NCBI GenBank assembly: GCA_951799425.1
Contig: OX637403.1
Span: 24,084,811-24,148,810 of the forward strand
Length of the DNA stretch: 64,000 bases
Reading direction: 5' to 3'
Source of the DNA: Ilex aquifolium
Taxonomy: Eukaryota > Streptophyta > Magnoliopsida > Aquifoliales > Aquifoliaceae
The notes under the pieces were generated by a model, which worked only from the letters and a program-made list of their open reading frames with translations, did no database searches and was not told the DNA's origin. Positions 1-64,000 of this stretch are shown in pieces. Made by a program: the position numbers and the translations under genes. Position 1 is the first letter of the stretch, and each line of letters begins with the position of its first letter.

Positions 1-3000
1 GTTTACTGATAGCAAATTATTTGATAAGGTGTAACTACTGTTAGACATGAAGTTAGGAATATAGCAGATGCATTAGACGACAAACCAGTTGACCTAAGGA
101 TATGCAAAACTAAGAATGTTCCAGAGGGAAAATTAAAACTTCATTGTCAGATAGTTGAAGTGAAGGTTCTGTGGTCACATCAATGTTAGCTGGATATAAA
201 ACATAAAGGATACTTCATTCTCATGGAGCAGACTGAAAAAAAATCTCATGGAGTACTTTGTAGTATCTAATTTCATTGGCATTGTAATTACTATGTCACG
301 TTGACAAGAGTTTCTCAATTTCTTTTACTTTTGTTCAGAGTTTTGCTGGCAAAGATTAACTAAGTCTAGTCCCCTTTCCCCCAAAACCAGAAAAGAAAAA
401 GCATTGAAAATTCTATAGCTATCAGACGGAAATCCAATTTTATGGTAACCAAATAAAAATTATAAATGATAGATCAACCAAGCTTTATGTTATTCATTAT
501 TTGGTAGTCTGGAATCAACATAATCATATACATAAATATACATAAACATACATATCAATAACAATATAAAAGAAAATGAGGTCACTTTAGTATTTTATAT
601 CCCCTTACCAAGATGAGATCTGCAAACATTCAAAAAATTTGCCTGTACTTTACGAAGGGTTATTGATAACAAAGCTGAGAAACCAAACAAGAAAACATGT
701 ATAATTACTATTATTTATACTGGGTCATAACTCGTAACAGGTCATTGCTTATTGTTTTGGGGCTCATATGGTTCAAGTTGGAAGTATTGAAAGACAAAGT
801 GAAACTCTCTGCTACTTAATCAACAATAAAATTGAAAATAAAAAAGGAGCCCTCAACTCAACTCAACAAAGCCTTGTCCCAATGTTTTTGGGGTCGGCTA
901 CATGAATCCTGTTTCACCATTGAGCAAAAATAAAAAAAAGGAGTCCTCTTTACAAAAAATTGGGGGCTTTGCTAAGTCAAGTCGAACTGTGTGACTTTCT
1001 CTATCCTATTAAAAACAGTGTTTAGTTGAATTGCATGAAAAAAACCTTAGTAGATCAATTTCTGTATTTTATACCCACCACTTATAGTGGTCTCTTTTTG
1101 CCTATCACATGAAACTCCCTTAACTCGCTTTACCTTTTTTTTTTTTTAACTTCTTGATTTATGTACTTCTTCTTTATCTTCTGACATGATGTTGGATTTT
1201 ATTTTTTCAGATTTTCCTTGTCGCCATTGCTTTGGTCGCAGATTATCACTTGGCTCTCTGGTATACAATGGTTTTTCTTGGTAAGACTTCATTCTCTTCT
1301 GTTTTTTTATGGTTGTTAATTATGAAAAAGGATTACCTGTATTTTGGTTAGCTTTCTCTTCATGTTTTCCATATCATTATACTTCTAAAAACTTCTTGTT
1401 TGAAAGTATATTAATGATGTGCACTTAATTATATAGCACCGACACTGATCTTGGGATTCTATATTTGGGGAAACAAAGTTGGCCAGATGATGATACGTAT
1501 GGTGATTTTGATCCTAATGCAATCTCTATTGTGTTGGTTTCCTCACAGTTATATATGTTTCAACTCAAGAACCTGCCTATCAAGATCTAGGTATGGATGA
1601 ATTTATGAAAAAGGAAAAAAAAAACATGTACTTTTTCATGTTCTTTGCGATGTTTTTTTGTTGTCTCATACCAAGATTTACGATAGCAACTTCATAATGC
1701 GACCGTAAATCTGGAATTATTATTACTTTATCTTCTTATATTGGTTGATTGTTCTCCTTTTCTCTAATTGACTTCTCTAGGTTCTTCAAATCACTTAACA
1801 CCATTGCAACTGGAAGCTTTGCTTACCGAAGGGAATATGTCAAGATATTGGCTGGTTGGTTCTGCAGACCTATAGTCAGTTCTAAATATCAAGTGTATAA
1901 TCCAATATTCATCAAAGATAGTGACTAATTTGGTTAAGGTGACCAATCCTTAAGTTGTTTTTGTTTTCGATTTAAATAAATAATAGACCAGAAAAGGAAA
2001 TAGCTACTTGTTGGGAAAGGATTCTTTATATTTGTGGTGAACTTTTATCAATAACTCGGACACTATATTTGTGGGTTGGCCTCAAGAAAGAAAGATTTAC
2101 AATTCTGTGGAACTTTTATTGATCCCACTGCACAAAAGTCCTGGCTCCATCCTTTACAGGCATTACTGGTCTGCTATTGCATATTGTGGATTATTATTCT
2201 CATAAAAGGTCAACATTCTACTTAATATGAAATTGATTTTTGTGCATCCAAAAGAAAATTGTAGTAGGTGAAATTGGTTCATCAGACAAGTGTCTCGCCA
2301 ACTGGGATAAGTGAGGTCACGTAGGTGTATTGATTTTGCTAGTTTCCCTTGCCCCATGCTCTACAATTTGGCCCAATCGCAAGGCTGAATATCAAGTTAC
2401 ACCAATGCGCATAAATGACCAAGCTTATTGAGTTGACATGTGAATTGATCCTACATTTTGGTATCATGTTTGACTGTTTCAGCTTTTGTTGTTCTTGTTC
2501 TGGATTACTGACACAATCAAGTTTGACAGGTAGAATTTCGTGCTTTGTCTGTGTCTACTTGTGTGTGCACCAGTTCGTGTTTCCCTGAACTCTCGATTAC
2601 GTGAGTATTATATTATGCCTCAAGATGCATTTGCGCTTCAATGGAATCCTGTGTTGCTTAACTTGATACCCGTATCAGCTGTAAAGTTTATGTTGCATTC
2701 TTGTTTTTTTTTTTTCTTTTTCATTACAGATACTCAAACAGAAATTTATCTTTTGGGATAGTTGACCTTGGCCTCTTCCCAAATGCTGCAGGGAAATTTG
2801 GAATCTCTCTTGGTTGGTAACCTAGTCATCATTGTCTTAGTTGTTTTTTTCCTTTTGACCTGATTTCTTCATGTTTGTATGTATATATTTACTTATGTAT
2901 GTATTGATCCATCTGGCCACTTTTTGACAGGGAGCCTAAACCAACTCCCAACATATATACTATTTGAGAATGCTGCAGAGGTTGCACGCTTTCCGGAGGC

Positions 3001-4336
3001 TGATTTCGAAACAAAAGCATCCAAAACTCCCATAACAAAGGTATTCTCCACGTTACAAATTATATGGCATAAAGGTATCAGTGTTGCATAAATTTCCTAC
3101 TTGTTTGTCAATGAAACTACAATCTATAAAGCTAGTTTTCAATCACTCTTGGCATTTTATACCTTCATTGTTGCATAAATTTCCTACTTGTTTGTCAATG
3201 AAACTACAATCTGTAAAGCTAGTTTTCAATCACTCTTGGTATTTTATATGAATCAATTTGTAGCTCACTACCCCTGAGAAAGTACATGATTTGTTGTGGA
3301 CATTTCACATGTCCAAGGTCATGGTATTGGCCCTCAGAACAGGGTGTTGCTTAATGGGATAATAGATAGAAGAAGTTGGACATGCCAAGGAATCCAGAGC
3401 ATATGGCAGCGTTGCAAAACAGTATGGGAGATATGCTGCGAGTTAATGATGATGATTTGGACGACCGGGCCAAGTCCATTTCGTGTAAAACCACGAGTTG
3501 AGAGAGACCCGTACTATACACAGAACATGGAAGAGTACAAGTATGGAAAGTGGAAATTTGGGTAGGACTTAGCCGATTCATATCCATCTCAGTCGATTCT
3601 TTGAACCATGGCATTGAATGCACAAAAATAAGATAGTGTAATATTAAAAGGAAAGCAGTTGGCCGCCCTGTTATTTTTTTTCCAATTTTAAATACTAGTG
3701 TTAGCTCCCCCCCCCACCCCCGGGGGGTTGGCGCAAATCCATGGAAGGTTACACCAAGTTTTCACGGTATGCCAAAATCGCTTATCAAAATTAAGTATTT
3801 AGGAGAAAGTGGTAGAATAGCAACCAAAATAGTGACAAAAAGAAACATGGTAAAAGCCTACATACTGGTGTTTGAGATATAAGTATGGATGCTTGACGCC
3901 AGGAAACCCTTTAATGCCTAGATAATGGAGGTTACTAGATCCTTAAATGAAGTGTTGATCATGTTTTCTGATTTTCTGCAACTTGGTGCTTTGTAAACCT
4001 AGTGAATCGCGACTTGTTGTCATTTGAAAGTCTACAATTCTCCCATATATTAGAACCACAAGCCAACTTGCTTTTTCTATGTTAAGCCCACTACATGTCC
4101 ACTTGTAATACATCAGTGTTATTTTACTCAGGGATTCTATGTTATGTGTCGTACATAGCATTCCTGAGTACTTTTTATTGCAATGCACCTTTGACTCAAT
4201 ATCTACATTATACTTGAGAATTGAAATGACATAATGCTCTTCGTTATTTACATCCGTGGATTATGTGTTGCAGAAACTTCTTTGCCGGCATTTTGAGCTT
4301 GATAGACTCCTCCTTGAATATGTGAATGGTAAATAG
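1..4336 (+). CDS. Thioredoxin-related transmembrane protein 2 (TMX2) homologue, 5'-partial
   Basis: Eight exons read through in one frame: <1-28, 1211-1280, 1549-1590, 1781-1854, 2530-2600, 2730-2812, 2931-3040 and 4274-4336 (TAG). All introns are GT-AG. They give 179 residues. The visible part starts near a membrane segment (IFLVAIALVADYHLALWYT), followed by PLQLEALLTEG, FPELSITYSNRNLSFG, the thioredoxin-fold piece QLPTYILFENAAEVARFPE with its cis-proline, and the C-terminus CRHFELDRLLLEYVNGK. This matches plant TMX2-like proteins from memory of the family, which are ER-membrane thioredoxin-fold proteins. No WCxxC redox motif is visible, as is usual for this branch, so oxidoreductase activity is doubtful. 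The first 28 bases are assigned as an exon tail because the phase and the GT donor fit; that exon is the least certain. The true start lies outside the window. Confidence 0.85.
855..925. repeat. Dispersed plant repeat in intron 1 of the TMX2 homologue
   Basis: The stretch around 866-912 reads AACAAAGCCTTGTCCCAA, then TTTGGGGTCGGCTACATGAA. I recognise this as a short repeat that recurs in introns and intergenic DNA of many plants. Its class (SINE-like or MITE-like) cannot be settled here. Confidence 0.4.
3084..3247. repeat. Tandem duplication, 87-bp period, in the last intron of the TMX2 homologue
   Basis: The block beginning TTGCATAAATTTCCTACTTG at 3084 is repeated at 3171 with only two or three differences over about 77 bp. 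The two units are 3084-3160 and 3171-3247. It sits inside the 1.2-kb last intron and has no coding role that I can see. The near identity suggests a recent duplication. Confidence 0.9.
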
Positions 4337-7300
4337 GTAATAATACAGATGTTATCAGAGAGCTTTCATCCTTTAATTCATCGGATCACAGTACTATACA
4401 TCAGTTTTTACTCTTGTTTTGTAAAAAACAGTTCAGGCCTTTTGAAATTCAACTGTTTGCTTTAATGTTACATACATTGAAAGGAAATCAGGCATCATTG
4501 AGAACATCAGCATCCTTTCAATGTGCATCAGGTGTCAGAACCACTAGATATATTGTATTGTGGTGCTTGACACTGACTTCAACTATATAACTGGAATGTA
4601 GACTGCGAAAAATCTATGCTGCCATGAAAAGTTGAGGTCAAAGTTATCGATCAATGCGGTCCAAAAATTTGGGATCACTCCTAAATTGACCCCATTGTGT
4701 GTAACATGGTCTATTTGAATCATAACTTCACCTAGTTAGTCGAAACTTTTGATACGTTGACTTAGGGTCAAGAAACAATTGGATTCGTATTGTACTATCA
4801 AATTAAGTTGCACAACCAATGATCAATCTCTCAAGTTATAAAACTTCAAAATGACATAGAAACTTGTGGTCATCTGCAGATTATACATCTAAGTTGCTTT
4901 TAGAGCACTCCAACTTCATTCCAGCCATCTAAGAAGGGAAGTGAAATGGAAAGTATGCGTTGGTAGCATTATGCTTTTTGTGACAATTAATTTTTTAATA
5001 ATTTTTGTCTTTCAACTTTTATCACTTATCAAAACACATCACCACATAAATTGCCAAAAGATCTTGTTGCAGTAGTTTTTAGCTATTATCTTGAAGTTTC
5101 TTTGCCTTCTTTCAAGCTCACTTTGCCTGAGATTAAGAAAATGAGTTTCATCCGTAACTAGTAAGCATTTGCAAGTGCAGTTGAGCTTCTAGGTCCTCTG
5201 ATGTGCAAGATGAGAAAATTATTCTTTTTCATGCAGGTTTGAGGAGTTGAGTATTTGCTGGGATAATTCTTTTGCCTAGAATGTTGGGATATGTAAGTAT
5301 GTTTGCTTCCTTGCGTTGAAGATGGCTTTTCCTTGAAGATCCATCGAAACAACCACAGTCGAGGACACTGAAAACAGCTGCAGAATTTGTATTTGGTCTA
5401 GAACTCGTCTAGACACATTTCAAAACTGCAGAAAAGTGGAGTTTATTCTTATCTTCGGTTGAAATGTGCTTTTATGAAGCCTCATGTACATCTTAAGAAG
5501 TGAACTTAGTCTCGGAGAAAATTACCCAGGTGACAAATCTCTGTCCAAGGAGAGATGTATCGGCCCTTATTTCTTATTTTGTATGCGTTGTTTGTGCCGT
5601 GTAGCATTTACTTGCAGTGTGGCTGTTTTCTAGTTTTACTAAGGTTGCCATCTTAGATTTTTGTAGTTGTCTAATGCGTCAGCCATTACTCCATCACTCT
5701 TTCGTTCTTTCTTTCTTTCTGTCCTTTTTTTCATTATTTTCTCGCTTTGCATCATCTAGTTGTCTAACCAGTCAGTGACGAATGGATTCGAGACAGACCA
5801 GTGGTTACTGGAGCAATGTAGTTTGTGTCAACCATTTTATTTGCCGAGTTTGTTGAGTTCATTTTTTTTAATCACCTAAAGTCGTTAAGCCTAAATTTAA
5901 ATAGGTTAATTCCTTGTCAAATTTATGTCAATATTATGCACAGATTCAAGGGCCACCTAGAAGGTGCCCAAGGTCCAGTCCGGCTTTACCCGATGAATCA
6001 AGATGGCGAACGTAGTAGCTGGGCTTGTCATCAAATGGGTTGATTTAAAAGCCGGTACAATTTTTTAGACTTATTTATGCAAAAGTACTACACAAAAATT
6101 TATTTGGGGTAAAGTGCATATTTTTAAAAAATGACATTATTGCCATTCGGTAAAGTGCTGATGGGTAGAAACTATTTGTATTTCTACCTAAAATTTTGGC
6201 TACAATCAAGTAATGAGAGTTTAAAAATTAGGGGCTTTAATTATTTAATCTCTTATTCTTTGGCAAAAGGGATTCTTCATCTTCTACGGTCAAATAATGT
6301 CATAACTGTGATTGTTTATCATCCGAAAAAAAATAATACATTTTTATTTAGGATCGATACAAACATGTGATCCAAATTTTTTAGGAGACTTGCTCCCCAG
6401 TACTCTCTCAAATTCAAATTCGGTACCTAAGCTCGAAAGCCAATGGGGCCACTAGGCATTAACGAACTCAATGAAGCCCTCTATGGTTCAATCTTGTGTG
6501 TATTTACATTTCATAAATTAAATTCCAAACTTTCACATTTATCGAACTGTTCAATCATAAGCCTTGGTAGTTTTTTCCAAATCTTATCCCCATCGGAGCT
6601 TTCACAAAGATTCGAACCACCGAATCACATGCTAAATAACATTTTGAACATATTCATAAAGTATAATTCAAAAGGTTACGAAAAAGTCAAGAATGTTCTG
6701 AAAATGAGAAGCTCTACCTCGGTTTGCATTCTAGATTGTTAAACTATCAAAAATAGAACAATAAAAAAGTTTAAGGACATTTTAAGAGTAACATTATTTT
6801 AATCAACTAAACATAGTTTTAAAGTTGGTTGGATTAAAAATTACATCGCTAAGTCAAACTAGAACTCAAAAGTCAAAATTATCATTTTACGTGATTTTTG
6901 CCCTGCCTTCCTCCCCTCCTTTTTCTTCATCTCCGTCTTATTTTTTCTTCAAAACCCTAACTTTTTCTTGATTTTCAGGCAATACCCCCTCATTCTCTTT
7001 TATTATTCTCCCTCTACACCCCACCAAATCCTATGATTCCAGCGTCAATCTACTCCCTTTCATCCTAGTTCCAAACCCCAAAGCCCTTTTGAATCAACAC
7101 CTCACCACTCCCTTTGAATTTGTGGTCAAAGTTGGGCCAAAACTCATTTTCACCAGACCTGCAACTTGAGTTTTCACCCACTAAACTTCATTCTTTTGCA
7201 ATTCTGAGGCCATAAACAAATTCCTTGACCCCAAAACCCACCTAGGGTTTCATCCACCCACATCCATACACCATGAGTCCATGACCATGCATTCCAAGCC

Positions 7301-8691
7301 TCTACACACGTTTAACAACACCCCATAAACATGAATCAATGTTCAATTGAACAATCAAACATCGTTTGGTACAATACTATTTGAACCTACAAATCTTACC
7401 TAATTTGCTATACTAATGATATATGATAGTGACATGGTACAATAATATTATTGCAATTACAACTACTAGACTTTCTTCATTGGAAAAAAAAATACTAAAA
7501 TGACTAAAATTAGGAACAAATTTGTAGGCAAGGCAAAATCTAAATAAGCAATCTAAGTATGAGTAATACTATTTACACTTAAAAATATGATATAATTTGC
7601 TGATTTAAAGATATAGTTTTATCATAACCGTTAGATTAATACCAAATTTCAACGTTTACTAGGGTTCATAGTTAATCTAAACAATATAATAAATTAAGCC
7701 AATAAAATAGATCAATAAATTAGTTCTAAATAACATCACTCATCTAAGTACTGTGAGGTTCTCTATTTGTTGCAGAATTTTTAGGTCTGACAATCGTGTC
7801 GCGTAGAACGAGTTTGTGTTCAAAAAATTCTTCATTCATATCCCATTCGTTTATATAAACAGGTTAAACTATCACACCCATACACGATTGATTTATTAGG
7901 CGAGTTATCTAGCACAACTCGTGTGTTACCTGTTAAATAAGAGAATCGGTTAGAGAGAGCTTAATTTTAGAAATAACAAAAAAAATCAAAATCAAAAGCC
8001 CTAGTTTCTGCAACTCAGAGGGAGAGGGGGAAGGATAGACGTTAATGATCGATCGCTTGTCACTGTCGCAATGAGATTCTGAGAGAGAGATGAGAAGAGA
8101 TGACATATGAGGATTGAGGACTACCATTATAAATGAGAGGTGTGAGAGATGCAATTGCAGAGGAGGTGAAGCAATGGCGCAGATGAGAGAGTGAGTCAGA
8201 GAAATGGGAAGCATGCGTGAGGTTGAGACTGAGAGACCTATATTTTTTTTATAATGTATAGTGTCACTGTTAACGGATTAAAACGGATTTATAACTTAAA
8301 CACGAAACTTATTCGTTTATTTTACTCGACTTAATCTGTTAATCACTCAAATTCATTCAAATTATACCCAAATTTGTTAAATCACATGTTGGTTCCTATC
8401 AATTTCACGAGTCACGTCTAAGATTGTTAGGTATAACAACTCTCACATTATTTGGAACATAATATTGAAATTTTGATTGAAAATTTTGGTCAGCTAAACT
8501 GTTCATTGGGCCAAATTATAAATTGTCACTCTCCTGGGTACGTATGCAGTGAGAGTAGTACCATCGCCGTTGATTGTCAGATCAACACATGGGACCCACT
8601 TAAAGTCCACATCCTAAATATTCTAGAGAAAGGGCGAGATTTGCGTCACATTACCGCCGGCGCCGAATATTCCCCCTGACGTTTTCATTAA
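4337..8691. other. TMX2 3' flank and AT-rich intergenic DNA
   Basis: The first 1.2 kb or so (to about 5640) is probably 3' untranslated or flanking DNA of the TMX2 homologue. It has moderate GC and no reading frame that resembles a protein. From about 5700 to 8690 the sequence is AT-rich with only short chance frames. Stretches at 7780-7930 and 8250-8430 resemble decayed repeat DNA (ACTCGTGTGTTACC, TTCGTTTATT). I see no gene or RNA. Confidence 0.6.
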
Positions 8692-8980
8692 ATAATCGGA
8701 GGAGATTACGGTACTCAATAACAAAATTTCAACCTCAAATTTTATGAATTTTTTTATAAATTTTTATTAAATTCGCCAATCATTTATAATTTTTAAAAAT
8801 TATTTATAAATTAATAAAAAATAATCCTAAAAAATTATAATTCAAATCATAAATTTATAATATGAACTAAAAATTTATATTTTTTTTATGTTATAAATAA
8901 ATTATAAACTTGAATTTTAACCTATAAAATTTATAAAAAAATGACGGTATTTTTTTTAGTATTATAATTTTCTCCTAATC
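8692..8980. mobile_element. Probable MITE, about 290 bp
   Basis: The left end AATCGGAGGAGATTACGGTACT is mirrored by the right end, whose reverse complement reads GATTAGGAGAAAATTATAATACT. The interior is almost pure A/T with many short inverted segments built on AAATTTATAA. A similar end (GAGATTACCG / CGGTACCATAATCTC) occurs at about 37038-37205, so this is probably a small family. No target duplication could be fixed. Confidence 0.45.
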
Positions 8981-9520
8981 AATGAATGCGAACCACGGTA
9001 TCAAATCCAACTACCTGGGCCTAGTGGGTCCCAGAAGCCGCACTCTATATTTTCGCGCCGATTTGGTGGGCCCAACTACACTCCCTGTCGGCTCACGCCC
9101 TGGCCAACCCACTGACAATGAACTTTTGTGCTTTTACTATTATAAACTCCGCGTGCCAAGCAACCGTATGTTGATCATGCATTACATGCTATGTGTTAGC
9201 ATACATGATGATAGGACATTTCAGCATGTATGAAATGGAGATGGACCATAGGCCACCCAGGTTATCACAGAGCATACATGTCATGCGTATTTTAATTAAT
9301 TTTTTTAATATAAAAAAAAAAATTCTTGTAGAACACTATTAGTAAGGTGCCCATGGCCTTGTTGGCCAGCGGCCACTTTACCATCAACCAAGCTACTGCA
9401 AACTCCCTTATCCACTTGTATTTCTATATGACCAAATGAGTCCTACTCTAATATAGTTCGACCGAGGAATAATAGTCCTAGTTAAATATTATTTCGAACA
9501 TTGAGGAGTTAGTGATGATA
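8981..9520. other. Intergenic DNA left of retrotransposon 1
   Basis: No gene is visible. The segment 9478-9525 (AACATTGAGGAGTTAGTGATGATA) recurs in diverged form at 14043-14090, so part of this flank belongs to a locally duplicated or dispersed repeat that predates the insertion. Confidence 0.5.
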
Positions 9521-9525
9521 TAAAC

Positions 9526-10096
9526 TGATGGTGTTATTTCACGTGAATGAGCAACAAGTTAGGGTATAATTGCTAGGAACAGATCTGAGCTACAAGGCCC
9601 GTGAATTGGTGCTTGAATGCTCTAGTTGTCCGAGGTGTGGTGTGTGTAACACGTAAAAATATAGTGGTTCACCGGCTTGAGAGCTCGGCTAGTCCACTCT
9701 TCAATGGAGTCTCTTGCTCCTAGAATCTATATTCATCCAGAAAATGTTTTACAAGATGTCTTTGATGCCAGTAGGGTTCTCTGCCTCTTGATTGAGGCGT
9801 TGTACAGTATTTATAGTATAATTCCTATCTCTAAGGGATTTTCACCGAGATCTTTGCCCTTCATCCGTGGGATCTTCCTTGATTTTGGGAGAGAATCTTG
9901 GTTAGTTGAGAGTTTTGTGCCTTGATTATAGTTTTCCATTGCTTTGAGGATGCCATTCACTAGCCAGCTGTTTCCGTTTCAATTTCCCGTTTGTTTTCTT
10001 TGAGGAGAGCTTGAGGTCTGGATTGCGGAGCCCTGGTTACTGTGTCTGACCTCCTTGTCTGACCTCATACTTAGAGCTTTTTTCTAGGTATCATCA
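9526..10096 (-). repeat. LTR of retrotransposon 1 (3' LTR in element sense)
   Basis: It is 571 bp, TGATGGTGTTATTTCACG to TATCATCA on the plus strand, and nearly identical to 12493-13063. The short open frame inside it (9677-9925) is repeated in the other LTR and is not a gene. Confidence 0.93.
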
Positions 10097-10480
10097 GTTG
10101 CCCCCCAGCCCTTGACCCAAGCGAGGTTGGGCAGGGGCTAAGTCGATGCTGAATTGAGATAGACTTCCACACATCGACCTCGATTTGCATGAGCTCGAGG
10201 TGTAGATAGCTGCTGCTTTTCCTACGGTTGCCGAGTTCCCAGTTGTTCCCATTGCTTCGAGAAGTGCTTCTTAAAGCAAAATTATTGACTTTATGAGCTG
10301 CCGAATTTTTTTTTTTTTATGAACTAGGGAACTCATCATGAGCTTCAGGGCTCTTTTAAGGAATTAAAGAATTCATTATGAGCTACAATGCTCTTTTTAG
10401 GAATTAAATAGCCCATTCTGAGCTCCTAGGCTCTTTTCTGAACTATTGGAGTTCTTCGTGGGCTGTGTTGCTCATATCAT

Positions 10481-11000
10481 GAACTGAATAGTTCAGCGCG
10501 AGCTACGTGGCTCATATTATGAGCTGAAAAGTTCAGTGTGAGCTGCTTGGCTCAAGTTATGAACTGAATAGTTCATCGTGAGTTGTGTGGCTCAAGTTAT
10601 GAACTGAAGAGTTCATCGTGAGCTGCTTGACTCAAGTTGTGAACTGAAGAGTTCATCGTGAGCTGCGTGGCTCAAGTTCTGAACTGAAGAGTTCATCGTG
10701 AGCTGCGTGGCTCAAGTTATGAACTGAATAGTTCATCGTGAGTTGCTTGGCTTAAGTTATGAACTGAATAGTTCATCGTGAGCTGCGTGACTCAAGTTAT
10801 GAACTGAATAGTTCATCGTGAGCTGCGTGGCTCAAGTTATGAACTGAATAGTTCATCGTGAGCTACGTGACTCAAGTTATGAACTGAAGAGTTCATCGTG
10901 AGCTGCTTGGCTCAAGTTATGAACTGAATAGTTCATCGTGAGCTGCGTGGCTCAAGTTATGAACTGAAGAGTTCATCATGAGCTGCTTGGCTCAAGTTAT
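10481..11000. repeat. Thirteen tandem 40-bp units, each with two hairpins
   Basis: Units start at exactly 10481 plus multiples of 40 and run to 11000. Each contains two imperfect palindromes, GAACTGAATAGTTC and GAGCTGCGTGGCTC. Units differ mainly inside the loops (GAAT/GAAG, GCGT/GCTT), while the stems are largely kept. Older, more diverged versions extend left to about 10290. The array lies between the truncated gag and the 3' LTR of retrotransposon 1. The 40-bp period is not a multiple of three, so the array is not coding. Confidence 0.9.
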
Positions 11001-11203
11001 GAACTGAAGAGCTCATCTTGAATTTATGAGCTGAAGAGCTCATCGGATGTTTATGAGCTGAAGAGCTCATCTTGAGTTCATGAGCTGAAGAGCTCATCTT
11101 CAATTTATGAGCTGAAGAGCTCATCTTGAGTTTATGAGCTGAAGAGCTCATCTTGAATTTATGAGCTGAAGAGCTCATCGGATGTTCATGAGCTGAAGAG
11201 CTC
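11001..11203. repeat. Eight tandem 27-bp hairpin units
   Basis: Units start at 11001, 11028, 11055 and so on to 11190. Each has the palindrome GAGCTGAAGAGCTC (5-bp stem, GAAG loop) and a 13-bp AT-rich linker. On the minus strand the 27-bp period stays in frame and reads MSSSAHKFK-like nonapeptides. The same hairpin is the core of the 54-bp array in retrotransposon 2 (30272-30722). Confidence 0.9.
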
Positions 11204-12430
11204 GTCTCGTTCTCTGACATTTTCCCTTCTCTTGGGGGAGCGATCCCTGTCTCTTCTTGGGGACCTATCTCGTCCTCTTTCTTTCCTAGGACTTCGATCC
11301 CTCTTATTTTTTTCCTTCACTTTTTCCTTCTGTGAGGATGAGCTCCCTACCTTTGAGAGAAGGGCTTCCTCGCCATTAATATACTTTTCTGCTTTAGCCA
11401 GCACCTCTGCCATGCTTGTTTGCGGGTTCTTTGATATAGAAAATATCAAATCCTTCGACTGCACTCCTAATCCAGCAATGAAAGCAGTGATAACAAACTT
11501 CTCATCTGGAATTTCTACCTTCAGGGATTCTGAGTTGAACCTTTGGACATAAGACTGTAGGTTCTCGTTGGGTCCTTGTTTTACATTCAACAGGTGGTAG
11601 CTCGGATTTCGGTAGGTCCGAGCTCCTATGAAATGAGATACAAAAGTTATGGAGAGCTCTTTAAAGGATGAGATCGAGGCTGGTGGGAGCCTGTGAAACC
11701 AGGCTAGGGCAGAGCCTTTCAACGTGATGGCAAAGGCTCTGCAACGTACAGGATCCTGGTATCCATGTAGCTCCATCTGGTTCTTGTAAGTGTTGAGATG
11801 ATCTACGGGATCTTTCCTTCCGTCAAAGATCTCTATTTGTGGCATCCTGAACTTTGGTGGGAGAGGAAAGTGCAGCACTCCAGTGGTGAATGGGGACTCG
11901 GTCTGTTGTACTAGGGCGTCCATTGTAACCGGAGCCTTGCTCTTTATAGCCTCCTTCATGTGGCTGAGCTCTTGCTGGATGTCCTTGAAGCGTTGCTCTC
12001 AATGCTGCTCTCTCCTGTCCTGCTGGTAAGGGAAAAAATCGTCCCTCTCGCCCCCATCGTTCTGACTTTGCATTTCTTCGTTGTGGCCATTCCTAGGGGG
12101 TAGGTAGGGAACATGCCCCCTGGTTTGGCTGCTTTCTTCTCATTCGTTAACCTCTCTAAGGGGGTCCAAGTGTCGTTGTTCCCTATGAGGGGGATTATTC
12201 TGGCCTTCTTGGGCCGGTCGTGCCTCCTGTAGGCGTTGTATGAGCTTCGATAGCTCTGCGTTTTCCCTTAGCAAACGTTGGTTGACGAGGCGAAGGGCCT
12301 CCATCTCGTTGTTAATGGGGGAATTAGTCTCTTAGACGTTCTCGGGTTGTCTGCCGTTGGTGGCTTCCTGCTGATCCTGCGTTCGTGGTGGGTTTGTTTG
12401 GCTTCTGCTCATGTTTCGAGTTGATACCAT
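11186..12430 (-). pseudogene. Broken gag of retrotransposon 1
   Basis: The frame starts at ATG 12428-12430 (MVSTRNMSR) and keeps the retrotransposon gag core (GSALAWFHRLPPASI, then the arginine/serine-rich SPRKERGRDRSP). Two stops interrupt it in the same frame: TAA at 12332-12334 (codon 33) and TGA at 11999-12001. At about 11205 the frame runs straight into the 27-bp hairpin array, which is where the fuller relative continues into pol. The element therefore lost the whole pol region at this junction. It cannot make a normal Gag. Confidence 0.9.
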
Positions 12431-12474
12431 CAGTCACTGAGAGATCAGCTTATTTGTAACAGGAACAGTCGTTT

Positions 12475-12492
12475 CCACAGACGGCGCCAAAC
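12475..12492 (-). other. Primer-binding site of retrotransposon 1
   Basis: Directly inside the right LTR the minus strand reads GTTTGGCGCCGTCTGTGG. The GGCGCC core is typical of primer-binding sites in plant Tat/Athila-group elements. The same sequence lies at 36320-36337 in retrotransposon 2. I did not assign the tRNA. Confidence 0.7.
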
Positions 12493-13063
12493 TGATGGTG
12501 TTATTTCACGTGAATGAGCAACGAGTTAGGGTATAATTGCTAGGAACAGATCTGAGCTACAAGGCCCGTGAATTGGTGCTTGAATGCTCTAGTTGTCCGA
12601 GGTGTGGTGTGTGTAACACGTAAAAATATAATGGTTCACCGGCTTGAGAGCTCGGCTAGTCCACTCTTCAATGGAGTCTCTTGCTCCTAGAATCTATATT
12701 CATCTAGAAAATGTTTTACAAGATGCCTTTGATGCCAGTAGGGTTCTCTGCCTCTTGATTGAGGCGTTGTACAGTATTTATAGTATAATTCCTATCTCTA
12801 AGGGATTTTCACCGAGATCTTTGCCCTTCATCCGTGGGATCTTCCTTAATTTTGGGAGAGGATCTTGGTTAGTTGAGAGTTTTGTGCCTTAATTATAGTT
12901 TTCCATTGCTTTGAGGATGCCATTCACTAGCCAGCTGTTTCCGTTTCAATTTCCCGTTTGTTTTCTTTGAGTAGAGCTTGAGGTCTGGATTGCGGAGCCC
13001 TGGTTACTGTGTCTGACCTCCTTGTCTGACCTTATACTTAGAGCTTTTTTCTAGGTATCATCA
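12493..13063 (-). repeat. LTR of retrotransposon 1 (5' LTR in element sense)
   Basis: It is 571 bp, from TGATGGTG just after the primer-binding site to TATCATCA, followed by the TAAAC target duplication. This copy should carry the element promoter (minus strand). Confidence 0.93.
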
Positions 13064-13103
13064 TAAACAATGCCACCCGACAGGTACTTCTCTATCTTCG
13101 GTC

Positions 13104-13857
13104 TAATGTTTTTGGAAGGATGGAAAATAGAAAGAATGTAAAGTAGAAAGGATACATTTTCCTTTTTTTGTGTTTAATTGGATGGATGGAAAATAAAAAT
13201 GACTATTTTTTTTTTTTTTTTGTGCTGGGTAAGATTAGGGTGACAATCGAGTCATATCGTGTCAGATTCGTGTTGAGTCATTACGGGTTTGTGTCGAACA
13301 TTAGTCAAACCTAACTCAACTCATTTAACTAATTGTGTCGTATCGAGTTGCTAGTTGACATGTCTATTTTCTTGTCGTGTTCATATTTGTATTCGTGTTG
13401 ACCCATATAAACTTTGAATACAAAATTTAACGCTAATATTCTATTTTCATTTAATTGAATCCATGTTAATATTTCTTTACCCCTAGTTAAGATTTTAATT
13501 TAAAGTTTTTATTTTAATTTTTTAATTTTTTATTTTAAAATTTATTTTAATATATATATATGAATACATATTTTATCATTGTATTTTTATATGAAATTAA
13601 TGTATACATAATATATGTATATATTAAAATATATATAGACAAATAAAATACATCTCAACACAAATAATTAACTTTCCATCAACTTTCCTTCCGATTTTGG
13701 AGGAATTGACTTTGATGAGTTGGAAAGAAAGTTAATACATCCACTTTTACATCCTTCATATTTTCCTTCCTTACCAAACATGATGTTTTATTTATCCGTC
13801 CAAATTTTCTTCCGTCCAACTTTCTATCTTTCTATTTTTTCATCGTACCAAACGGAG
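13104..13857 (+). mobile_element. TIR transposon copy A (non-autonomous)
   Basis: The right end reads TCGTACCAAACGGA and the left end carries the degenerate mirror (TTTTTGGAAGGATGG). Over its whole length it is an inverted match to 14117-15034, for example GACAATCGAGTC, CAGATTCGTGTTGAGT and TTAACTAATTGTGTCGTAT. It has no coding capacity. The superfamily is not settled, since no clean target duplication was found. Confidence 0.6.
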
Positions 13858-14116
13858 CAAAAGAGTAATACTACTTTGATACAATGAAAAATAAAATGAT
13901 AAAAACTTAAAAGGATAAAAAATTATAGGGACAAATAAAAATCATATTTGGTAAAGAAGAAAAATATGAATGATGTAAAAGTATGGATTAGTTTTTCATC
14001 CTTCAATTTTTTTATCCACCCTATCAAACAGACCATAAGAATCTTAGTCAAATACTACTTTGAACATTGAGGAGCTAGTGATAATATCAAAGGGGATCAA
14101 TCCTATCGAAACTCGT

Positions 14117-15034
14117 GTTCCGTTTGGTATGATGGAAAAATTGAAAGATGAAAAGTTGAAGAGATAAATAAAACATCATGTTTGATAAATAATGAAAATA
14201 GAAGACATAAAAATGTGGATGAATTAACTTTCCTTTTAACTCACCAAAATCGGAAAGAAAGTGGATGAAAAGTTAATTATTATGTATACATTAATTTCAT
14301 ATAAAAATACAATGATAAAATATGTATTTATATATATATTTTTAAAAAGATTTAAAAATAAATTAAAAAAAATATTTTAAATTAAAAAAAATATTTTTTC
14401 CATCTTAACTAGCAGTGAAGATTTTCGACTCAACACGATGACACGACTCGAACTCGACACAAATTTGATAATAACTCGACATAAACTTGAAAATGACCTG
14501 ACACGCGAATAAGAAATATAAAAGGCTCATATTCAGTTCAATCAGTCAATCTCAAAATTGACACCATCAACCCGTTTATTTAAAAATAGACACTTTCTCT
14601 ATTTTCTTGTTCGTATAGTAATACGAAATTAACATGTAACTAACATGTTTAATTAGTATTATAGACATAAAATGTTAATTATTTATGTTTGTCAACATGA
14701 ATACGAATACGAACACGAACACGAACGCGATACGACACGATACGACACGAAAATAAACAGGTCAACTCGCAATTTGATACGACACAATTAGTTAAATAAG
14801 TTGAGTTAGATTTGACTAATGTTCGAAACAAACCCGTAATAACTCAACACGAATCTGACACGACTCGATTGTCACTTATAATCTTAGTCAGCACAAAAAA
14901 AAAAAATTTAGTCATTTTTATTTTCCATCCATCCAACCAAACACAAAAGAAGGAAAATGTATCATTCATACTTTTCTTCTTTGAAGGATATAAAGTGTAT
15001 CCCTCATACTTTCCATTCTTCCTACCAAACGGAA
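14117..15034 (-). mobile_element. TIR transposon copy B, inverted relative to copy A
   Basis: It starts TTCCGTTTGGTATGATGGAA and ends CTTCCTACCAAACGGAA, so its ends are inverted repeats of each other. It matches copy A in opposite orientation, with about 200 bp extra in the middle. The two copies with a 260-bp spacer form a large imperfect palindrome, which could fold in a transcript and feed small-RNA production. No protein is encoded. Confidence 0.6.
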
Positions 15035-17259
15035 CATCAGAGTTTGAGTCTCAGCCGAACACAACTTCCTACTACTATAAATAAAGCCTAGCTCTGAGTA
15101 CTAGGTATATATACAAAAATTCTTACTACTTACCTAAGTTTTATTTCTTGACCTGTGATTTGACTTAAATATCAGAGTCTCTCCGGCCATCTCCGACCAC
15201 TTATTTATTTAGCTCTAGCTTGTCTTGCATGTCATTCAAGGTTTCACTTTTGTCACCTTTGTCCACACAAGGTGGTGATCTAAGGTGCAAATTTCTACCT
15301 ACACAATCTTCCTTAGTCTAATCAAAATCCCTTATGGTATTATTGTCAAATTTCAAACTCAAGTTGTTTTAGTTTACCCTTGATATTACTAGGTGAAACG
15401 GGCGGCACATGAGAACTAGAACATTTTACCATTTTTTTAACTTTTCTATTATTATAATTTTTTCATTTATCTTCTAGTTTTTTCATGTGAAAATCGTGTC
15501 TAACATCTTTTTAATAGAAAAACGTATTTGTAAAACTTATTTTTAAAGATGTTCTATCAAACGTGCAGTTGCCAAACCCATTTTGTTTTGAAAAATATGA
15601 ATCTTGAATCACATTCGTTTATAAACTAAAAAATTACATTGATATAATGAAGTGATTATCACAAAATTATGCCTCGTGGATGAGAAGCAACTCATTACAA
15701 GTAACGCTCTGATTTCTCAAATGTATTAATTGATAAATTGATCATAATATACCATAATTATATCTCTAAATACAAGGACAAAGCTCTAATTCCCTCAAAA
15801 ATTAATTAGAGTAACCTCCAAAATATATAAATAGATATTCTTAAATAATATATTATAATAATAAAATCAAATGTTATAATTATGTAATTCTTTATTATCT
15901 CAACTATGTTCCATCCTTTCGAAATCATCTTCAAAAATATACAAAGTTGATTCTCTATCCTTACCTCTCAATGCTATGTCGTGGATTTGATTCTCATCCA
16001 AGAAAACTAAAAACTACTTACATTTATATGATCCTAATATTTAATAGAGCTTCATAATTTAATAATTAAAAACAATACCAAAAATTGAGAGGATCCAATT
16101 TATCACAAAAAAGCCATTTTACGTGCATCTGTACGGAGGCCATTTTCTATGATCGAAATATGTTCGTTAAGAATTTTGAATTGTAGTAGTTAGAATTAAT
16201 TAATTTTCGACATAAAATTAAAAGAGACGATTTACTTTAACAAATGATCAATTGAATCAAGTCAATGTCACAAACAAACAACTCAATTTTAAAGTTGGCA
16301 AACATCTCTAACAAGTATAATATCAAAAGAATATTGAATATTCCCAAATTTTTAGTAGAACTATAAATTTTGATTTCGATAATTATTGGGCCGAATGAAT
16401 TCTTAGTCTAGGCAAAGCATGTAAGTATCCCCAATCCTTACTTTTTTTAAGCCCAAATTTAAATTTGAATAAAAAATTCCAAAAAATCTTTTCCAATGTT
16501 ATACCCAAACTCATATCAAATTAAGAGAGACTCATTTTCTTATTCAAATACATACCCAAATGTTTAATGGTAAGATTTCACCATTTTTTAAAGATCTAAT
16601 TATCATATTTTATTCTCTTTTAAATTTGTGTTTGTTTAACTTTAAATTTGAGTTTCTCCATTTGAGAGATTTATACTAAATCAAGCTTTTTATTTATTTT
16701 TTTTACTCAAATTTTGGTAAGAGTTTAAGTTTCTATTAAAGATAATCTGAATGTAATTATTTTGACAGAGAGAAAAATATTTTGATTTTGAGTTTTTACT
16801 TTACGTGTACTACATGTTAATATGAAAACGATATGATTATTATAGGTGGTGATTGAGAAACTTTTCCACACTTGAGCAGGTAGATCAATTAGAGCCCTTG
16901 CAAGATTCTCCCTCAGACCGGAATGCAATTGCCTTAAGAAAAGCAAGAAACTACGGAGCGGGCTATTACCTTGACACCAAAGAAGAATTCGACCAAATAC
17001 TTTATTTTTGTCCTAGTTGATCCTGATTCGGCTCATGTTTGAGTATGATGAATCACTTCGTGCCGATCTGTTGCCAATAAACTTTCCGGCCTCAAATTAG
17101 AATAGAAAACTAGAGCATTCTCTACATCGGTGGATGAAGAATCGTGAAGATTAGAATTTCTGGTTGAACATGTTCCCAGAAAAAATATAGTTTTGAGATA
17201 TGACAAGCACGACTTCAATTGATAGAGATAATATTAAATTTTTAAAATTTTTTTTGTCA
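15035..17259. other. AT-rich intergenic DNA
   Basis: No gene is supported. At about 16852-17021 one plus-strand frame is open and looks somewhat protein-like (LEPLQDSPSDRNAIALRK, then NYGAGYYLDTKEEFDQIL). It has no start, no neighbouring exon and no family I recognise, so it may be a gene scrap or chance. Confidence 0.5.
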
Positions 17260-17267
17260 GTCATTAT

Positions 17268-17692
17268 TAGGCTTGTCAACGAATTGAGTTTGGATATAAT
17301 TTTGACTAATCTGATTCTCAAACCAGTTTCAAAAGTTTGATTTGAATTCAATTCGATAATTCGACGAATTTTATTTTCACGGTTCATTTCTGAATCGTTC
17401 ATAATTTGAAATCCGATTCGATCCGAATAAATTAATTAATTAAATTTTAACAAATTAGACCTAAATTTTAACTAATTTTTTAAAAATAATTACTTACTTT
17501 TTTTAATAATTATATAAAAATATATAAATAATTCAAATCGGATCAAATATAGGTAAATCCAAATCCAACTCCATGAAATATAAGAAAAATCGAATTCAGA
17601 TTCAGATTCGAGTTCAAATTATAGGTTAAAAAATATTAATTCATATCCGAATAATCAAATTCAGCTCGAATTATAATCTATTTACAAGCCTA
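17268..17692. mobile_element. hAT-like MITE, 425 bp
   Basis: The ends are TAGGCTTGTCAA and TTTACAAGCCTA. They are flanked by a perfect 8-bp target duplication GTCATTAT (17260-17267 and 17693-17700). An 8-bp duplication with TAGG ends fits the hAT superfamily. The interior has paired motifs such as CCGATTCGATCCGAAT. A related copy, split by two nested insertions, is at 38634-44145. Confidence 0.85.
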
Positions 17693-17700
17693 GTCATTAT

Positions 17701-18270
17701 AAGAAAGAGCAGATAAGATTCGAACTCGTGAAATTAAAGTTTAACATTGTAGGCGGCGGTTATTATTTAATATAATGTATAATATAAAACAAAGCAAGTT
17801 TATATAAGTATATTCAATGATTTCAAATAGACTAATCTAATGGTCACCAACATCTCTTTCAAAATTACTCATATTGAGTTTCTCCCCTCCAAATATATTA
17901 TTTCTCACTTACGTTACACCGTACCGCCAAACACGGATTAAGTAAGTAACACTTATTATGGACTTTAAATTATACTATCCGAATAAAGACACAATCCAAA
18001 CTCAAGTAACGCCTCCAATGTTTTTTTCAGAGATTTGACTACAGTACCAAAAAAAAAAAAATTTGAAACCATAACATTTATCACATTTATGATCATTTTT
18101 ATCATATTTGTGGGTTTTTTTACCATAATTGTGATACTCAAAAAAATGGTAACAATAGTTATGACAACAGTGATAAAAAAATTTACAAATGTGGTAAAAA
18201 TAACCACAAAATATAGTAAAAACACTCATCAATGTAATAAGTTTTTGAAAAAATTTCAGTCCCACCCCTT
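17701..18270. other. AT-rich intergenic DNA
   Basis: There is no gene. 18040-18230 is low-complexity A/T with repeated ATCA/ATGGT words (GTGATAAAAAAATTTACAAATGTGG). The overlapping open frames on both strands are products of this composition. Related words recur at about 19140-19260. Confidence 0.5.
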
Positions 18271-19110
18271 CTAGTTTATCTTTAAGGATACTCCTTCTAT
18301 TATTCAAAACATCACTGACACTCTCTCCCGTTAAACTATTGTTTCTAACAAAAAAAACTCATCAAAAATGCCAAAATTGCCCCTACTTAAACCTCATACA
18401 ATCTTTCTATATAAAATTTGATTATAATTTGAGCCGATTAAAATTTATTTTTGTACAACTGATTAAAAAATTATTTTTGTACATATTAAAATTTGAGTTG
18501 ATTAAAAATCGATTTGAGATGATTAAATTTTATTTTTTTACGTATTAAAATTCGAGCCTACTAAAATTATTTTTTTATCGATTAAAATTCGAGTCGATTT
18601 GAGCTCTACTTAATTTGTTAGCATCGATTAAAATTTACTTCGAGTCAATTAAAATTTATATTTTTATTTATTAAAATTCATGTCAATTAAAATTCGATTC
18701 AAGTTAATTAAAATTCATTTTTTACGTATTAATATTTGAGTCGATTAAAATTTATATTTGTTTATGTATCAAAATTCGGGCCAATTAAAATTCAATGCGA
18801 GTTGATTAAAATTTATCTGCTCGAATAGAATTTTAATCAGTTCAAATTTTAAAACGTAAAAAATAAATTTAATTAACTTAAATCGAATTTTAGTCAGTCC
18901 GAATTTCAATATGTAAAAATAATAGAAAATAGAAAGGGTCTCATTGAAGACCTGTCTATCTAGAAGAGGTGTGAATAAATTTTTTCTAAAATATATTATG
19001 GACAATTTAGTGATATTAAATTTTAGATAACACCTTTAGTTTGACAAAGAGTGTCAGTGAAAATTCAAAAAATAGAAGGGATCTCCTTAAAAATATAATA
19101 AACTAAAAAA
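18271..19110. mobile_element. Probable TIR element with degenerate GATTAAAATT array
   Basis: The left arm 18271-18335 (CTAGTTTATCTTTAAGGA, then CACTGACACTCTCTCCCGTT) is matched in reverse complement at 19039-19110 (AACAAAGAGTGTCAGTGA-like, then TCCTTAAAAATATAATAAACT). Between the arms lie many diverged copies of GATTAAAATT(T/C)GAGT, with some inverted. It has no coding content. The borders and superfamily are uncertain. Confidence 0.5.
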
Positions 19111-21398
19111 AATGTGGTTGAAAATTTTTCTAAAGTTTTTTGTACTTGTTGTTAAAATAATTATTACAAATGTGGTAAAAATGTCCATAACAATGATAAA
19201 AATTTCATAAAAATGATAAATTTTTTTATTATAAAATAATTCATAAAAATTATAAAAATATTTATCTATAATATAAAATAAGACAGATTTTAATAAATTC
19301 ATCCTAGACTCATCTAACAGACATCACTATGTGTTTTCAGACAACATCTACTCCAGTTAATGATAAAAGTTAGAGCTACAGTAGTCAACTCCTTTTTTTT
19401 TTTCTGTCAGAACACGACACCTCCAATCTTAATCCCATCAATAAGTGTCGTGTCACAGCCAAGCAATGGAAAGAGGAAGATAAGACAAGCTTCTCTCTCT
19501 TTTTTTTTGATAAAGAGAATGTCTTCTCTCTCTTTTTTTTTTTTGACATCGCCGAAAGCGACACGCGTACGAGGTCCCCACGCGTCCTTTCCTATGTGGT
19601 GGGGGTTTTACAAAATCGATTCTCGCCGTCTGTACAACATTGCTTTTCCATTAGACCGGTTCTCCATTTTTAAAGTAATTAATTTTCAAATTTTTTCAAT
19701 ATAATTTATAAATTTCGTTCTTTTTCATCAAATTTTGGCTATTAAAATAAACGAGAGCACGTGACATAAACGATCACGTGAAAAACTTATGACTTGTCTT
19801 CGTTTATTTTAATGATTAAAATTAATTGACATAAAATTAATAATTAAAGTACTAAATTATAATAATTAAAAATAAAATATTTTAAAATAGAAGACAAAAA
19901 TGATAGTGGGCGAGGATGGGAGCGAGGGAGTAATCTCCACCCCTTATAGCGATTTAAAAAAAATTCGTCCACCCTTCTTCCACCCCCATTAGCGGGATAA
20001 GTTTTAATCCTCATCCTCGTCCCATAGTTAAAGTACAAATTATATCACTGTATGACTGTATCACATGATATGATCAAAATTAAAAAAAAATAAATAAATT
20101 AACAACATAATCCTTGCATAATTGAGCAAAAACAACAACAATGATAAATATATTTATGTCTCTCTTGGCGTCTTGATTCTCTTAAATTAGGGTTGAGAAC
20201 TGCTAAATCTTAATAGAAATATGTATTTGTATAATAGAGATTTATATAAAAAATATAACGGGTTTAGCGGGGCGGGTATAGGGATAAGTTTCGGTCCACT
20301 CTCGCATTCATTTTCGCACGGATTTATACAAGTATCTCCATATACGTCTACCCATCCCTCGTCTAGACGGAGCAGGTTTAGATGAATCTTCGTTTTTTTC
20401 TGGTCTACTGTCAGCCCTATGTATAACAACTAGCATACTCCTTGTGATCCGAATGTCCTATAATTTGATAATTACTTGTGCGATAATTCGTGTATTATAT
20501 AAATCATGTTAGTGTCAAAGTTTATTGAACTTCTACTCTATCTATTAAGTAATTGTGTGTAGTTGAATTGATATGGAGTATAAGTCGTGTTAACTTTGCC
20601 AATTATGTTTGAAATTTCTAAGACTACATGTCCCCATACAGGTCACCATGTTTTAGATCAACAACTATATGATTGAAGACGGTTAATTCAATTCTTCCAC
20701 TAGTAGGTATCTTTTTTGGCCCAATGTCGATGTCTAGCCCATTCCTGTGCTTCCTGGATTAAGCCCAAAGGCCCAGATAATTTATATATTTTTTTCCAAA
20801 ACATTTTTTTCTGTGTATTTTTTTATAATTATGTCTAATTTAGTGCACTAACTTCCAAATTATCCATTAATAAACTTATTTAGAGTAGGTAGTGGACTAT
20901 GACTATCCTGTTGGTAAGGATCAAAATTTTATTGGATTTTTGGAAGTCAGTATAGTATATTCGACTTTTAGGAGGAAAAGTCTAAGCAATTTTTTTTAGA
21001 ATTTGAAGGACAACTACGTGTACAAAAGAAGAAAATACCCTATTCTCTTTCAATACATAATTCAAAATTCAAACAAAATCAAATACACATTTCAAAAATC
21101 AAACAAAATCAAATCTCCTTAATTTATATATATATAACTTTTTGGGATATTGACAACATCACTGCTACTATTCACACAACAGTAACAATGCTTCTGTTAC
21201 TATCCTGGGATAGTAAAAATATTCTATTGTTACTATCTCAGGGATAGTGACAATGTTATTGTTACTGTTCATGACAATAACATTTACTTAAATATTTATC
21301 CCACAAGACAAACAAACACAAAAAAGTAAAACAAAATGAGATAAAATTTTCATAATACACGACCTCAATGTAGCTGTCACAATGACACACCCACAATG

Positions 21399-21433
<35 letters not shown>

Positions 21434-21610
21434 GTCGATTTTGGGCTACTCGAGATGGTTTCGACTTCGAGAGTTGCTGTTGCGAACAAATAGCCATGGT
21501 GGATGGCTGAAACCCTAAGTTTTAAATGTTACGAATTTTGGAGATTACAAGAATCATTGAACTGACTTGTCATAAAGAAAATATTCGTAGCTTGAAAATT
21601 ACCTTCTGGT
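19111..21610. other. AT-rich intergenic DNA with decayed repeats
   Basis: 19895-20030 and 20245-20410 hold GC-richer scraps (GCGGGGCGGGTATAGGG-type and GGCGAGGATGGGAGCGAGG) that look like remnants of dispersed repeats. 19380-19660 has T-rich runs. A (GA)n microsatellite is at 21403-21431. I see no gene. Confidence 0.5.
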
Positions 21611-21620
21611 ACTAGTGCTT

Positions 21621-21921
21621 AGGGCTGTTAATCAAACTGAGCTACTCGAGCTTGGCTTGAGTTCGGCTCGGGTTCGGTTCGTTTTCTAAATGAGCCCGAA
21701 CTTGAACAAGTTTTTAGGCTCGTTTAGAAAACAAGTCTTACAAGCTCGGTTCAAACTCGACAGGCTCGACTCGTTTATGTGCAAATACTCGGGCTCGACT
21801 TATTTTTGGCTCGTTCAGGCTCGGCTCGTTTCCTAAACGAGCCAAGCTTGAACAATTTTTTAAGCTCGATTAAGAAACAAGCTTTTAAAGCTCGGCTCGG
21901 ACTCGTTCGACTAACAACCCT
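21621..21921. mobile_element. MITE, 301 bp, with 10-bp target duplication
   Basis: The ends are AGGGCTGTTA and TAACAACCCT (inverted repeats with one mismatch). They are flanked by a perfect duplication ACTAGTGCTT (21611-21620 and 21922-21931). The interior is rich in GAGCTCGGCTCG-type words that can pair with each other. Duplications of 9-10 bp are usual for Mutator-like elements. A diverged relative lies at about 37440-37775. Confidence 0.85.
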
Positions 21922-21931
21922 ACTAGTGCTT

Positions 21932-24197
21932 AGGTGATTGAATGGCATTGAATTGCTTGAAGGGTTTTGGGACTTATGGTGCTTCCTCTTTAAAGGAGGT
22001 GAGAGGAGAGAGGAAATAGAAATTAAAGGAGGAGAAATGAGAGAAAAATTAAAGAAAGAGAAAAGAATTTTGAAAAGATATGCGTGATTCATTGAAGGTT
22101 AAAATAGAAAAAAACAAAAAAAAAGTAAAAGGACTATTGGATCTATTTACAAAAAAATACATAACATGTGTCCTTAATAATTCAAAGAGATTGCGCTTGT
22201 CCTTATTGACAAAAGGGTTCCTCATGCTATACTTGGTTCCAATTTTCATAAATTTTTTTCAGTGTATTATTTTAGTCACCTAGGAAATAGAAATATTTCG
22301 GCGTGTTTCAAAAATGTTTTGACTCGTTTTGAAAACAGAATGGAAAAAATAAAAAATTTAAGAATTTTTTTTCTATAATATTTGTCAAAATATCTTAAAA
22401 TACTTTAAACATTCTGAAACAATGCAAATGCATTGAAATATTATAAAACATCTCAAAATATTATGAATCACCACGACGTATTAGAATTTTGATTTCATCA
22501 ATGATTCGTTTTGATCTCTTTAAAAACAAAAACATCTTGAAACGAATTTAAATCTTTGCATGTAGATAAGTGAGCATGTGTGTTTTTTTTTTGGGTAAGT
22601 TAGTGAGAATGTTTTAGTTGTGCATGTTCGTATTAAGAAAAGAAAGAAAGAAAGAAAGAAAAGTAAAGCAATTTTAAATTCCAAAAATAATAAAAAAAAT
22701 TATAAGAAAGAAGTCAAGCAATTGACTTTTATTATGGGACATAAAGAGGAAAAAAAAGAAGAAAATCTTTAATTTCATAAAGAAGGAAGTATCACGTTCA
22801 TATAGGTTTCACAGATTGAATTTTAATTTGTGTTTAAATTTCATATGAACAAATATTTCGATTGATTACTCAAATTCAATTGCGTTATATCGTTATTCAG
22901 GCATTCGAATATGAATATATTAATATCTTATTATAATTCGAAGTAGACACTATATTTGTGTGTGTGTTTGGTGAATTTAAATGATTATTTTAAGAAATTT
23001 ACTTAAAATTTAGATTTCGTTTGGTATAATTTTGGTTTTAATTAATTAATTCAAATGAAATTTAGTTTTTAGATTAAATTTTTTATTCTTTGACAGATTC
23101 AATAGGTGTTCTACAAATAAAATATGCAAAAAATATAGCTTCAAATTACAAAAAATAATCAAAATTTAATGTGTTTGACAAGTTTATTGTTCTACATCCT
23201 CTAAGAAAAGTTTAAAAAAAAAAAACAATTCCTCTTGTAAAGAGAAGTGGGTGGATCAAAAAATGAAATATTAATTAAATTTTTTATTAAATTTTATATC
23301 CCAAATAATGTGATATATTAATAATCATCAAATAATTAATTAAAATTTATAAGACCATTTTATTAATAATTCACATTAATTTAAAATCTAAAATTTAAAT
23401 AAAAATTTTCATGGACTTTAACATTGTGAAAAAAATATTATACACCTGGATGGCTGGTGAGAAGCACGTTATAAAGTTGAGCCAGTCTTCACGCGTGCGG
23501 GGCCCATTTGCCCCCCCGATTGGGCCGTGGACGCCACCCCAAGACACTTTCTTCTCGCGTCAAACACACGCTATAGGATAGGGTGTCGGCAATGATCCGT
23601 TGATACGAGTCTGGCACAAAAAATTATAAAATTAATAAGATCATTAAATACATATAATAAATAGTCTAGATTAATATTTAATATATAGAACACATTAAAT
23701 ATATTTTTTTTCATGGGTCTTAATACGAACACGATACGAATAATAATGACACAACAGAAATGACACGACATGTGGATCACACGAACACGACATGATTGAC
23801 ACCCCTTATTCATGGACACGTGGTGATGTTTAGTAATTTCAAACCAGAAAAAATAAATAAAAGATATTTAGCAGTTTAAGTAATTAGAAAAAACATTAAT
23901 TAATTAAATTATCCTTTCAGGGCACAAGCGCGAGTGCCGAGGTATGTCGGCTCTTTTTTGTCCCACCAGATCCCATTGCCATTCACATACAAAAAATTAT
24001 TTATTTATTACAGTGTATTCGTACAAAACACATTTTTTTTATTATGGTTAAAAAATTAAATATAAATAAGTTTAATTATTATGATTAAAAAATTAAAATT
24101 TAACTCATGTTAGATTTTCACGATTGAACTGTTGTTATGCTTTGTGTACGTAGGACTATATATTTTATTATATAGATTATTTGTCAATATTTACATT
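21932..24197. other. AT-rich intergenic DNA left of retrotransposon 2
   Basis: No gene is supported. There is a GAAA microsatellite at about 22641-22663 and a short GC-rich patch at 23455-23590. At 23600-23800 there is a stretch with ACGATACGA / ACACGACATG words like those inside TIR copies A and B, probably a decayed copy of the same kind of repeat. Confidence 0.5.
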
Positions 24198-24202
24198 CAC
24201 AT

Positions 24203-24899
24203 TGATGGTGTAAACCTGCGCGAACGAGCTATGGGACTGGATTATGTGGTATGAACGATCTGTGTGGGACTTGATATGACATCTGAGCTACAAGGCTCGT
24301 GTATCGATGGACTAATGCTCTAATTAACCGACATGTAGTGCGTGTGATACAGTAGAAGTATAGTGGTTCACCGGCTAATGAGCTCGGCTAGTCCACTCTC
24401 TAATGGAGACTCTTGCTCCTTTCTCTTTATTGATGAATTGAATGTGTTACAGTAGAATACTCAGGGTATATCCCGGTTTCCAGTCGCTCTCTCCCTTTTT
24501 ATAGTCTCATACTTACCTCTAATTCGGAATTATCTCCTTTATCGAAGGGATTGCTCCCTATCTTCATCTATAATCTCGGAGTTACCTAGACTTCCTATAG
24601 CTGGCTCCAAATGGCTTGGTTTTTGTCTTTTATCATGGGATCCTCTCCTTGATTGTAGGAGAGGATCCTTGCTGGTAATGTGTTACACGCCTTGGATTAG
24701 CTGAATTCCCACTATGAATATATCTGCTGTCATCTTACCCCCCTTTCGTCATTTCTCAGTCTGCGTCCTTAACTGGGAGTACAAGTGCTGACTGGTCGAG
24801 CTCAGACCGTGGCTGGATGGGCTCGGCTTACCTTCCCTGACCTCCAGAGCCGAGCTCTTTTCCTGAGCTCGTGTCTGGGGTTTATTTTAAGTATCATCA
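24203..24899 (-). repeat. LTR of retrotransposon 2 (3' LTR in element sense)
   Basis: It is 697 bp, TGATGGTGTAAACCTGCG to AAGTATCATCA. It is followed inward by the complement of the polypurine tract (TTGCCCCCCAGCCC). It shares short segments with the LTR of retrotransposon 1, for example TAGTGGTTCACCGGCT and GAGCTCGGCTAGTCCACTC. Confidence 0.94.
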
Positions 24900-25550
24900 G
24901 TTGCCCCCCAGCCCTTGCCTTAGGATCTTAGGCAGGGGCTGACCTGTATTCCAGTCAAAGTTAAATATGCACGTGGCTAGCACGTGACTTGAAGATTTTT
25001 GACGGTTTGCAGAAATCATGACTCTCCTCGATTCCCGCGCATGTCTCAGCCCACGTTCCCCAAGCTTTAAATGCCCAAAACGGCTACCTGAACCGTTTCT
25101 ACACACTATTCATCTTCTTCTCTACTTCTTCGTCTCTGTTCTTCTTGCGATTTCAGACGATCTTACTCAAACTTTCCTGATTTCTTGTTTGAAAACGAAT
25201 CCCCAGCCTTCGTGTTGAAGACTCGCATCGCCTCCTTCCTCTGATTTCGCTCCCAGCTTCCGTTTGCCGCTATTCCTGGGTTAGGTACGTCCTCTGCCCC
25301 TTTCGCTTCCTCCTCTGCTCTGGATCCCTCGAATTCGAGGTGGTTGTTACACTTTTGGGCCTTTCGGTTTTTTTACTTTTGGAATCGTGACCATTGCCTA
25401 GCCCCACTTCCTCACTTCGTAGATTGGAGCTCTATAGTCCACATTCTTGCCGTTGGGAGTTACTGTGCTGACCCAAGGGTCATTAGAGAGAGTTTGATCA
25501 GTGTTCCTCCTCTATATCGTTCCTTTAATCTTCCTTTTTCCTGCCCAATC

Positions 25551-28218
25551 ATGTCTGCCTCCTCCAGTGCTACTCGTTCCTCTGTCTCCTTACTGGGCAA
25601 TAGGTCTGAGGATACTGATTTAGGAGACGTAGGTGACGAAATTGATAACTTTCCTGGTGTGGAGGCTGTAGAAATCGAGGTGGGTACCGAGGAGCCTCCC
25701 TCTACTTCTTCTCCCATGCCCCCTAGACCTGATAAAGGCAAGGTCAAGGTGAGTGGAGTCGGGGTTGAAGAGAAGACCTCATATTTGGGATCGGCCTTCA
25801 GGCATGCCGAGTCTGTGGGCTACAGCAAAGAGGCCCCTGAGCTAATGAAGACTTATAAAGTTCGGTATGGTTTTCCTCCTGGGGTCGAACCCTGGTGCCT
25901 AGATAAATCCGTCTATTATGTAGAACAAGTACGCAATAGGGTCTGCTTCTTTCTTGCCGCCTTTGATAACGGTCTTCGCTTTCCTCTGCACCCCTTCATC
26001 AAGGTTGTTCTGCAACATTTTCATGTGTGCCCTTCCCAGATTTCCCCCAACTTCTATGGCGTCATGGTTGGTTTTCTGGTCATCTTCAGGAAGCATAAAC
26101 TAGGGGTTCCTAGCATTTCCTTGTTTCTAGAATTCTTTAACGTTAAACCGACCTCTAAAGGCTTCTTGTATGCCTCTAAGCGTGCCAACGTTAGGCAGCT
26201 TATTTCTAACATTCCGTCCTCTCATAAGCACTGGAAGGAGCATTTCTTTTTTGTCGGGGGCACCAATTGGGAGTATAATCCTGCTGATAAGACTGATACT
26301 CTCGGTATCCCTACGGCTTGGACTGAACCAGAAAACTTGCGTGAGTCTTTTCTTGAGTCGACTGAGCTCTGGTCTGTAACTTATAGGCCTCTTGCCTTTT
26401 TCTTACTTGCACACTTTCTTCTTTTCAGGTGATCGTTTTGAGCTCAGCCCTGAAGATAAGAAGGTGCTAGCGAAGTTGGAGAAGATCAAGCCGGAGAAGT
26501 ACGCCGACCTGATTGAGTCAAGAAATTTGGTGCAGCTAGGTCTGAGCCCTCCCGTGGTGACTTTAGCGATTCCATTATCTGTTTTAGGGGCTGACGAAGG
26601 TAATTTCATCGTCCATTTTTTTCCTCTTCTCTTCATCATCTCTCCTTCTCTTCTTTTTCTCCTTACATCTCCTCGTTCCTTTTAGACCTTCCAGGTCCTT
26701 CCACCATGAAGTCTGTTCCAGGAGAGCTTCAGGCTAAGATTGAGGAACTGATGAAGAGTGGCAAGTCTGGCAAACGCAAGGCTCGGGTCAGTTCTGGGAG
26801 TGGTCCAAGCACCCGAGCTAAAGTCCCCAAATTGGACGTGCCTTCAACCCCCTCTGCTACTAAAGAACTGATTCCTATCAAGGGACCGCCTTCCTCATCC
26901 GTCACCCCTCCAACTGCAGTTATCTCTTCTCCTCCAGTGGCCCATCCTGGGTTGGAGCCTGCTCTAGTGGGAGATCAGACTTCCCCTTCCTCCTCTGAGG
27001 TTGAGAAAGCTTTGGGAGTGATCCCTGATCTTCAACCCAAGAAGTTCTCATACACTACTTCTGGGAAGGTGGTCGAGAAAGAGAGAAAATCTGAGGAAGA
27101 AGATGAGGATTCTTTTTTTGACAATATGGATCTTGCTGCAGGAGCTCTTTCGTCTATTTTTTCTGAGACTGACGTCTTGAAGGCTGCTTCTATGCCCCTT
27201 GAAGAGTCCATATCTTCTGCTCTCCAGGGAGCAGCTGCTGTAAGTGCCAGTACTTTTCCCTTCTTACATACTTTTATTTCGTGATTTCACATAATTCACC
27301 GACCCTTCTTTGTACCTTCAGGCTGCCCTCCACACGAGAGGTCTGCTGCACCGGATTCGGTCTCAAGAGAGTTCTTTTAAGGTTCTAAAGACGTATAAGG
27401 TCAGGGTTTTTGAATTATCTCTTGAGAATGAAGACCTCAAGGCTCAAAATGGAGACCTCAGGACTCAGGCGGAGAGCCTTAAGGAGCAAACGGCGAAGCA
27501 AGCCTCCGACCTCAAACATACATTAACCGTCAAGGTTAGAGCTGAGGAAGGAGAAAAGAAAGCTCGGGATGAGCTAAGGTTAGTTAAGGAAGATCTGCAG
27601 CATAAGGTCGAGGCGTGGTCCAAAGCTACCCAGGAGGCTTTTGATGCCAAGAAAGAGCTCATCCGGGTTAATCAAGATTATCTCGCCCTCAACGAGGCAA
27701 ACGGCAAGCTCTGCGAGGAGCTTGAGGAACAGAAAGACTTGGTCAATCAGCGGGATAATGAGATCGCCGAGCTAAGAGATGAGGCCACTACTTTGTGGGC
27801 TACTGGGTGGCTTGCCTTTAGGCGCAAGGCTATGAAGGCTTTCCCTGATCTCGACTTCAACTTCTCAATTCCTACTGAAGAAGAGATGGAGGAGTCTGGT
27901 TCTGAAAATGAGGCGGAAGCCTCTGCCCCCTCAGCCACAGCCTTGAGTCAAGACGCACCTGCCTCTGGGACCTCTGGTGCTCTTGCCGTAATTTTCGAAC
28001 TTCCAACCGCAACCCCTGAGCTCCGTACTGCATCCCCTGCTGCTCCTATTACCGCACCTCTTTCAGCCGACTCAATGACTGAGGCCCATGCTCAAAATCC
28101 AGATTTAACGGAAGCAGGGACCCAAGGCATTACCGGAAGCTCTTCCCTTGTTTCTGTTGCTGCTGGCTCATCCACCGAGCTGCGAGACCCTTCAATTGCT
28201 CCCTCTCTAGATACTTAG
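25551..28218 (+). CDS. Antisense extra gene (aORF1) of the Tat element, 'putative gypsy-type transposon' domain
   Basis: It is encoded against gag-pol. Four exons join in frame through GT-AG introns: 25551-26340, 26429-26599, 26686-27239 and 27322-28218. They give 803 residues with no stop. Donors are good (GTGAGT, GTAATT, GTAAGT). The start is the ATG of MSASSSATR; the frame is open further upstream but without a better ATG. Exon 1 carries a domain typical of plant proteins labelled gypsy-type transposon/transposase_28 (FFNVKPTSKGFLYASK, then SSHKHWKEHFFFVGG, roughly residues 80-255). The middle is low-complexity Ser/Pro/Lys. Exon 4 has a long coiled coil (LSLENEDLKAQNGDLR, then LRLVKEDLQHK) and a Ser/Ala-rich acidic tail. 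The role is unknown. A protein-binding or nuclear role is inference. It is probably transcribed from a promoter at 24900-25500, next to the 3' LTR. Confidence 0.85.
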
Positions 28219-29027
28219 AACTTTTACTGTGCTTATGTAACTTTTGTTTTCCTTTGTACTTGAACTTGTTGTTTTGGAATATAAATTTCGTAGGGCGTTT
28301 CCTGAATTTTGCCTTGAATCGTGATATGTACTGTGTTGTGATTTGAGACATGAGCTAGATGGTTTTGCCATTTTCCTTTCTTCTCCTTGCACGGTTTTGC
28401 CATTTTCTTTTCTTCTCCTTGCACTCACTCCCCTTGCCCCCTTTTGCTTTGAGGGGTGCTGTGCCCTTCTTGAAGCAAAATTGCTAGATTTGAAGAGTAT
28501 AAAAGACTTGGTGTTGTGTTCAATGGCTTCTTCTGAGCTGTTGAGCTCGACAGTTGGTATCTTAGGGATTCCTATCCTTTCCTTCTTCGTTCAGAGACGC
28601 ACAACTTGATATTCGCGAGCTAGTGTGTTCCCTCTGAGCTACATGGCTCGAGTTTGTGAACTTAGGAATCCTTGCCGAGCTATATAGCTCTTTCTGTGAC
28701 CTAGGAAGCTCTACAAATTTCATTGCTTCTCTTTTCTGATCTTTTTCCTGTGTTTTCTCTTATCCCCCTTGCTTTGAGGAGTGTTCCAAACCTTCTTCAA
28801 GCAAGACCACGGACCTTCTTAGCTGCTAAACTCTTTTGATGAACCGAGGGACCCATCAGGAACTTTTCCCTTCTGATGTGAGCAAGGCTCTTGGAACTGT
28901 AGGTCTTCGAAGACTTGCTATATAGGTGCTCAGCTTTTGACCGAGCTGAGCTTAAACCCGAAGAATATTCTACTTGGGTGGGGCCAGAATTTTTCTTCGG
29001 TTGTTTTGAGTGCAACAGGAGGGTTAA
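28219..29027. other. Spacer between the two antisense genes, with decayed hairpin repeats
   Basis: 28600-28720 carries diverged copies of the palindromic words seen in the arrays (GAGCTACATGGCTC, GAGCTATATAGCTC). 28340-28430 has a short duplicated stretch (GGTTTTGCCATTTTC). The GCTTTGAGGGGTGCTGTGCC and GCTTTGAGGAGTGTTCC segments resemble the region beside the array in retrotransposon 1. There is no gene here. Confidence 0.55.
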
Positions 29028-29759
29028 TCTTGGTTGTTTCCTTTTGTTTCTGAGTTTCTATACTTCTTCGAGATCGAAAAAGATGATGCCCCCTGTTTCA
29101 GCTTCTTCCGTTGGAGAAATTTCAGATTACGGCCTTTGGTCTTCGGCTTCCCCTCCAATCCTGAAGGATGGTCCAGTCGCTTCTTTTTTGCTTCTGGGGA
29201 GTCCTAGCGGTCCCCTGAGGATCGTTGTCGTGAGGCTAGGATCCCACGGTCTTGGAAGAGCTTCTCTCACACTGGTAAGTTCTAGCCGACCTTTCTTGTC
29301 TGTAAGTTTTTCTTTAAATACATGTTCTTACTACCCTCTGATTGTTCAGGTCCCCCTGAGCTAGATGTGCCAGAGATGGTAAGTACTGATAAGTTGCTGC
29401 TCGTCGAGCCTAGGTCTTACTCTGAGTTAATGACGAGTGCAAACCTTTATCTGCTTGGGGCTGAGGCCACTGAATACGAATTTTCCTTTGTCCCTTATCC
29501 TTCCTGGACTTCCTTCTCTGACTCTGATGAGAAAGAGAGTTCTGGCGAGGATGGGGATACTGGTGCTAGCTCAAAGAGGCGTAGGAGGGAGGACTCTTTT
29601 TCCCCTGACTCTCTGTCCACTATCTTCCTCACCCCGGTAGGTCAGAAGCTTCTGGATTCTCTTTATAAGGCTCAGCAAGAAAGGGACGAGCTGAAGGAAG
29701 AGAATGCTCGTCTGAAGGAGGAAGTGGCTGAGTTGAAGTCAAAGACCAAGAAGAACTAG
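29028..29759 (+). pseudogene. Relic of a second antisense gene (aORF2) of the same family
   Basis: A frame from 29028 to 29274 joins, through a GTAAGT donor and an AG acceptor, to 29350-29759 in matching phase. The first exon reads SEFLYFFEIEKDDAPCF, then GFPSNPEGWSSRFFFASGE. This has the same layout as FFNVKP, then HWKEHFFFVGG, in aORF1, so it looks like a paralogue of the same domain. An in-frame TAG at 29205-29207 interrupts it, and a TAA at 29025-29027 closes it upstream, so the N-terminal part is missing or shifted. The second exon has acidic/Ser stretches, a basic KRRRRED patch and a C-terminal coiled coil (RDELKEENARLKEEVAELK). Confidence 0.6.
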
Positions 29760-29907
29760 GAGCTTTACCCCTTCTCTTGGGTGATGTAAAACTATGACTA
29801 TATTTTTCTGAATATCTGTAATATCTGATACTCTGAACACCCCATCTTTCCTTTTTAAGTATGCAACCCCCCCTTTTTTTTTATGAGCTCATTCCGGATT
29901 CTATAAG

Positions 29908-30088
29908 GTTGTTCCAACGCACCCTTCGTGCTCAGAACACGAACGTGGACGGAAAACAGAAGATCCCGTTTGCACTGCTCTTAGTTCTTGACTGACTGTT
30001 GTTTCAACGCCCCCTTCGTGCTCAGAACACGAACGTGGACGAAAAACAGAAGATCATGTTTGCACTGACCTCAATTTCTGACTGATTT
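29908..30088. repeat. Two tandem 90-bp units
   Basis: GTTCCAACGCACCCTTCGTG at 29911 recurs as GTTTCAACGCCCCCTTCGTG at 30001. The match extends through CTCAGAACACGAACGTGGAC and to about 30088. A second small tandem pair with a 39-bp period follows at 30172-30249 (GACTGTTGGTGTCTCCAAGA). Both lie between the antisense genes and the hairpin array of retrotransposon 2. Confidence 0.85.
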
Positions 30089-30271
30089 CGTAGCTGATCC
30101 CTGATGTATCAAACATATCGGGGTTTTCGAGTATGTAGGCTGGGCACAAGGATTGCCAGTTGTGGAGGAAAGACTGTTGGTGTCTCCAAGAAGAGGTCAA
30201 CTTTGAATTTGACTGTTGGTGTCTCCAAGAAGAGGTCAGCTTTGAATTTGACTGTTGGCCTAGGAGCTTGT

Positions 30272-30722
30272 ATGAGCTGAAGAGCTCATCTTGCACTTTA
30301 TAAGCCTAAAAGGTCATCGTTCGTCTATGAGCTGAAGAGCTCATCTTGTATTTATAAGCTTTGAAGCTTATCGTATATTTATGAGCTGAAGAGCTCATCT
30401 TGCATTTATAAGCTTTGAAGCTTATCGTATATTTATGAGCTGAAGAGCTCATCTTGTATTTATAAGCTTTGAAGCTTATCGTATATTTATGAGCTGAAGA
30501 GCTCATCTTGTATTTATAAGCTTTGAAGCTTATCGTATATTTATGAGCTGAAGAGCTCATCTTGCATTTATAAGCTTTGAAGCTTATCGTATATTTATGA
30601 GCTGAAGAGCTCATCTTGCATTTATAAGCTTTGAAGCTTATCGTATATTTATGAGCTGAAGAGCTCATCTTGTATTTATAAGCTTTGAAGCTTATCGTAT
30701 ATTTATGAGCTGAAGAGCTCAT
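30272..30722. repeat. Nine tandem 54-bp units with paired perfect hairpins
   Basis: Units start at 30272, 30327, 30381, then every 54 bp to 30705. Each full unit carries two perfect palindromes: ATGAGCTGAAGAGCTCAT (7-bp stem, GAAG loop) and ATAAGCTTTGAAGCTTAT (8-bp stem, TG loop). On the minus strand the period keeps frame and reads MSSSAHKYTISFKAYKYK. The frame (30306-30803) begins with an ATG directly after the pol stop codon and is in the same frame as pol. As RNA this would be about 17 consecutive stem-loops downstream of integrase. Confidence 0.92.
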
Positions 30723-30803
30723 GCCTTTACTTTGGAAGCCATTGAAGGGTGAATAAAAGACTTGCTCATTCTGATTTAAAAATAGCTCTATTACAAGTAA
30801 CAT

Positions 30804-31934
30804 TTACTGAAAAAACCTCTTAAGGTGCTCGGCATTCCACGAGTGAGGTAGGACCTTTCCCTCCTCTGTTTGCAATTCGTAATTCCCCGGTCGGATTATC
30901 CTTGACACGATATAGGGCCCTTCCCAGTTGGGCCCCAATTTTCCATGTGTGGGATCCTTTCTTGCAAGCAGAAGCCTCCTAAGTACCAAGTCTCCAGCCT
31001 TGAAGCTTCGGTGCCTTACCTTCCTGTCGTAATACCTTGCGGTTTTCCTTTGGTAAATGCGGACACGCTGCAGAGCTCTGTCCCTTTTTTCATCCAAGAG
31101 ATCGAGGTTTAACAGGAGAGATTCATCATTGTGCTCGGCATCTGCAAACTCCACCCTTGGTGATTGGAGCCCTATCTCCACAGGGGCTACTGCCTCGGTT
31201 CCAAAGGCCAGAGCAAAGGGGGTTTCCTGAGTTGCAGATCTGACGGTGGTCCGGTAGGCCCACAATACCTCAGGGATGTATTCCACCCACTTGCCTTTCA
31301 GGTTTTCTAGTTTGGTCTTCAAGGCTGACTTTATGGTTCTGATTGTGACCTCTGCCTGCCCATTGGATTGGGGATGTGCAGGAGCTGAGAAATAGTTCTT
31401 GATCCCAAGCTCGGCACAAAAGCTTTTGAATTTCGAATTGTCGAACTGTTTTCCGTTGTCAGACACGACCGCTCTGGGAACCCCAAACCTGCAAACTATC
31501 GATTTCCAAACGAAGTTTTGAACTTTTTGCTCAGTGATTGTTGCCAAAGGTTCGACCTCTGCCCATTTGGTGAAGTAATCCACTCCTATGATGGCAAACT
31601 TGCACTGTCCCACACCGGTGGGGAGGGGTCCCAGAATGTCCAAACCCCACTGCTGAAAAGGCCATGGGCTTACCACCGAGGTTAGGAGCTCGGGAGGACA
31701 GTGGGACGCATTGGCATGCTCCTGGCAAGTCTTGCATTTTCTTACTAAGTCGGTGGCACTTTTGAGCATGGTGGGCCAAAAATACCCTTGCCTTAGTACT
31801 TTTCCTGCCAAGGCCCGAGCCCCTATGTGATTGCCGCATATACCTTCGTGCACCTCTCTGAGTATATAATTGGCATCCTCATCTCCCACACATTTAAGGA
31901 GAGGCGTTGAGAATCCACGCTTGTACAGACCTCC
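30804..31934 (-). pseudogene. Integrase part of the Tat gag-pol polyprotein
   Basis: This segment continues the pol frame after an in-frame TAA at 31935-31937. It contains the HHCC zinc-binding region (HEGICGNHIGARALAGK, then CKTCQEH), the DDE core (LDILGP, VSDNGKQFDN, NGQAEV with the catalytic Glu) and a C-terminal GPYIVSR-type domain. It ends at TAA 30804-30806. Integrase inserts the cDNA into the host genome. The domain itself looks intact, but as the far end of a polyprotein it would not be made unless the stop is bypassed or another copy supplies it. Confidence 0.9.
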
Positions 31935-34900
31935 TTACAGCAAGGAAAATCTGGCTGACCTGGCCCTTAGCTTGGATGCCTCCTTAGCATCGCTTGGCAA
32001 AGTCCCATTCTGCAGGTACCCTATGATGGGGTCCATCCAGCTCGGCTGAGCTTCGACTGATAGCATGTCATCTTCTTCGATACTTACTGAAGGCTCTGGG
32101 AGGTGCTCCACTGGTATTAGTCTATCCAAGTCTTCTTGCGAGGCAGTTGCTAACCTTGCCAACGCATCTGCTCGTGAATTTTCTGCTCTGGGCACATGTC
32201 TGACCTTAACCTGCACAAATTTTTTCATTATTTCTCGTACCTTTTTGAGGTAAAGGACCATCTTTTCGCCTCTTGCTTCGTAGGTCTCTTCTATCTGTTT
32301 TACCATCAGTTGAGAGTCGCTGCAGATCTCCAGCTGCTCTGCTTCCATAGAACAAGCAAGATTAAGCCCAGCGATGACAGCTTCATATTCTGCCTCATTA
32401 TTTGAAGCTTTGAACCCAAATCTGAGGGCATATTCGACGTCTATTCCTTCTGGGGAGGTTAGGATCATTCCTGCACCGCTTCCCTGAGCATTGGCAGCTC
32501 CATCTACTGAAAGCTTCCATATAGGGAGGTCTGGTATTAAATCCGTGGTTTCCATAGGCGCTGCTGCTGTGAACTCTGCGATAAAATCTGCCAAAATTTG
32601 TCCTTTGATGGCAGTTCTTGGCTTATATCTGATATCAAACTCACTGAGCTCTATGGCCCATTTAACCAACCTCCCTGAAGACTCTGGCTTATGCAATACT
32701 TGTTTCAACGGCTGATCTGTTGGGACCTCGATAGTATGAGTCTGGAAATAAGGTCTAAGTCTTCTAGCTGTTGTAACCAGGGCTAGAACAAGTTTTTCCA
32801 TTTTTGGATATCTCTCATCTGCCCCCCTCAGAGCTCTGCTACAGTAATAGACTGGTTGCTGAGCTCTGTCTCGCTCCCTAACCAGCGCTGCGCTTGTCGA
32901 AAAATCTGAAACCGCCAGGTAGAGGGTGAGGACTTCCCCTTCTAAAGGGCTTACCAAAATGGGGGGTGAGCTCATATAGTTTTTTAGGGCTTCGAATGCT
33001 TCTTCACACTTGGCATCCCACTGGAATGCCTTCTTCAAGATCTGAAAAAATGGCTGGCATTTATCACTTGACCTAGACACGAAACGGCTCAGGGCAGCTA
33101 TCCTGCCTGTCAAGCGTTGCACCTCCCTTGTGTTGGATAGTGATTGCATCTCCAGCATTGCCCTAACCTTCTCTGGATTAGTTTCAATCCCTCTGCTGCT
33201 AACAATAAAACCCAGGAATTTTCCTGCCGAGACCCCAAACGCGCATTTCGCAGGGTTGAGCTTCATTTTGTATTCCTTCAGGATTCGGAACGATTCAGCT
33301 AAGTGCTCGATGTGGAGCTCTGCTTTTAATGACTTTACTAGCATATCATCGATGTAAACTTCCATGGACGTTCCTATCTGTTTTTGGAACATCCTATTTA
33401 CCAACCTCTGGTAAGTAGCTCCAGCGTTCTTCAACCCGAAGGGCATGACCTGGTAACAGTATGTTCCCTGTTCAGTTACGAAGGAGGTCTTCTCCTGATC
33501 GCTGGGATCCATCCTGATCTGGTTGTATCCTGAGAAGGTATCCATGAAGCTAAGGAGCTCATGCCCGGCTGTGGCGTCCACTATTAGGTCAATCCGAGGT
33601 AACGGAAAGCTATCCTTGGGGCATGCTCGGTTGAGATCAGTAAAGTCAATGCACAATCGCCACTTGCCATTAGTTTTCTTAACGAGAACCACATTCGCCA
33701 ACCAGGTAGGGTAGTCAACTTCCCTGATGGCCTTGGCATGGAGGAGTTTGCTGACCTCCTCATTAATTGCCTTTTGTCTTTCTGAGGCAAAACTCCTCAT
33801 CTTTTGTTTGACTGGTTTGCAAGCTGGATTCACGCTTAGCTTATGGGTAATGACCGAAGGATTAATTCCCTCCATGTCTTCCTGCTTCCAAGCAAACACT
33901 CCTACATTCTCTTTTAGGAACTGGATGAGGAGACCTTTGAGCTCTGCGTTTAGTCTGGAACCCACATAAACAAGGTGTTCTGGCTTTTCATCAAGCTGAA
34001 CTGGTTCCAGCTCTTCCGATGGCATTGGTCTTGTCTCCATTTCATCTCTCATGTCGAGTTCATCCAGTTGGATGTTCTCAACCTCCTTCTTTTTCACGGA
34101 AGCCATATAGCATTCCCTTGCTACCCGCTGGTCCCCTCGGACTACTCCGATTCCATTATCTGTAGGGAATTTCACGACTAAATGGTAGGCAGACGGGATT
34201 GCCTTCATGGAGTTAAGGGATGGCCTCCCAAGCAAGATGTTGTATGCAGAGGGTGCATCGACCACTAGGAACTTTACGGTGGTAGTGGCTTGGCAAGGTG
34301 GGTCCCCTAGGGTGAGCACGAGCTGGATCGAGCCTAGGGGGATCACCCTTTCTCCGGAGAATCCCAGCAAGTGAGTGCTTACTGGCTCAAGTCTTTCCCT
34401 CCCTATATCCATCTTGTCAAACGCAGGTGCGAAAATGATATCTGCCGAGCTCCCATTATCGATTAGAACACGATGAACAGTTCTATTAGCCACCACTGCT
34501 CGCACCACCAATGGGTCATCATGAGGGTACCGGCATCCCTCCAAATCAGCATCTGAAAAAGTGATAGCTGTATCTATGCGTGGTGTTTTGGATACAGCGT
34601 GCACTTCGAGAGCTTCTTCGGCTCTGATCCGGCGGAGGTGTGCTTTCCTGGCCGAGCTAGATTCTCCGCCTCCTGCGAACCCTCCTGATATTACTCTGAT
34701 CTCCCCTAGAGGCTGCTGGTGCGGTGCCGGTGCCTGCTGTCGGGGTGGTGGAGGTGGAAGAGCTCGGTTCTGGTTGTCATTGGCTACAAAACGACGTAAC
34801 TGACCTCGTTGGATCAAAAACTCGATCTCCTTCTTTAATTGAATGCAGTCATCAGTGTGGTGACCATGGTCTCTATGATAATCGCAGTACTTGGTGGGGT

Positions 34901-35114
34901 CTCTTTTGGCTGGATCTGCCTTCATCCGAGGTGGCCATCTTAAGAACTTCTCGTTTTGGACCTCATACAGAACTTGCGACACAGCGGCGGTGAGTGGGGT
35001 GAATCGCTGGGGTCCATATCTGGGCTGCAGTTCAGGCTGCATGGGGCCCAGGCGGTCTCTGACATTTCCTCTTCTCTTTGGCGAGCGGTCCCTATCTCTT
35101 CTGGGAGACCTCTC
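31935..35114 (-). pseudogene. Protease, reverse transcriptase and two RNase H domains of Tat gag-pol
   Basis: In one frame it shows: a zinc-knuckle-like motif CDYHRDHGHHTDDC; an aspartic protease with VLIDNGSSADI; a reverse transcriptase with VYIDDML at the active site; the RT-linked RNase H (LYLAVSDFSTSAALVRE, degenerate); and a second, archaeal-type RNase H (LSVDGAANAQGSGAGM, then EAEYEAVIAGL). The second RNase H places the element in the Tat lineage. The segment lies between TGA 35115-35117 and TAA 31935-31937. Its first ATG is at 35042, but in an intact copy it would be made as part of one gag-pol polyprotein. Confidence 0.92.
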
Positions 35115-36275
35115 TCACCCTTTTTCCTTCCTGGGACTCCTGTCTCTTCTCTTCTCTTCTTTTTCCTTCTCCTTTCGTGAGGATGTTCCTCCTACTTTAG
35201 AAAGGAGTGCCTCTTCGCCATTTATATACTTCTCTGCCTTGGCTAACACCTCAGCCATGCTTGCCTGAGGGTTCTTTGATATAGAGAACATCAAGTCCTT
35301 TGATTGCACTCCCAATCCTGCAATGAAAGCAGTTATGGCGAATTTTTCGTCTGGGACGTCTACCTTCAATGTCTCCGAGTTAAACCTTTGGACATAAGAC
35401 CTCAGGTTCTCTTGGGGACCCTGCTTCACGTTCAGCAGGTGGTAGCTTGGCTTTCTGTATATCCGGGCTCCTATAAAGTGGGATACGAAAGTTATGGAGA
35501 ACTCTTTAAAGGATGAGATCGAGGCTGGTGGGAGCCTGTGAAACCAGGTTAAGGCAGAGCCTTTTAATGTGATGGCAAAAGCTCTGCAACGCACGGGATC
35601 CTGGTATCCATGTAACTCCATCTGGTTTTTGTAAGTGTTGAGGTGATCTACGTGATCTTTCGTCCCATCAAAGACCTCTACTTGTGGCATCCTGAATTTT
35701 GGTGGAAGGGGAAAGTGTAGCACTCCAGTGGTAAATGGGGACTCGGTTTGCTGCACTAGGACGTCCATTGTAACCGGAGCCTTGTTCTTTACAGCCTCCT
35801 TCATGTGGCTGAGCTCTTCCTGGATGTCTTTGAAGCGTTGCTCCCAGTGGTGCTCTCTCCTGTCTTGCGGGTGAGGGAGAAAGTCGTCCCTCTCACCCCT
35901 ATCGTTCTGACTTTGCACCTTGTCGTTTTGGCCATTCCTAGGGGGTATGTAGGGAACATGTCCCCTGGTCTGGCTGCCTTCTCCTCCTTCACTGACCTCT
36001 CTAAGGGGGTCCCCGTGTCGTTGTTCCCTATGAGGGGGATCATTCTGGCCTTCTTGGGCCGGTCGTGCCTCCTGTGGGCGCTGTACGAGCCTTGATAGCT
36101 CTGCATTCTCCCTTAGTAAACGTTGGTTGATGAGGCGAAGGGCCTCCATCTCGTTATTAATGGGGGAATTAACCTCCGGGATATTCCCGGGTTGTCTGCC
36201 GTTGGTGGCTTCCTGCTGATCTTGCATTCGTGGTAGGTTTGTTTGACTTCTGCTCATATTTCGAGTTGTTACCAT
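35115..36275 (-). pseudogene. Gag of retrotransposon 2, cut by an in-frame TGA
   Basis: The ATG is at 36273-36275 (MVTTRNMSR), beside the primer-binding site. It makes 386 residues, then a TGA at 35115-35117. The middle has the retrotransposon gag core (GSALTWFHRLPPASI, SYHLLNVKQGPQENL). The end is basic (RRDRSPRKEKG). In retrotransposon 1 the same position reads an arginine CGA, so a C-to-T change made the stop. The frame downstream of the stop is the pol frame, so gag and pol were one polyprotein in the ancestor. Confidence 0.93.
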
Positions 36276-36319
36276 CAGTCACTGAGGAATCAGCTTACTT
36301 GTAACAGGAACAGTCGTTC

Positions 36320-36337
36320 CCACAGACGGCGCCAAAC
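36320..36337 (-). other. Primer-binding site of retrotransposon 2
   Basis: The minus strand reads GTTTGGCGCCGTCTGTGG directly after the 5' LTR, identical to the site in retrotransposon 1. It is where minus-strand cDNA synthesis would be primed by a host tRNA. Confidence 0.7.
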
Positions 36338-37034
36338 TGATGGTGTAAACCTGCGCAAATGAGCTATGGGACTGGATTATGTGGTATGAACGATCTGTGT
36401 GGGGCTTGATATGGCATCTGAGCTACAAGGCTCGTGTATCGATGGACGAATGCTCTAATTAACCGACATGTAGTGCGTGTGATACAGTAGAAGTATAGTG
36501 GTTCACCGGCTAATGAGCTCGGCTAGTCCACTCTCTAATGGAGACTCTTGCTCCTTTCTCTTTATTGATGAATTGAATGTGTTACAGTAGAATACTCAGG
36601 GTATATCCCGGTTTCCAGTCGCTCTCTCCCTTTTTATAGCCTCATACTTACCTCTAATTCGGAATTATCTCCTTTATCGAAGGGATTGCTCCCTATCTTC
36701 ATCTATAATCTCGGAGTTACCTAGACTTTCTATAGCTGGCTCCAAATGGCTTGGTTTTTGCCTTTTATCATGGGATCCTCTCCTTGATTGTAGGAGAGGA
36801 TCCTTGCTGGTAATGTGTTACACGCCTTGGATTAGCTGAATTCCCACTATGAATATATCTGCTGTCATCTTACCCCCCTTTCGTCATTTCTCAGTCTGCG
36901 TCCTCAACTGGGAGTACAAGTGCTGACTGGTCGAGCTCAGACCGTGGCTGGATGGGCTCGGCTTACCTTCCTTGACCTCCAGAGTCGAGCTCTTTTCCTG
37001 AGCTCGTGTCTGGGGTTTATTTTAAGTATCATCA
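36338..37034 (-). repeat. LTR of retrotransposon 2 (5' LTR in element sense)
   Basis: It is 697 bp with TG...CA ends, followed by the CACAT target duplication. It should hold the promoter for the gag-pol transcript on the minus strand. Confidence 0.94.
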
Positions 37035-37039
37035 CACAT

Positions 37040-38625
37040 CGAGATTACCGTTAAGGAAAAGACTACGATAAAAAAAAAATGATACTGTATTTTTTGGCTC
37101 ATATTACAACTTTTATACTTGAAGTTATAATATTTTGAGGGTCATTTATAATTTTTAGGGGTAGTTATACTCGATTCTAATAATTTCGGTACCATAATCT
37201 CATGTAGAAAAGACCAAAATTTTATTTTGAAATACAAAAACTATTTTGTTGGTATTGTGTGAAGAAGATGTCTTTTTTTTTTAATATTTGTTTTAGTATA
37301 ATTTTGTATGAATTTTTATACAACTAAAAATATTTTTACTTGTTTTCTTTTAATTAACAATCGATCTCTATGATAATGAGTTTTGCCGTGAGACACAAAT
37401 TTTAACCCAAGTATTTTGATCCATTTCTTGTGATGAGCCGATAATTGAGTTGAGCTACTTGGGTTTCGTTCGGATAGGACTCGATTCAAGCTTCATTCGT
37501 ATTCTAAACGAGTCGAGTTTGAACAATTTTTTATATTCATTTAGAAAATGAGTTTAAAAAGTTCAGATCGAACTCGCAAAACTTGATTCGTTTATATGTA
37601 AAATAGTCGAGTTACTTGGACTCGGCTTGGGTTCAGTTTGTTTTGGGTTCGGCTCGGACTCGACTGATTTTTTAAACGAGCCGAATTTGAATAATATTTT
37701 AGACTCATTCAAAAAAATAACCTTGATAGGCTTGATTTGAGTTTGCAAAGTTCGGATCAATTATCAACCTTAAATGACGTAAACCTGAATTCTTCAATTA
37801 TCAGCCTTTGTATTCTTCCAGATGCTTACTCAGAATCCTTCAAACCTCGGTGTAACATTGTGCAATCTGTGTATGAGTCTTTGTGTAAGACTCTAACAAA
37901 ATACAACTGTCAAAATATGATATGACCTGATAATATAACATGAACATCAGATGAAATTAGAGAATTTGAGTCCTTTTTGGCTTGTTTCAATGAGTGAAAT
38001 CAACACGACGTGATACTATTAATAAACGAATTGGATATGAGTGAAACCAATTAAAAAATATATATGACACGACTCGTTTATATACATGTTATATAAGTTT
38101 TATATATGACGACGAACCCAATATGATTCGATTCGTTAAACAAGAATTAATAAACGAATCAGGTATGAATGAAATATTTTTTAACACAAATTCGCTAAAA
38201 CTTGACATGAATCCACCTTCTCATACTACTGACCGGAATAGTAATAAGTTCATGTAATAAGTCAAGTCAATTATTTGATATTGTACAAAGAAATTAAATT
38301 GGTTGAAATCTACTTTAATACACATTTTTTTTTTATTCTTGGCAAAGAATGTATCATGAATTTAAACGAGACTTATTTTATATAAGTGAGTCCCTCATTA
38401 ATATATGGTAGCTAATTTACCAAAAAGAAAAAAAAAATCAAAGATTCGTTTTTCCATAGAAATCAAAGCGAGATAGCAATTCTTATGTTTTGAGATATTT
38501 TAAGATGTTTTGATTAATATTTGAGAAACAAAATTTTAAACTTATTCTTTATTTCACACTGTTTTAATTTTTTTTTATTCTTTAGGTGATTGAAACAATT
38601 TAAAGAAATAAAATTTTGATCCTTG
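37040..38625. other. Intergenic DNA with decayed MITE copies
   Basis: 37038-37205 has GAGATTACCG and CGGTACCATAATCTC near its two ends, which resembles the MITE at 8692. 37440-37775 is a diverged relative of the 21621 MITE (GAGCCGATAATTGAG, AACGAGCCGAATTTGA, ATCAATTATCAACC). 37975-38220 has TATGACACGACTCG-type repeat words. I see no gene. Confidence 0.5.
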
Positions 38626-38884
38626 ATTGTGGTTAGGCCGGTCAACAGATTGAGTTTTTGGATTTATCCGAATCCTACTTTAAAAGTCTAATTTGAATCC
38701 GATTCGACAATCTGACAAACTTTATTTTCATGGTCCATATCCAAATTCGATAACGATCTAAAAATCCAATATGAATAACTTAATTTAGGGAAAATTACGA
38801 GCTTTTGACCAATCCAGAGTAGTTTTGAAACAAAATTCCCAACTAAGAGTTGGTTTCAAAATAATTCCCAAACCCAGGCACTTT

Positions 38885-39055
38885 TTAAAAACGTCAGACG
38901 GATTGACGTTTTTACTTAAAGACGTCAAATGGACTGACGCGTTTAAGCAAAAAACGTCAGTCCGTTTGACGTTTTTAAGCCCAACAGATCAGATTACAAA
39001 TTTAAAAAAACGTCGACGTTTTAATTAAAAACGTCAGTTCGACTGACGTTTTTAA
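38885..39055. repeat. Cluster of ACGTC/GACGT motifs in the left arm of the Mutator-like element
   Basis: About ten copies of AAAAACGTC or its complement GACGTTTTT occur within 170 bp, often as facing pairs 10-25 bp apart, including AAAAACGTCGACGTTTT. The right arm carries the mirror cluster at about 42645-42812. Subterminal motif clusters are known transposase-binding sites in other DNA transposons; that role here is inference. Confidence 0.8.
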
Positions 39056-39129
39056 CTCAAACCATCCTTTGCCCTTTCCCTTATTTTCTCTTCTTCCCCC
39101 GTATTTGAGCCCTAGCTCAGTCAGGCGAC

Positions 39130-39440
39130 GCAGAACCACCACCACCATCCTGCTTCACCACGCAGCACCACCCACGACCACCCAGTGCTACCCACGACCT
39201 CCCAGTGCCACCCACAACGACCCAGCGCCACCCACTACCACCCTGTGCCACCACGACCACCCACTACCACCCAGCCCCAGCCACCACCATCGCAGCACCA
39301 CCCACCACCACGCAGCACCTCCCAGCGCCACCACGACCACCCAGCGTCACCCAGGACCACCCAGCCCCACCCACGACCATCCACGACCACACACCACCAC
39401 CCAACCATCGCAGCCCCAAATCCAAGCACCACCATCAGCC
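39130..39440. repeat. Degenerate CCACCCACGACCACCCAG minisatellite in the arm
   Basis: Repeats of CCACCCACGACCACCCAGTG with small variants give long open Pro/His/Thr-rich frames in all plus-strand frames. The right arm has the mirror copy (42252-42560). Because several frames are open at once, I do not call a protein. Confidence 0.75.
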
Positions 39441-39539
39441 TCCATTGCACCGTTGATTAGGTGAGAATTCTTTTTTTTTTTCTGAAAATTATTGAATTTA
39501 TATGAAATGATTGAAATATTGAAATTGTATGATAATATT

Positions 39540-40040
39540 TATTATTGAATTGAGTTGATTATTGATTGAATTGTTGAGTTGGGTATTGAGTATATTATTG
39601 AGTTGATTATTGAATTGAGTTATTGAGTTGGGTATTGAGTAGATTATTGAGTTGATTATTGAATTGAGTTGAGTTTTTGAGTTGATTATTGAATTGAGTT
39701 GAGTTTTTGAGTTGATTATTGAGTTGGGTATTGAGTAGATTTTAGATTTTAGATTTTAGATTATAGATTATTGATTATTGATTATCTCTTGATTATTGAG
39801 TTGGGTATTGAGTAGATTTTAGATTATTGATTATTGATTATCTCTTGATTATGGAGTTGGGTATTGAGTAGATTATTGATTATTGATTATAGATTATCTC
39901 TTGATTATTGAGTTGGGTATTGAGTAGATTATTGATTATTGATTATTGATTATTGAGTGGGGTATTAAGTAGATTATTGATTATTGAGTTGGGTATTGAG
40001 TAGATTATTGATTATTGATTATCTCTTGATTATTGAGTTG
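39540..40040. repeat. AT-rich minisatellite (TTGATTATTGA / GAGTTGGGTATTGAGTAG)
   Basis: Irregular repeats of ATTGATTATTGATTATC and TTATTGAGTTGGGTATTGAG run from the inner edge of the left arm. A shorter, diverged counterpart in reverse orientation lies at 41660-42150. It is non-coding. Confidence 0.85.
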
Positions 40041-40390
40041 ATTAGCAATCCCACCTATGTCCGACCACCACCATCGCAGCACCACTTAGTGAATACGTTT
40101 TGTTTGAGTGATAAGTTTATTTGGGTGTAACATTTTAGCCTTGGTGCTAGTGAGAGAGAGATTATTGAAATTATATGAAATTATTGTAATTTTGAAATTC
40201 TATGAAAATATTGATTATTGAATTGAGTTGATTATTGATTGTGTTATTGAGTTGGGTATTGAGTAGATTATTGATTGAAGTGGAAGTTGTACTACGAGGG
40301 GTTCTGCATTTTTGGGATGTTTCTATTTAAGTTCAATATCAAACATTAACCTCCTTTGGACATATAAGCATTTTGAATGTACTGATACAG

Positions 40391-40480
40391 GAGGGCAAAG
40401 GTGGAAAAGTGAAGAAGGTATTGCTGACAACTCCAGTGAGGCGATCAAGCCGAATCCGCAGCCGTGCGGTCATGTCTCCA
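40391..40480 (+). pseudogene. Exon-like fragment captured in the Mutator-like element
   Basis: After a good acceptor (ACTGATACAG) the frame reads GKGGKVKKVLLTTPVRRSS, then RIRSRAVMSP and a stop. This looks like the basic C-terminus of a nuclear protein. A 3'-UTR-like stretch follows. I do not recognise the parent gene. No other exon is present in the element, so it is best seen as a captured fragment. Confidence 0.4.
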
Positions 40481-41136
40481 TGATTTCTCAGCACCCTTGG
40501 ATTATCTTTCTTGAACGAAACAGCATCTTCGTTGTTTCATGATTTATTATCCCTCCCCCTTCCACTGAAACTAAAGATGGGGGGAGGGGGTAACTTCAGT
40601 TAATGTAATGGTAGCTGTTTGTAATCTGTAGGAACTTTAACTTAATCCAAATTTCAATCTACTAATTGCATTTCATTTGCTTCTCATAATTTGAAATCTC
40701 CAATCTCATTAGTCCTTTTATCATTCTTTTCCTTGTGGTTCTGTGTTTTTTTTTTTACTGGCTCAATTTGCACCGCGTTTCCTTTGGGATGATGTGATTC
40801 TCATTGCAGAGCTAAGCCATATTTGCTATAAGCCATATGGAGCTTTAGGAAATAATATCTCAATGAGCAATATGACCCTTTCGGTTTTTGTGGTGTAAAA
40901 CAAAGTTGAATTTAAGTGCTCTTTTAAATGATTTTAAGTGCTTCACAGAACAAGATGGTTCATCATTATCAAAACTTTTGAAAAAAATAAACAAAAAGGT
41001 GCTCCGTAGAACAAAAGGGATGAATTTTATAACTTCCCAGTACATGCACACAGATCATTCAAGCAGTGCTATATTTCACGCACACAGATCATTACAAGGA
41101 ATTCTTCTGAACTGATAATCATAGAACTTATGTACA

Positions 41137-41183
<47 letters not shown>

Positions 41184-44153
41184 GGTGGCAGTCATCTATA
41201 TTATATTTTTTCTTTCCTTTCTTTTGGGCGCCAAATTATCATGTATTTAGGTCAATACCCCTCATTCTTTTATTCTGGGATCAAAGGGGGCCTGCAACTA
41301 CTTGACGATGGCAATGAACTCTGAAGCTTCCCCTTTCTACTCGGAAAAGACGATGGCAATGAACTCTGAAGCTTTCTTGGATATAATGGGCTTGAGAAGA
41401 GTGTAGGACTTGTAGGCATCTAATCCACCTGCATAGCTCTTGCATGACTTCATTTTTCTTCTCTAAGGAACTTCTTTCTTTGCAACATCTTCCCTGTTTT
41501 GGACAAACTGAAAGCTAACACACAATGCAGATCAAAACTTGAAAATCTTGCTTGTATGCAAGCACACAACTTTATTGAAGTGAACCATTCTGTTTTTTTT
41601 GCGCTATTCACATAAATATTTACAAAATTTTCACATATTCTATTTAAATTGTTCTGCTCAAGCTCTCTGCATCAATAATCAACTCAATACCTCAATAATC
41701 AACGCAATACCTCAATAATCAACTCAATACCCCAAATCCAAGCACCACCACCATTGAAAAGAATCAGCTCAAATGCTTATGTCATAGAAAACACCCTAGC
41801 AATAACAGAAAACATATTTGCGCAATTGCTTATCATAAAAAATTTCCACCAACAGTCAATCTCTTTTTTTGAAAAAATCAAAACAAACCATCAAATCCTA
41901 ATACAAATAGACAGCACAACATGAGAATAAAAATGAACTCATCAAATCACACAAAAACTACGAAAAAACCAATCAAAGATCTAGCAAAGCAAACCCAATT
42001 GAACCCAATATCCAACTCAAAAACACAATTAATAATCAACTCTACTCAATACCCAACTCAATAACACACATGTATTCTACCTTCAATAATCAACCCAATA
42101 ATATACTCAATACCCAACTCAATAATTCAATCAATAATCAACTCAATTCAATAATAAATATTATCATACAATTTCAATATTTCAATCATTTCATATAAAT
42201 TCAATAATTTTCAGAAAAAAAAAAAAGAATTCTCACCTAATCAACGGTGCAATGGAGGCTGATGGTGGTGCTTGGATTTGGGGCTGCGATGGTTGGGTGG
42301 TGGTGTGTGGTCGTGGGTGGGGCTGGGTGGTCCTGGGTGACGCTGGGTGGTCGTGGTGGCGCTGGGAGGTGCTGCGTGGTGGTGGGTGGTGCTGCGATGG
42401 TGGTGGCTGGGGCTGGGTGGTAGTGGGTGGTCGTGGTGGCGCAGGGTGATCGTGGGTGGCGCTGGGTCGTTGTGGGTGGCACTGGGAGGTCGTGGGTAGC
42501 ACTGGGTGGTCGTGGGTGGCGCTGGGTGGTGCTGCGTGGTGAAGCAGGATGGTGGTGGTGGTTCTGCGTCGCCTGACTGAGCTAGGGCTCAAATACGGGG
42601 GAAGAAGAGAAAATAAGGGAAAGGGCAAAGGATGGTTTGAGTTAAAAACGTCAGTCGAACTGACGTTTTTAATCAAAACGTCGACGTTTTTTTAAATTTG
42701 TAATCTGATCTGTTGGGCTTAAAAACGTCAAACGGACTGACGTTTTTTGCTTAAACGCGTCAGTCCATTTGACGTCTTTAAGTAAAAACGTCAATCCGTC
42801 TAACGTTTTTAAAAAGTGCTTGGGTTTGGGAATTATTTTGAAACCAACTCTTAGTCGGGAATTTTGTTTCAAAACTACTCTGGATTGGTCAAAAGCTCGA
42901 AAATTACACCCAGTTCCCAGTCACTTAATCACCTAGACCCCCTGACATTTAAAATATTACACACAAACCTCTTAAAATTTGTACGCGCATTACACATAAA
43001 CTCTTGCCGTTAAATGACCGTTAGTATATCCGTTAGTAAATTATATTTAAACCCCTAAAATTTTAAACGTATAATACTTAGACCCTTTAAGTTTAAAATA
43101 TTATATTTATACAAAAAATAATCCAATTAAATATAGAATATCAAATATTTTAAATTTTATAACTAAAATTCATATTCTATTATGTCATTTATTGAAATAA
43201 AATCAGAAATAAAAATTTATTTTTTTCATAAAAAAAATCATAATTAGTATTGTTGATGACAAAACTTAGACGACCTCCACGTCAGTTTGGACTTGGACTA
43301 AATAGATTTTTCACCTTGGGTCAATTTTTTTATCATCAAGTACGAACATATGAAATAAGTTTAATCAACACATTTACATGTTTTATTATATCATATATTG
43401 ACATAAAAATCAAACAAAATCCTAATTTTTTGAGAAAAAATAATAATCAGTATAAATATATTAAAGAAAAAAAATAGTAATTAGTATAAATATATTAAAG
43501 AACTCAATTTAACACTCATTTGTATATAATTATACTGTCTATTGGAATAAAACAAAAAAATCTAACAAAAGGTCAAAGTGTATTGAATACAATATTTTAT
43601 ATTTTTAATTGAGGTAATTTAGTTGTTTAATAAATTTCGTTTTAAACTTGAGAGGTCTAAATGTTACACGTCTATAAACTTTAGAGGGTTTAGGTATTAT
43701 TTACTAATGGATATGCTGAAGGACATTAATGATAGGGGTTTAAATGTTATGCACGTACAAACTTTAGGGGTCTATATATAATATTTCAAATGTTAGGGGT
43801 CTAAGTGATTAAGTAACAAACCTTTGGGGGTTTTGATGTAATTTTTCCTTCAATATTTAACTAAATTTTAACAAATTACATATAAATTTTACCTGAATTT
43901 CTTCAAATAATCTCTTACTTTCTTTAATATTTATATACAAATATATAAATATTTCGAATCAGCTCATAATCAGATCGGATATAGGTATATCTAAATTCGA
44001 ATCCGTGAAATATAAGATATCGAATTCGAATTTGGGTTCGGATAATGGATAAAAAAAAATATCAATCCATATCTAGGTAATCAGATTTAGACTTGGGTCA
44101 GGTCGGGTCAGATTATGATCAAAATTCAACCTATTGATTGGCCTAATTGTGAT

Positions 44154-45476
44154 GGTTGTTGATCCTGTATGATGCCTTATCTTTGTTACAAATTTCCTTA
44201 CTCTCTCAATGGAAAAAAATGCATAGGAGGACTAAAAAATGCAATGGCAAAAACGCGGGTTTTTAGGTCTATGTTTTGAATACTTGGAAATTGGAGAATT
44301 CAAAGGCCACTCAAATTGGTCTGCCATTACTGAGTTCTTCACCAATCAGATTCATATATATAAGCCATTTTCAAAGATTTGAGTGCCCAATTTGGAGGAA
44401 GACCAGCAGTCTATGGTAATGGCATTGACCCATTTTGTCATCTTTAGAAAAAAATGGGAGATTGAAGAAAATTTTTGATTTTCAGACATGATTAGCGCAT
44501 ATTTTTATTTTATTTTATGCCTTTCAAGTCTTTTGATTTCCTTATGTTGTTCTTCATATGGTCTAGAGTTGACAACTAATCATGTCATGCTAAATTTATA
44601 TTGCGCTTAAACGAATCGGTGTTTAAGTATGTCGCATTCTTATCGTGTTTAGGAATCTATTAAATTATATATGTATTATTTGACGTATTGTAATCGGGTT
44701 GGGTGAAATATATTTGGGATATTGAGAATGAGATTTGATTAGCCGAGTTATATTATAATTTCTTTAAATTATAATTGCAAGATCAACTATATGAGGAATA
44801 TATGTGTCTTTTTGTTAAAAAATCATAGGCAAGTGTATGAAAGGTCTACATTGCATCAAATTAAATAATAAAAAATGAACCATTTAGACGTCAAGTACAT
44901 GATTTTAATCTCTTCTAGCTATTTTCGAGAATGTTTCTTATTTACTTTTAGATTAAAAATAATAATAATTTTTGTAGCTCTTTTTACACCATATCACGGA
45001 TTTTCTCAAAATCAATTAAACTTTCATAATTAATTCCATGAAATATCTCTCAAAAAATAGTTCCTAGTAAAAAAAAAAGATACATAATAAAAAATTCTTA
45101 TTATGTTATAGATAAGTGGATTGAGATCCTCTTCGTCATTTTTTTTTACACAATTTTATTCAATAATAGATCACTCACCATGTACTCATGTAAGATCCAC
45201 TATTTATGTGTGGATTCCTCTCTTGTATACGGTTGATGATCTCCTATTGATTAAAAGTGTAATAGAGAGGAGTGAATATATGTCATGGTTAACCCAAATG
45301 ATTAGTTCAAGCGGTAACATAAATAAGTTGTAAATTCAGACGTCTTGAGTTTAAATCTTAACAATCTTTGGAGTCAGACCATGAATACCTTAATTTATCC
45401 ACATGAATGACTTGCCTTTGACCAGACCAGACAAAGAATTAATCGACGTGCACGTAAATTCGTCGGGACTTAAAAT
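44154..45476. other. AT-rich intergenic DNA
   Basis: No gene. At 45290-45365 the words TAGTTCAAGCGGTA and GAGTTTAAATCTT resemble weakened box A and box B of a tRNA-derived SINE head, but no body or tail is clear. Confidence 0.45.
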
Positions 45477-46566
45477 GGGGTAAATTTCACTAACATCCCC
45501 TAGAGAATAGCCTAATTATAGGAACACCCCCTATAATTCTTGAAATATCACTGTCACTCCTTGTCAGATTTTGTTCTTAACGGAATAGACGAAAATTCTA
45601 CTTTTACATAATTACCATTAACAAAAAAACTCTTTTTACTCATTTACACTTCATAGAACATTAAATTTTATTAATTTAAAATTTAATTTTATTAAAATCA
45701 ATTTCATCAAATTTATCTATTTCATCAATTAATTTTATCACTTAACATTTACTTTCATTAATTTAAATATTAATTTTGTCACACTACCACTAATTTCATC
45801 AATTTAACACTAAATAAATATATAATTTTATCAAATTAATATTCAATTTAATCAAATTAATATTTTAAAATTGAATTTTGTCAAATTAATATTCAATTTA
45901 TTTAATTTAGAATTTAGTTTCATCAAATTGAACTTCAATTTTATTAAATTGATATTTAATTTATTAATTCAAATATTAATTTCATCACGCTAACACTAAT
46001 TTCATCAATTTAACACCAAATTAATATTTTAAAATTTAATTTTGTCAAATTAAACTCAAATTAACATTTAATTTATTTAATTTAGAATTTAGTTTCATCA
46101 AATTGAACTTCAATTGGATAAAATTGAATGACAATTGTGTGGATGTAATGTTAATTTTATGAAATTGTATGTTAATTTGACAAGATTTAATGTTAATTTT
46201 AGAAATTTAATGGTCACTATTGTAATTAATTTGGTTAAATTGAATATTAATTTAGTGTTAATTTGATTAAATTGGATACGAGACTTGTTTGAGTCTAAGA
46301 TTAGTATTATTCAAAAAGAGAATAAAGAATGTTTGAGTATATGAATAATATTTTATAATTTTACATTTAAAAGGCAAATTTGTTATTTAAGAGAGAAAAT
46401 TCATTGATATTATCACTTTTTGGCTTTGTCAATAACATTATTGATGGTAGAGGTAGTAATTGAAACAGACATATGAATTATTGGGGTGACAATGATATTT
46501 TAAAAACTATAGGGGTGTCCCTATAATTAAGCTATTTTTTTAGGGGATATTAGTGAAATTTACCCC
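45477..46566. mobile_element. TIR element, about 1.09 kb, non-coding
   Basis: The left end GGGGTAAATTTCACTAAC and the reverse complement of the right end (GGGGTAAATTTCACTAAT) match. The match continues inward through ATCCCCTA, TAATTATAGG and ACACCCCCTA. The interior is long low-complexity ATTTAATTTTATCAAATT sequence. No clean target duplication was found. Ends like these are common in plant MITEs. Confidence 0.75.
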
Positions 46567-47960
46567 AAAAACGTGTCATGGTTCATGTGAATAAATATAC
46601 ACCATGGCATGACATAAAGATGGATGAATGATGTTTATGATGACGATGATGATGAGAGAGAAAAATTGGCGTGGGTGATGGGCATATTATACAAAATCGA
46701 GGGAGGCGCATGCAAAACACCCCCTCATTATTCTGTCCTGTCTCTCTATTTTCACCCCCAAGCAACCTCTTTCTCTTACGTTGTTTCAGATTTCCTCAAT
46801 TTCCACTTACGCATGACATTATCTCCACTGTCCACATGCCCCTATTGTTTCTACATTTTACTCACTTGCCATCAATCCTTTTTGTTTTTTTTTTTAGCAT
46901 AAGTTTTTTGTAAGACATTATCTTATATATCCATTGAATTTATATCCTTAGTTATTAAATGCTACAATCATATCATTTTAATTGATTATTTTGGTAGAGA
47001 TTTTTATTTTATAATATTTTTTAAACAATTAAAGTACTAATGATTCGGCTCATGCATCCCTTACTAAGATTACATACTTAGATATATTTGAAATAATTAA
47101 AATATCGAAAAAAAATTCATATTATTTTCGTCAAGAAGTTTGAAATTGACTTTGCCCGACTCTCTAGAAATTATATTTATATTTTCAAGAAAAAGGTATC
47201 AGACGAGTGACTATATCAACGAAAAAAGAAGGATAAATGAAGTGAAATGTTACAAGAAGATTTATCACTCCAACTAGAATGGAATCGATGAACAAACATT
47301 TGAAGCTAAAAACTAACGAAATTCAAGGAAAAAAAATGGAATAGAACATTATAGTGTAGGGTAAGACAAGTGTAAGACGTTATTGCTCTTAGCTAATCTT
47401 AATCGGTTTGACAAGTTACAATTTCTTTAAGTGAAATATGAAAGACTTTGTATTTGAATATCAAAAGATTAAACTTGATAAATTTTAGACTTTTAAAATT
47501 TTCATAAAAATGTGAAAACCAATCACATGAGAAAATAAAAGTTAAAAACAATTGGATCCCTATGTATAGAAAATAAAAGTTAATGGAAAAACCCAAAAAA
47601 GAATAAAAATTGAGAAAAGAGGAAAATATTATTATTGTTGGGGGAAAAAAAGTAGGAGGGCATTGTTGTCCAACAAGAAAAAAGTGGGAAACTTGCAACA
47701 CGCGATTGAAGAGAAAGTGAGATTCTTTGCTTTGTTTTGTGAGCACAGAGCGCTGAGCTGAGCTGCCATGCCAAAGATGTTAGCTTTTTTAAGTCCAAAA
47801 ACACAGTCCAATCCAAACTGCTCTAAATTGAACTGAGAAAGCTGGCAAAGGGACCAGAGAGAGAGAGAGAGGAGCCAAAATGATGATGGAGTAGGCAAAA
47901 AATGGTGTCTGCTTGCTGTCTTCTCTTTGGGGTTTCTGTTTCTCTGACCATATCATTTCG
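46567..47960. other. Upstream region of the HD-Zip III gene
   Basis: No gene is seen. The region is AT-rich, with (GA)n tracts from about 47859. It is the likely promoter of the gene at 48804. TATATATGCC at about 47965 is one possible TATA element, but no start site can be fixed. Confidence 0.4.
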
Positions 47961-48306
47961 TGTATATATGCCAAGGAGAGAGAGAGAGATCTGACTGAAA
48001 ATATTTGAGCTTTTTTGTGGGGTTTATTTATTTTGTATATGATATACAAGACTGTGGTGGTCCTTAACTTCTTTGAGGTGAATATACATAGGGAGAGTGA
48101 GAGAAAGAGAGAGAGAGTAATTCGAAGACTCTGCCGGTATCGGTGATCTGAATTGACAAATTTTCCTGATTTGCTGCTACGTACGGCGACGGACGCTTGA
48201 TCTCGCGATCCGATAATGGAAGAAGATCTGCGTTTCGTGCTTCACGCTGCATGGTTGTGAGGGAACGAAGAAGACGACAAAGTTCCACTTGCTTCTTCAA
48301 AACAAG

Positions 48307-48692
48307 GTAATGCTGTTTCTCTCTCCCTCTCCCTCTCCCCCTCTATCTCTATATTTGTACCTATATGTATATAAATATACGCACACACACACATACACAC
48401 ACATGTGTGTGTGTGTCTTGATTATTCAGTCTTTTGAAAACTTGTAAGCTTCAGACACAAGCTTCACCAAATATCAACTCTTATCTCATCCATACAATCA
48501 CACGTAAACAATACGTGATCTGAGTGAACACGGTGTTCTAATAGCCAATAAGAATCACCAAAGCTGGAAAATTAGTTTCAGAGTATGATTGGAGATTAGA
48601 TTTTTCCTTTTAAGCTTCTTTATCTTTTCGAAGGGTTTTAAAACTATGGAAATGAAGAAAATTGCTCAGTTTAGTTATTGAAAATTGCAGAT
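48307..48692 (+). other. Probable 5'-UTR intron of the HD-Zip III gene
   Basis: The donor is CAAAACAAG|GTAATG at 48307 and the acceptor AAATTGCAG ends at 48692. The intron holds CT-rich and (CA)n/(GT)n microsatellites (48318-48420). Leader introns are common in this gene family. Without a transcript this remains a prediction. Confidence 0.45.
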
Positions 48693-48803
48693 TAGGGGTA
48701 CACTAATGTAGAATATTAGTGTTTAATTAGCATAAAAAAGGGAGAGGGTTTTTTTGTTCTTGGAATCTGAATTTATTGTTGTGATTTTGAATTTTTTGAA
48801 GTG

Positions 48804-51800
48804 ATGATGGCGGTGACTTCGGCCTGCAAAGACAGTAAAATGGGGATGGACAATGGGAAATATGTGAGATACACGCCGGAGCAGGTCGAAGCCCTTGAAA
48901 GGCTCTACCATGAATGCCCAAAACCCAGTTCTCTTCGCCGTCAACAGCTGATTAGGGAATGCCCCATTCTCTCAAACATTGAGCCGAAGCAGATCAAAGT
49001 TTGGTTTCAGAACCGAAGGTATATATTTGTAGACAGAGTTCAAGTTCATTTCGTGATGAATTTTGGCCTTATTGGTGTCTGTACAATGGTTTTTCAATTG
49101 TGATTGATGAATTTTTGTTTATACAGATGTAGAGAGAAGCAGAGGAAAGAGTCATCGCGCCTCCAAGCTGTGAATAGGAAGTTGACGGCGATGAATAAGC
49201 TGTTGATGGAGGAGAACGATAGGTTGCAGAAGCAAGTTTCACACTTGGTGTATGAGAACAGCTATTTTCGCCAACAAACTACTCAGAATGTAAGCAATAA
49301 AAATTTCACCCTTTCGAGTTGATCCACGTAAATTTGTGATCTGAAAATTTTCTATTTCATTCCGTTTATTTGTTTGTAGCCTTTGTTCGTAACAAATATC
49401 ATAATCCCCATGCCTCCTTTCTTTCTCTCAATTTTCATTTTTAATAATATGTTTCCAACATTATATTTTCGATGAGGTCTCTTGTTCCTAAAAGTGCTCT
49501 CTAGCAAGGGAGCTTAAACTTGGTTTCATGTCACTATTTTAAATCAAAATTATAGTTTTCTTGGCAACAGATTCAGAGTGATCAAATTTTGAAACCAATT
49601 ATAACTTCCGGATTGTTTTTTTGAAACTAATTACATGGTTTTATGACATTTAATAACCATAAGCCATTGTTGTGTTGTAGGTGACCCTTGCCACCACAGA
49701 CACTAGCTGTGAATCGGTAGTGACTAGTGGTCAGCGCCACCTGACTCCTCAGCGCCCACCTAGGGATGCAAGTCCTGCAGGGTTAGTGGAGAACGCTTCT
49801 AGTTTTTGGGTCTGTTTAACTTTTTCTTTATTTAATGGTTTTTTTTTTGTAATGCCTAATGAGATTGTGCTTGGATGTTTTCTAGACTTATGTCCATTGC
49901 AGAGGAGACTTTAACAGAGTTTCTATCAAAGGCCACTGGAACTGCTGTGGAGTGGGTCCAAATGCCCGGGATGAAGGTCAGTGCTCACATGTCAATTGTC
50001 GAATATGTTAATCTTCGCTCCATTCACCTTGACGGTGTTCTGAAATAAAACTAATAAACAACATAAATAATCTTTCTAAGGAAGCTGATATCCTATTATT
50101 GTTTTTGTGTTACAATTAATCAATTTCTCCTTTTTTTTGGTTTAGAAAATGACGAAATTTTATTGAATAATCGTTTGTTTTCTTTTATCTCAATCTTGTG
50201 AAAAAAGTTGACATTAGTTTTAGGCATGCTGCAATTTATCCTGATCAACTGTATCTTATAGTCCTCTGTTTTTTTAACAAAAGATCTATTGTTGATCTAT
50301 GCAGCCTGGTCCGGATTCCATTGGAATCATCGCTATTTCTCATGGTTGCACTGGTGTAGCATCACGTGCATGCGGCCTTGTGGGTCTAGAACCTACAAGA
50401 GTAAGTCCTTTCTAGGTCCACTCAAATGGGAGCAGTTTTCTTCTTAAATTTGTAGTTGACTAATTGGTGATTTTCCATCCATCCAGGTTGCTGAACTCCT
50501 CAAAGATCGGCCTTCATGGTTTCGTGATTGCCGAGCTGTGGATGTTCTTAATGCCTTGTCTACTGGGAATGGTGGAACCATTGAACTGCTTTACATGCAG
50601 GTTGGTGCTTTTTTTGTGATCACCGTGTCTTTCCGAGTATCGGGTTGACTTTCCTAACAAAAAAATTATTGTGATTATTTGATTCAGCTGTATGCGCCAA
50701 CTACCTTGGCACCAGCTCGTGATTTCTGGTTATTGCGCTATACATCAGTTTTGGAGGATGGTAGCCTTGTGGTACGTATCTAATGAACTTATGTTGCTAG
50801 CAACAAAAAAACTGGAAGTTTGTTTCTTCTTCTCTCGTCATTATACTTTTTATGATGCCCATGATTACATATCCCATATTAGGTATGTGAAAGATCACTG
50901 AACAACATTCAGAATGGTCCCAGTATGCCACCTGTGCAGCCTTTTGTGAGAGCAGAAATGCTGCCAAGTGGGTATCTGATAAGACCCTGTGAAGGGGGTG
51001 GTTCAATTATTCATGTAGTTGATCATATGGATTTAGAGGTATGCAACTCAACTTCTTGGATTAAGACACATGCTTCCCTGTGCTTGGTAAAATAACAATT
51101 ATAATTTACTGTATTAAACAGCCATGGAGTGTGCCCGAAGTGCTGCGTCCATTGTATGAGTCATCTACGTTACTTGCACAGAGGACAACAATGGCGGTAT
51201 GAAGTATTAATTATATCTATCCCTTCTTCATGGATGTTGGAATTCTTTTACTGCTAAAAAGAATCACATGTAAAACATCAAAGAGTGTGAAGTATTCAAT
51301 CTTCTAAGAATCCCTAGTTGCAATTTGCTTATTTTGAGAAGAGGCGACTGAAAGAGGAGGGATTTTCTCTATCTGCCTCCTCCTCTTCCCTGACGTGAAC
51401 AGTTAAATTTTAAAAATGTTAATTTGTTTGTTAAATTTTTTGTATTTTATCCGAAAAGTATGTCTTTTGACTTGATTCATACAAAGACTTAACGAGAAGG
51501 AGCTGGTACATGGCAGATCTATATCTCTAACATCACATTGAACTTTTCTTCTAGGCTTTACGCCAACTGAGACAGATTTCCCAAGAGGTCTCCCAGGTGA
51601 CTGTTACTAACTGGGGGAGGAGACCTGCAGCTCTGCGTGCACTGAGCCAGAAATTAAGCAAGTAAGTTTCTTTGCTTGAGGTTTTTGCATCTGTCAGTTT
51701 GCTGAGTTCTAATTTATGAATATATTGCATGTTCTATTTTACAGAGGTTTCAATGAAGCTGTAAATGGATTCACAGATGAGGGATGGTCTATGATTGAAA

Positions 51801-54800
51801 GTGATGGTATTGATGACGTTACTGTTCTTGTCAACTCATCTCCTAGCAAAATGATGAGTGCAAATCTCTCTTATGCCAATGGATTTCCATCTGTGAGCAG
51901 TGCAGTGTTGTGCGCCAAAGCTTCGATGCTTTTACAAGTAAGTCTGGAAAATGATTAGCACATTTATAAGAAAAATGCAGTAATGAGTAAATGCTGATTT
52001 CTTTTTGAAGCTAATGCTTTGACCATGAGGCAATACTTGTGGTACAGTTATTTAGATTCAACGAATGTTCACATTTGTGAACAAATAATGCCTAAATGAT
52101 TTTATAGTGATTTCAGAGGGAAGTTGCAATTATGTCAAGAAAATATTGGCCACCTTATACTTTTTGTTCTACAATTTCTGATAGAAAGCCATTTTAAAGA
52201 AGCTTTTCAATGTCATGAAATGCCGCAGTAGTGCATAAATGCCAAAACCTGCAAGTGTTACATATTTTGTGCCTAGCTAGATTACTAACATCTCATTATC
52301 AGAGACACTAATGGTGCAAGAAATTGTATGTTAATATGTTGGATACCAGAAAATGTTTTTTAAGATTGTGAGAGCATATATGCATGATTTAAATGGAGAT
52401 ATGAATTTAAATACAACAAAATGATCAGAGAGTTTGTGTTTATGACATCGATGTCTTGATGAGCTATGCATCAAGAGGTGAGGCACTTTACTGCGTCATG
52501 CATCAAGGTGGAATCACCAGTGAAACACTGATGATTTACGATTTATTTAGTCAACATACAACCTTTACTGACCCAGTAATGGCAGGCATTTTAAATTATA
52601 GTCAAAATATTTACATGACTGGCTTCTCAATCTTGTTATTTATGGCTTCAAAGGTGTCACCATGATCATTCTCATCACCCTGTGTATGATGATGATGATG
52701 CTACCGTCATGATACCTATTTTTCCCATGTTCTCTAATATTTCTTTCACAAAAGCCTGTTATTGCCTCACACATCAAGGTGGAAGCACTAGTAAAACACT
52801 GGATGATGTATAATTTTTTTTAATTGACAGACAACCTTTCCTGACCCAGTCATGCCAGGCATTCTAATTTACAGTCAAAACATTTGCATGGCTGTCTTCT
52901 CGATCTTGTTGGTAGTTATGGCTTCAAAGACATCGACATAATCATTCTCATCACGCTTCTCATGATGATGATGGTGATTATATTGCTATTGTCACGAAGT
53001 AATCTATTTCACATCCCTGCTGCAGCAATATCTACTTCCAGATACAAAACCCTACCCTTTTAACAATACCTGGTCATATCCCCATTAACTAAGTGAAACT
53101 TTGTTAAGTGTTTCTTCTAGGTTTTCCTTCTCTTCCTGCTTTGAGCATTAATCCATCTGTCACAGATAATTTCTCATTGTGATCTCCTGTGCTTTCTTTC
53201 TATTCTCGTAGAATGTTCCTCCTGCAATACTTCTGAGGTTCTTGCGGGAACACCGATCAGAATGGGCAGACAGTAGCATTGATGCTTACTCTGCTGCTGC
53301 TGTTAAAGCTGGTCCTTGTAGTTTGCCAGTGTCTCGAACTGGAAGTTTTGGTGGGCAGGTTATTCTTCCATTGGCTCACACCATTGAGCATGAAGAGGCA
53401 AGTTCCTTGGTTCTAATGTACCGTTGTTAGCAATGTTAGCATATTGTTGTTTCTCCAACTTGTCATGTTCTGTTCTACAATCTATGGGCATGTTGACTTA
53501 GTTTTATTTTCTACAACAGTTCATGGAAGTCATTAAGCTGGAAAATATGGATCACTATCGAGAGGACATGATTATGCCTAATGACATATTCCTTTTGCAA
53601 GTAAGCCATTCTCTTTTATTGTTTTAATTTGATTCATACATTATTTTCTGTACTTAATACTGGTTTATGAGATAAATTCTTTGTCTATATACTGATGTAT
53701 AAGATAACTCCGTGTATACATTGAAATTGTCCTTTCGTATATAAGGTATATCATGAAGCAACTTATGACTGTATGTTTACATTCTGGCCTGAGTTGCTGA
53801 AACATAGTTTCCTTTTAATTTTTAAACAATTGCACTCGTGGACTAAATGATGCCACTATTCCTTAATTCATTATCGTAGAAAGTTGGATTGCTGTCTTTC
53901 CAGGAGAATAGTATAGGTTCAAGTAGTTATTTCTTCTATTAGACCTATTATTTTGACTCGAGCATGGAATACTTGATAGTTTTATACAAAATGTCTATGT
54001 TTCACTCTTCCTGGCTTTTTCTCCCCCAGCTTTGCAGCGGAGTGGATGAGAATGCCATCGGCACCTGTGCAGAACTCATCTTTGCTCCAATTGATGCCTC
54101 TTTCTCGGATGAGGCTTGTGCACCTCTTCTACCATCTGGTTTCCGCATCATTCCTCTTGATTCTGGAGCTGTAAGCATCCATCTTTTCTGGTGTCATCGG
54201 AGCATGTAGATTCTATTTGACTTGTATCTGTTGGGATTATACCTTAATGTTCACGTTATAATGCAGGATGCCTCTACTCCGAATCGTACACTTGACCTAG
54301 CATCTGCTCTTGAGGTTGGACCAGCTGGAAACAAGGCATCTGGTAGTAGCTCCAGCCACTGCGGGAGTGCAAAATCAGTTATGACAATAGCATTTCAGTT
54401 TGCATATGAAACCCACCTTCAAGAAAATGTAGCCGCTATGGCTCGGCAGTATTTGAGAAGTATTATATCCTCTGTTCAGAGGGTGGCATTGGCACTCGCT
54501 CCTTCTGGTTTTGGTTCCCATGTTGGTTTGCGGCCAACACCAGGAACTCCTGAGGCGCAGACACTTACTCGTTGGATCTGTCAAAGCTATAGGTGTGCTT
54601 CTTGAATAATCTCTCGTGCAACTGTACAGAAACTATCTCTGGTTATGAACCTTGACCAAGTTACTTTAGTTCATTATGGTGGATCTTCTGCCATAATTTA
54701 TGATAAATGGTTGAATTTTATACTATTACATGAACGACAAGAAAAACATCGCATACCATGGTTTTATCTGCATATCAGCTAGAATAAGCAATGACTACTA

Positions 54801-57684
54801 GAAAACCGATATTTTAAGTCATTTGTTAAATCGTTAAGTGAAACTGTGGTGGCTAAGTTTAGTTTGTCTTCCTCTTTTTGATAATTTAAGACATGCAGAT
54901 TGAAATGTTTGGTTATGAACTTTTCTCTGTGGAGCAGATCACTTATTTGGTGATGGATTTTATTCTTGTCTGAAAATATTTCATTACAAGATTTCCAATC
55001 ATTAGCTATCTTTCTGTCTCACATGGAGGTATTCACTAGTACTTCCAACTGAAATTCGTCTACTGTTAGATATTTTATTAGCGGTGAAGGCATTTTGTAC
55101 CTATGCATAGGTGGCTGCAACTTATGGGCTTGTCTTTTCAGTTAAAAGATAAGCATTCAATAGGTAGCCTAAGATTTGTTGGCTGATTACACAGGTCTTT
55201 GATAACTAGTTGTGGACATGTCATTAGTGAAACTGCTAAACTCGCAATTTTTTTTGTCATTAGTTGAGGCCTCACCTTGTGACATGTGGATTTGGTTTGT
55301 TCAGAGAGGGTGGTCTGGCATAAACGTGGAAAATGCTGATAGTGTTTGATGTACTTTTATCAGATTATTTTATTTGTATAAGAATCAATTGAGTGCCCGG
55401 AGATTCATGCGAGTCGTAGCTCCCAACTGAACTATTAACAGTTGATTCTGATACCTTCTAATTACCAACAGTATTTTCTAAAATATGACACGTTTGTCCA
55501 GGTAAAATATAAAAAAGTATACGGACTTGTATAGGCCACGCCTTGCCAAGGGATGCAAGTCACCCTTGTAGATTGAATGCCTTGACAGTTCCGCTTTAAA
55601 GTGTTTCATCATCCACAACCCTGCTTATTCATTTGAGCTATCTGGATTTTCCATGCCTCGTACTAACCAAATTAAGTATATAGAAAATAACAAGAAATCC
55701 GAAAAACGAAAGATTTTTATTCTTGCTTCATGTTCTTTATTATCTAAATCCCTGGAAAACTGTGTTTTTAAAGTGAGGCAAAAGAGTTGACATGCCCACT
55801 TTTTTGTTGTCATAATATCTTTCTGTCATGACTCATGCCGTAGACTTATTGTTCATATTTTTAACAGGTACTTTTTAGGTGCGGAGCTACTCAAAGCTGT
55901 TAGTGATGGAAGTGAATCCGTCCTCAAAACAATTTGGCTTCACCCGGATGCTGTGATGTGTTGCTCTTTGAAGGTGATCTTTTGGACAATTCTTCTATAA
56001 TTTGGAGCAAATTTCTCTGCTGTTATTGGACAAGTTATACATTTTACATGTTCTTCCTTTATAAATTTAAATGTTTTTTATTTTTATAAAAATGATCACT
56101 GCATTTTCTAACAATAGCCATGAAGTTATACTTGTCCACCTGTTTAAAAATAAAGTAGAGGGTTTACGTTGCGTGCTGAAAGAAGCGCAACAGGAACCAC
56201 AAAGCTTGCATGTTTTATGAACATTCTGTTACAACACATCAACTCTAAATATCTGATCGTTGGGTCCACACTTGCAGTGAGTTAATTGAAGCTATAAGAC
56301 GTGGGTAATAGCCACTAGGCCCGCTAACAATTTAAAGGGCTATTCATATGAGACATATTGGTAATAAGTGAGATAAGTCCCATTTTTATCTGGGAGGATT
56401 TCTATGGATTCAAGCTCAACCTATACCTTTATGATTGGAGCTTTTAATTTGCTCATGTCATAGATGAAATGAAAAAGGGGAAACTACAAAGGTGGACCCT
56501 TTGCCGACTGGTTTGATAGTTATTCCATTAGATAAGGGGAAAAGTTTTGATTTGAACGGTAACACAAGCTTCTCTTGTTGTCCTTCTATTTTTACTTTTA
56601 CATAGAACAAGACGATCCTCAACTGGACAACAATTGCAAGAAAAGGACTTATCCGATTTATGATTAAAACTTGATTCAATCATTCAAATGAGATTTCTCT
56701 GCATCAATTGAATTAGTTTCTTAAGGTGGAACATCAATACTTAAATTTTTTGTTATTTTCATTTTTGGGTACAACTTTAATTGTTTGAGGGCCAGCATTT
56801 GCTAATGGAGGATAGTAACATGTAATACTATATACTTACCTGTATGAGCAATGCAATCACAACTCTGGTTTGTTTTGGTTGTGGTCATAGGGAACTACTG
56901 GAACTCACTATTGCCTTGGTGTATTTAGTTGGTTTTTGCATATTATAGACCTGCGTATATAAACTATCATTTACATTTCTACAATTATTTCTTGGCTGAT
57001 ACAAAGACCCTGTAAACTTATTTATGATTTATGCAGGAATTGCCGATTTTCACATTTGCAAATCAGGGTGGACTTGATATGCTGGAGACAACCTTGGTTG
57101 CACTTCAAGACATTACATTGGAAAAGATTTTTGATGATCATGGCAGAAAAACTTTATATGCCGAGTTCCCCCAGATTATGCAGCAGGTATACTACTTTGA
57201 TTTGTGAAAATTTAAATAATTTTTTTGCTCAAGGCAATTTGGTTCCCATCTGTTGAATGATTCTTATGTGTGTGAACTAAGACTGTGCTCGGACACTGTG
57301 CTCATAAAGATTAACATTGACCATGGTTATGTAATTAAGTAGTGCCTATATAGTGGCAAGGCTGGAGCCTGTGGTAGGAGGCAACATGAACAATTGGTGT
57401 GGGGAAGCATAAATTGGAAAAGAGACGAGAGAAATAACACGTGGAAAACTTAGCACGTCATACAGAAAAACTCGAATTAGAACTATATTGATTTGTTCTA
57501 TTTGGGAAGTTTCATTTTTCTTGTACTTTTTTGGCAGGGTTTTACTTGTTTTCAAAGTGGTATCTGCTTGTCAAGCATGGGGAGGCCTGTATCTTACGAG
57601 AGAGCAGTAGCTTGGAAGGTGTTGGATGAGGAAGAGAATGCTCACTGCATCTGCTTCATGTTTATCAACTGGTCTTTTGTTTGA
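48804..57684 (+). CDS. HB8: Class III HD-Zip transcription factor, ATHB-8-like
   Basis: Eighteen coding exons: 48804-49018, 49127-49289, 49681-49781, 49886-49976, 50305-50400, 50487-50600, 50688-50771, 50883-51038, 51122-51196, 51555-51661, 51745-51937, 53212-53397, 53520-53600, 54030-54170, 54267-54592, 55868-55973, 57037-57186 and 57538-57684 (TGA). They give 843 residues, the normal family length. Domains in order: homeodomain (about 17-78; KVWFQNRR), leucine zipper (NRKLTAMNKLLMEEN), START (from about 161; AEETLTEFLSKATGTAVEW), HD-SAD, and C-terminal MEKHLA ending FMFINWSFV. Features shared with ATHB-8 rather than ATHB-15 or REVOLUTA are SHLVYENSYFRQ, LATTDTSCESVV, SLNNxQNGPSMPP and ESSTLLAQRTTMA. 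By homology it is a nuclear regulator of vascular differentiation and adaxial identity. It carries a miR165/166 site. The intron after 53397 has a GC donor. I chose the first of two adjacent ATGs (48804, 48807). Confidence 0.95.
49966..50314 (+). promoter_or_regulatory. miR165/166 target site split by intron 4
   Basis: In the spliced mRNA, CCGGGATGAAG (49966-49976) joins CCTGGTCCGG (50305-50314). This is the conserved HD-Zip III site in the START domain. It pairs with miR165/166 except near its 5' end. The intervening intron (49977-50304) means that only spliced RNA carries the full site. Position and sequence are those known for the family; regulation in this species is inferred. Confidence 0.92.
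52484..52993. repeat. Diverged tandem duplication in intron 11 of the HD-Zip III gene
   Basis: The block 52484-52713 (CATCAAGGTGGAATCACCAG, then CAACCTTTACTGACCCAGTAATG) is repeated at about 52755-52993 (CATCAAGGTGGAAGCACTAG, then CAACCTTTCCTGACCCAGTCATG), about 271 bp away. Both halves end with ATCATTCTCATCAC and a GATGATGATG run. They differ by many substitutions, so the duplication is old. Confidence 0.85.
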
Positions 57685-58300
57685 CTCTCTGAACAGTATG
57701 TAGGATTTAGAACAAAGCTAGATTAGAGCATCTATTTTTCGTTTGTACCTCAAATTCTACAATATTTAAGCAATCTGCAGGCAACTGGAGTTATTTTTTG
57801 TCATGAATACACTTGTGGCTTGTTTATCCTTATGGATTTTGTGTTTCTGATCTTTTGCATAATCTGTTTGCAATTCTCTCATTATGGATTTCACATCATG
57901 CCTTGTGCATGTATCATGTATGATAGTCTTTTACTGTTACGCTTGTTGGTTGATCTGGGGCCGTGGATTTATCTGTCATACTACACTAGGTGCTGGTGAT
58001 TTGTTCTGCTCTATAATCTGGACACAGGCTTGTCCTGTCATTATATCTTCTTGTTGCCCGGCTTCCTCAGCAACTGGAAGGTTGGCTGAAATATCAAAAA
58101 TAATAATACTAGATACGCGTTAACTGTGCCTGTAGTTTCTTTCCTGACCACCTTTATTGTCTGAATATATATGCACAGCAAAGCTTATGATGATTGGCTG
58201 TTTGTTTCTCTGCATTTTAGTGTGTTGGTCGGGCACAATTTTCTGGTCGTTCCATGAAGAATTGTTTGCATAAGAATGTCATTTGCTGATATGTAAGGGG
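57685..58300. other. 3' flank of the HD-Zip III gene
   Basis: Probably 3' UTR and downstream DNA. No reading frame resembles a protein and I could not place a polyadenylation site. Confidence 0.5.
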
Positions 58301-58302
58301 GT

Positions 58303-58490
58303 TTGCGAGAAGAAAAAAAGACTCATCATTTGTTGCATCTGGCGCGAGATGATAAAGAGAGAGCATTATCTATCGATGAACAGCAGATTGATGAAGCTCT
58401 AGGCATTGCTTTGTTTTTCTCTCTTTTCCTATCAGTGAGTTCCACCCTTTTGTTCGAAACTTCTTTGTTCGTACTAAACCGCCGAACACT
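58303..58490 (+). pseudogene. ccmFN: Nuclear copy of a mitochondrial ccmFN fragment (NUMT)
   Basis: The frame reads KTHHLLHLARDDKERALSID, then EALGIALFFSLFLS. After a one-base frame change near 58435-58450 it reads HPFVRNFFVRTKPP. Plant mitochondrial CcmFN, a cytochrome c maturation factor, has the same run of about 60 residues (LLHLARDDKERAxSIDEQ, ALGIALFFSxFLSxSS, PFVRNFFVRT). Several differences are those expected from C-to-T change (Ser to Leu, Pro to Leu). No start, no membrane region and no heme-binding part follow, so it is a non-functional organelle insertion. Confidence 0.85.
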
Positions 58491-59284
58491 TAACTTTCTT
58501 TTTCAATGTTCTTATCAGGCTTTACTGGAAGGTAAAGACTTGAGAGAGATGTTTTCACTTTGCCCAATTCCATTCTTTTTTTATACTCGAACCAAACATG
58601 CCTTTAACGTTTAGTGCGTCTCTTGTACAAGTTCTTGTGGCCGTCTATTGAAAACTACGCTGCCTCAGCAGAGGGGTGACACCTTTAACTGTTCTGGATG
58701 GCATCTACCTCTCAAAGACCCTTCTTTGACTTTAGTTGAACCCATTTCATCATTTTCAGATCCAGTATCATTTCTAGTGATAATGTCGAAGCATCTACAT
58801 CAATTTGATTTGTATTCACTACTTCTAGTTGTCAAACATATTTTGCGAATGTGACGTTTTGATAGGATATTAAGGTTAGTTTAACTTGAAGTTCTATCAA
58901 GTTACTCAAAAAAAGTGACAAATACTAAGGATTATACCGGAAGAGGTGAGCCTTCACTATCTCGTTTTCTAATTTTCCTTATTTCGTCCATCCAAGAGGT
59001 TGACAGGGTCCGAAAGCACATGCAGGATAAGTAGATTTATGAATAAATCGAAACGAACGAAGAAACTGAAATGACAGAAAAGAAGTTTCTTGTTCGGCGC
59101 TTAAAGCGCATTATGCTCCGCTTCAAGAAATGGGAGTTTTCGGTGGAACCGGTGAACCACGCAAGCTGGTTAGATGCATGGGACAGAGGGCTCGTTGTAC
59201 TACCTGCTAGCGCAACTATGCAGTGGAAGGGAAGGAGCCTAAATCGACCCCCTTTTTTTTTTCCAGTACGAAGAGATTAGACTC
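58491..59284. other. Non-repetitive tract beside the ccmFN copy, partly GC-richer
   Basis: From about 58930 to 59284 base composition is more balanced than in the surrounding DNA, and a plus-strand frame is open at 59071-59280 (MTEKKFLVRRLKRIMLRFKK, then NHASWLDAWDRGLVVLP). I do not recognise the product. Given the neighbouring mitochondrial fragment, more organelle-derived DNA is possible, but this is inference. Confidence 0.35.
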
Positions 59285-60204
59285 TCGGAGGAGACTAAGC
59301 AGTTACCAACCATTTTAATGCACCCTTGACCTCTCTTGATTAAGTCCGAAAATCTATCTAAAGTGGAGCCTAGTTTAAGCTGTTAAACAAATAATAGAAT
59401 AGAAAATCAAGAATAACCACTAGTACAAATATGATGGAGTCTCGCTCAGTGAAGAGAGTTCTAGATTCGTTAGAAGAAGAGTTTTTATTTTTATATTAAT
59501 AAAGCGCGCTAGCTACAATCAAATTAAAATAAGAAGGGAGAAAGTTGACGTTAAGAAAAAATGTATTCATTGTCGCTTTATTAGTAAGGTTGTTTGTTTT
59601 ATATCTCCTATGAAACACTATAATCAGTTAATTTATAGCCATTACATTGAGTAGCTTAAAAAAGTACTTCTGTAGGGCCATTCTATCCTTACAAATTGTC
59701 ATCTATTGCCAAGGCTTGAATTGGCTCAAGAAACTGGATTTTGGTTGAAATGACTATTATATGTACTCGTAATATACGACGTATGTTGCACGTAAATTTT
59801 TTTGATGAAATATTTGATAAAATACATTAAAAAATCTAATTATGTAGCTACATTAGATATTATCTCATATTTATCATACTTAAATTGTTTGTATTTTTTT
59901 CATAACTATAAACATAAAATGGATTCATATTTTATGATTCTTTCATTCGAGCTACCAAATAGTAAGGTTGATAGATTTTATTTTTTATTTTTGTCTTTCT
60001 TGTTTTTACTTTGTGCATCAGTAATTTTTTATCAAATTATTTTAATTGTGAATAAACAGATGAGATAAATATATCTATTTTTGGGTCTTGGAGATGATAT
60101 TGTATCAATGAAATTGTCAACGTATCTTAATATTGAGTTTTTGAGAAAAAAAGAAAAATGTTTTTATATATCATATTAAGCATAACATGACCATTTAAAA
60201 GTTA
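59285..60204. other. AT-rich intergenic DNA
   Basis: No gene, RNA or clear repeat is seen. Confidence 0.5.
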
Positions 60205-61267
60205 GGAAATTTGGAGGCCGGTCCCACTAGATGGACTTGTTTGGACTTAAGTTTGCCAATGAAACTTATTTGTTATGAAGTCCGTTTTTTTGTCAATTTT
60301 ACCAGACTATCCTTTTCCTTTAGAAGTTAAGTAAAACTAAAAATTAAAAACTCCTCTTAGGAGTTTTAGTAACATTAAAAATAAAAAATAATAACATTCA
60401 AATACAAAAAAAAAGTTATCATTTAGACACAAAAAATAATATCATTTAAACACAAAAAAAAAGTAACATTTAAACATAAAAAAATAGTAACATTCAATAT
60501 TAATATTTTTAAAAAATAACAATAGTAACATGTTCAATAAAAATAGTAACATGCTTAACAAAAACAATAACACGCTTAACAATAATTATCTCTCTCAAAT
60601 TCAAACACAAAAATAGTATCATTCAAACACAAAAATAGTAATATTCAAAAAAAAAAAAAATAGTAACATTGAATATTAATATCTAGGAAAATAATAGTAG
60701 TAACATGCTCAACTAAAACAGTAACATGCTCACAATAATAGTAACATGAACAGTAACATACTCAACAAAAACAGTAACATGAACAATAATTAGATAGTTT
60801 TGATGGATAAATGGAACAGTAGGATTTGTATGCATAATACATAGATATCTGACATGAATAAAAGACACTTTGATCTATGAAGCACTAGAAAAAAAAATAA
60901 TAGAGAGACACTTACTAGTTCTAAAGGTTGTGGCATTTCTTGTGCTCCAACATTTGACGTGCTTGGCATGCACCATACATGCACTAACTCTGCAGATGGA
61001 ACTTTCATTGGATCAATTGCGCCCCTTAGTGGCCTTGGATCATGAAAGCCACTATCATTCCATCCATATGTTGTCCCTCCTCCGGCAACACCTTCAACTG
61101 GAGGCACCATCATGCCCTGATTATTCGCTACATAAAATAGCGAAAAGCAAAGAGAGACAAGTCTTAGCAACTGTAAATGGCAATTTGATTTAATTTCCCA
61201 GACACTGTTCCTTAAACTCTTTATACTTTCTCACTACTTTTATTATTTGTTTATGTTATTGTTCATG

Positions 61268-61309
<42 letters not shown>

Positions 61310-61661
61310 GTTCCAGTTGCTGCTTGATTCAGATTTTGAATTTGAATTGTTAATGAAATCTTTTGATCTGAAATTGAATTAATAGACCAATGATTTTGTC
61401 GTAATTCAAGCATCAGATTATGATATATTCGGTTTCCATAAAAAACTGAACAATCTGTTACCATATATATCTCAAACATTTAACATATGCCTTTCCATAA
61501 TTGACCAAATTTAACACTGTTAGAGGTATTTTTGAGATAAAAAAAAAAAGTGGACTTAAGTCATTACTCATAATTTTAAACATGGACTTAGCCCTTTATA
61601 AGTTTCATTGTCAGACTTATCTCCAAACAAGTACATCTAGGGGGACTCACTTCCAATTTTC
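60205..61661. mobile_element. Probable TIR element enclosing a gene fragment
   Basis: The left arm (60205-60285: GAAATTTGGAGG, then TAGATGGACTTGTTTGGA and CAATGAAACTTAT) matches the reverse complement of 61580-61661 (GAAAATTGGAAG, then TAGATGTACTTGTTTGGA and CAATGAAACTTAT) at roughly three bases in four. The inside has AT-rich AACATTCAAACACAAAAATAGT repeats (60380-60790), a gene fragment (60916-61127) and a (TA)n run (61269-61306). No transposase is visible and the target duplication was not resolved. Confidence 0.5.
60916..61127 (-). pseudogene. Isolated exon of a DUF4091-type plant protein gene
   Basis: The minus strand has an acceptor (TTTTATGTAG) before 61127 and a donor (GTAAGT) after 60916. 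The exon reads NNQGMMVPPVEGVAGGGTTY, then DPMKVPSAELVHVWCMPST and AQEMPQPLE. I associate this with the N-terminus of a plant family annotated as DUF4091 (PPVEGVAGGGTxYGW, then VHVWCMPST). The next expected part is not found downstream. The exon lies between the inverted arms at 60205 and 61661, so a captured fragment is the simplest explanation. Confidence 0.55.
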
Positions 61662-64000
61662 ACTCAAAAGGTTTGCAAAGATAGAGAAATTTGTATGATA
61701 TGTTAGATATTAGTTTGTTATTTAAATATAAAAGGATATAATGGTAACTTATATATATTTATAAATAAGGACATATTAGTCTTTATATTTTTTATAAGGG
61801 TAAAATAGTGAATCAAAAAATTTTCATGTTAAAATACTTTTATTTTATTAGTAGTATAGATACATAATTGTAGCCCACATAACAACATCACATACAAATT
61901 CTTATGTGATCAATCCCACATATTTATGGAGCACGGAGACATAGTTCTTCATGTGAGGTGAGGTTGCACTTTTCTAACTCCTTGTACAATGGTTGGAGTT
62001 TCGTGCGTTGTACTGTTTGTTTTTTCGGAGAAAAAATGTATAGTTCAAACGCAAGCTTTGCTCTAGTTGAACAACAATTCCAGGGTCTATGCCTCTTATC
62101 AGATATTGAAGGTGAGTTATGAAGAACATATTATGTGTTATGAGACCACGTATGACCGATTTATAGTAAAAAATGTGCATTTAAACTCCCAATAAAGCAA
62201 GTAAATGCTATCACCTTGCTGCAAGACGCATCACATTGGTAAGTACATCAATAATCTTTCGTTATTATATGTACTTGTGTTAAAAAAATATGATATAGAT
62301 AAGAAGAGGTAAGTGATAAACAATCTTATTCTCATTTTTGAGAAGTTCGATTCCGTACTGTATACTAGAATATAATCTAGAGATATATCCCGCTCTTGCA
62401 TTTTCTCCACTTAGTCATTCGAGTCATTTCAAATTCACGTACAAATCCTTGTGGCAGAAGATCGGGATGTACACTTTGCACTTGTAACCATTAATTTTAA
62501 TTACGGGGACAAAACGTTTGAAAAGCAGAACTAATCAAATGTCTTGTCTGCTTTAATAGGTTGCGTCTAATCTGATTTAACAAGAACTATATACACATAA
62601 CAATGTTACTTTTGCCTATAGCAAGTGCACCGGATGATTTTTGGCTACTAAATAGATATCAACACCTGGAAGATCTTTACCATGGTTCCTAGAACATCAA
62701 GGAGAGTTAGGAAGGGGCTCAAAGCATCCACTTATGCTTAAGTTAGTCGGTGTGAGAGAGAGGATATGAGAGTTACTATGTAGTGTTCAATTTTTTATGC
62801 GTACTTTGGACTCAAATCCTGAGTTATTTATATCTCGAGGTTGTTGATGTGGATAAGCAATAATAATGCCCCGGCCAACAAACTTGACAACTTTTTTGAA
62901 ATGAAATCCTCTTGTTAGCTCACATGTACGACGGGATAGTTATGTGAGTATACTATCGTATGATGACTTTACACCGCACATTTATTAGATCTAATAATTA
63001 CTTGTGACTAATCGAAGTCAAATGTCGAATGATGACTTTGCTTGGGGTTAATCATCCAATGATGATATCGCTCGAGGTATTGCATGATTGGTCCACTTGT
63101 AACACTAGTCGATTTGGCTGATGTCGGTAAGCCTCAGTAATGATATAGGTGATGTAATCGGGCAAGAGAGTTCATCCTCCCCCGGGCGTCTGCAAGCCTT
63201 GGAGTAGCAAGTTCTTCTCTCGGGCTCTATCTACTCGATAAATGACGTGCAAAGGGTGGGTCTCCTCTTAGTTCAGATGTCAGATTGATTGAAGGAAATA
63301 AGTGAGAAACAATCTTACTCTCATTTTGGAGAGATTGATTACATAATTGAATCTGCGGGGTATCATCTGAACAAATTAACACTTGTTTTCGTCACAATTC
63401 CGGCCTCAAAATCTGTGAAATATTTTTGTTTGTATGATTTCATAGAGGTTCTAATTTCATTCCATCTTTTAATTGTCTGTATGATTAAAACATATAGAAC
63501 TTTAAATTTTCTCTAATGGGCCAATGACAAATCTGCAAAATGGGCCATGTCTCTTTGAATCTGGGTTTAGATTGTGGAAAATATTAAAACTCGTCCAGGA
63601 AACCGGCTCAATCCTAGCCCAGCCCACTCAACAAGCAGGCAGCAGGGTGGTGATAAAATTACTAGGGACAAGACTTGCAATAAAGAATTGTATTCGGTTC
63701 ATTTTGTCAAATATTTAGTCTAATTGAGAAGTAATACTAAAGTTTAATCCCCGAGCAACGTTACTTAGATCTAATTTGCTAATACAATGAATTATTATCA
63801 CTCTATTAATAGTAGGCCCTAATATTTATTAAAACCCGTTATCAATTTAATAATTATGATGCATTAAATCATCGGATAAGATATTGAACAAATGTTTGAC
63901 ATAAAACCTATGCTGTGAACAAGTCATTAGTACACAAACCTGAGCAAGCAACGTAACAAAAAAGTGAACAAGTTCTATATATTTATTTATTTTTGTGATT
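61662..64000. other. Intergenic DNA with a possible retroelement remnant
   Basis: No gene is supported. A 45-bp motif (TAAGTGATAAACAATCTTATTCTC at about 62310; TAAGTGAGAAACAATCTTACTCTC at about 63299) occurs twice in the same orientation about 990 bp apart. The DNA between is GC-richer with GATGACTTTGCTTGGGG-type text, which could be part of an old LTR or another repeat. The rest is AT-rich. Confidence 0.4.

Follow-up and report, generated by a model that had tools for sequence, protein, structure and literature searches.

HBZ of HTLV-1, an antisense nuclear accessory gene read from the 3' side of its retroelement, encodes a zipper protein and has a spliced form in which the AUG lies in a small first exon. 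Among plant retrotransposons, the closest described genes are the antisense TRP28 ORFs of Retand elements, which were reported in a survey that also mentions HBZ (Vicient 2025, PMC11963269). According to the survey, such ORFs are present in 97% of Retand clusters and are nearly ubiquitous in recently active Retand elements; DNA binding was predicted for TRP28 and a role in regulation was suggested (PMC11963269). ORFs of at least 600 bp were counted there, and the main text does not contain the words intron, start codon or non-AUG (PMC11963269). In another study, Transposase_28 was found in 23% of Retand elements (PMC6317226). A further antisense accessory gene is gene23 of Grande, which, as the work of Gomez-Orte 2013 is told in PMC7264820, has its own promoter and encodes a nuclear protein; the same paper calls for antisense and spliced transcripts to be examined. 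In the open-licence literature, no description of such a gene with a non-AUG start or with conserved introns was found. For a human cellular gene, PTEN, CUG- and AUU-initiated extensions were predicted from coding constraint on the leader and proven experimentally (PMC4892431).

The antisense gene analyzed in this work, aORF1, is located in a window of 64,000 nt, the whole stretch of DNA that was studied, to which all coordinates refer; genome-wide searches covered an 800-Mb genome of about 20 chromosome-size contigs. It shares with the Retand ORFs the position between pol and the 3' LTR, the orientation, the domain, a tandem array by pol, and the sizes, but goes beyond what the survey describes in having conserved introns, a conserved extension that lacks an ATG, and a second TRP28 gene per element, and in that selection was measured (PMC11963269). 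Like gene23 of Grande, it is an antisense accessory gene at the same place in its element, a likeness of description; the promoter and the nuclear protein are features of Grande and predictions for aORF1 (PMC7264820). The likeness to HBZ is also one of description: nuclear location is a prediction for aORF1, which has a TRP28 domain and a likely coiled coil where HBZ has a zipper. With PTEN it has in common an in-frame constraint on the leader and a conserved near-cognate codon, the evidence here being that of sequence comparison only (PMC4892431). The class is already known; the conservation of the introns, the ATG-less extension, and the measurement of selection are the additions made here, for one group of subfamilies. 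The best explanation of the whole, to which we give a probability of roughly two in three, is that aORF1 would be a spliced Retand antisense TRP28 gene with CUG and AUG starts, encoding a nuclear regulator that acts in trans, accompanied by a paralogue, aORF2, and seen here in a young copy.

Lineage of the element and state of gag-pol

The gene forms part of a Retand/Tat-type LTR retrotransposon at 24203-37034 that begins with TG, ends with CA, and is flanked on both sides by the 5-bp target site duplication CACAT (24198-24202 and 37035-37039). Read in the sense of gag-pol, which is on the minus strand, the 3' LTR is at 24203..24899 and the 5' LTR at 36338..37034; they are 98.4% identical over 697 nt, with 11 differences. 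Pfam models place along gag-pol (30807..36278, minus strand), in this order, gag, reverse transcriptase (RVT_1), RNase H, a second RNase H, and integrase; RVT_3 at 870-988 follows RT_RNaseH at 730-826, and the integrase is on the next piece. No Pfam model for a protease matched in gag-pol. A second RNase H between the first one and the integrase marks the Ogre/Retand part of Tat (PMC6317226), to which the domain order therefore points, and an antisense ORF with PF04195, found here between pol and the 3' LTR, points to Retand. The proposal of the initial annotation that the gene is one of the antisense extra genes of the Tat lineage is supported. With an LTR of 697 bp, an internal part of 11438 bp, and about 5900 bp between pol and the 3' LTR, the element also lies inside the ranges reported for Retand, namely, 315-1194, 7380-12869, and 2933-6566 bp, respectively (PMC11963269). 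On these sequence features, it is assigned to the Retand lineage of Tat, Ty3/gypsy. A tandem array of 54-nt repeats, seen in the sequence at 30271..30722, adjoins pol, and a 90-bp tandem duplication and a 39-nt repeat occupy 29908-30258, between aORF2 and this array.

The two stops noted earlier in gag-pol were both confirmed and located relative to the domains: the first lies between the gag domain and the reverse transcriptase piece and the second between the second RNase H and the integrase. They divide the frame into 387, 1059, and 376 residues, which together with the two stop positions make 1824. In a genome-wide search with the gag of the window as query, a single uninterrupted frame of 1824 amino acids was found in 5 of the 107 copies scored out of 11308 candidates. 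The idea that the family normally carries the two stops was consequently rejected, and they are regarded as lesions. The 387-residue frame was also met in one other copy of the same search, so that the window copy may share its first stop with another. In a separate locus, L063 (C5:9349700-9355300), whose antisense part is that of L054, gag-pol could not be aligned at the expected place, and the locus was left out of the gag-pol dN/dS; this copy may lack gag-pol or carry an insertion.

Gene model, selection and integrity of aORF1

aORF1 is composed of four plus-strand exons, opposite to gag-pol. Exon 1 (25551..26340, from the first ATG) contains the TRP28 domain and is supported by its open frame, a Pfam match, and conservation among copies; exon 2 (26429..26599) is supported by its open frame and by splice sites conserved in 21 copies and in a subfamily of about 70% DNA identity; and exon 3 (26686..27239), with a basic KRK stretch, and exon 4 (27322..28218), with a likely coiled coil and the stop codon, are supported by open frames and dN/dS. 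Rejoined in this work, they keep the phase and yield 803 codons and a stop, as the initial annotation had stated. Since 312 GT-AG combinations are also open when all combinations near the junctions are tried, openness alone is weak evidence, and the four-exon model was chosen among the open combinations because its splice sites are conserved across copies. In the window copy and 20 others (L039-L058), GT is kept at donors 1, 2, and 3 in 21, 21, and 21 of 21 copies, and AG at acceptors 1, 2, and 3 in 20, 21, and 19. In the subfamily of about 70% identity, for which five of 30 fetched loci were used, the donors are kept in 5, 4, and 3 of the five loci and the acceptors in 5, 5, and 5; donor 2 is displaced there by a few bases. 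The other 19 copies have in common gaps of -9 and -3 in exon 3 and one of -11 in intron 3. The transposon domain claimed for the first exon was identified as PF04195 at residues 131-199 (7.4e-10; 39.4 bits against a curated cut-off of 26.2). As for the long coiled coil claimed for the last exon, its presence is likely but weakly supported: 0 windows of exon 4 passed a strict rule, and with a less strict rule 22 of 500 shuffled sequences scored equally well.

The 20 copies compared with the window belong to 40 that were picked by likeness to exon 1 (20 of the 39 non-window ones), which is why the block of exons 1 and 2 seems more alike than the rest. Over 24203-30250 these copies are mosaics in which blocks that are roughly 65-90% identical to the window alternate with blocks at 94-99%, as judged by bins; common breakpoints lie, for instance, near 27550 (L040, L041, L049, L053, L054, and L058), with a return near 28450 in L040, L041, and L058. 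Such blocks are what template switching between subfamilies would be expected to leave. Because the copies are mosaics, comparisons exon by exon are comparisons of blocks of different age.

With gapped codons excluded, the window and the 19 more distant copies gave dN/dS values of 0.14-0.32 for exon 1 (0-0.14 for the TRP28 domain), of 0.27-0.40 for exon 3, and, where dS exceeded 0.2, of 0.18-0.42 for exon 4; exon 2 on its own gave 0.30-1.58 against the 19 copies, with changes too few to be informative. In the closest pair, the window and L039, dN/dS reached 0.60 for exon 1 and 0.90 for exon 3. For gag-pol, the overall dN/dS was 0.10-0.15 in three distant copies (0.20-0.29 for gag alone) and 0.35 in the closest copy. 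Given these ranges, aORF1 is constrained about as strongly as gag and less than pol. The initial annotation had proposed computing dN/dS across copies, with neutral values counting against its reading; the values are not neutral, and aORF1 is a real protein gene under purifying selection, with dN/dS of about 0.15-0.4. It has been considered for antisense ORFs of retrotransposons that the RNA itself could be the product (PMC7264820), and an RNA from aORF1, which is opposite to the genomic RNA, could pair with the latter and feed small RNAs, the protein being irrelevant. This is improbable here, because a dN/dS well below 1 in most exons and the bias toward third codon positions imply that the protein is required.

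Selection on the gene is to be distinguished from selection on this copy. Among the 21 copies, changes in aORF1 that are private to one copy comprised 170 nonsynonymous and 108 synonymous changes and 12 stops, where 195, 86, and 9.7 would be expected in the absence of selection; shared changes comprised 156, 160, and 1 (p 0.005 for the difference between private and shared). This count omits the final codons of exon 4 and every codon for which fewer than 15 rows were free of gaps. Private changes show a mild nonsynonymous deficit and no deficit of stops, and come closer to neutrality than the shared ones without fully reaching it. Selection acts mainly while the lineage propagates, with little on single copies. 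That the open frame is a product of chance or youth and functionless in the element is hardly credible: the 312 open splice combinations, the undepleted private stops, and an intactness of the window copy that needs no selection are all compatible with it, but it does not account for the difference between shared and private changes, for the dN/dS values and splice sites conserved across subfamilies, or for the purifying selection observed between subfamilies.

The initial annotation attributed the integrity of aORF1 in this copy either to youth or to selection separate from that on gag-pol. From the divergence of the LTRs and the proportion of private changes observed to be stops, about 0.8 stops would be expected in aORF1 since insertion and 1.8 in gag-pol, and 0 and 2 were observed; the probability of no stop in aORF1 is 0.45 on this basis and 0.60 when calculated from susceptible codons (38 against 149 in gag-pol). 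Selection as a requirement for the intact frame was therefore rejected. Youth suffices, the copy being a young insertion because its LTRs differ at just 11 of 697 sites, and the second part of the attribution is unsupported. Just 8 of the 21 copies are free of a premature stop in aORF1.

A takeover of this aORF1 by the host, with selection in place apart from gag-pol, appears very improbable. Of the three main coding regions of the window copy, gag-pol, aORF1, and aORF2, aORF1 alone is open, and in the 23 copies common to the lists for both regions there were 9 stops in gag against 1 in exon 1, which would suit a takeover. However, this difference is not significant once susceptible codons are allowed for (P 0.085), the nearest copy, L039, likewise combines an open aORF1 with a broken gag-pol, and the similarity of the LTRs speaks for a young insertion. 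The unpaired counts, with a stop in exon 1 in 10 of 116 copies (of 8452 candidates) and in gag in 36 of 107 (of 11308), come from lists that are capped and ranked differently, and were not used as a test.

The conserved segment upstream of the first ATG

Coding constraint extends upstream of the first ATG. In the comparison with L043, substitutions at 25351-25550 fall 6, 4, and 25 times on the first, second, and third codon positions of the aORF1 frame, and the bias has p values of 5e-6 to 0.004 in six comparisons, which are mutually dependent. The signal becomes clear at about 25351 and is missing above 25318; in the stretch between, the differing sites are too few to tell. The start would lie somewhere within 25320-25350, at or just after a conserved CTG. 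The 77 codons from this CTG to the first ATG (25320..25550, plus strand), which are in frame with aORF1, show a dN/dS of 0.02-0.10 at a dS of 0.25-1.65 in seven pairs, hand-picked among eight sequences. No ATG is present at 25320-25550 in any of the 21 copies or at 25100-25319 in 20 of them, and L047 is the only one of the 21 with a stop in the extension. The motifs were found in 48 of 51 loci examined, and in all 48 the ATG comes exactly 231 nt after the codon at 25320, whereas the distance upstream from this codon to a conserved AGGTACGT varies between 28, 29, 35, and 36 nt; the frame is thus fixed from the CTG onward and not upstream of it.

The codon itself is CTG in 47 of these 48 loci. 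Its downstream motif, GATCCCTCGANTTCGAGGTGG, occurs at 732 places in the genome and is preceded by CTG at 699 of them, by TTG at 11, by ATG at 3, by GTG at 0, and by other codons at the remaining 19. A purine is found at -3 in 694 of the 699 CTG copies and a pyrimidine in 5, G at +4 is set by the search pattern, and the codon before the CTG varies among subfamilies (GCT, GTT, and ACT). A conserved CTG in a strong start context, together with upstream constraint without an ATG, suggests a CUG-initiated form of the protein of 880 residues. The introns and the upstream constraint correct the gene model on which work on expression or localization would draw: a construct made from the first ATG would lack a strongly conserved part. 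Splicing would escape surveys limited to long unspliced ORFs, and the extension would escape any model that takes an ATG as its start.

The evidence comes from a single genome and spans three subfamilies. In four distant TRP28 copies of the same genome (L064-L067), nothing corresponding to the extension was found, so that it is taken as a trait of this group of subfamilies and not of all TRP28 genes. These four match aORF1 in the domain only, and three of them have an in-frame ATG far upstream of it. AF2 models of exon 1 with the extension and of exon 1 of aORF2 had pLDDT values of 34.6 and 49.1, too poor for use.

As in HBZ, the upstream codons could instead be translated from an AUG in a small first exon, spliced from an upstream region or from the LTR. 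An AG at 25338-25339, preceded by a pyrimidine-rich stretch and conserved in no fewer than 9 of 10 sequences, could serve as acceptor; when combined with an ATG at 25041 and a donor at 25055, it gives an open lead of 75 amino acids in 9 of 10 sequences. It is a single weak splicing model; the leader itself, at 25100-25550, is ATG-free in 20 of 21 copies as described above. The donor at 25055 (CAC/GTTCCC) is poor by eye, but two of the three accepted aORF1 donors score just 6 of 9, so modest donors can work. A search from 24600 on for conserved sets of ATG, donor, and acceptor left a single ATG-donor pair, 25041 with 25055, with three acceptors. Under a donor rule of at least 7 of 9 matches, the only donors within 24198-25550 of the window are those at 24984 and 25285; as this rule misses the two accepted donors that score 6, weaker upstream donors may exist. 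Joining 25285 to 25340 places a stop 2-31 codons upstream with no ATG in between in 25 distinct readable sequences, the 26th, L047, having its stop inside the extension. Furthermore, the start-like context of the CTG would be idle under a spliced AUG exon. An HBZ-like first exon is hence considered unlikely, although it retains some weight, and initiation at the CUG is preferred. The leader also contains a donor-like AG/GTACGT at 25283-25290 on the plus strand (GTACGT at 25285..25290) that is unchanged in 10 of 10 aligned sequences from three subfamilies; it sits 28-36 nt before the CTG, and no fitting partner that carries an AUG was found.

A second antisense TRP28 gene and the proposed mechanism

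Relative to the window, four copies that were examined closely are longer by 602-641 bp at 29036-29045 (by 603 bp in L039). The additional stretch contains the start of a second plus-strand gene, aORF2, which the window copy has lost by a deletion of 603 bp. Its exon 1 remnant (29046..29274) lacks the start and most of the domain and by eye carries a premature stop; exon 2 (29350..29759), with a basic KRRRR stretch and a leucine-rich end, would follow an intron at 29275-29349 that was also placed by eye. In 14 of the 20 other copies, exon 1 is open to its conserved end as judged by eye (for example, L039:5172-5786). aORF2 carries a PF04195 domain of its own (6e-10) and is 36% identical to aORF1 over 144 amino acids. 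Seven distant pairs of other copies, likewise hand-picked among eight sequences, gave dN/dS values of 0.07-0.10 for exon 1 and 0.12-0.15 for exon 2, and a near pair gave 0.50 and 0.37. By these sequence comparisons, related copies are predicted to encode a second, paralogous antisense TRP28 protein, which is broken in the window copy.

According to the preferred explanation, an antisense transcript would arise from a promoter of its own, like the one described for gene23 of Grande (PMC7264820), between the 3' LTR and about 25100, where a TATA-like stretch is seen by eye near 25060-25100, and would be spliced three times. Ribosomes would start in part at the CUG at 25320, giving 880 residues, and by leaky scanning at the AUG at 25551, giving 803. 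The protein would enter the nucleus through its basic stretches, might dimerize or oligomerize through the weakly supported coiled coil of exon 4, and would regulate the element family in trans. Action in trans on the family would explain selection at the level of the lineage with little upkeep of single copies. Two protein forms from one spliced mRNA, the longer one from the conserved CUG with a CUG-only extension of 77 residues that ranks with the most strictly conserved parts of the protein, and another antisense TRP28 protein in tandem would together amount to a two-gene antisense program of a plant retrotransposon, a reading that we favor by a little over even odds.

Elsewhere in the window, a short LTR element at 9522-12788 has repeats at 9522-9821 and 12489-12788 that are 99% identical, and a minisatellite with a spacing of 40 nt lies inside it at 10290-11129. 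A 300-nt piece of this element is 78% like 35053-35352, the gag end of the main element, and its repeats are 61-76% like those at 30243-30776; it is possibly a deleted relative of the main element. A large inverted repeat at 38792-42905, with arms of about 0.8 kb that are 85-99% complementary in four pieces and 2.5-3.1 kb between them, looks like a terminal-inverted-repeat element or a foldback.
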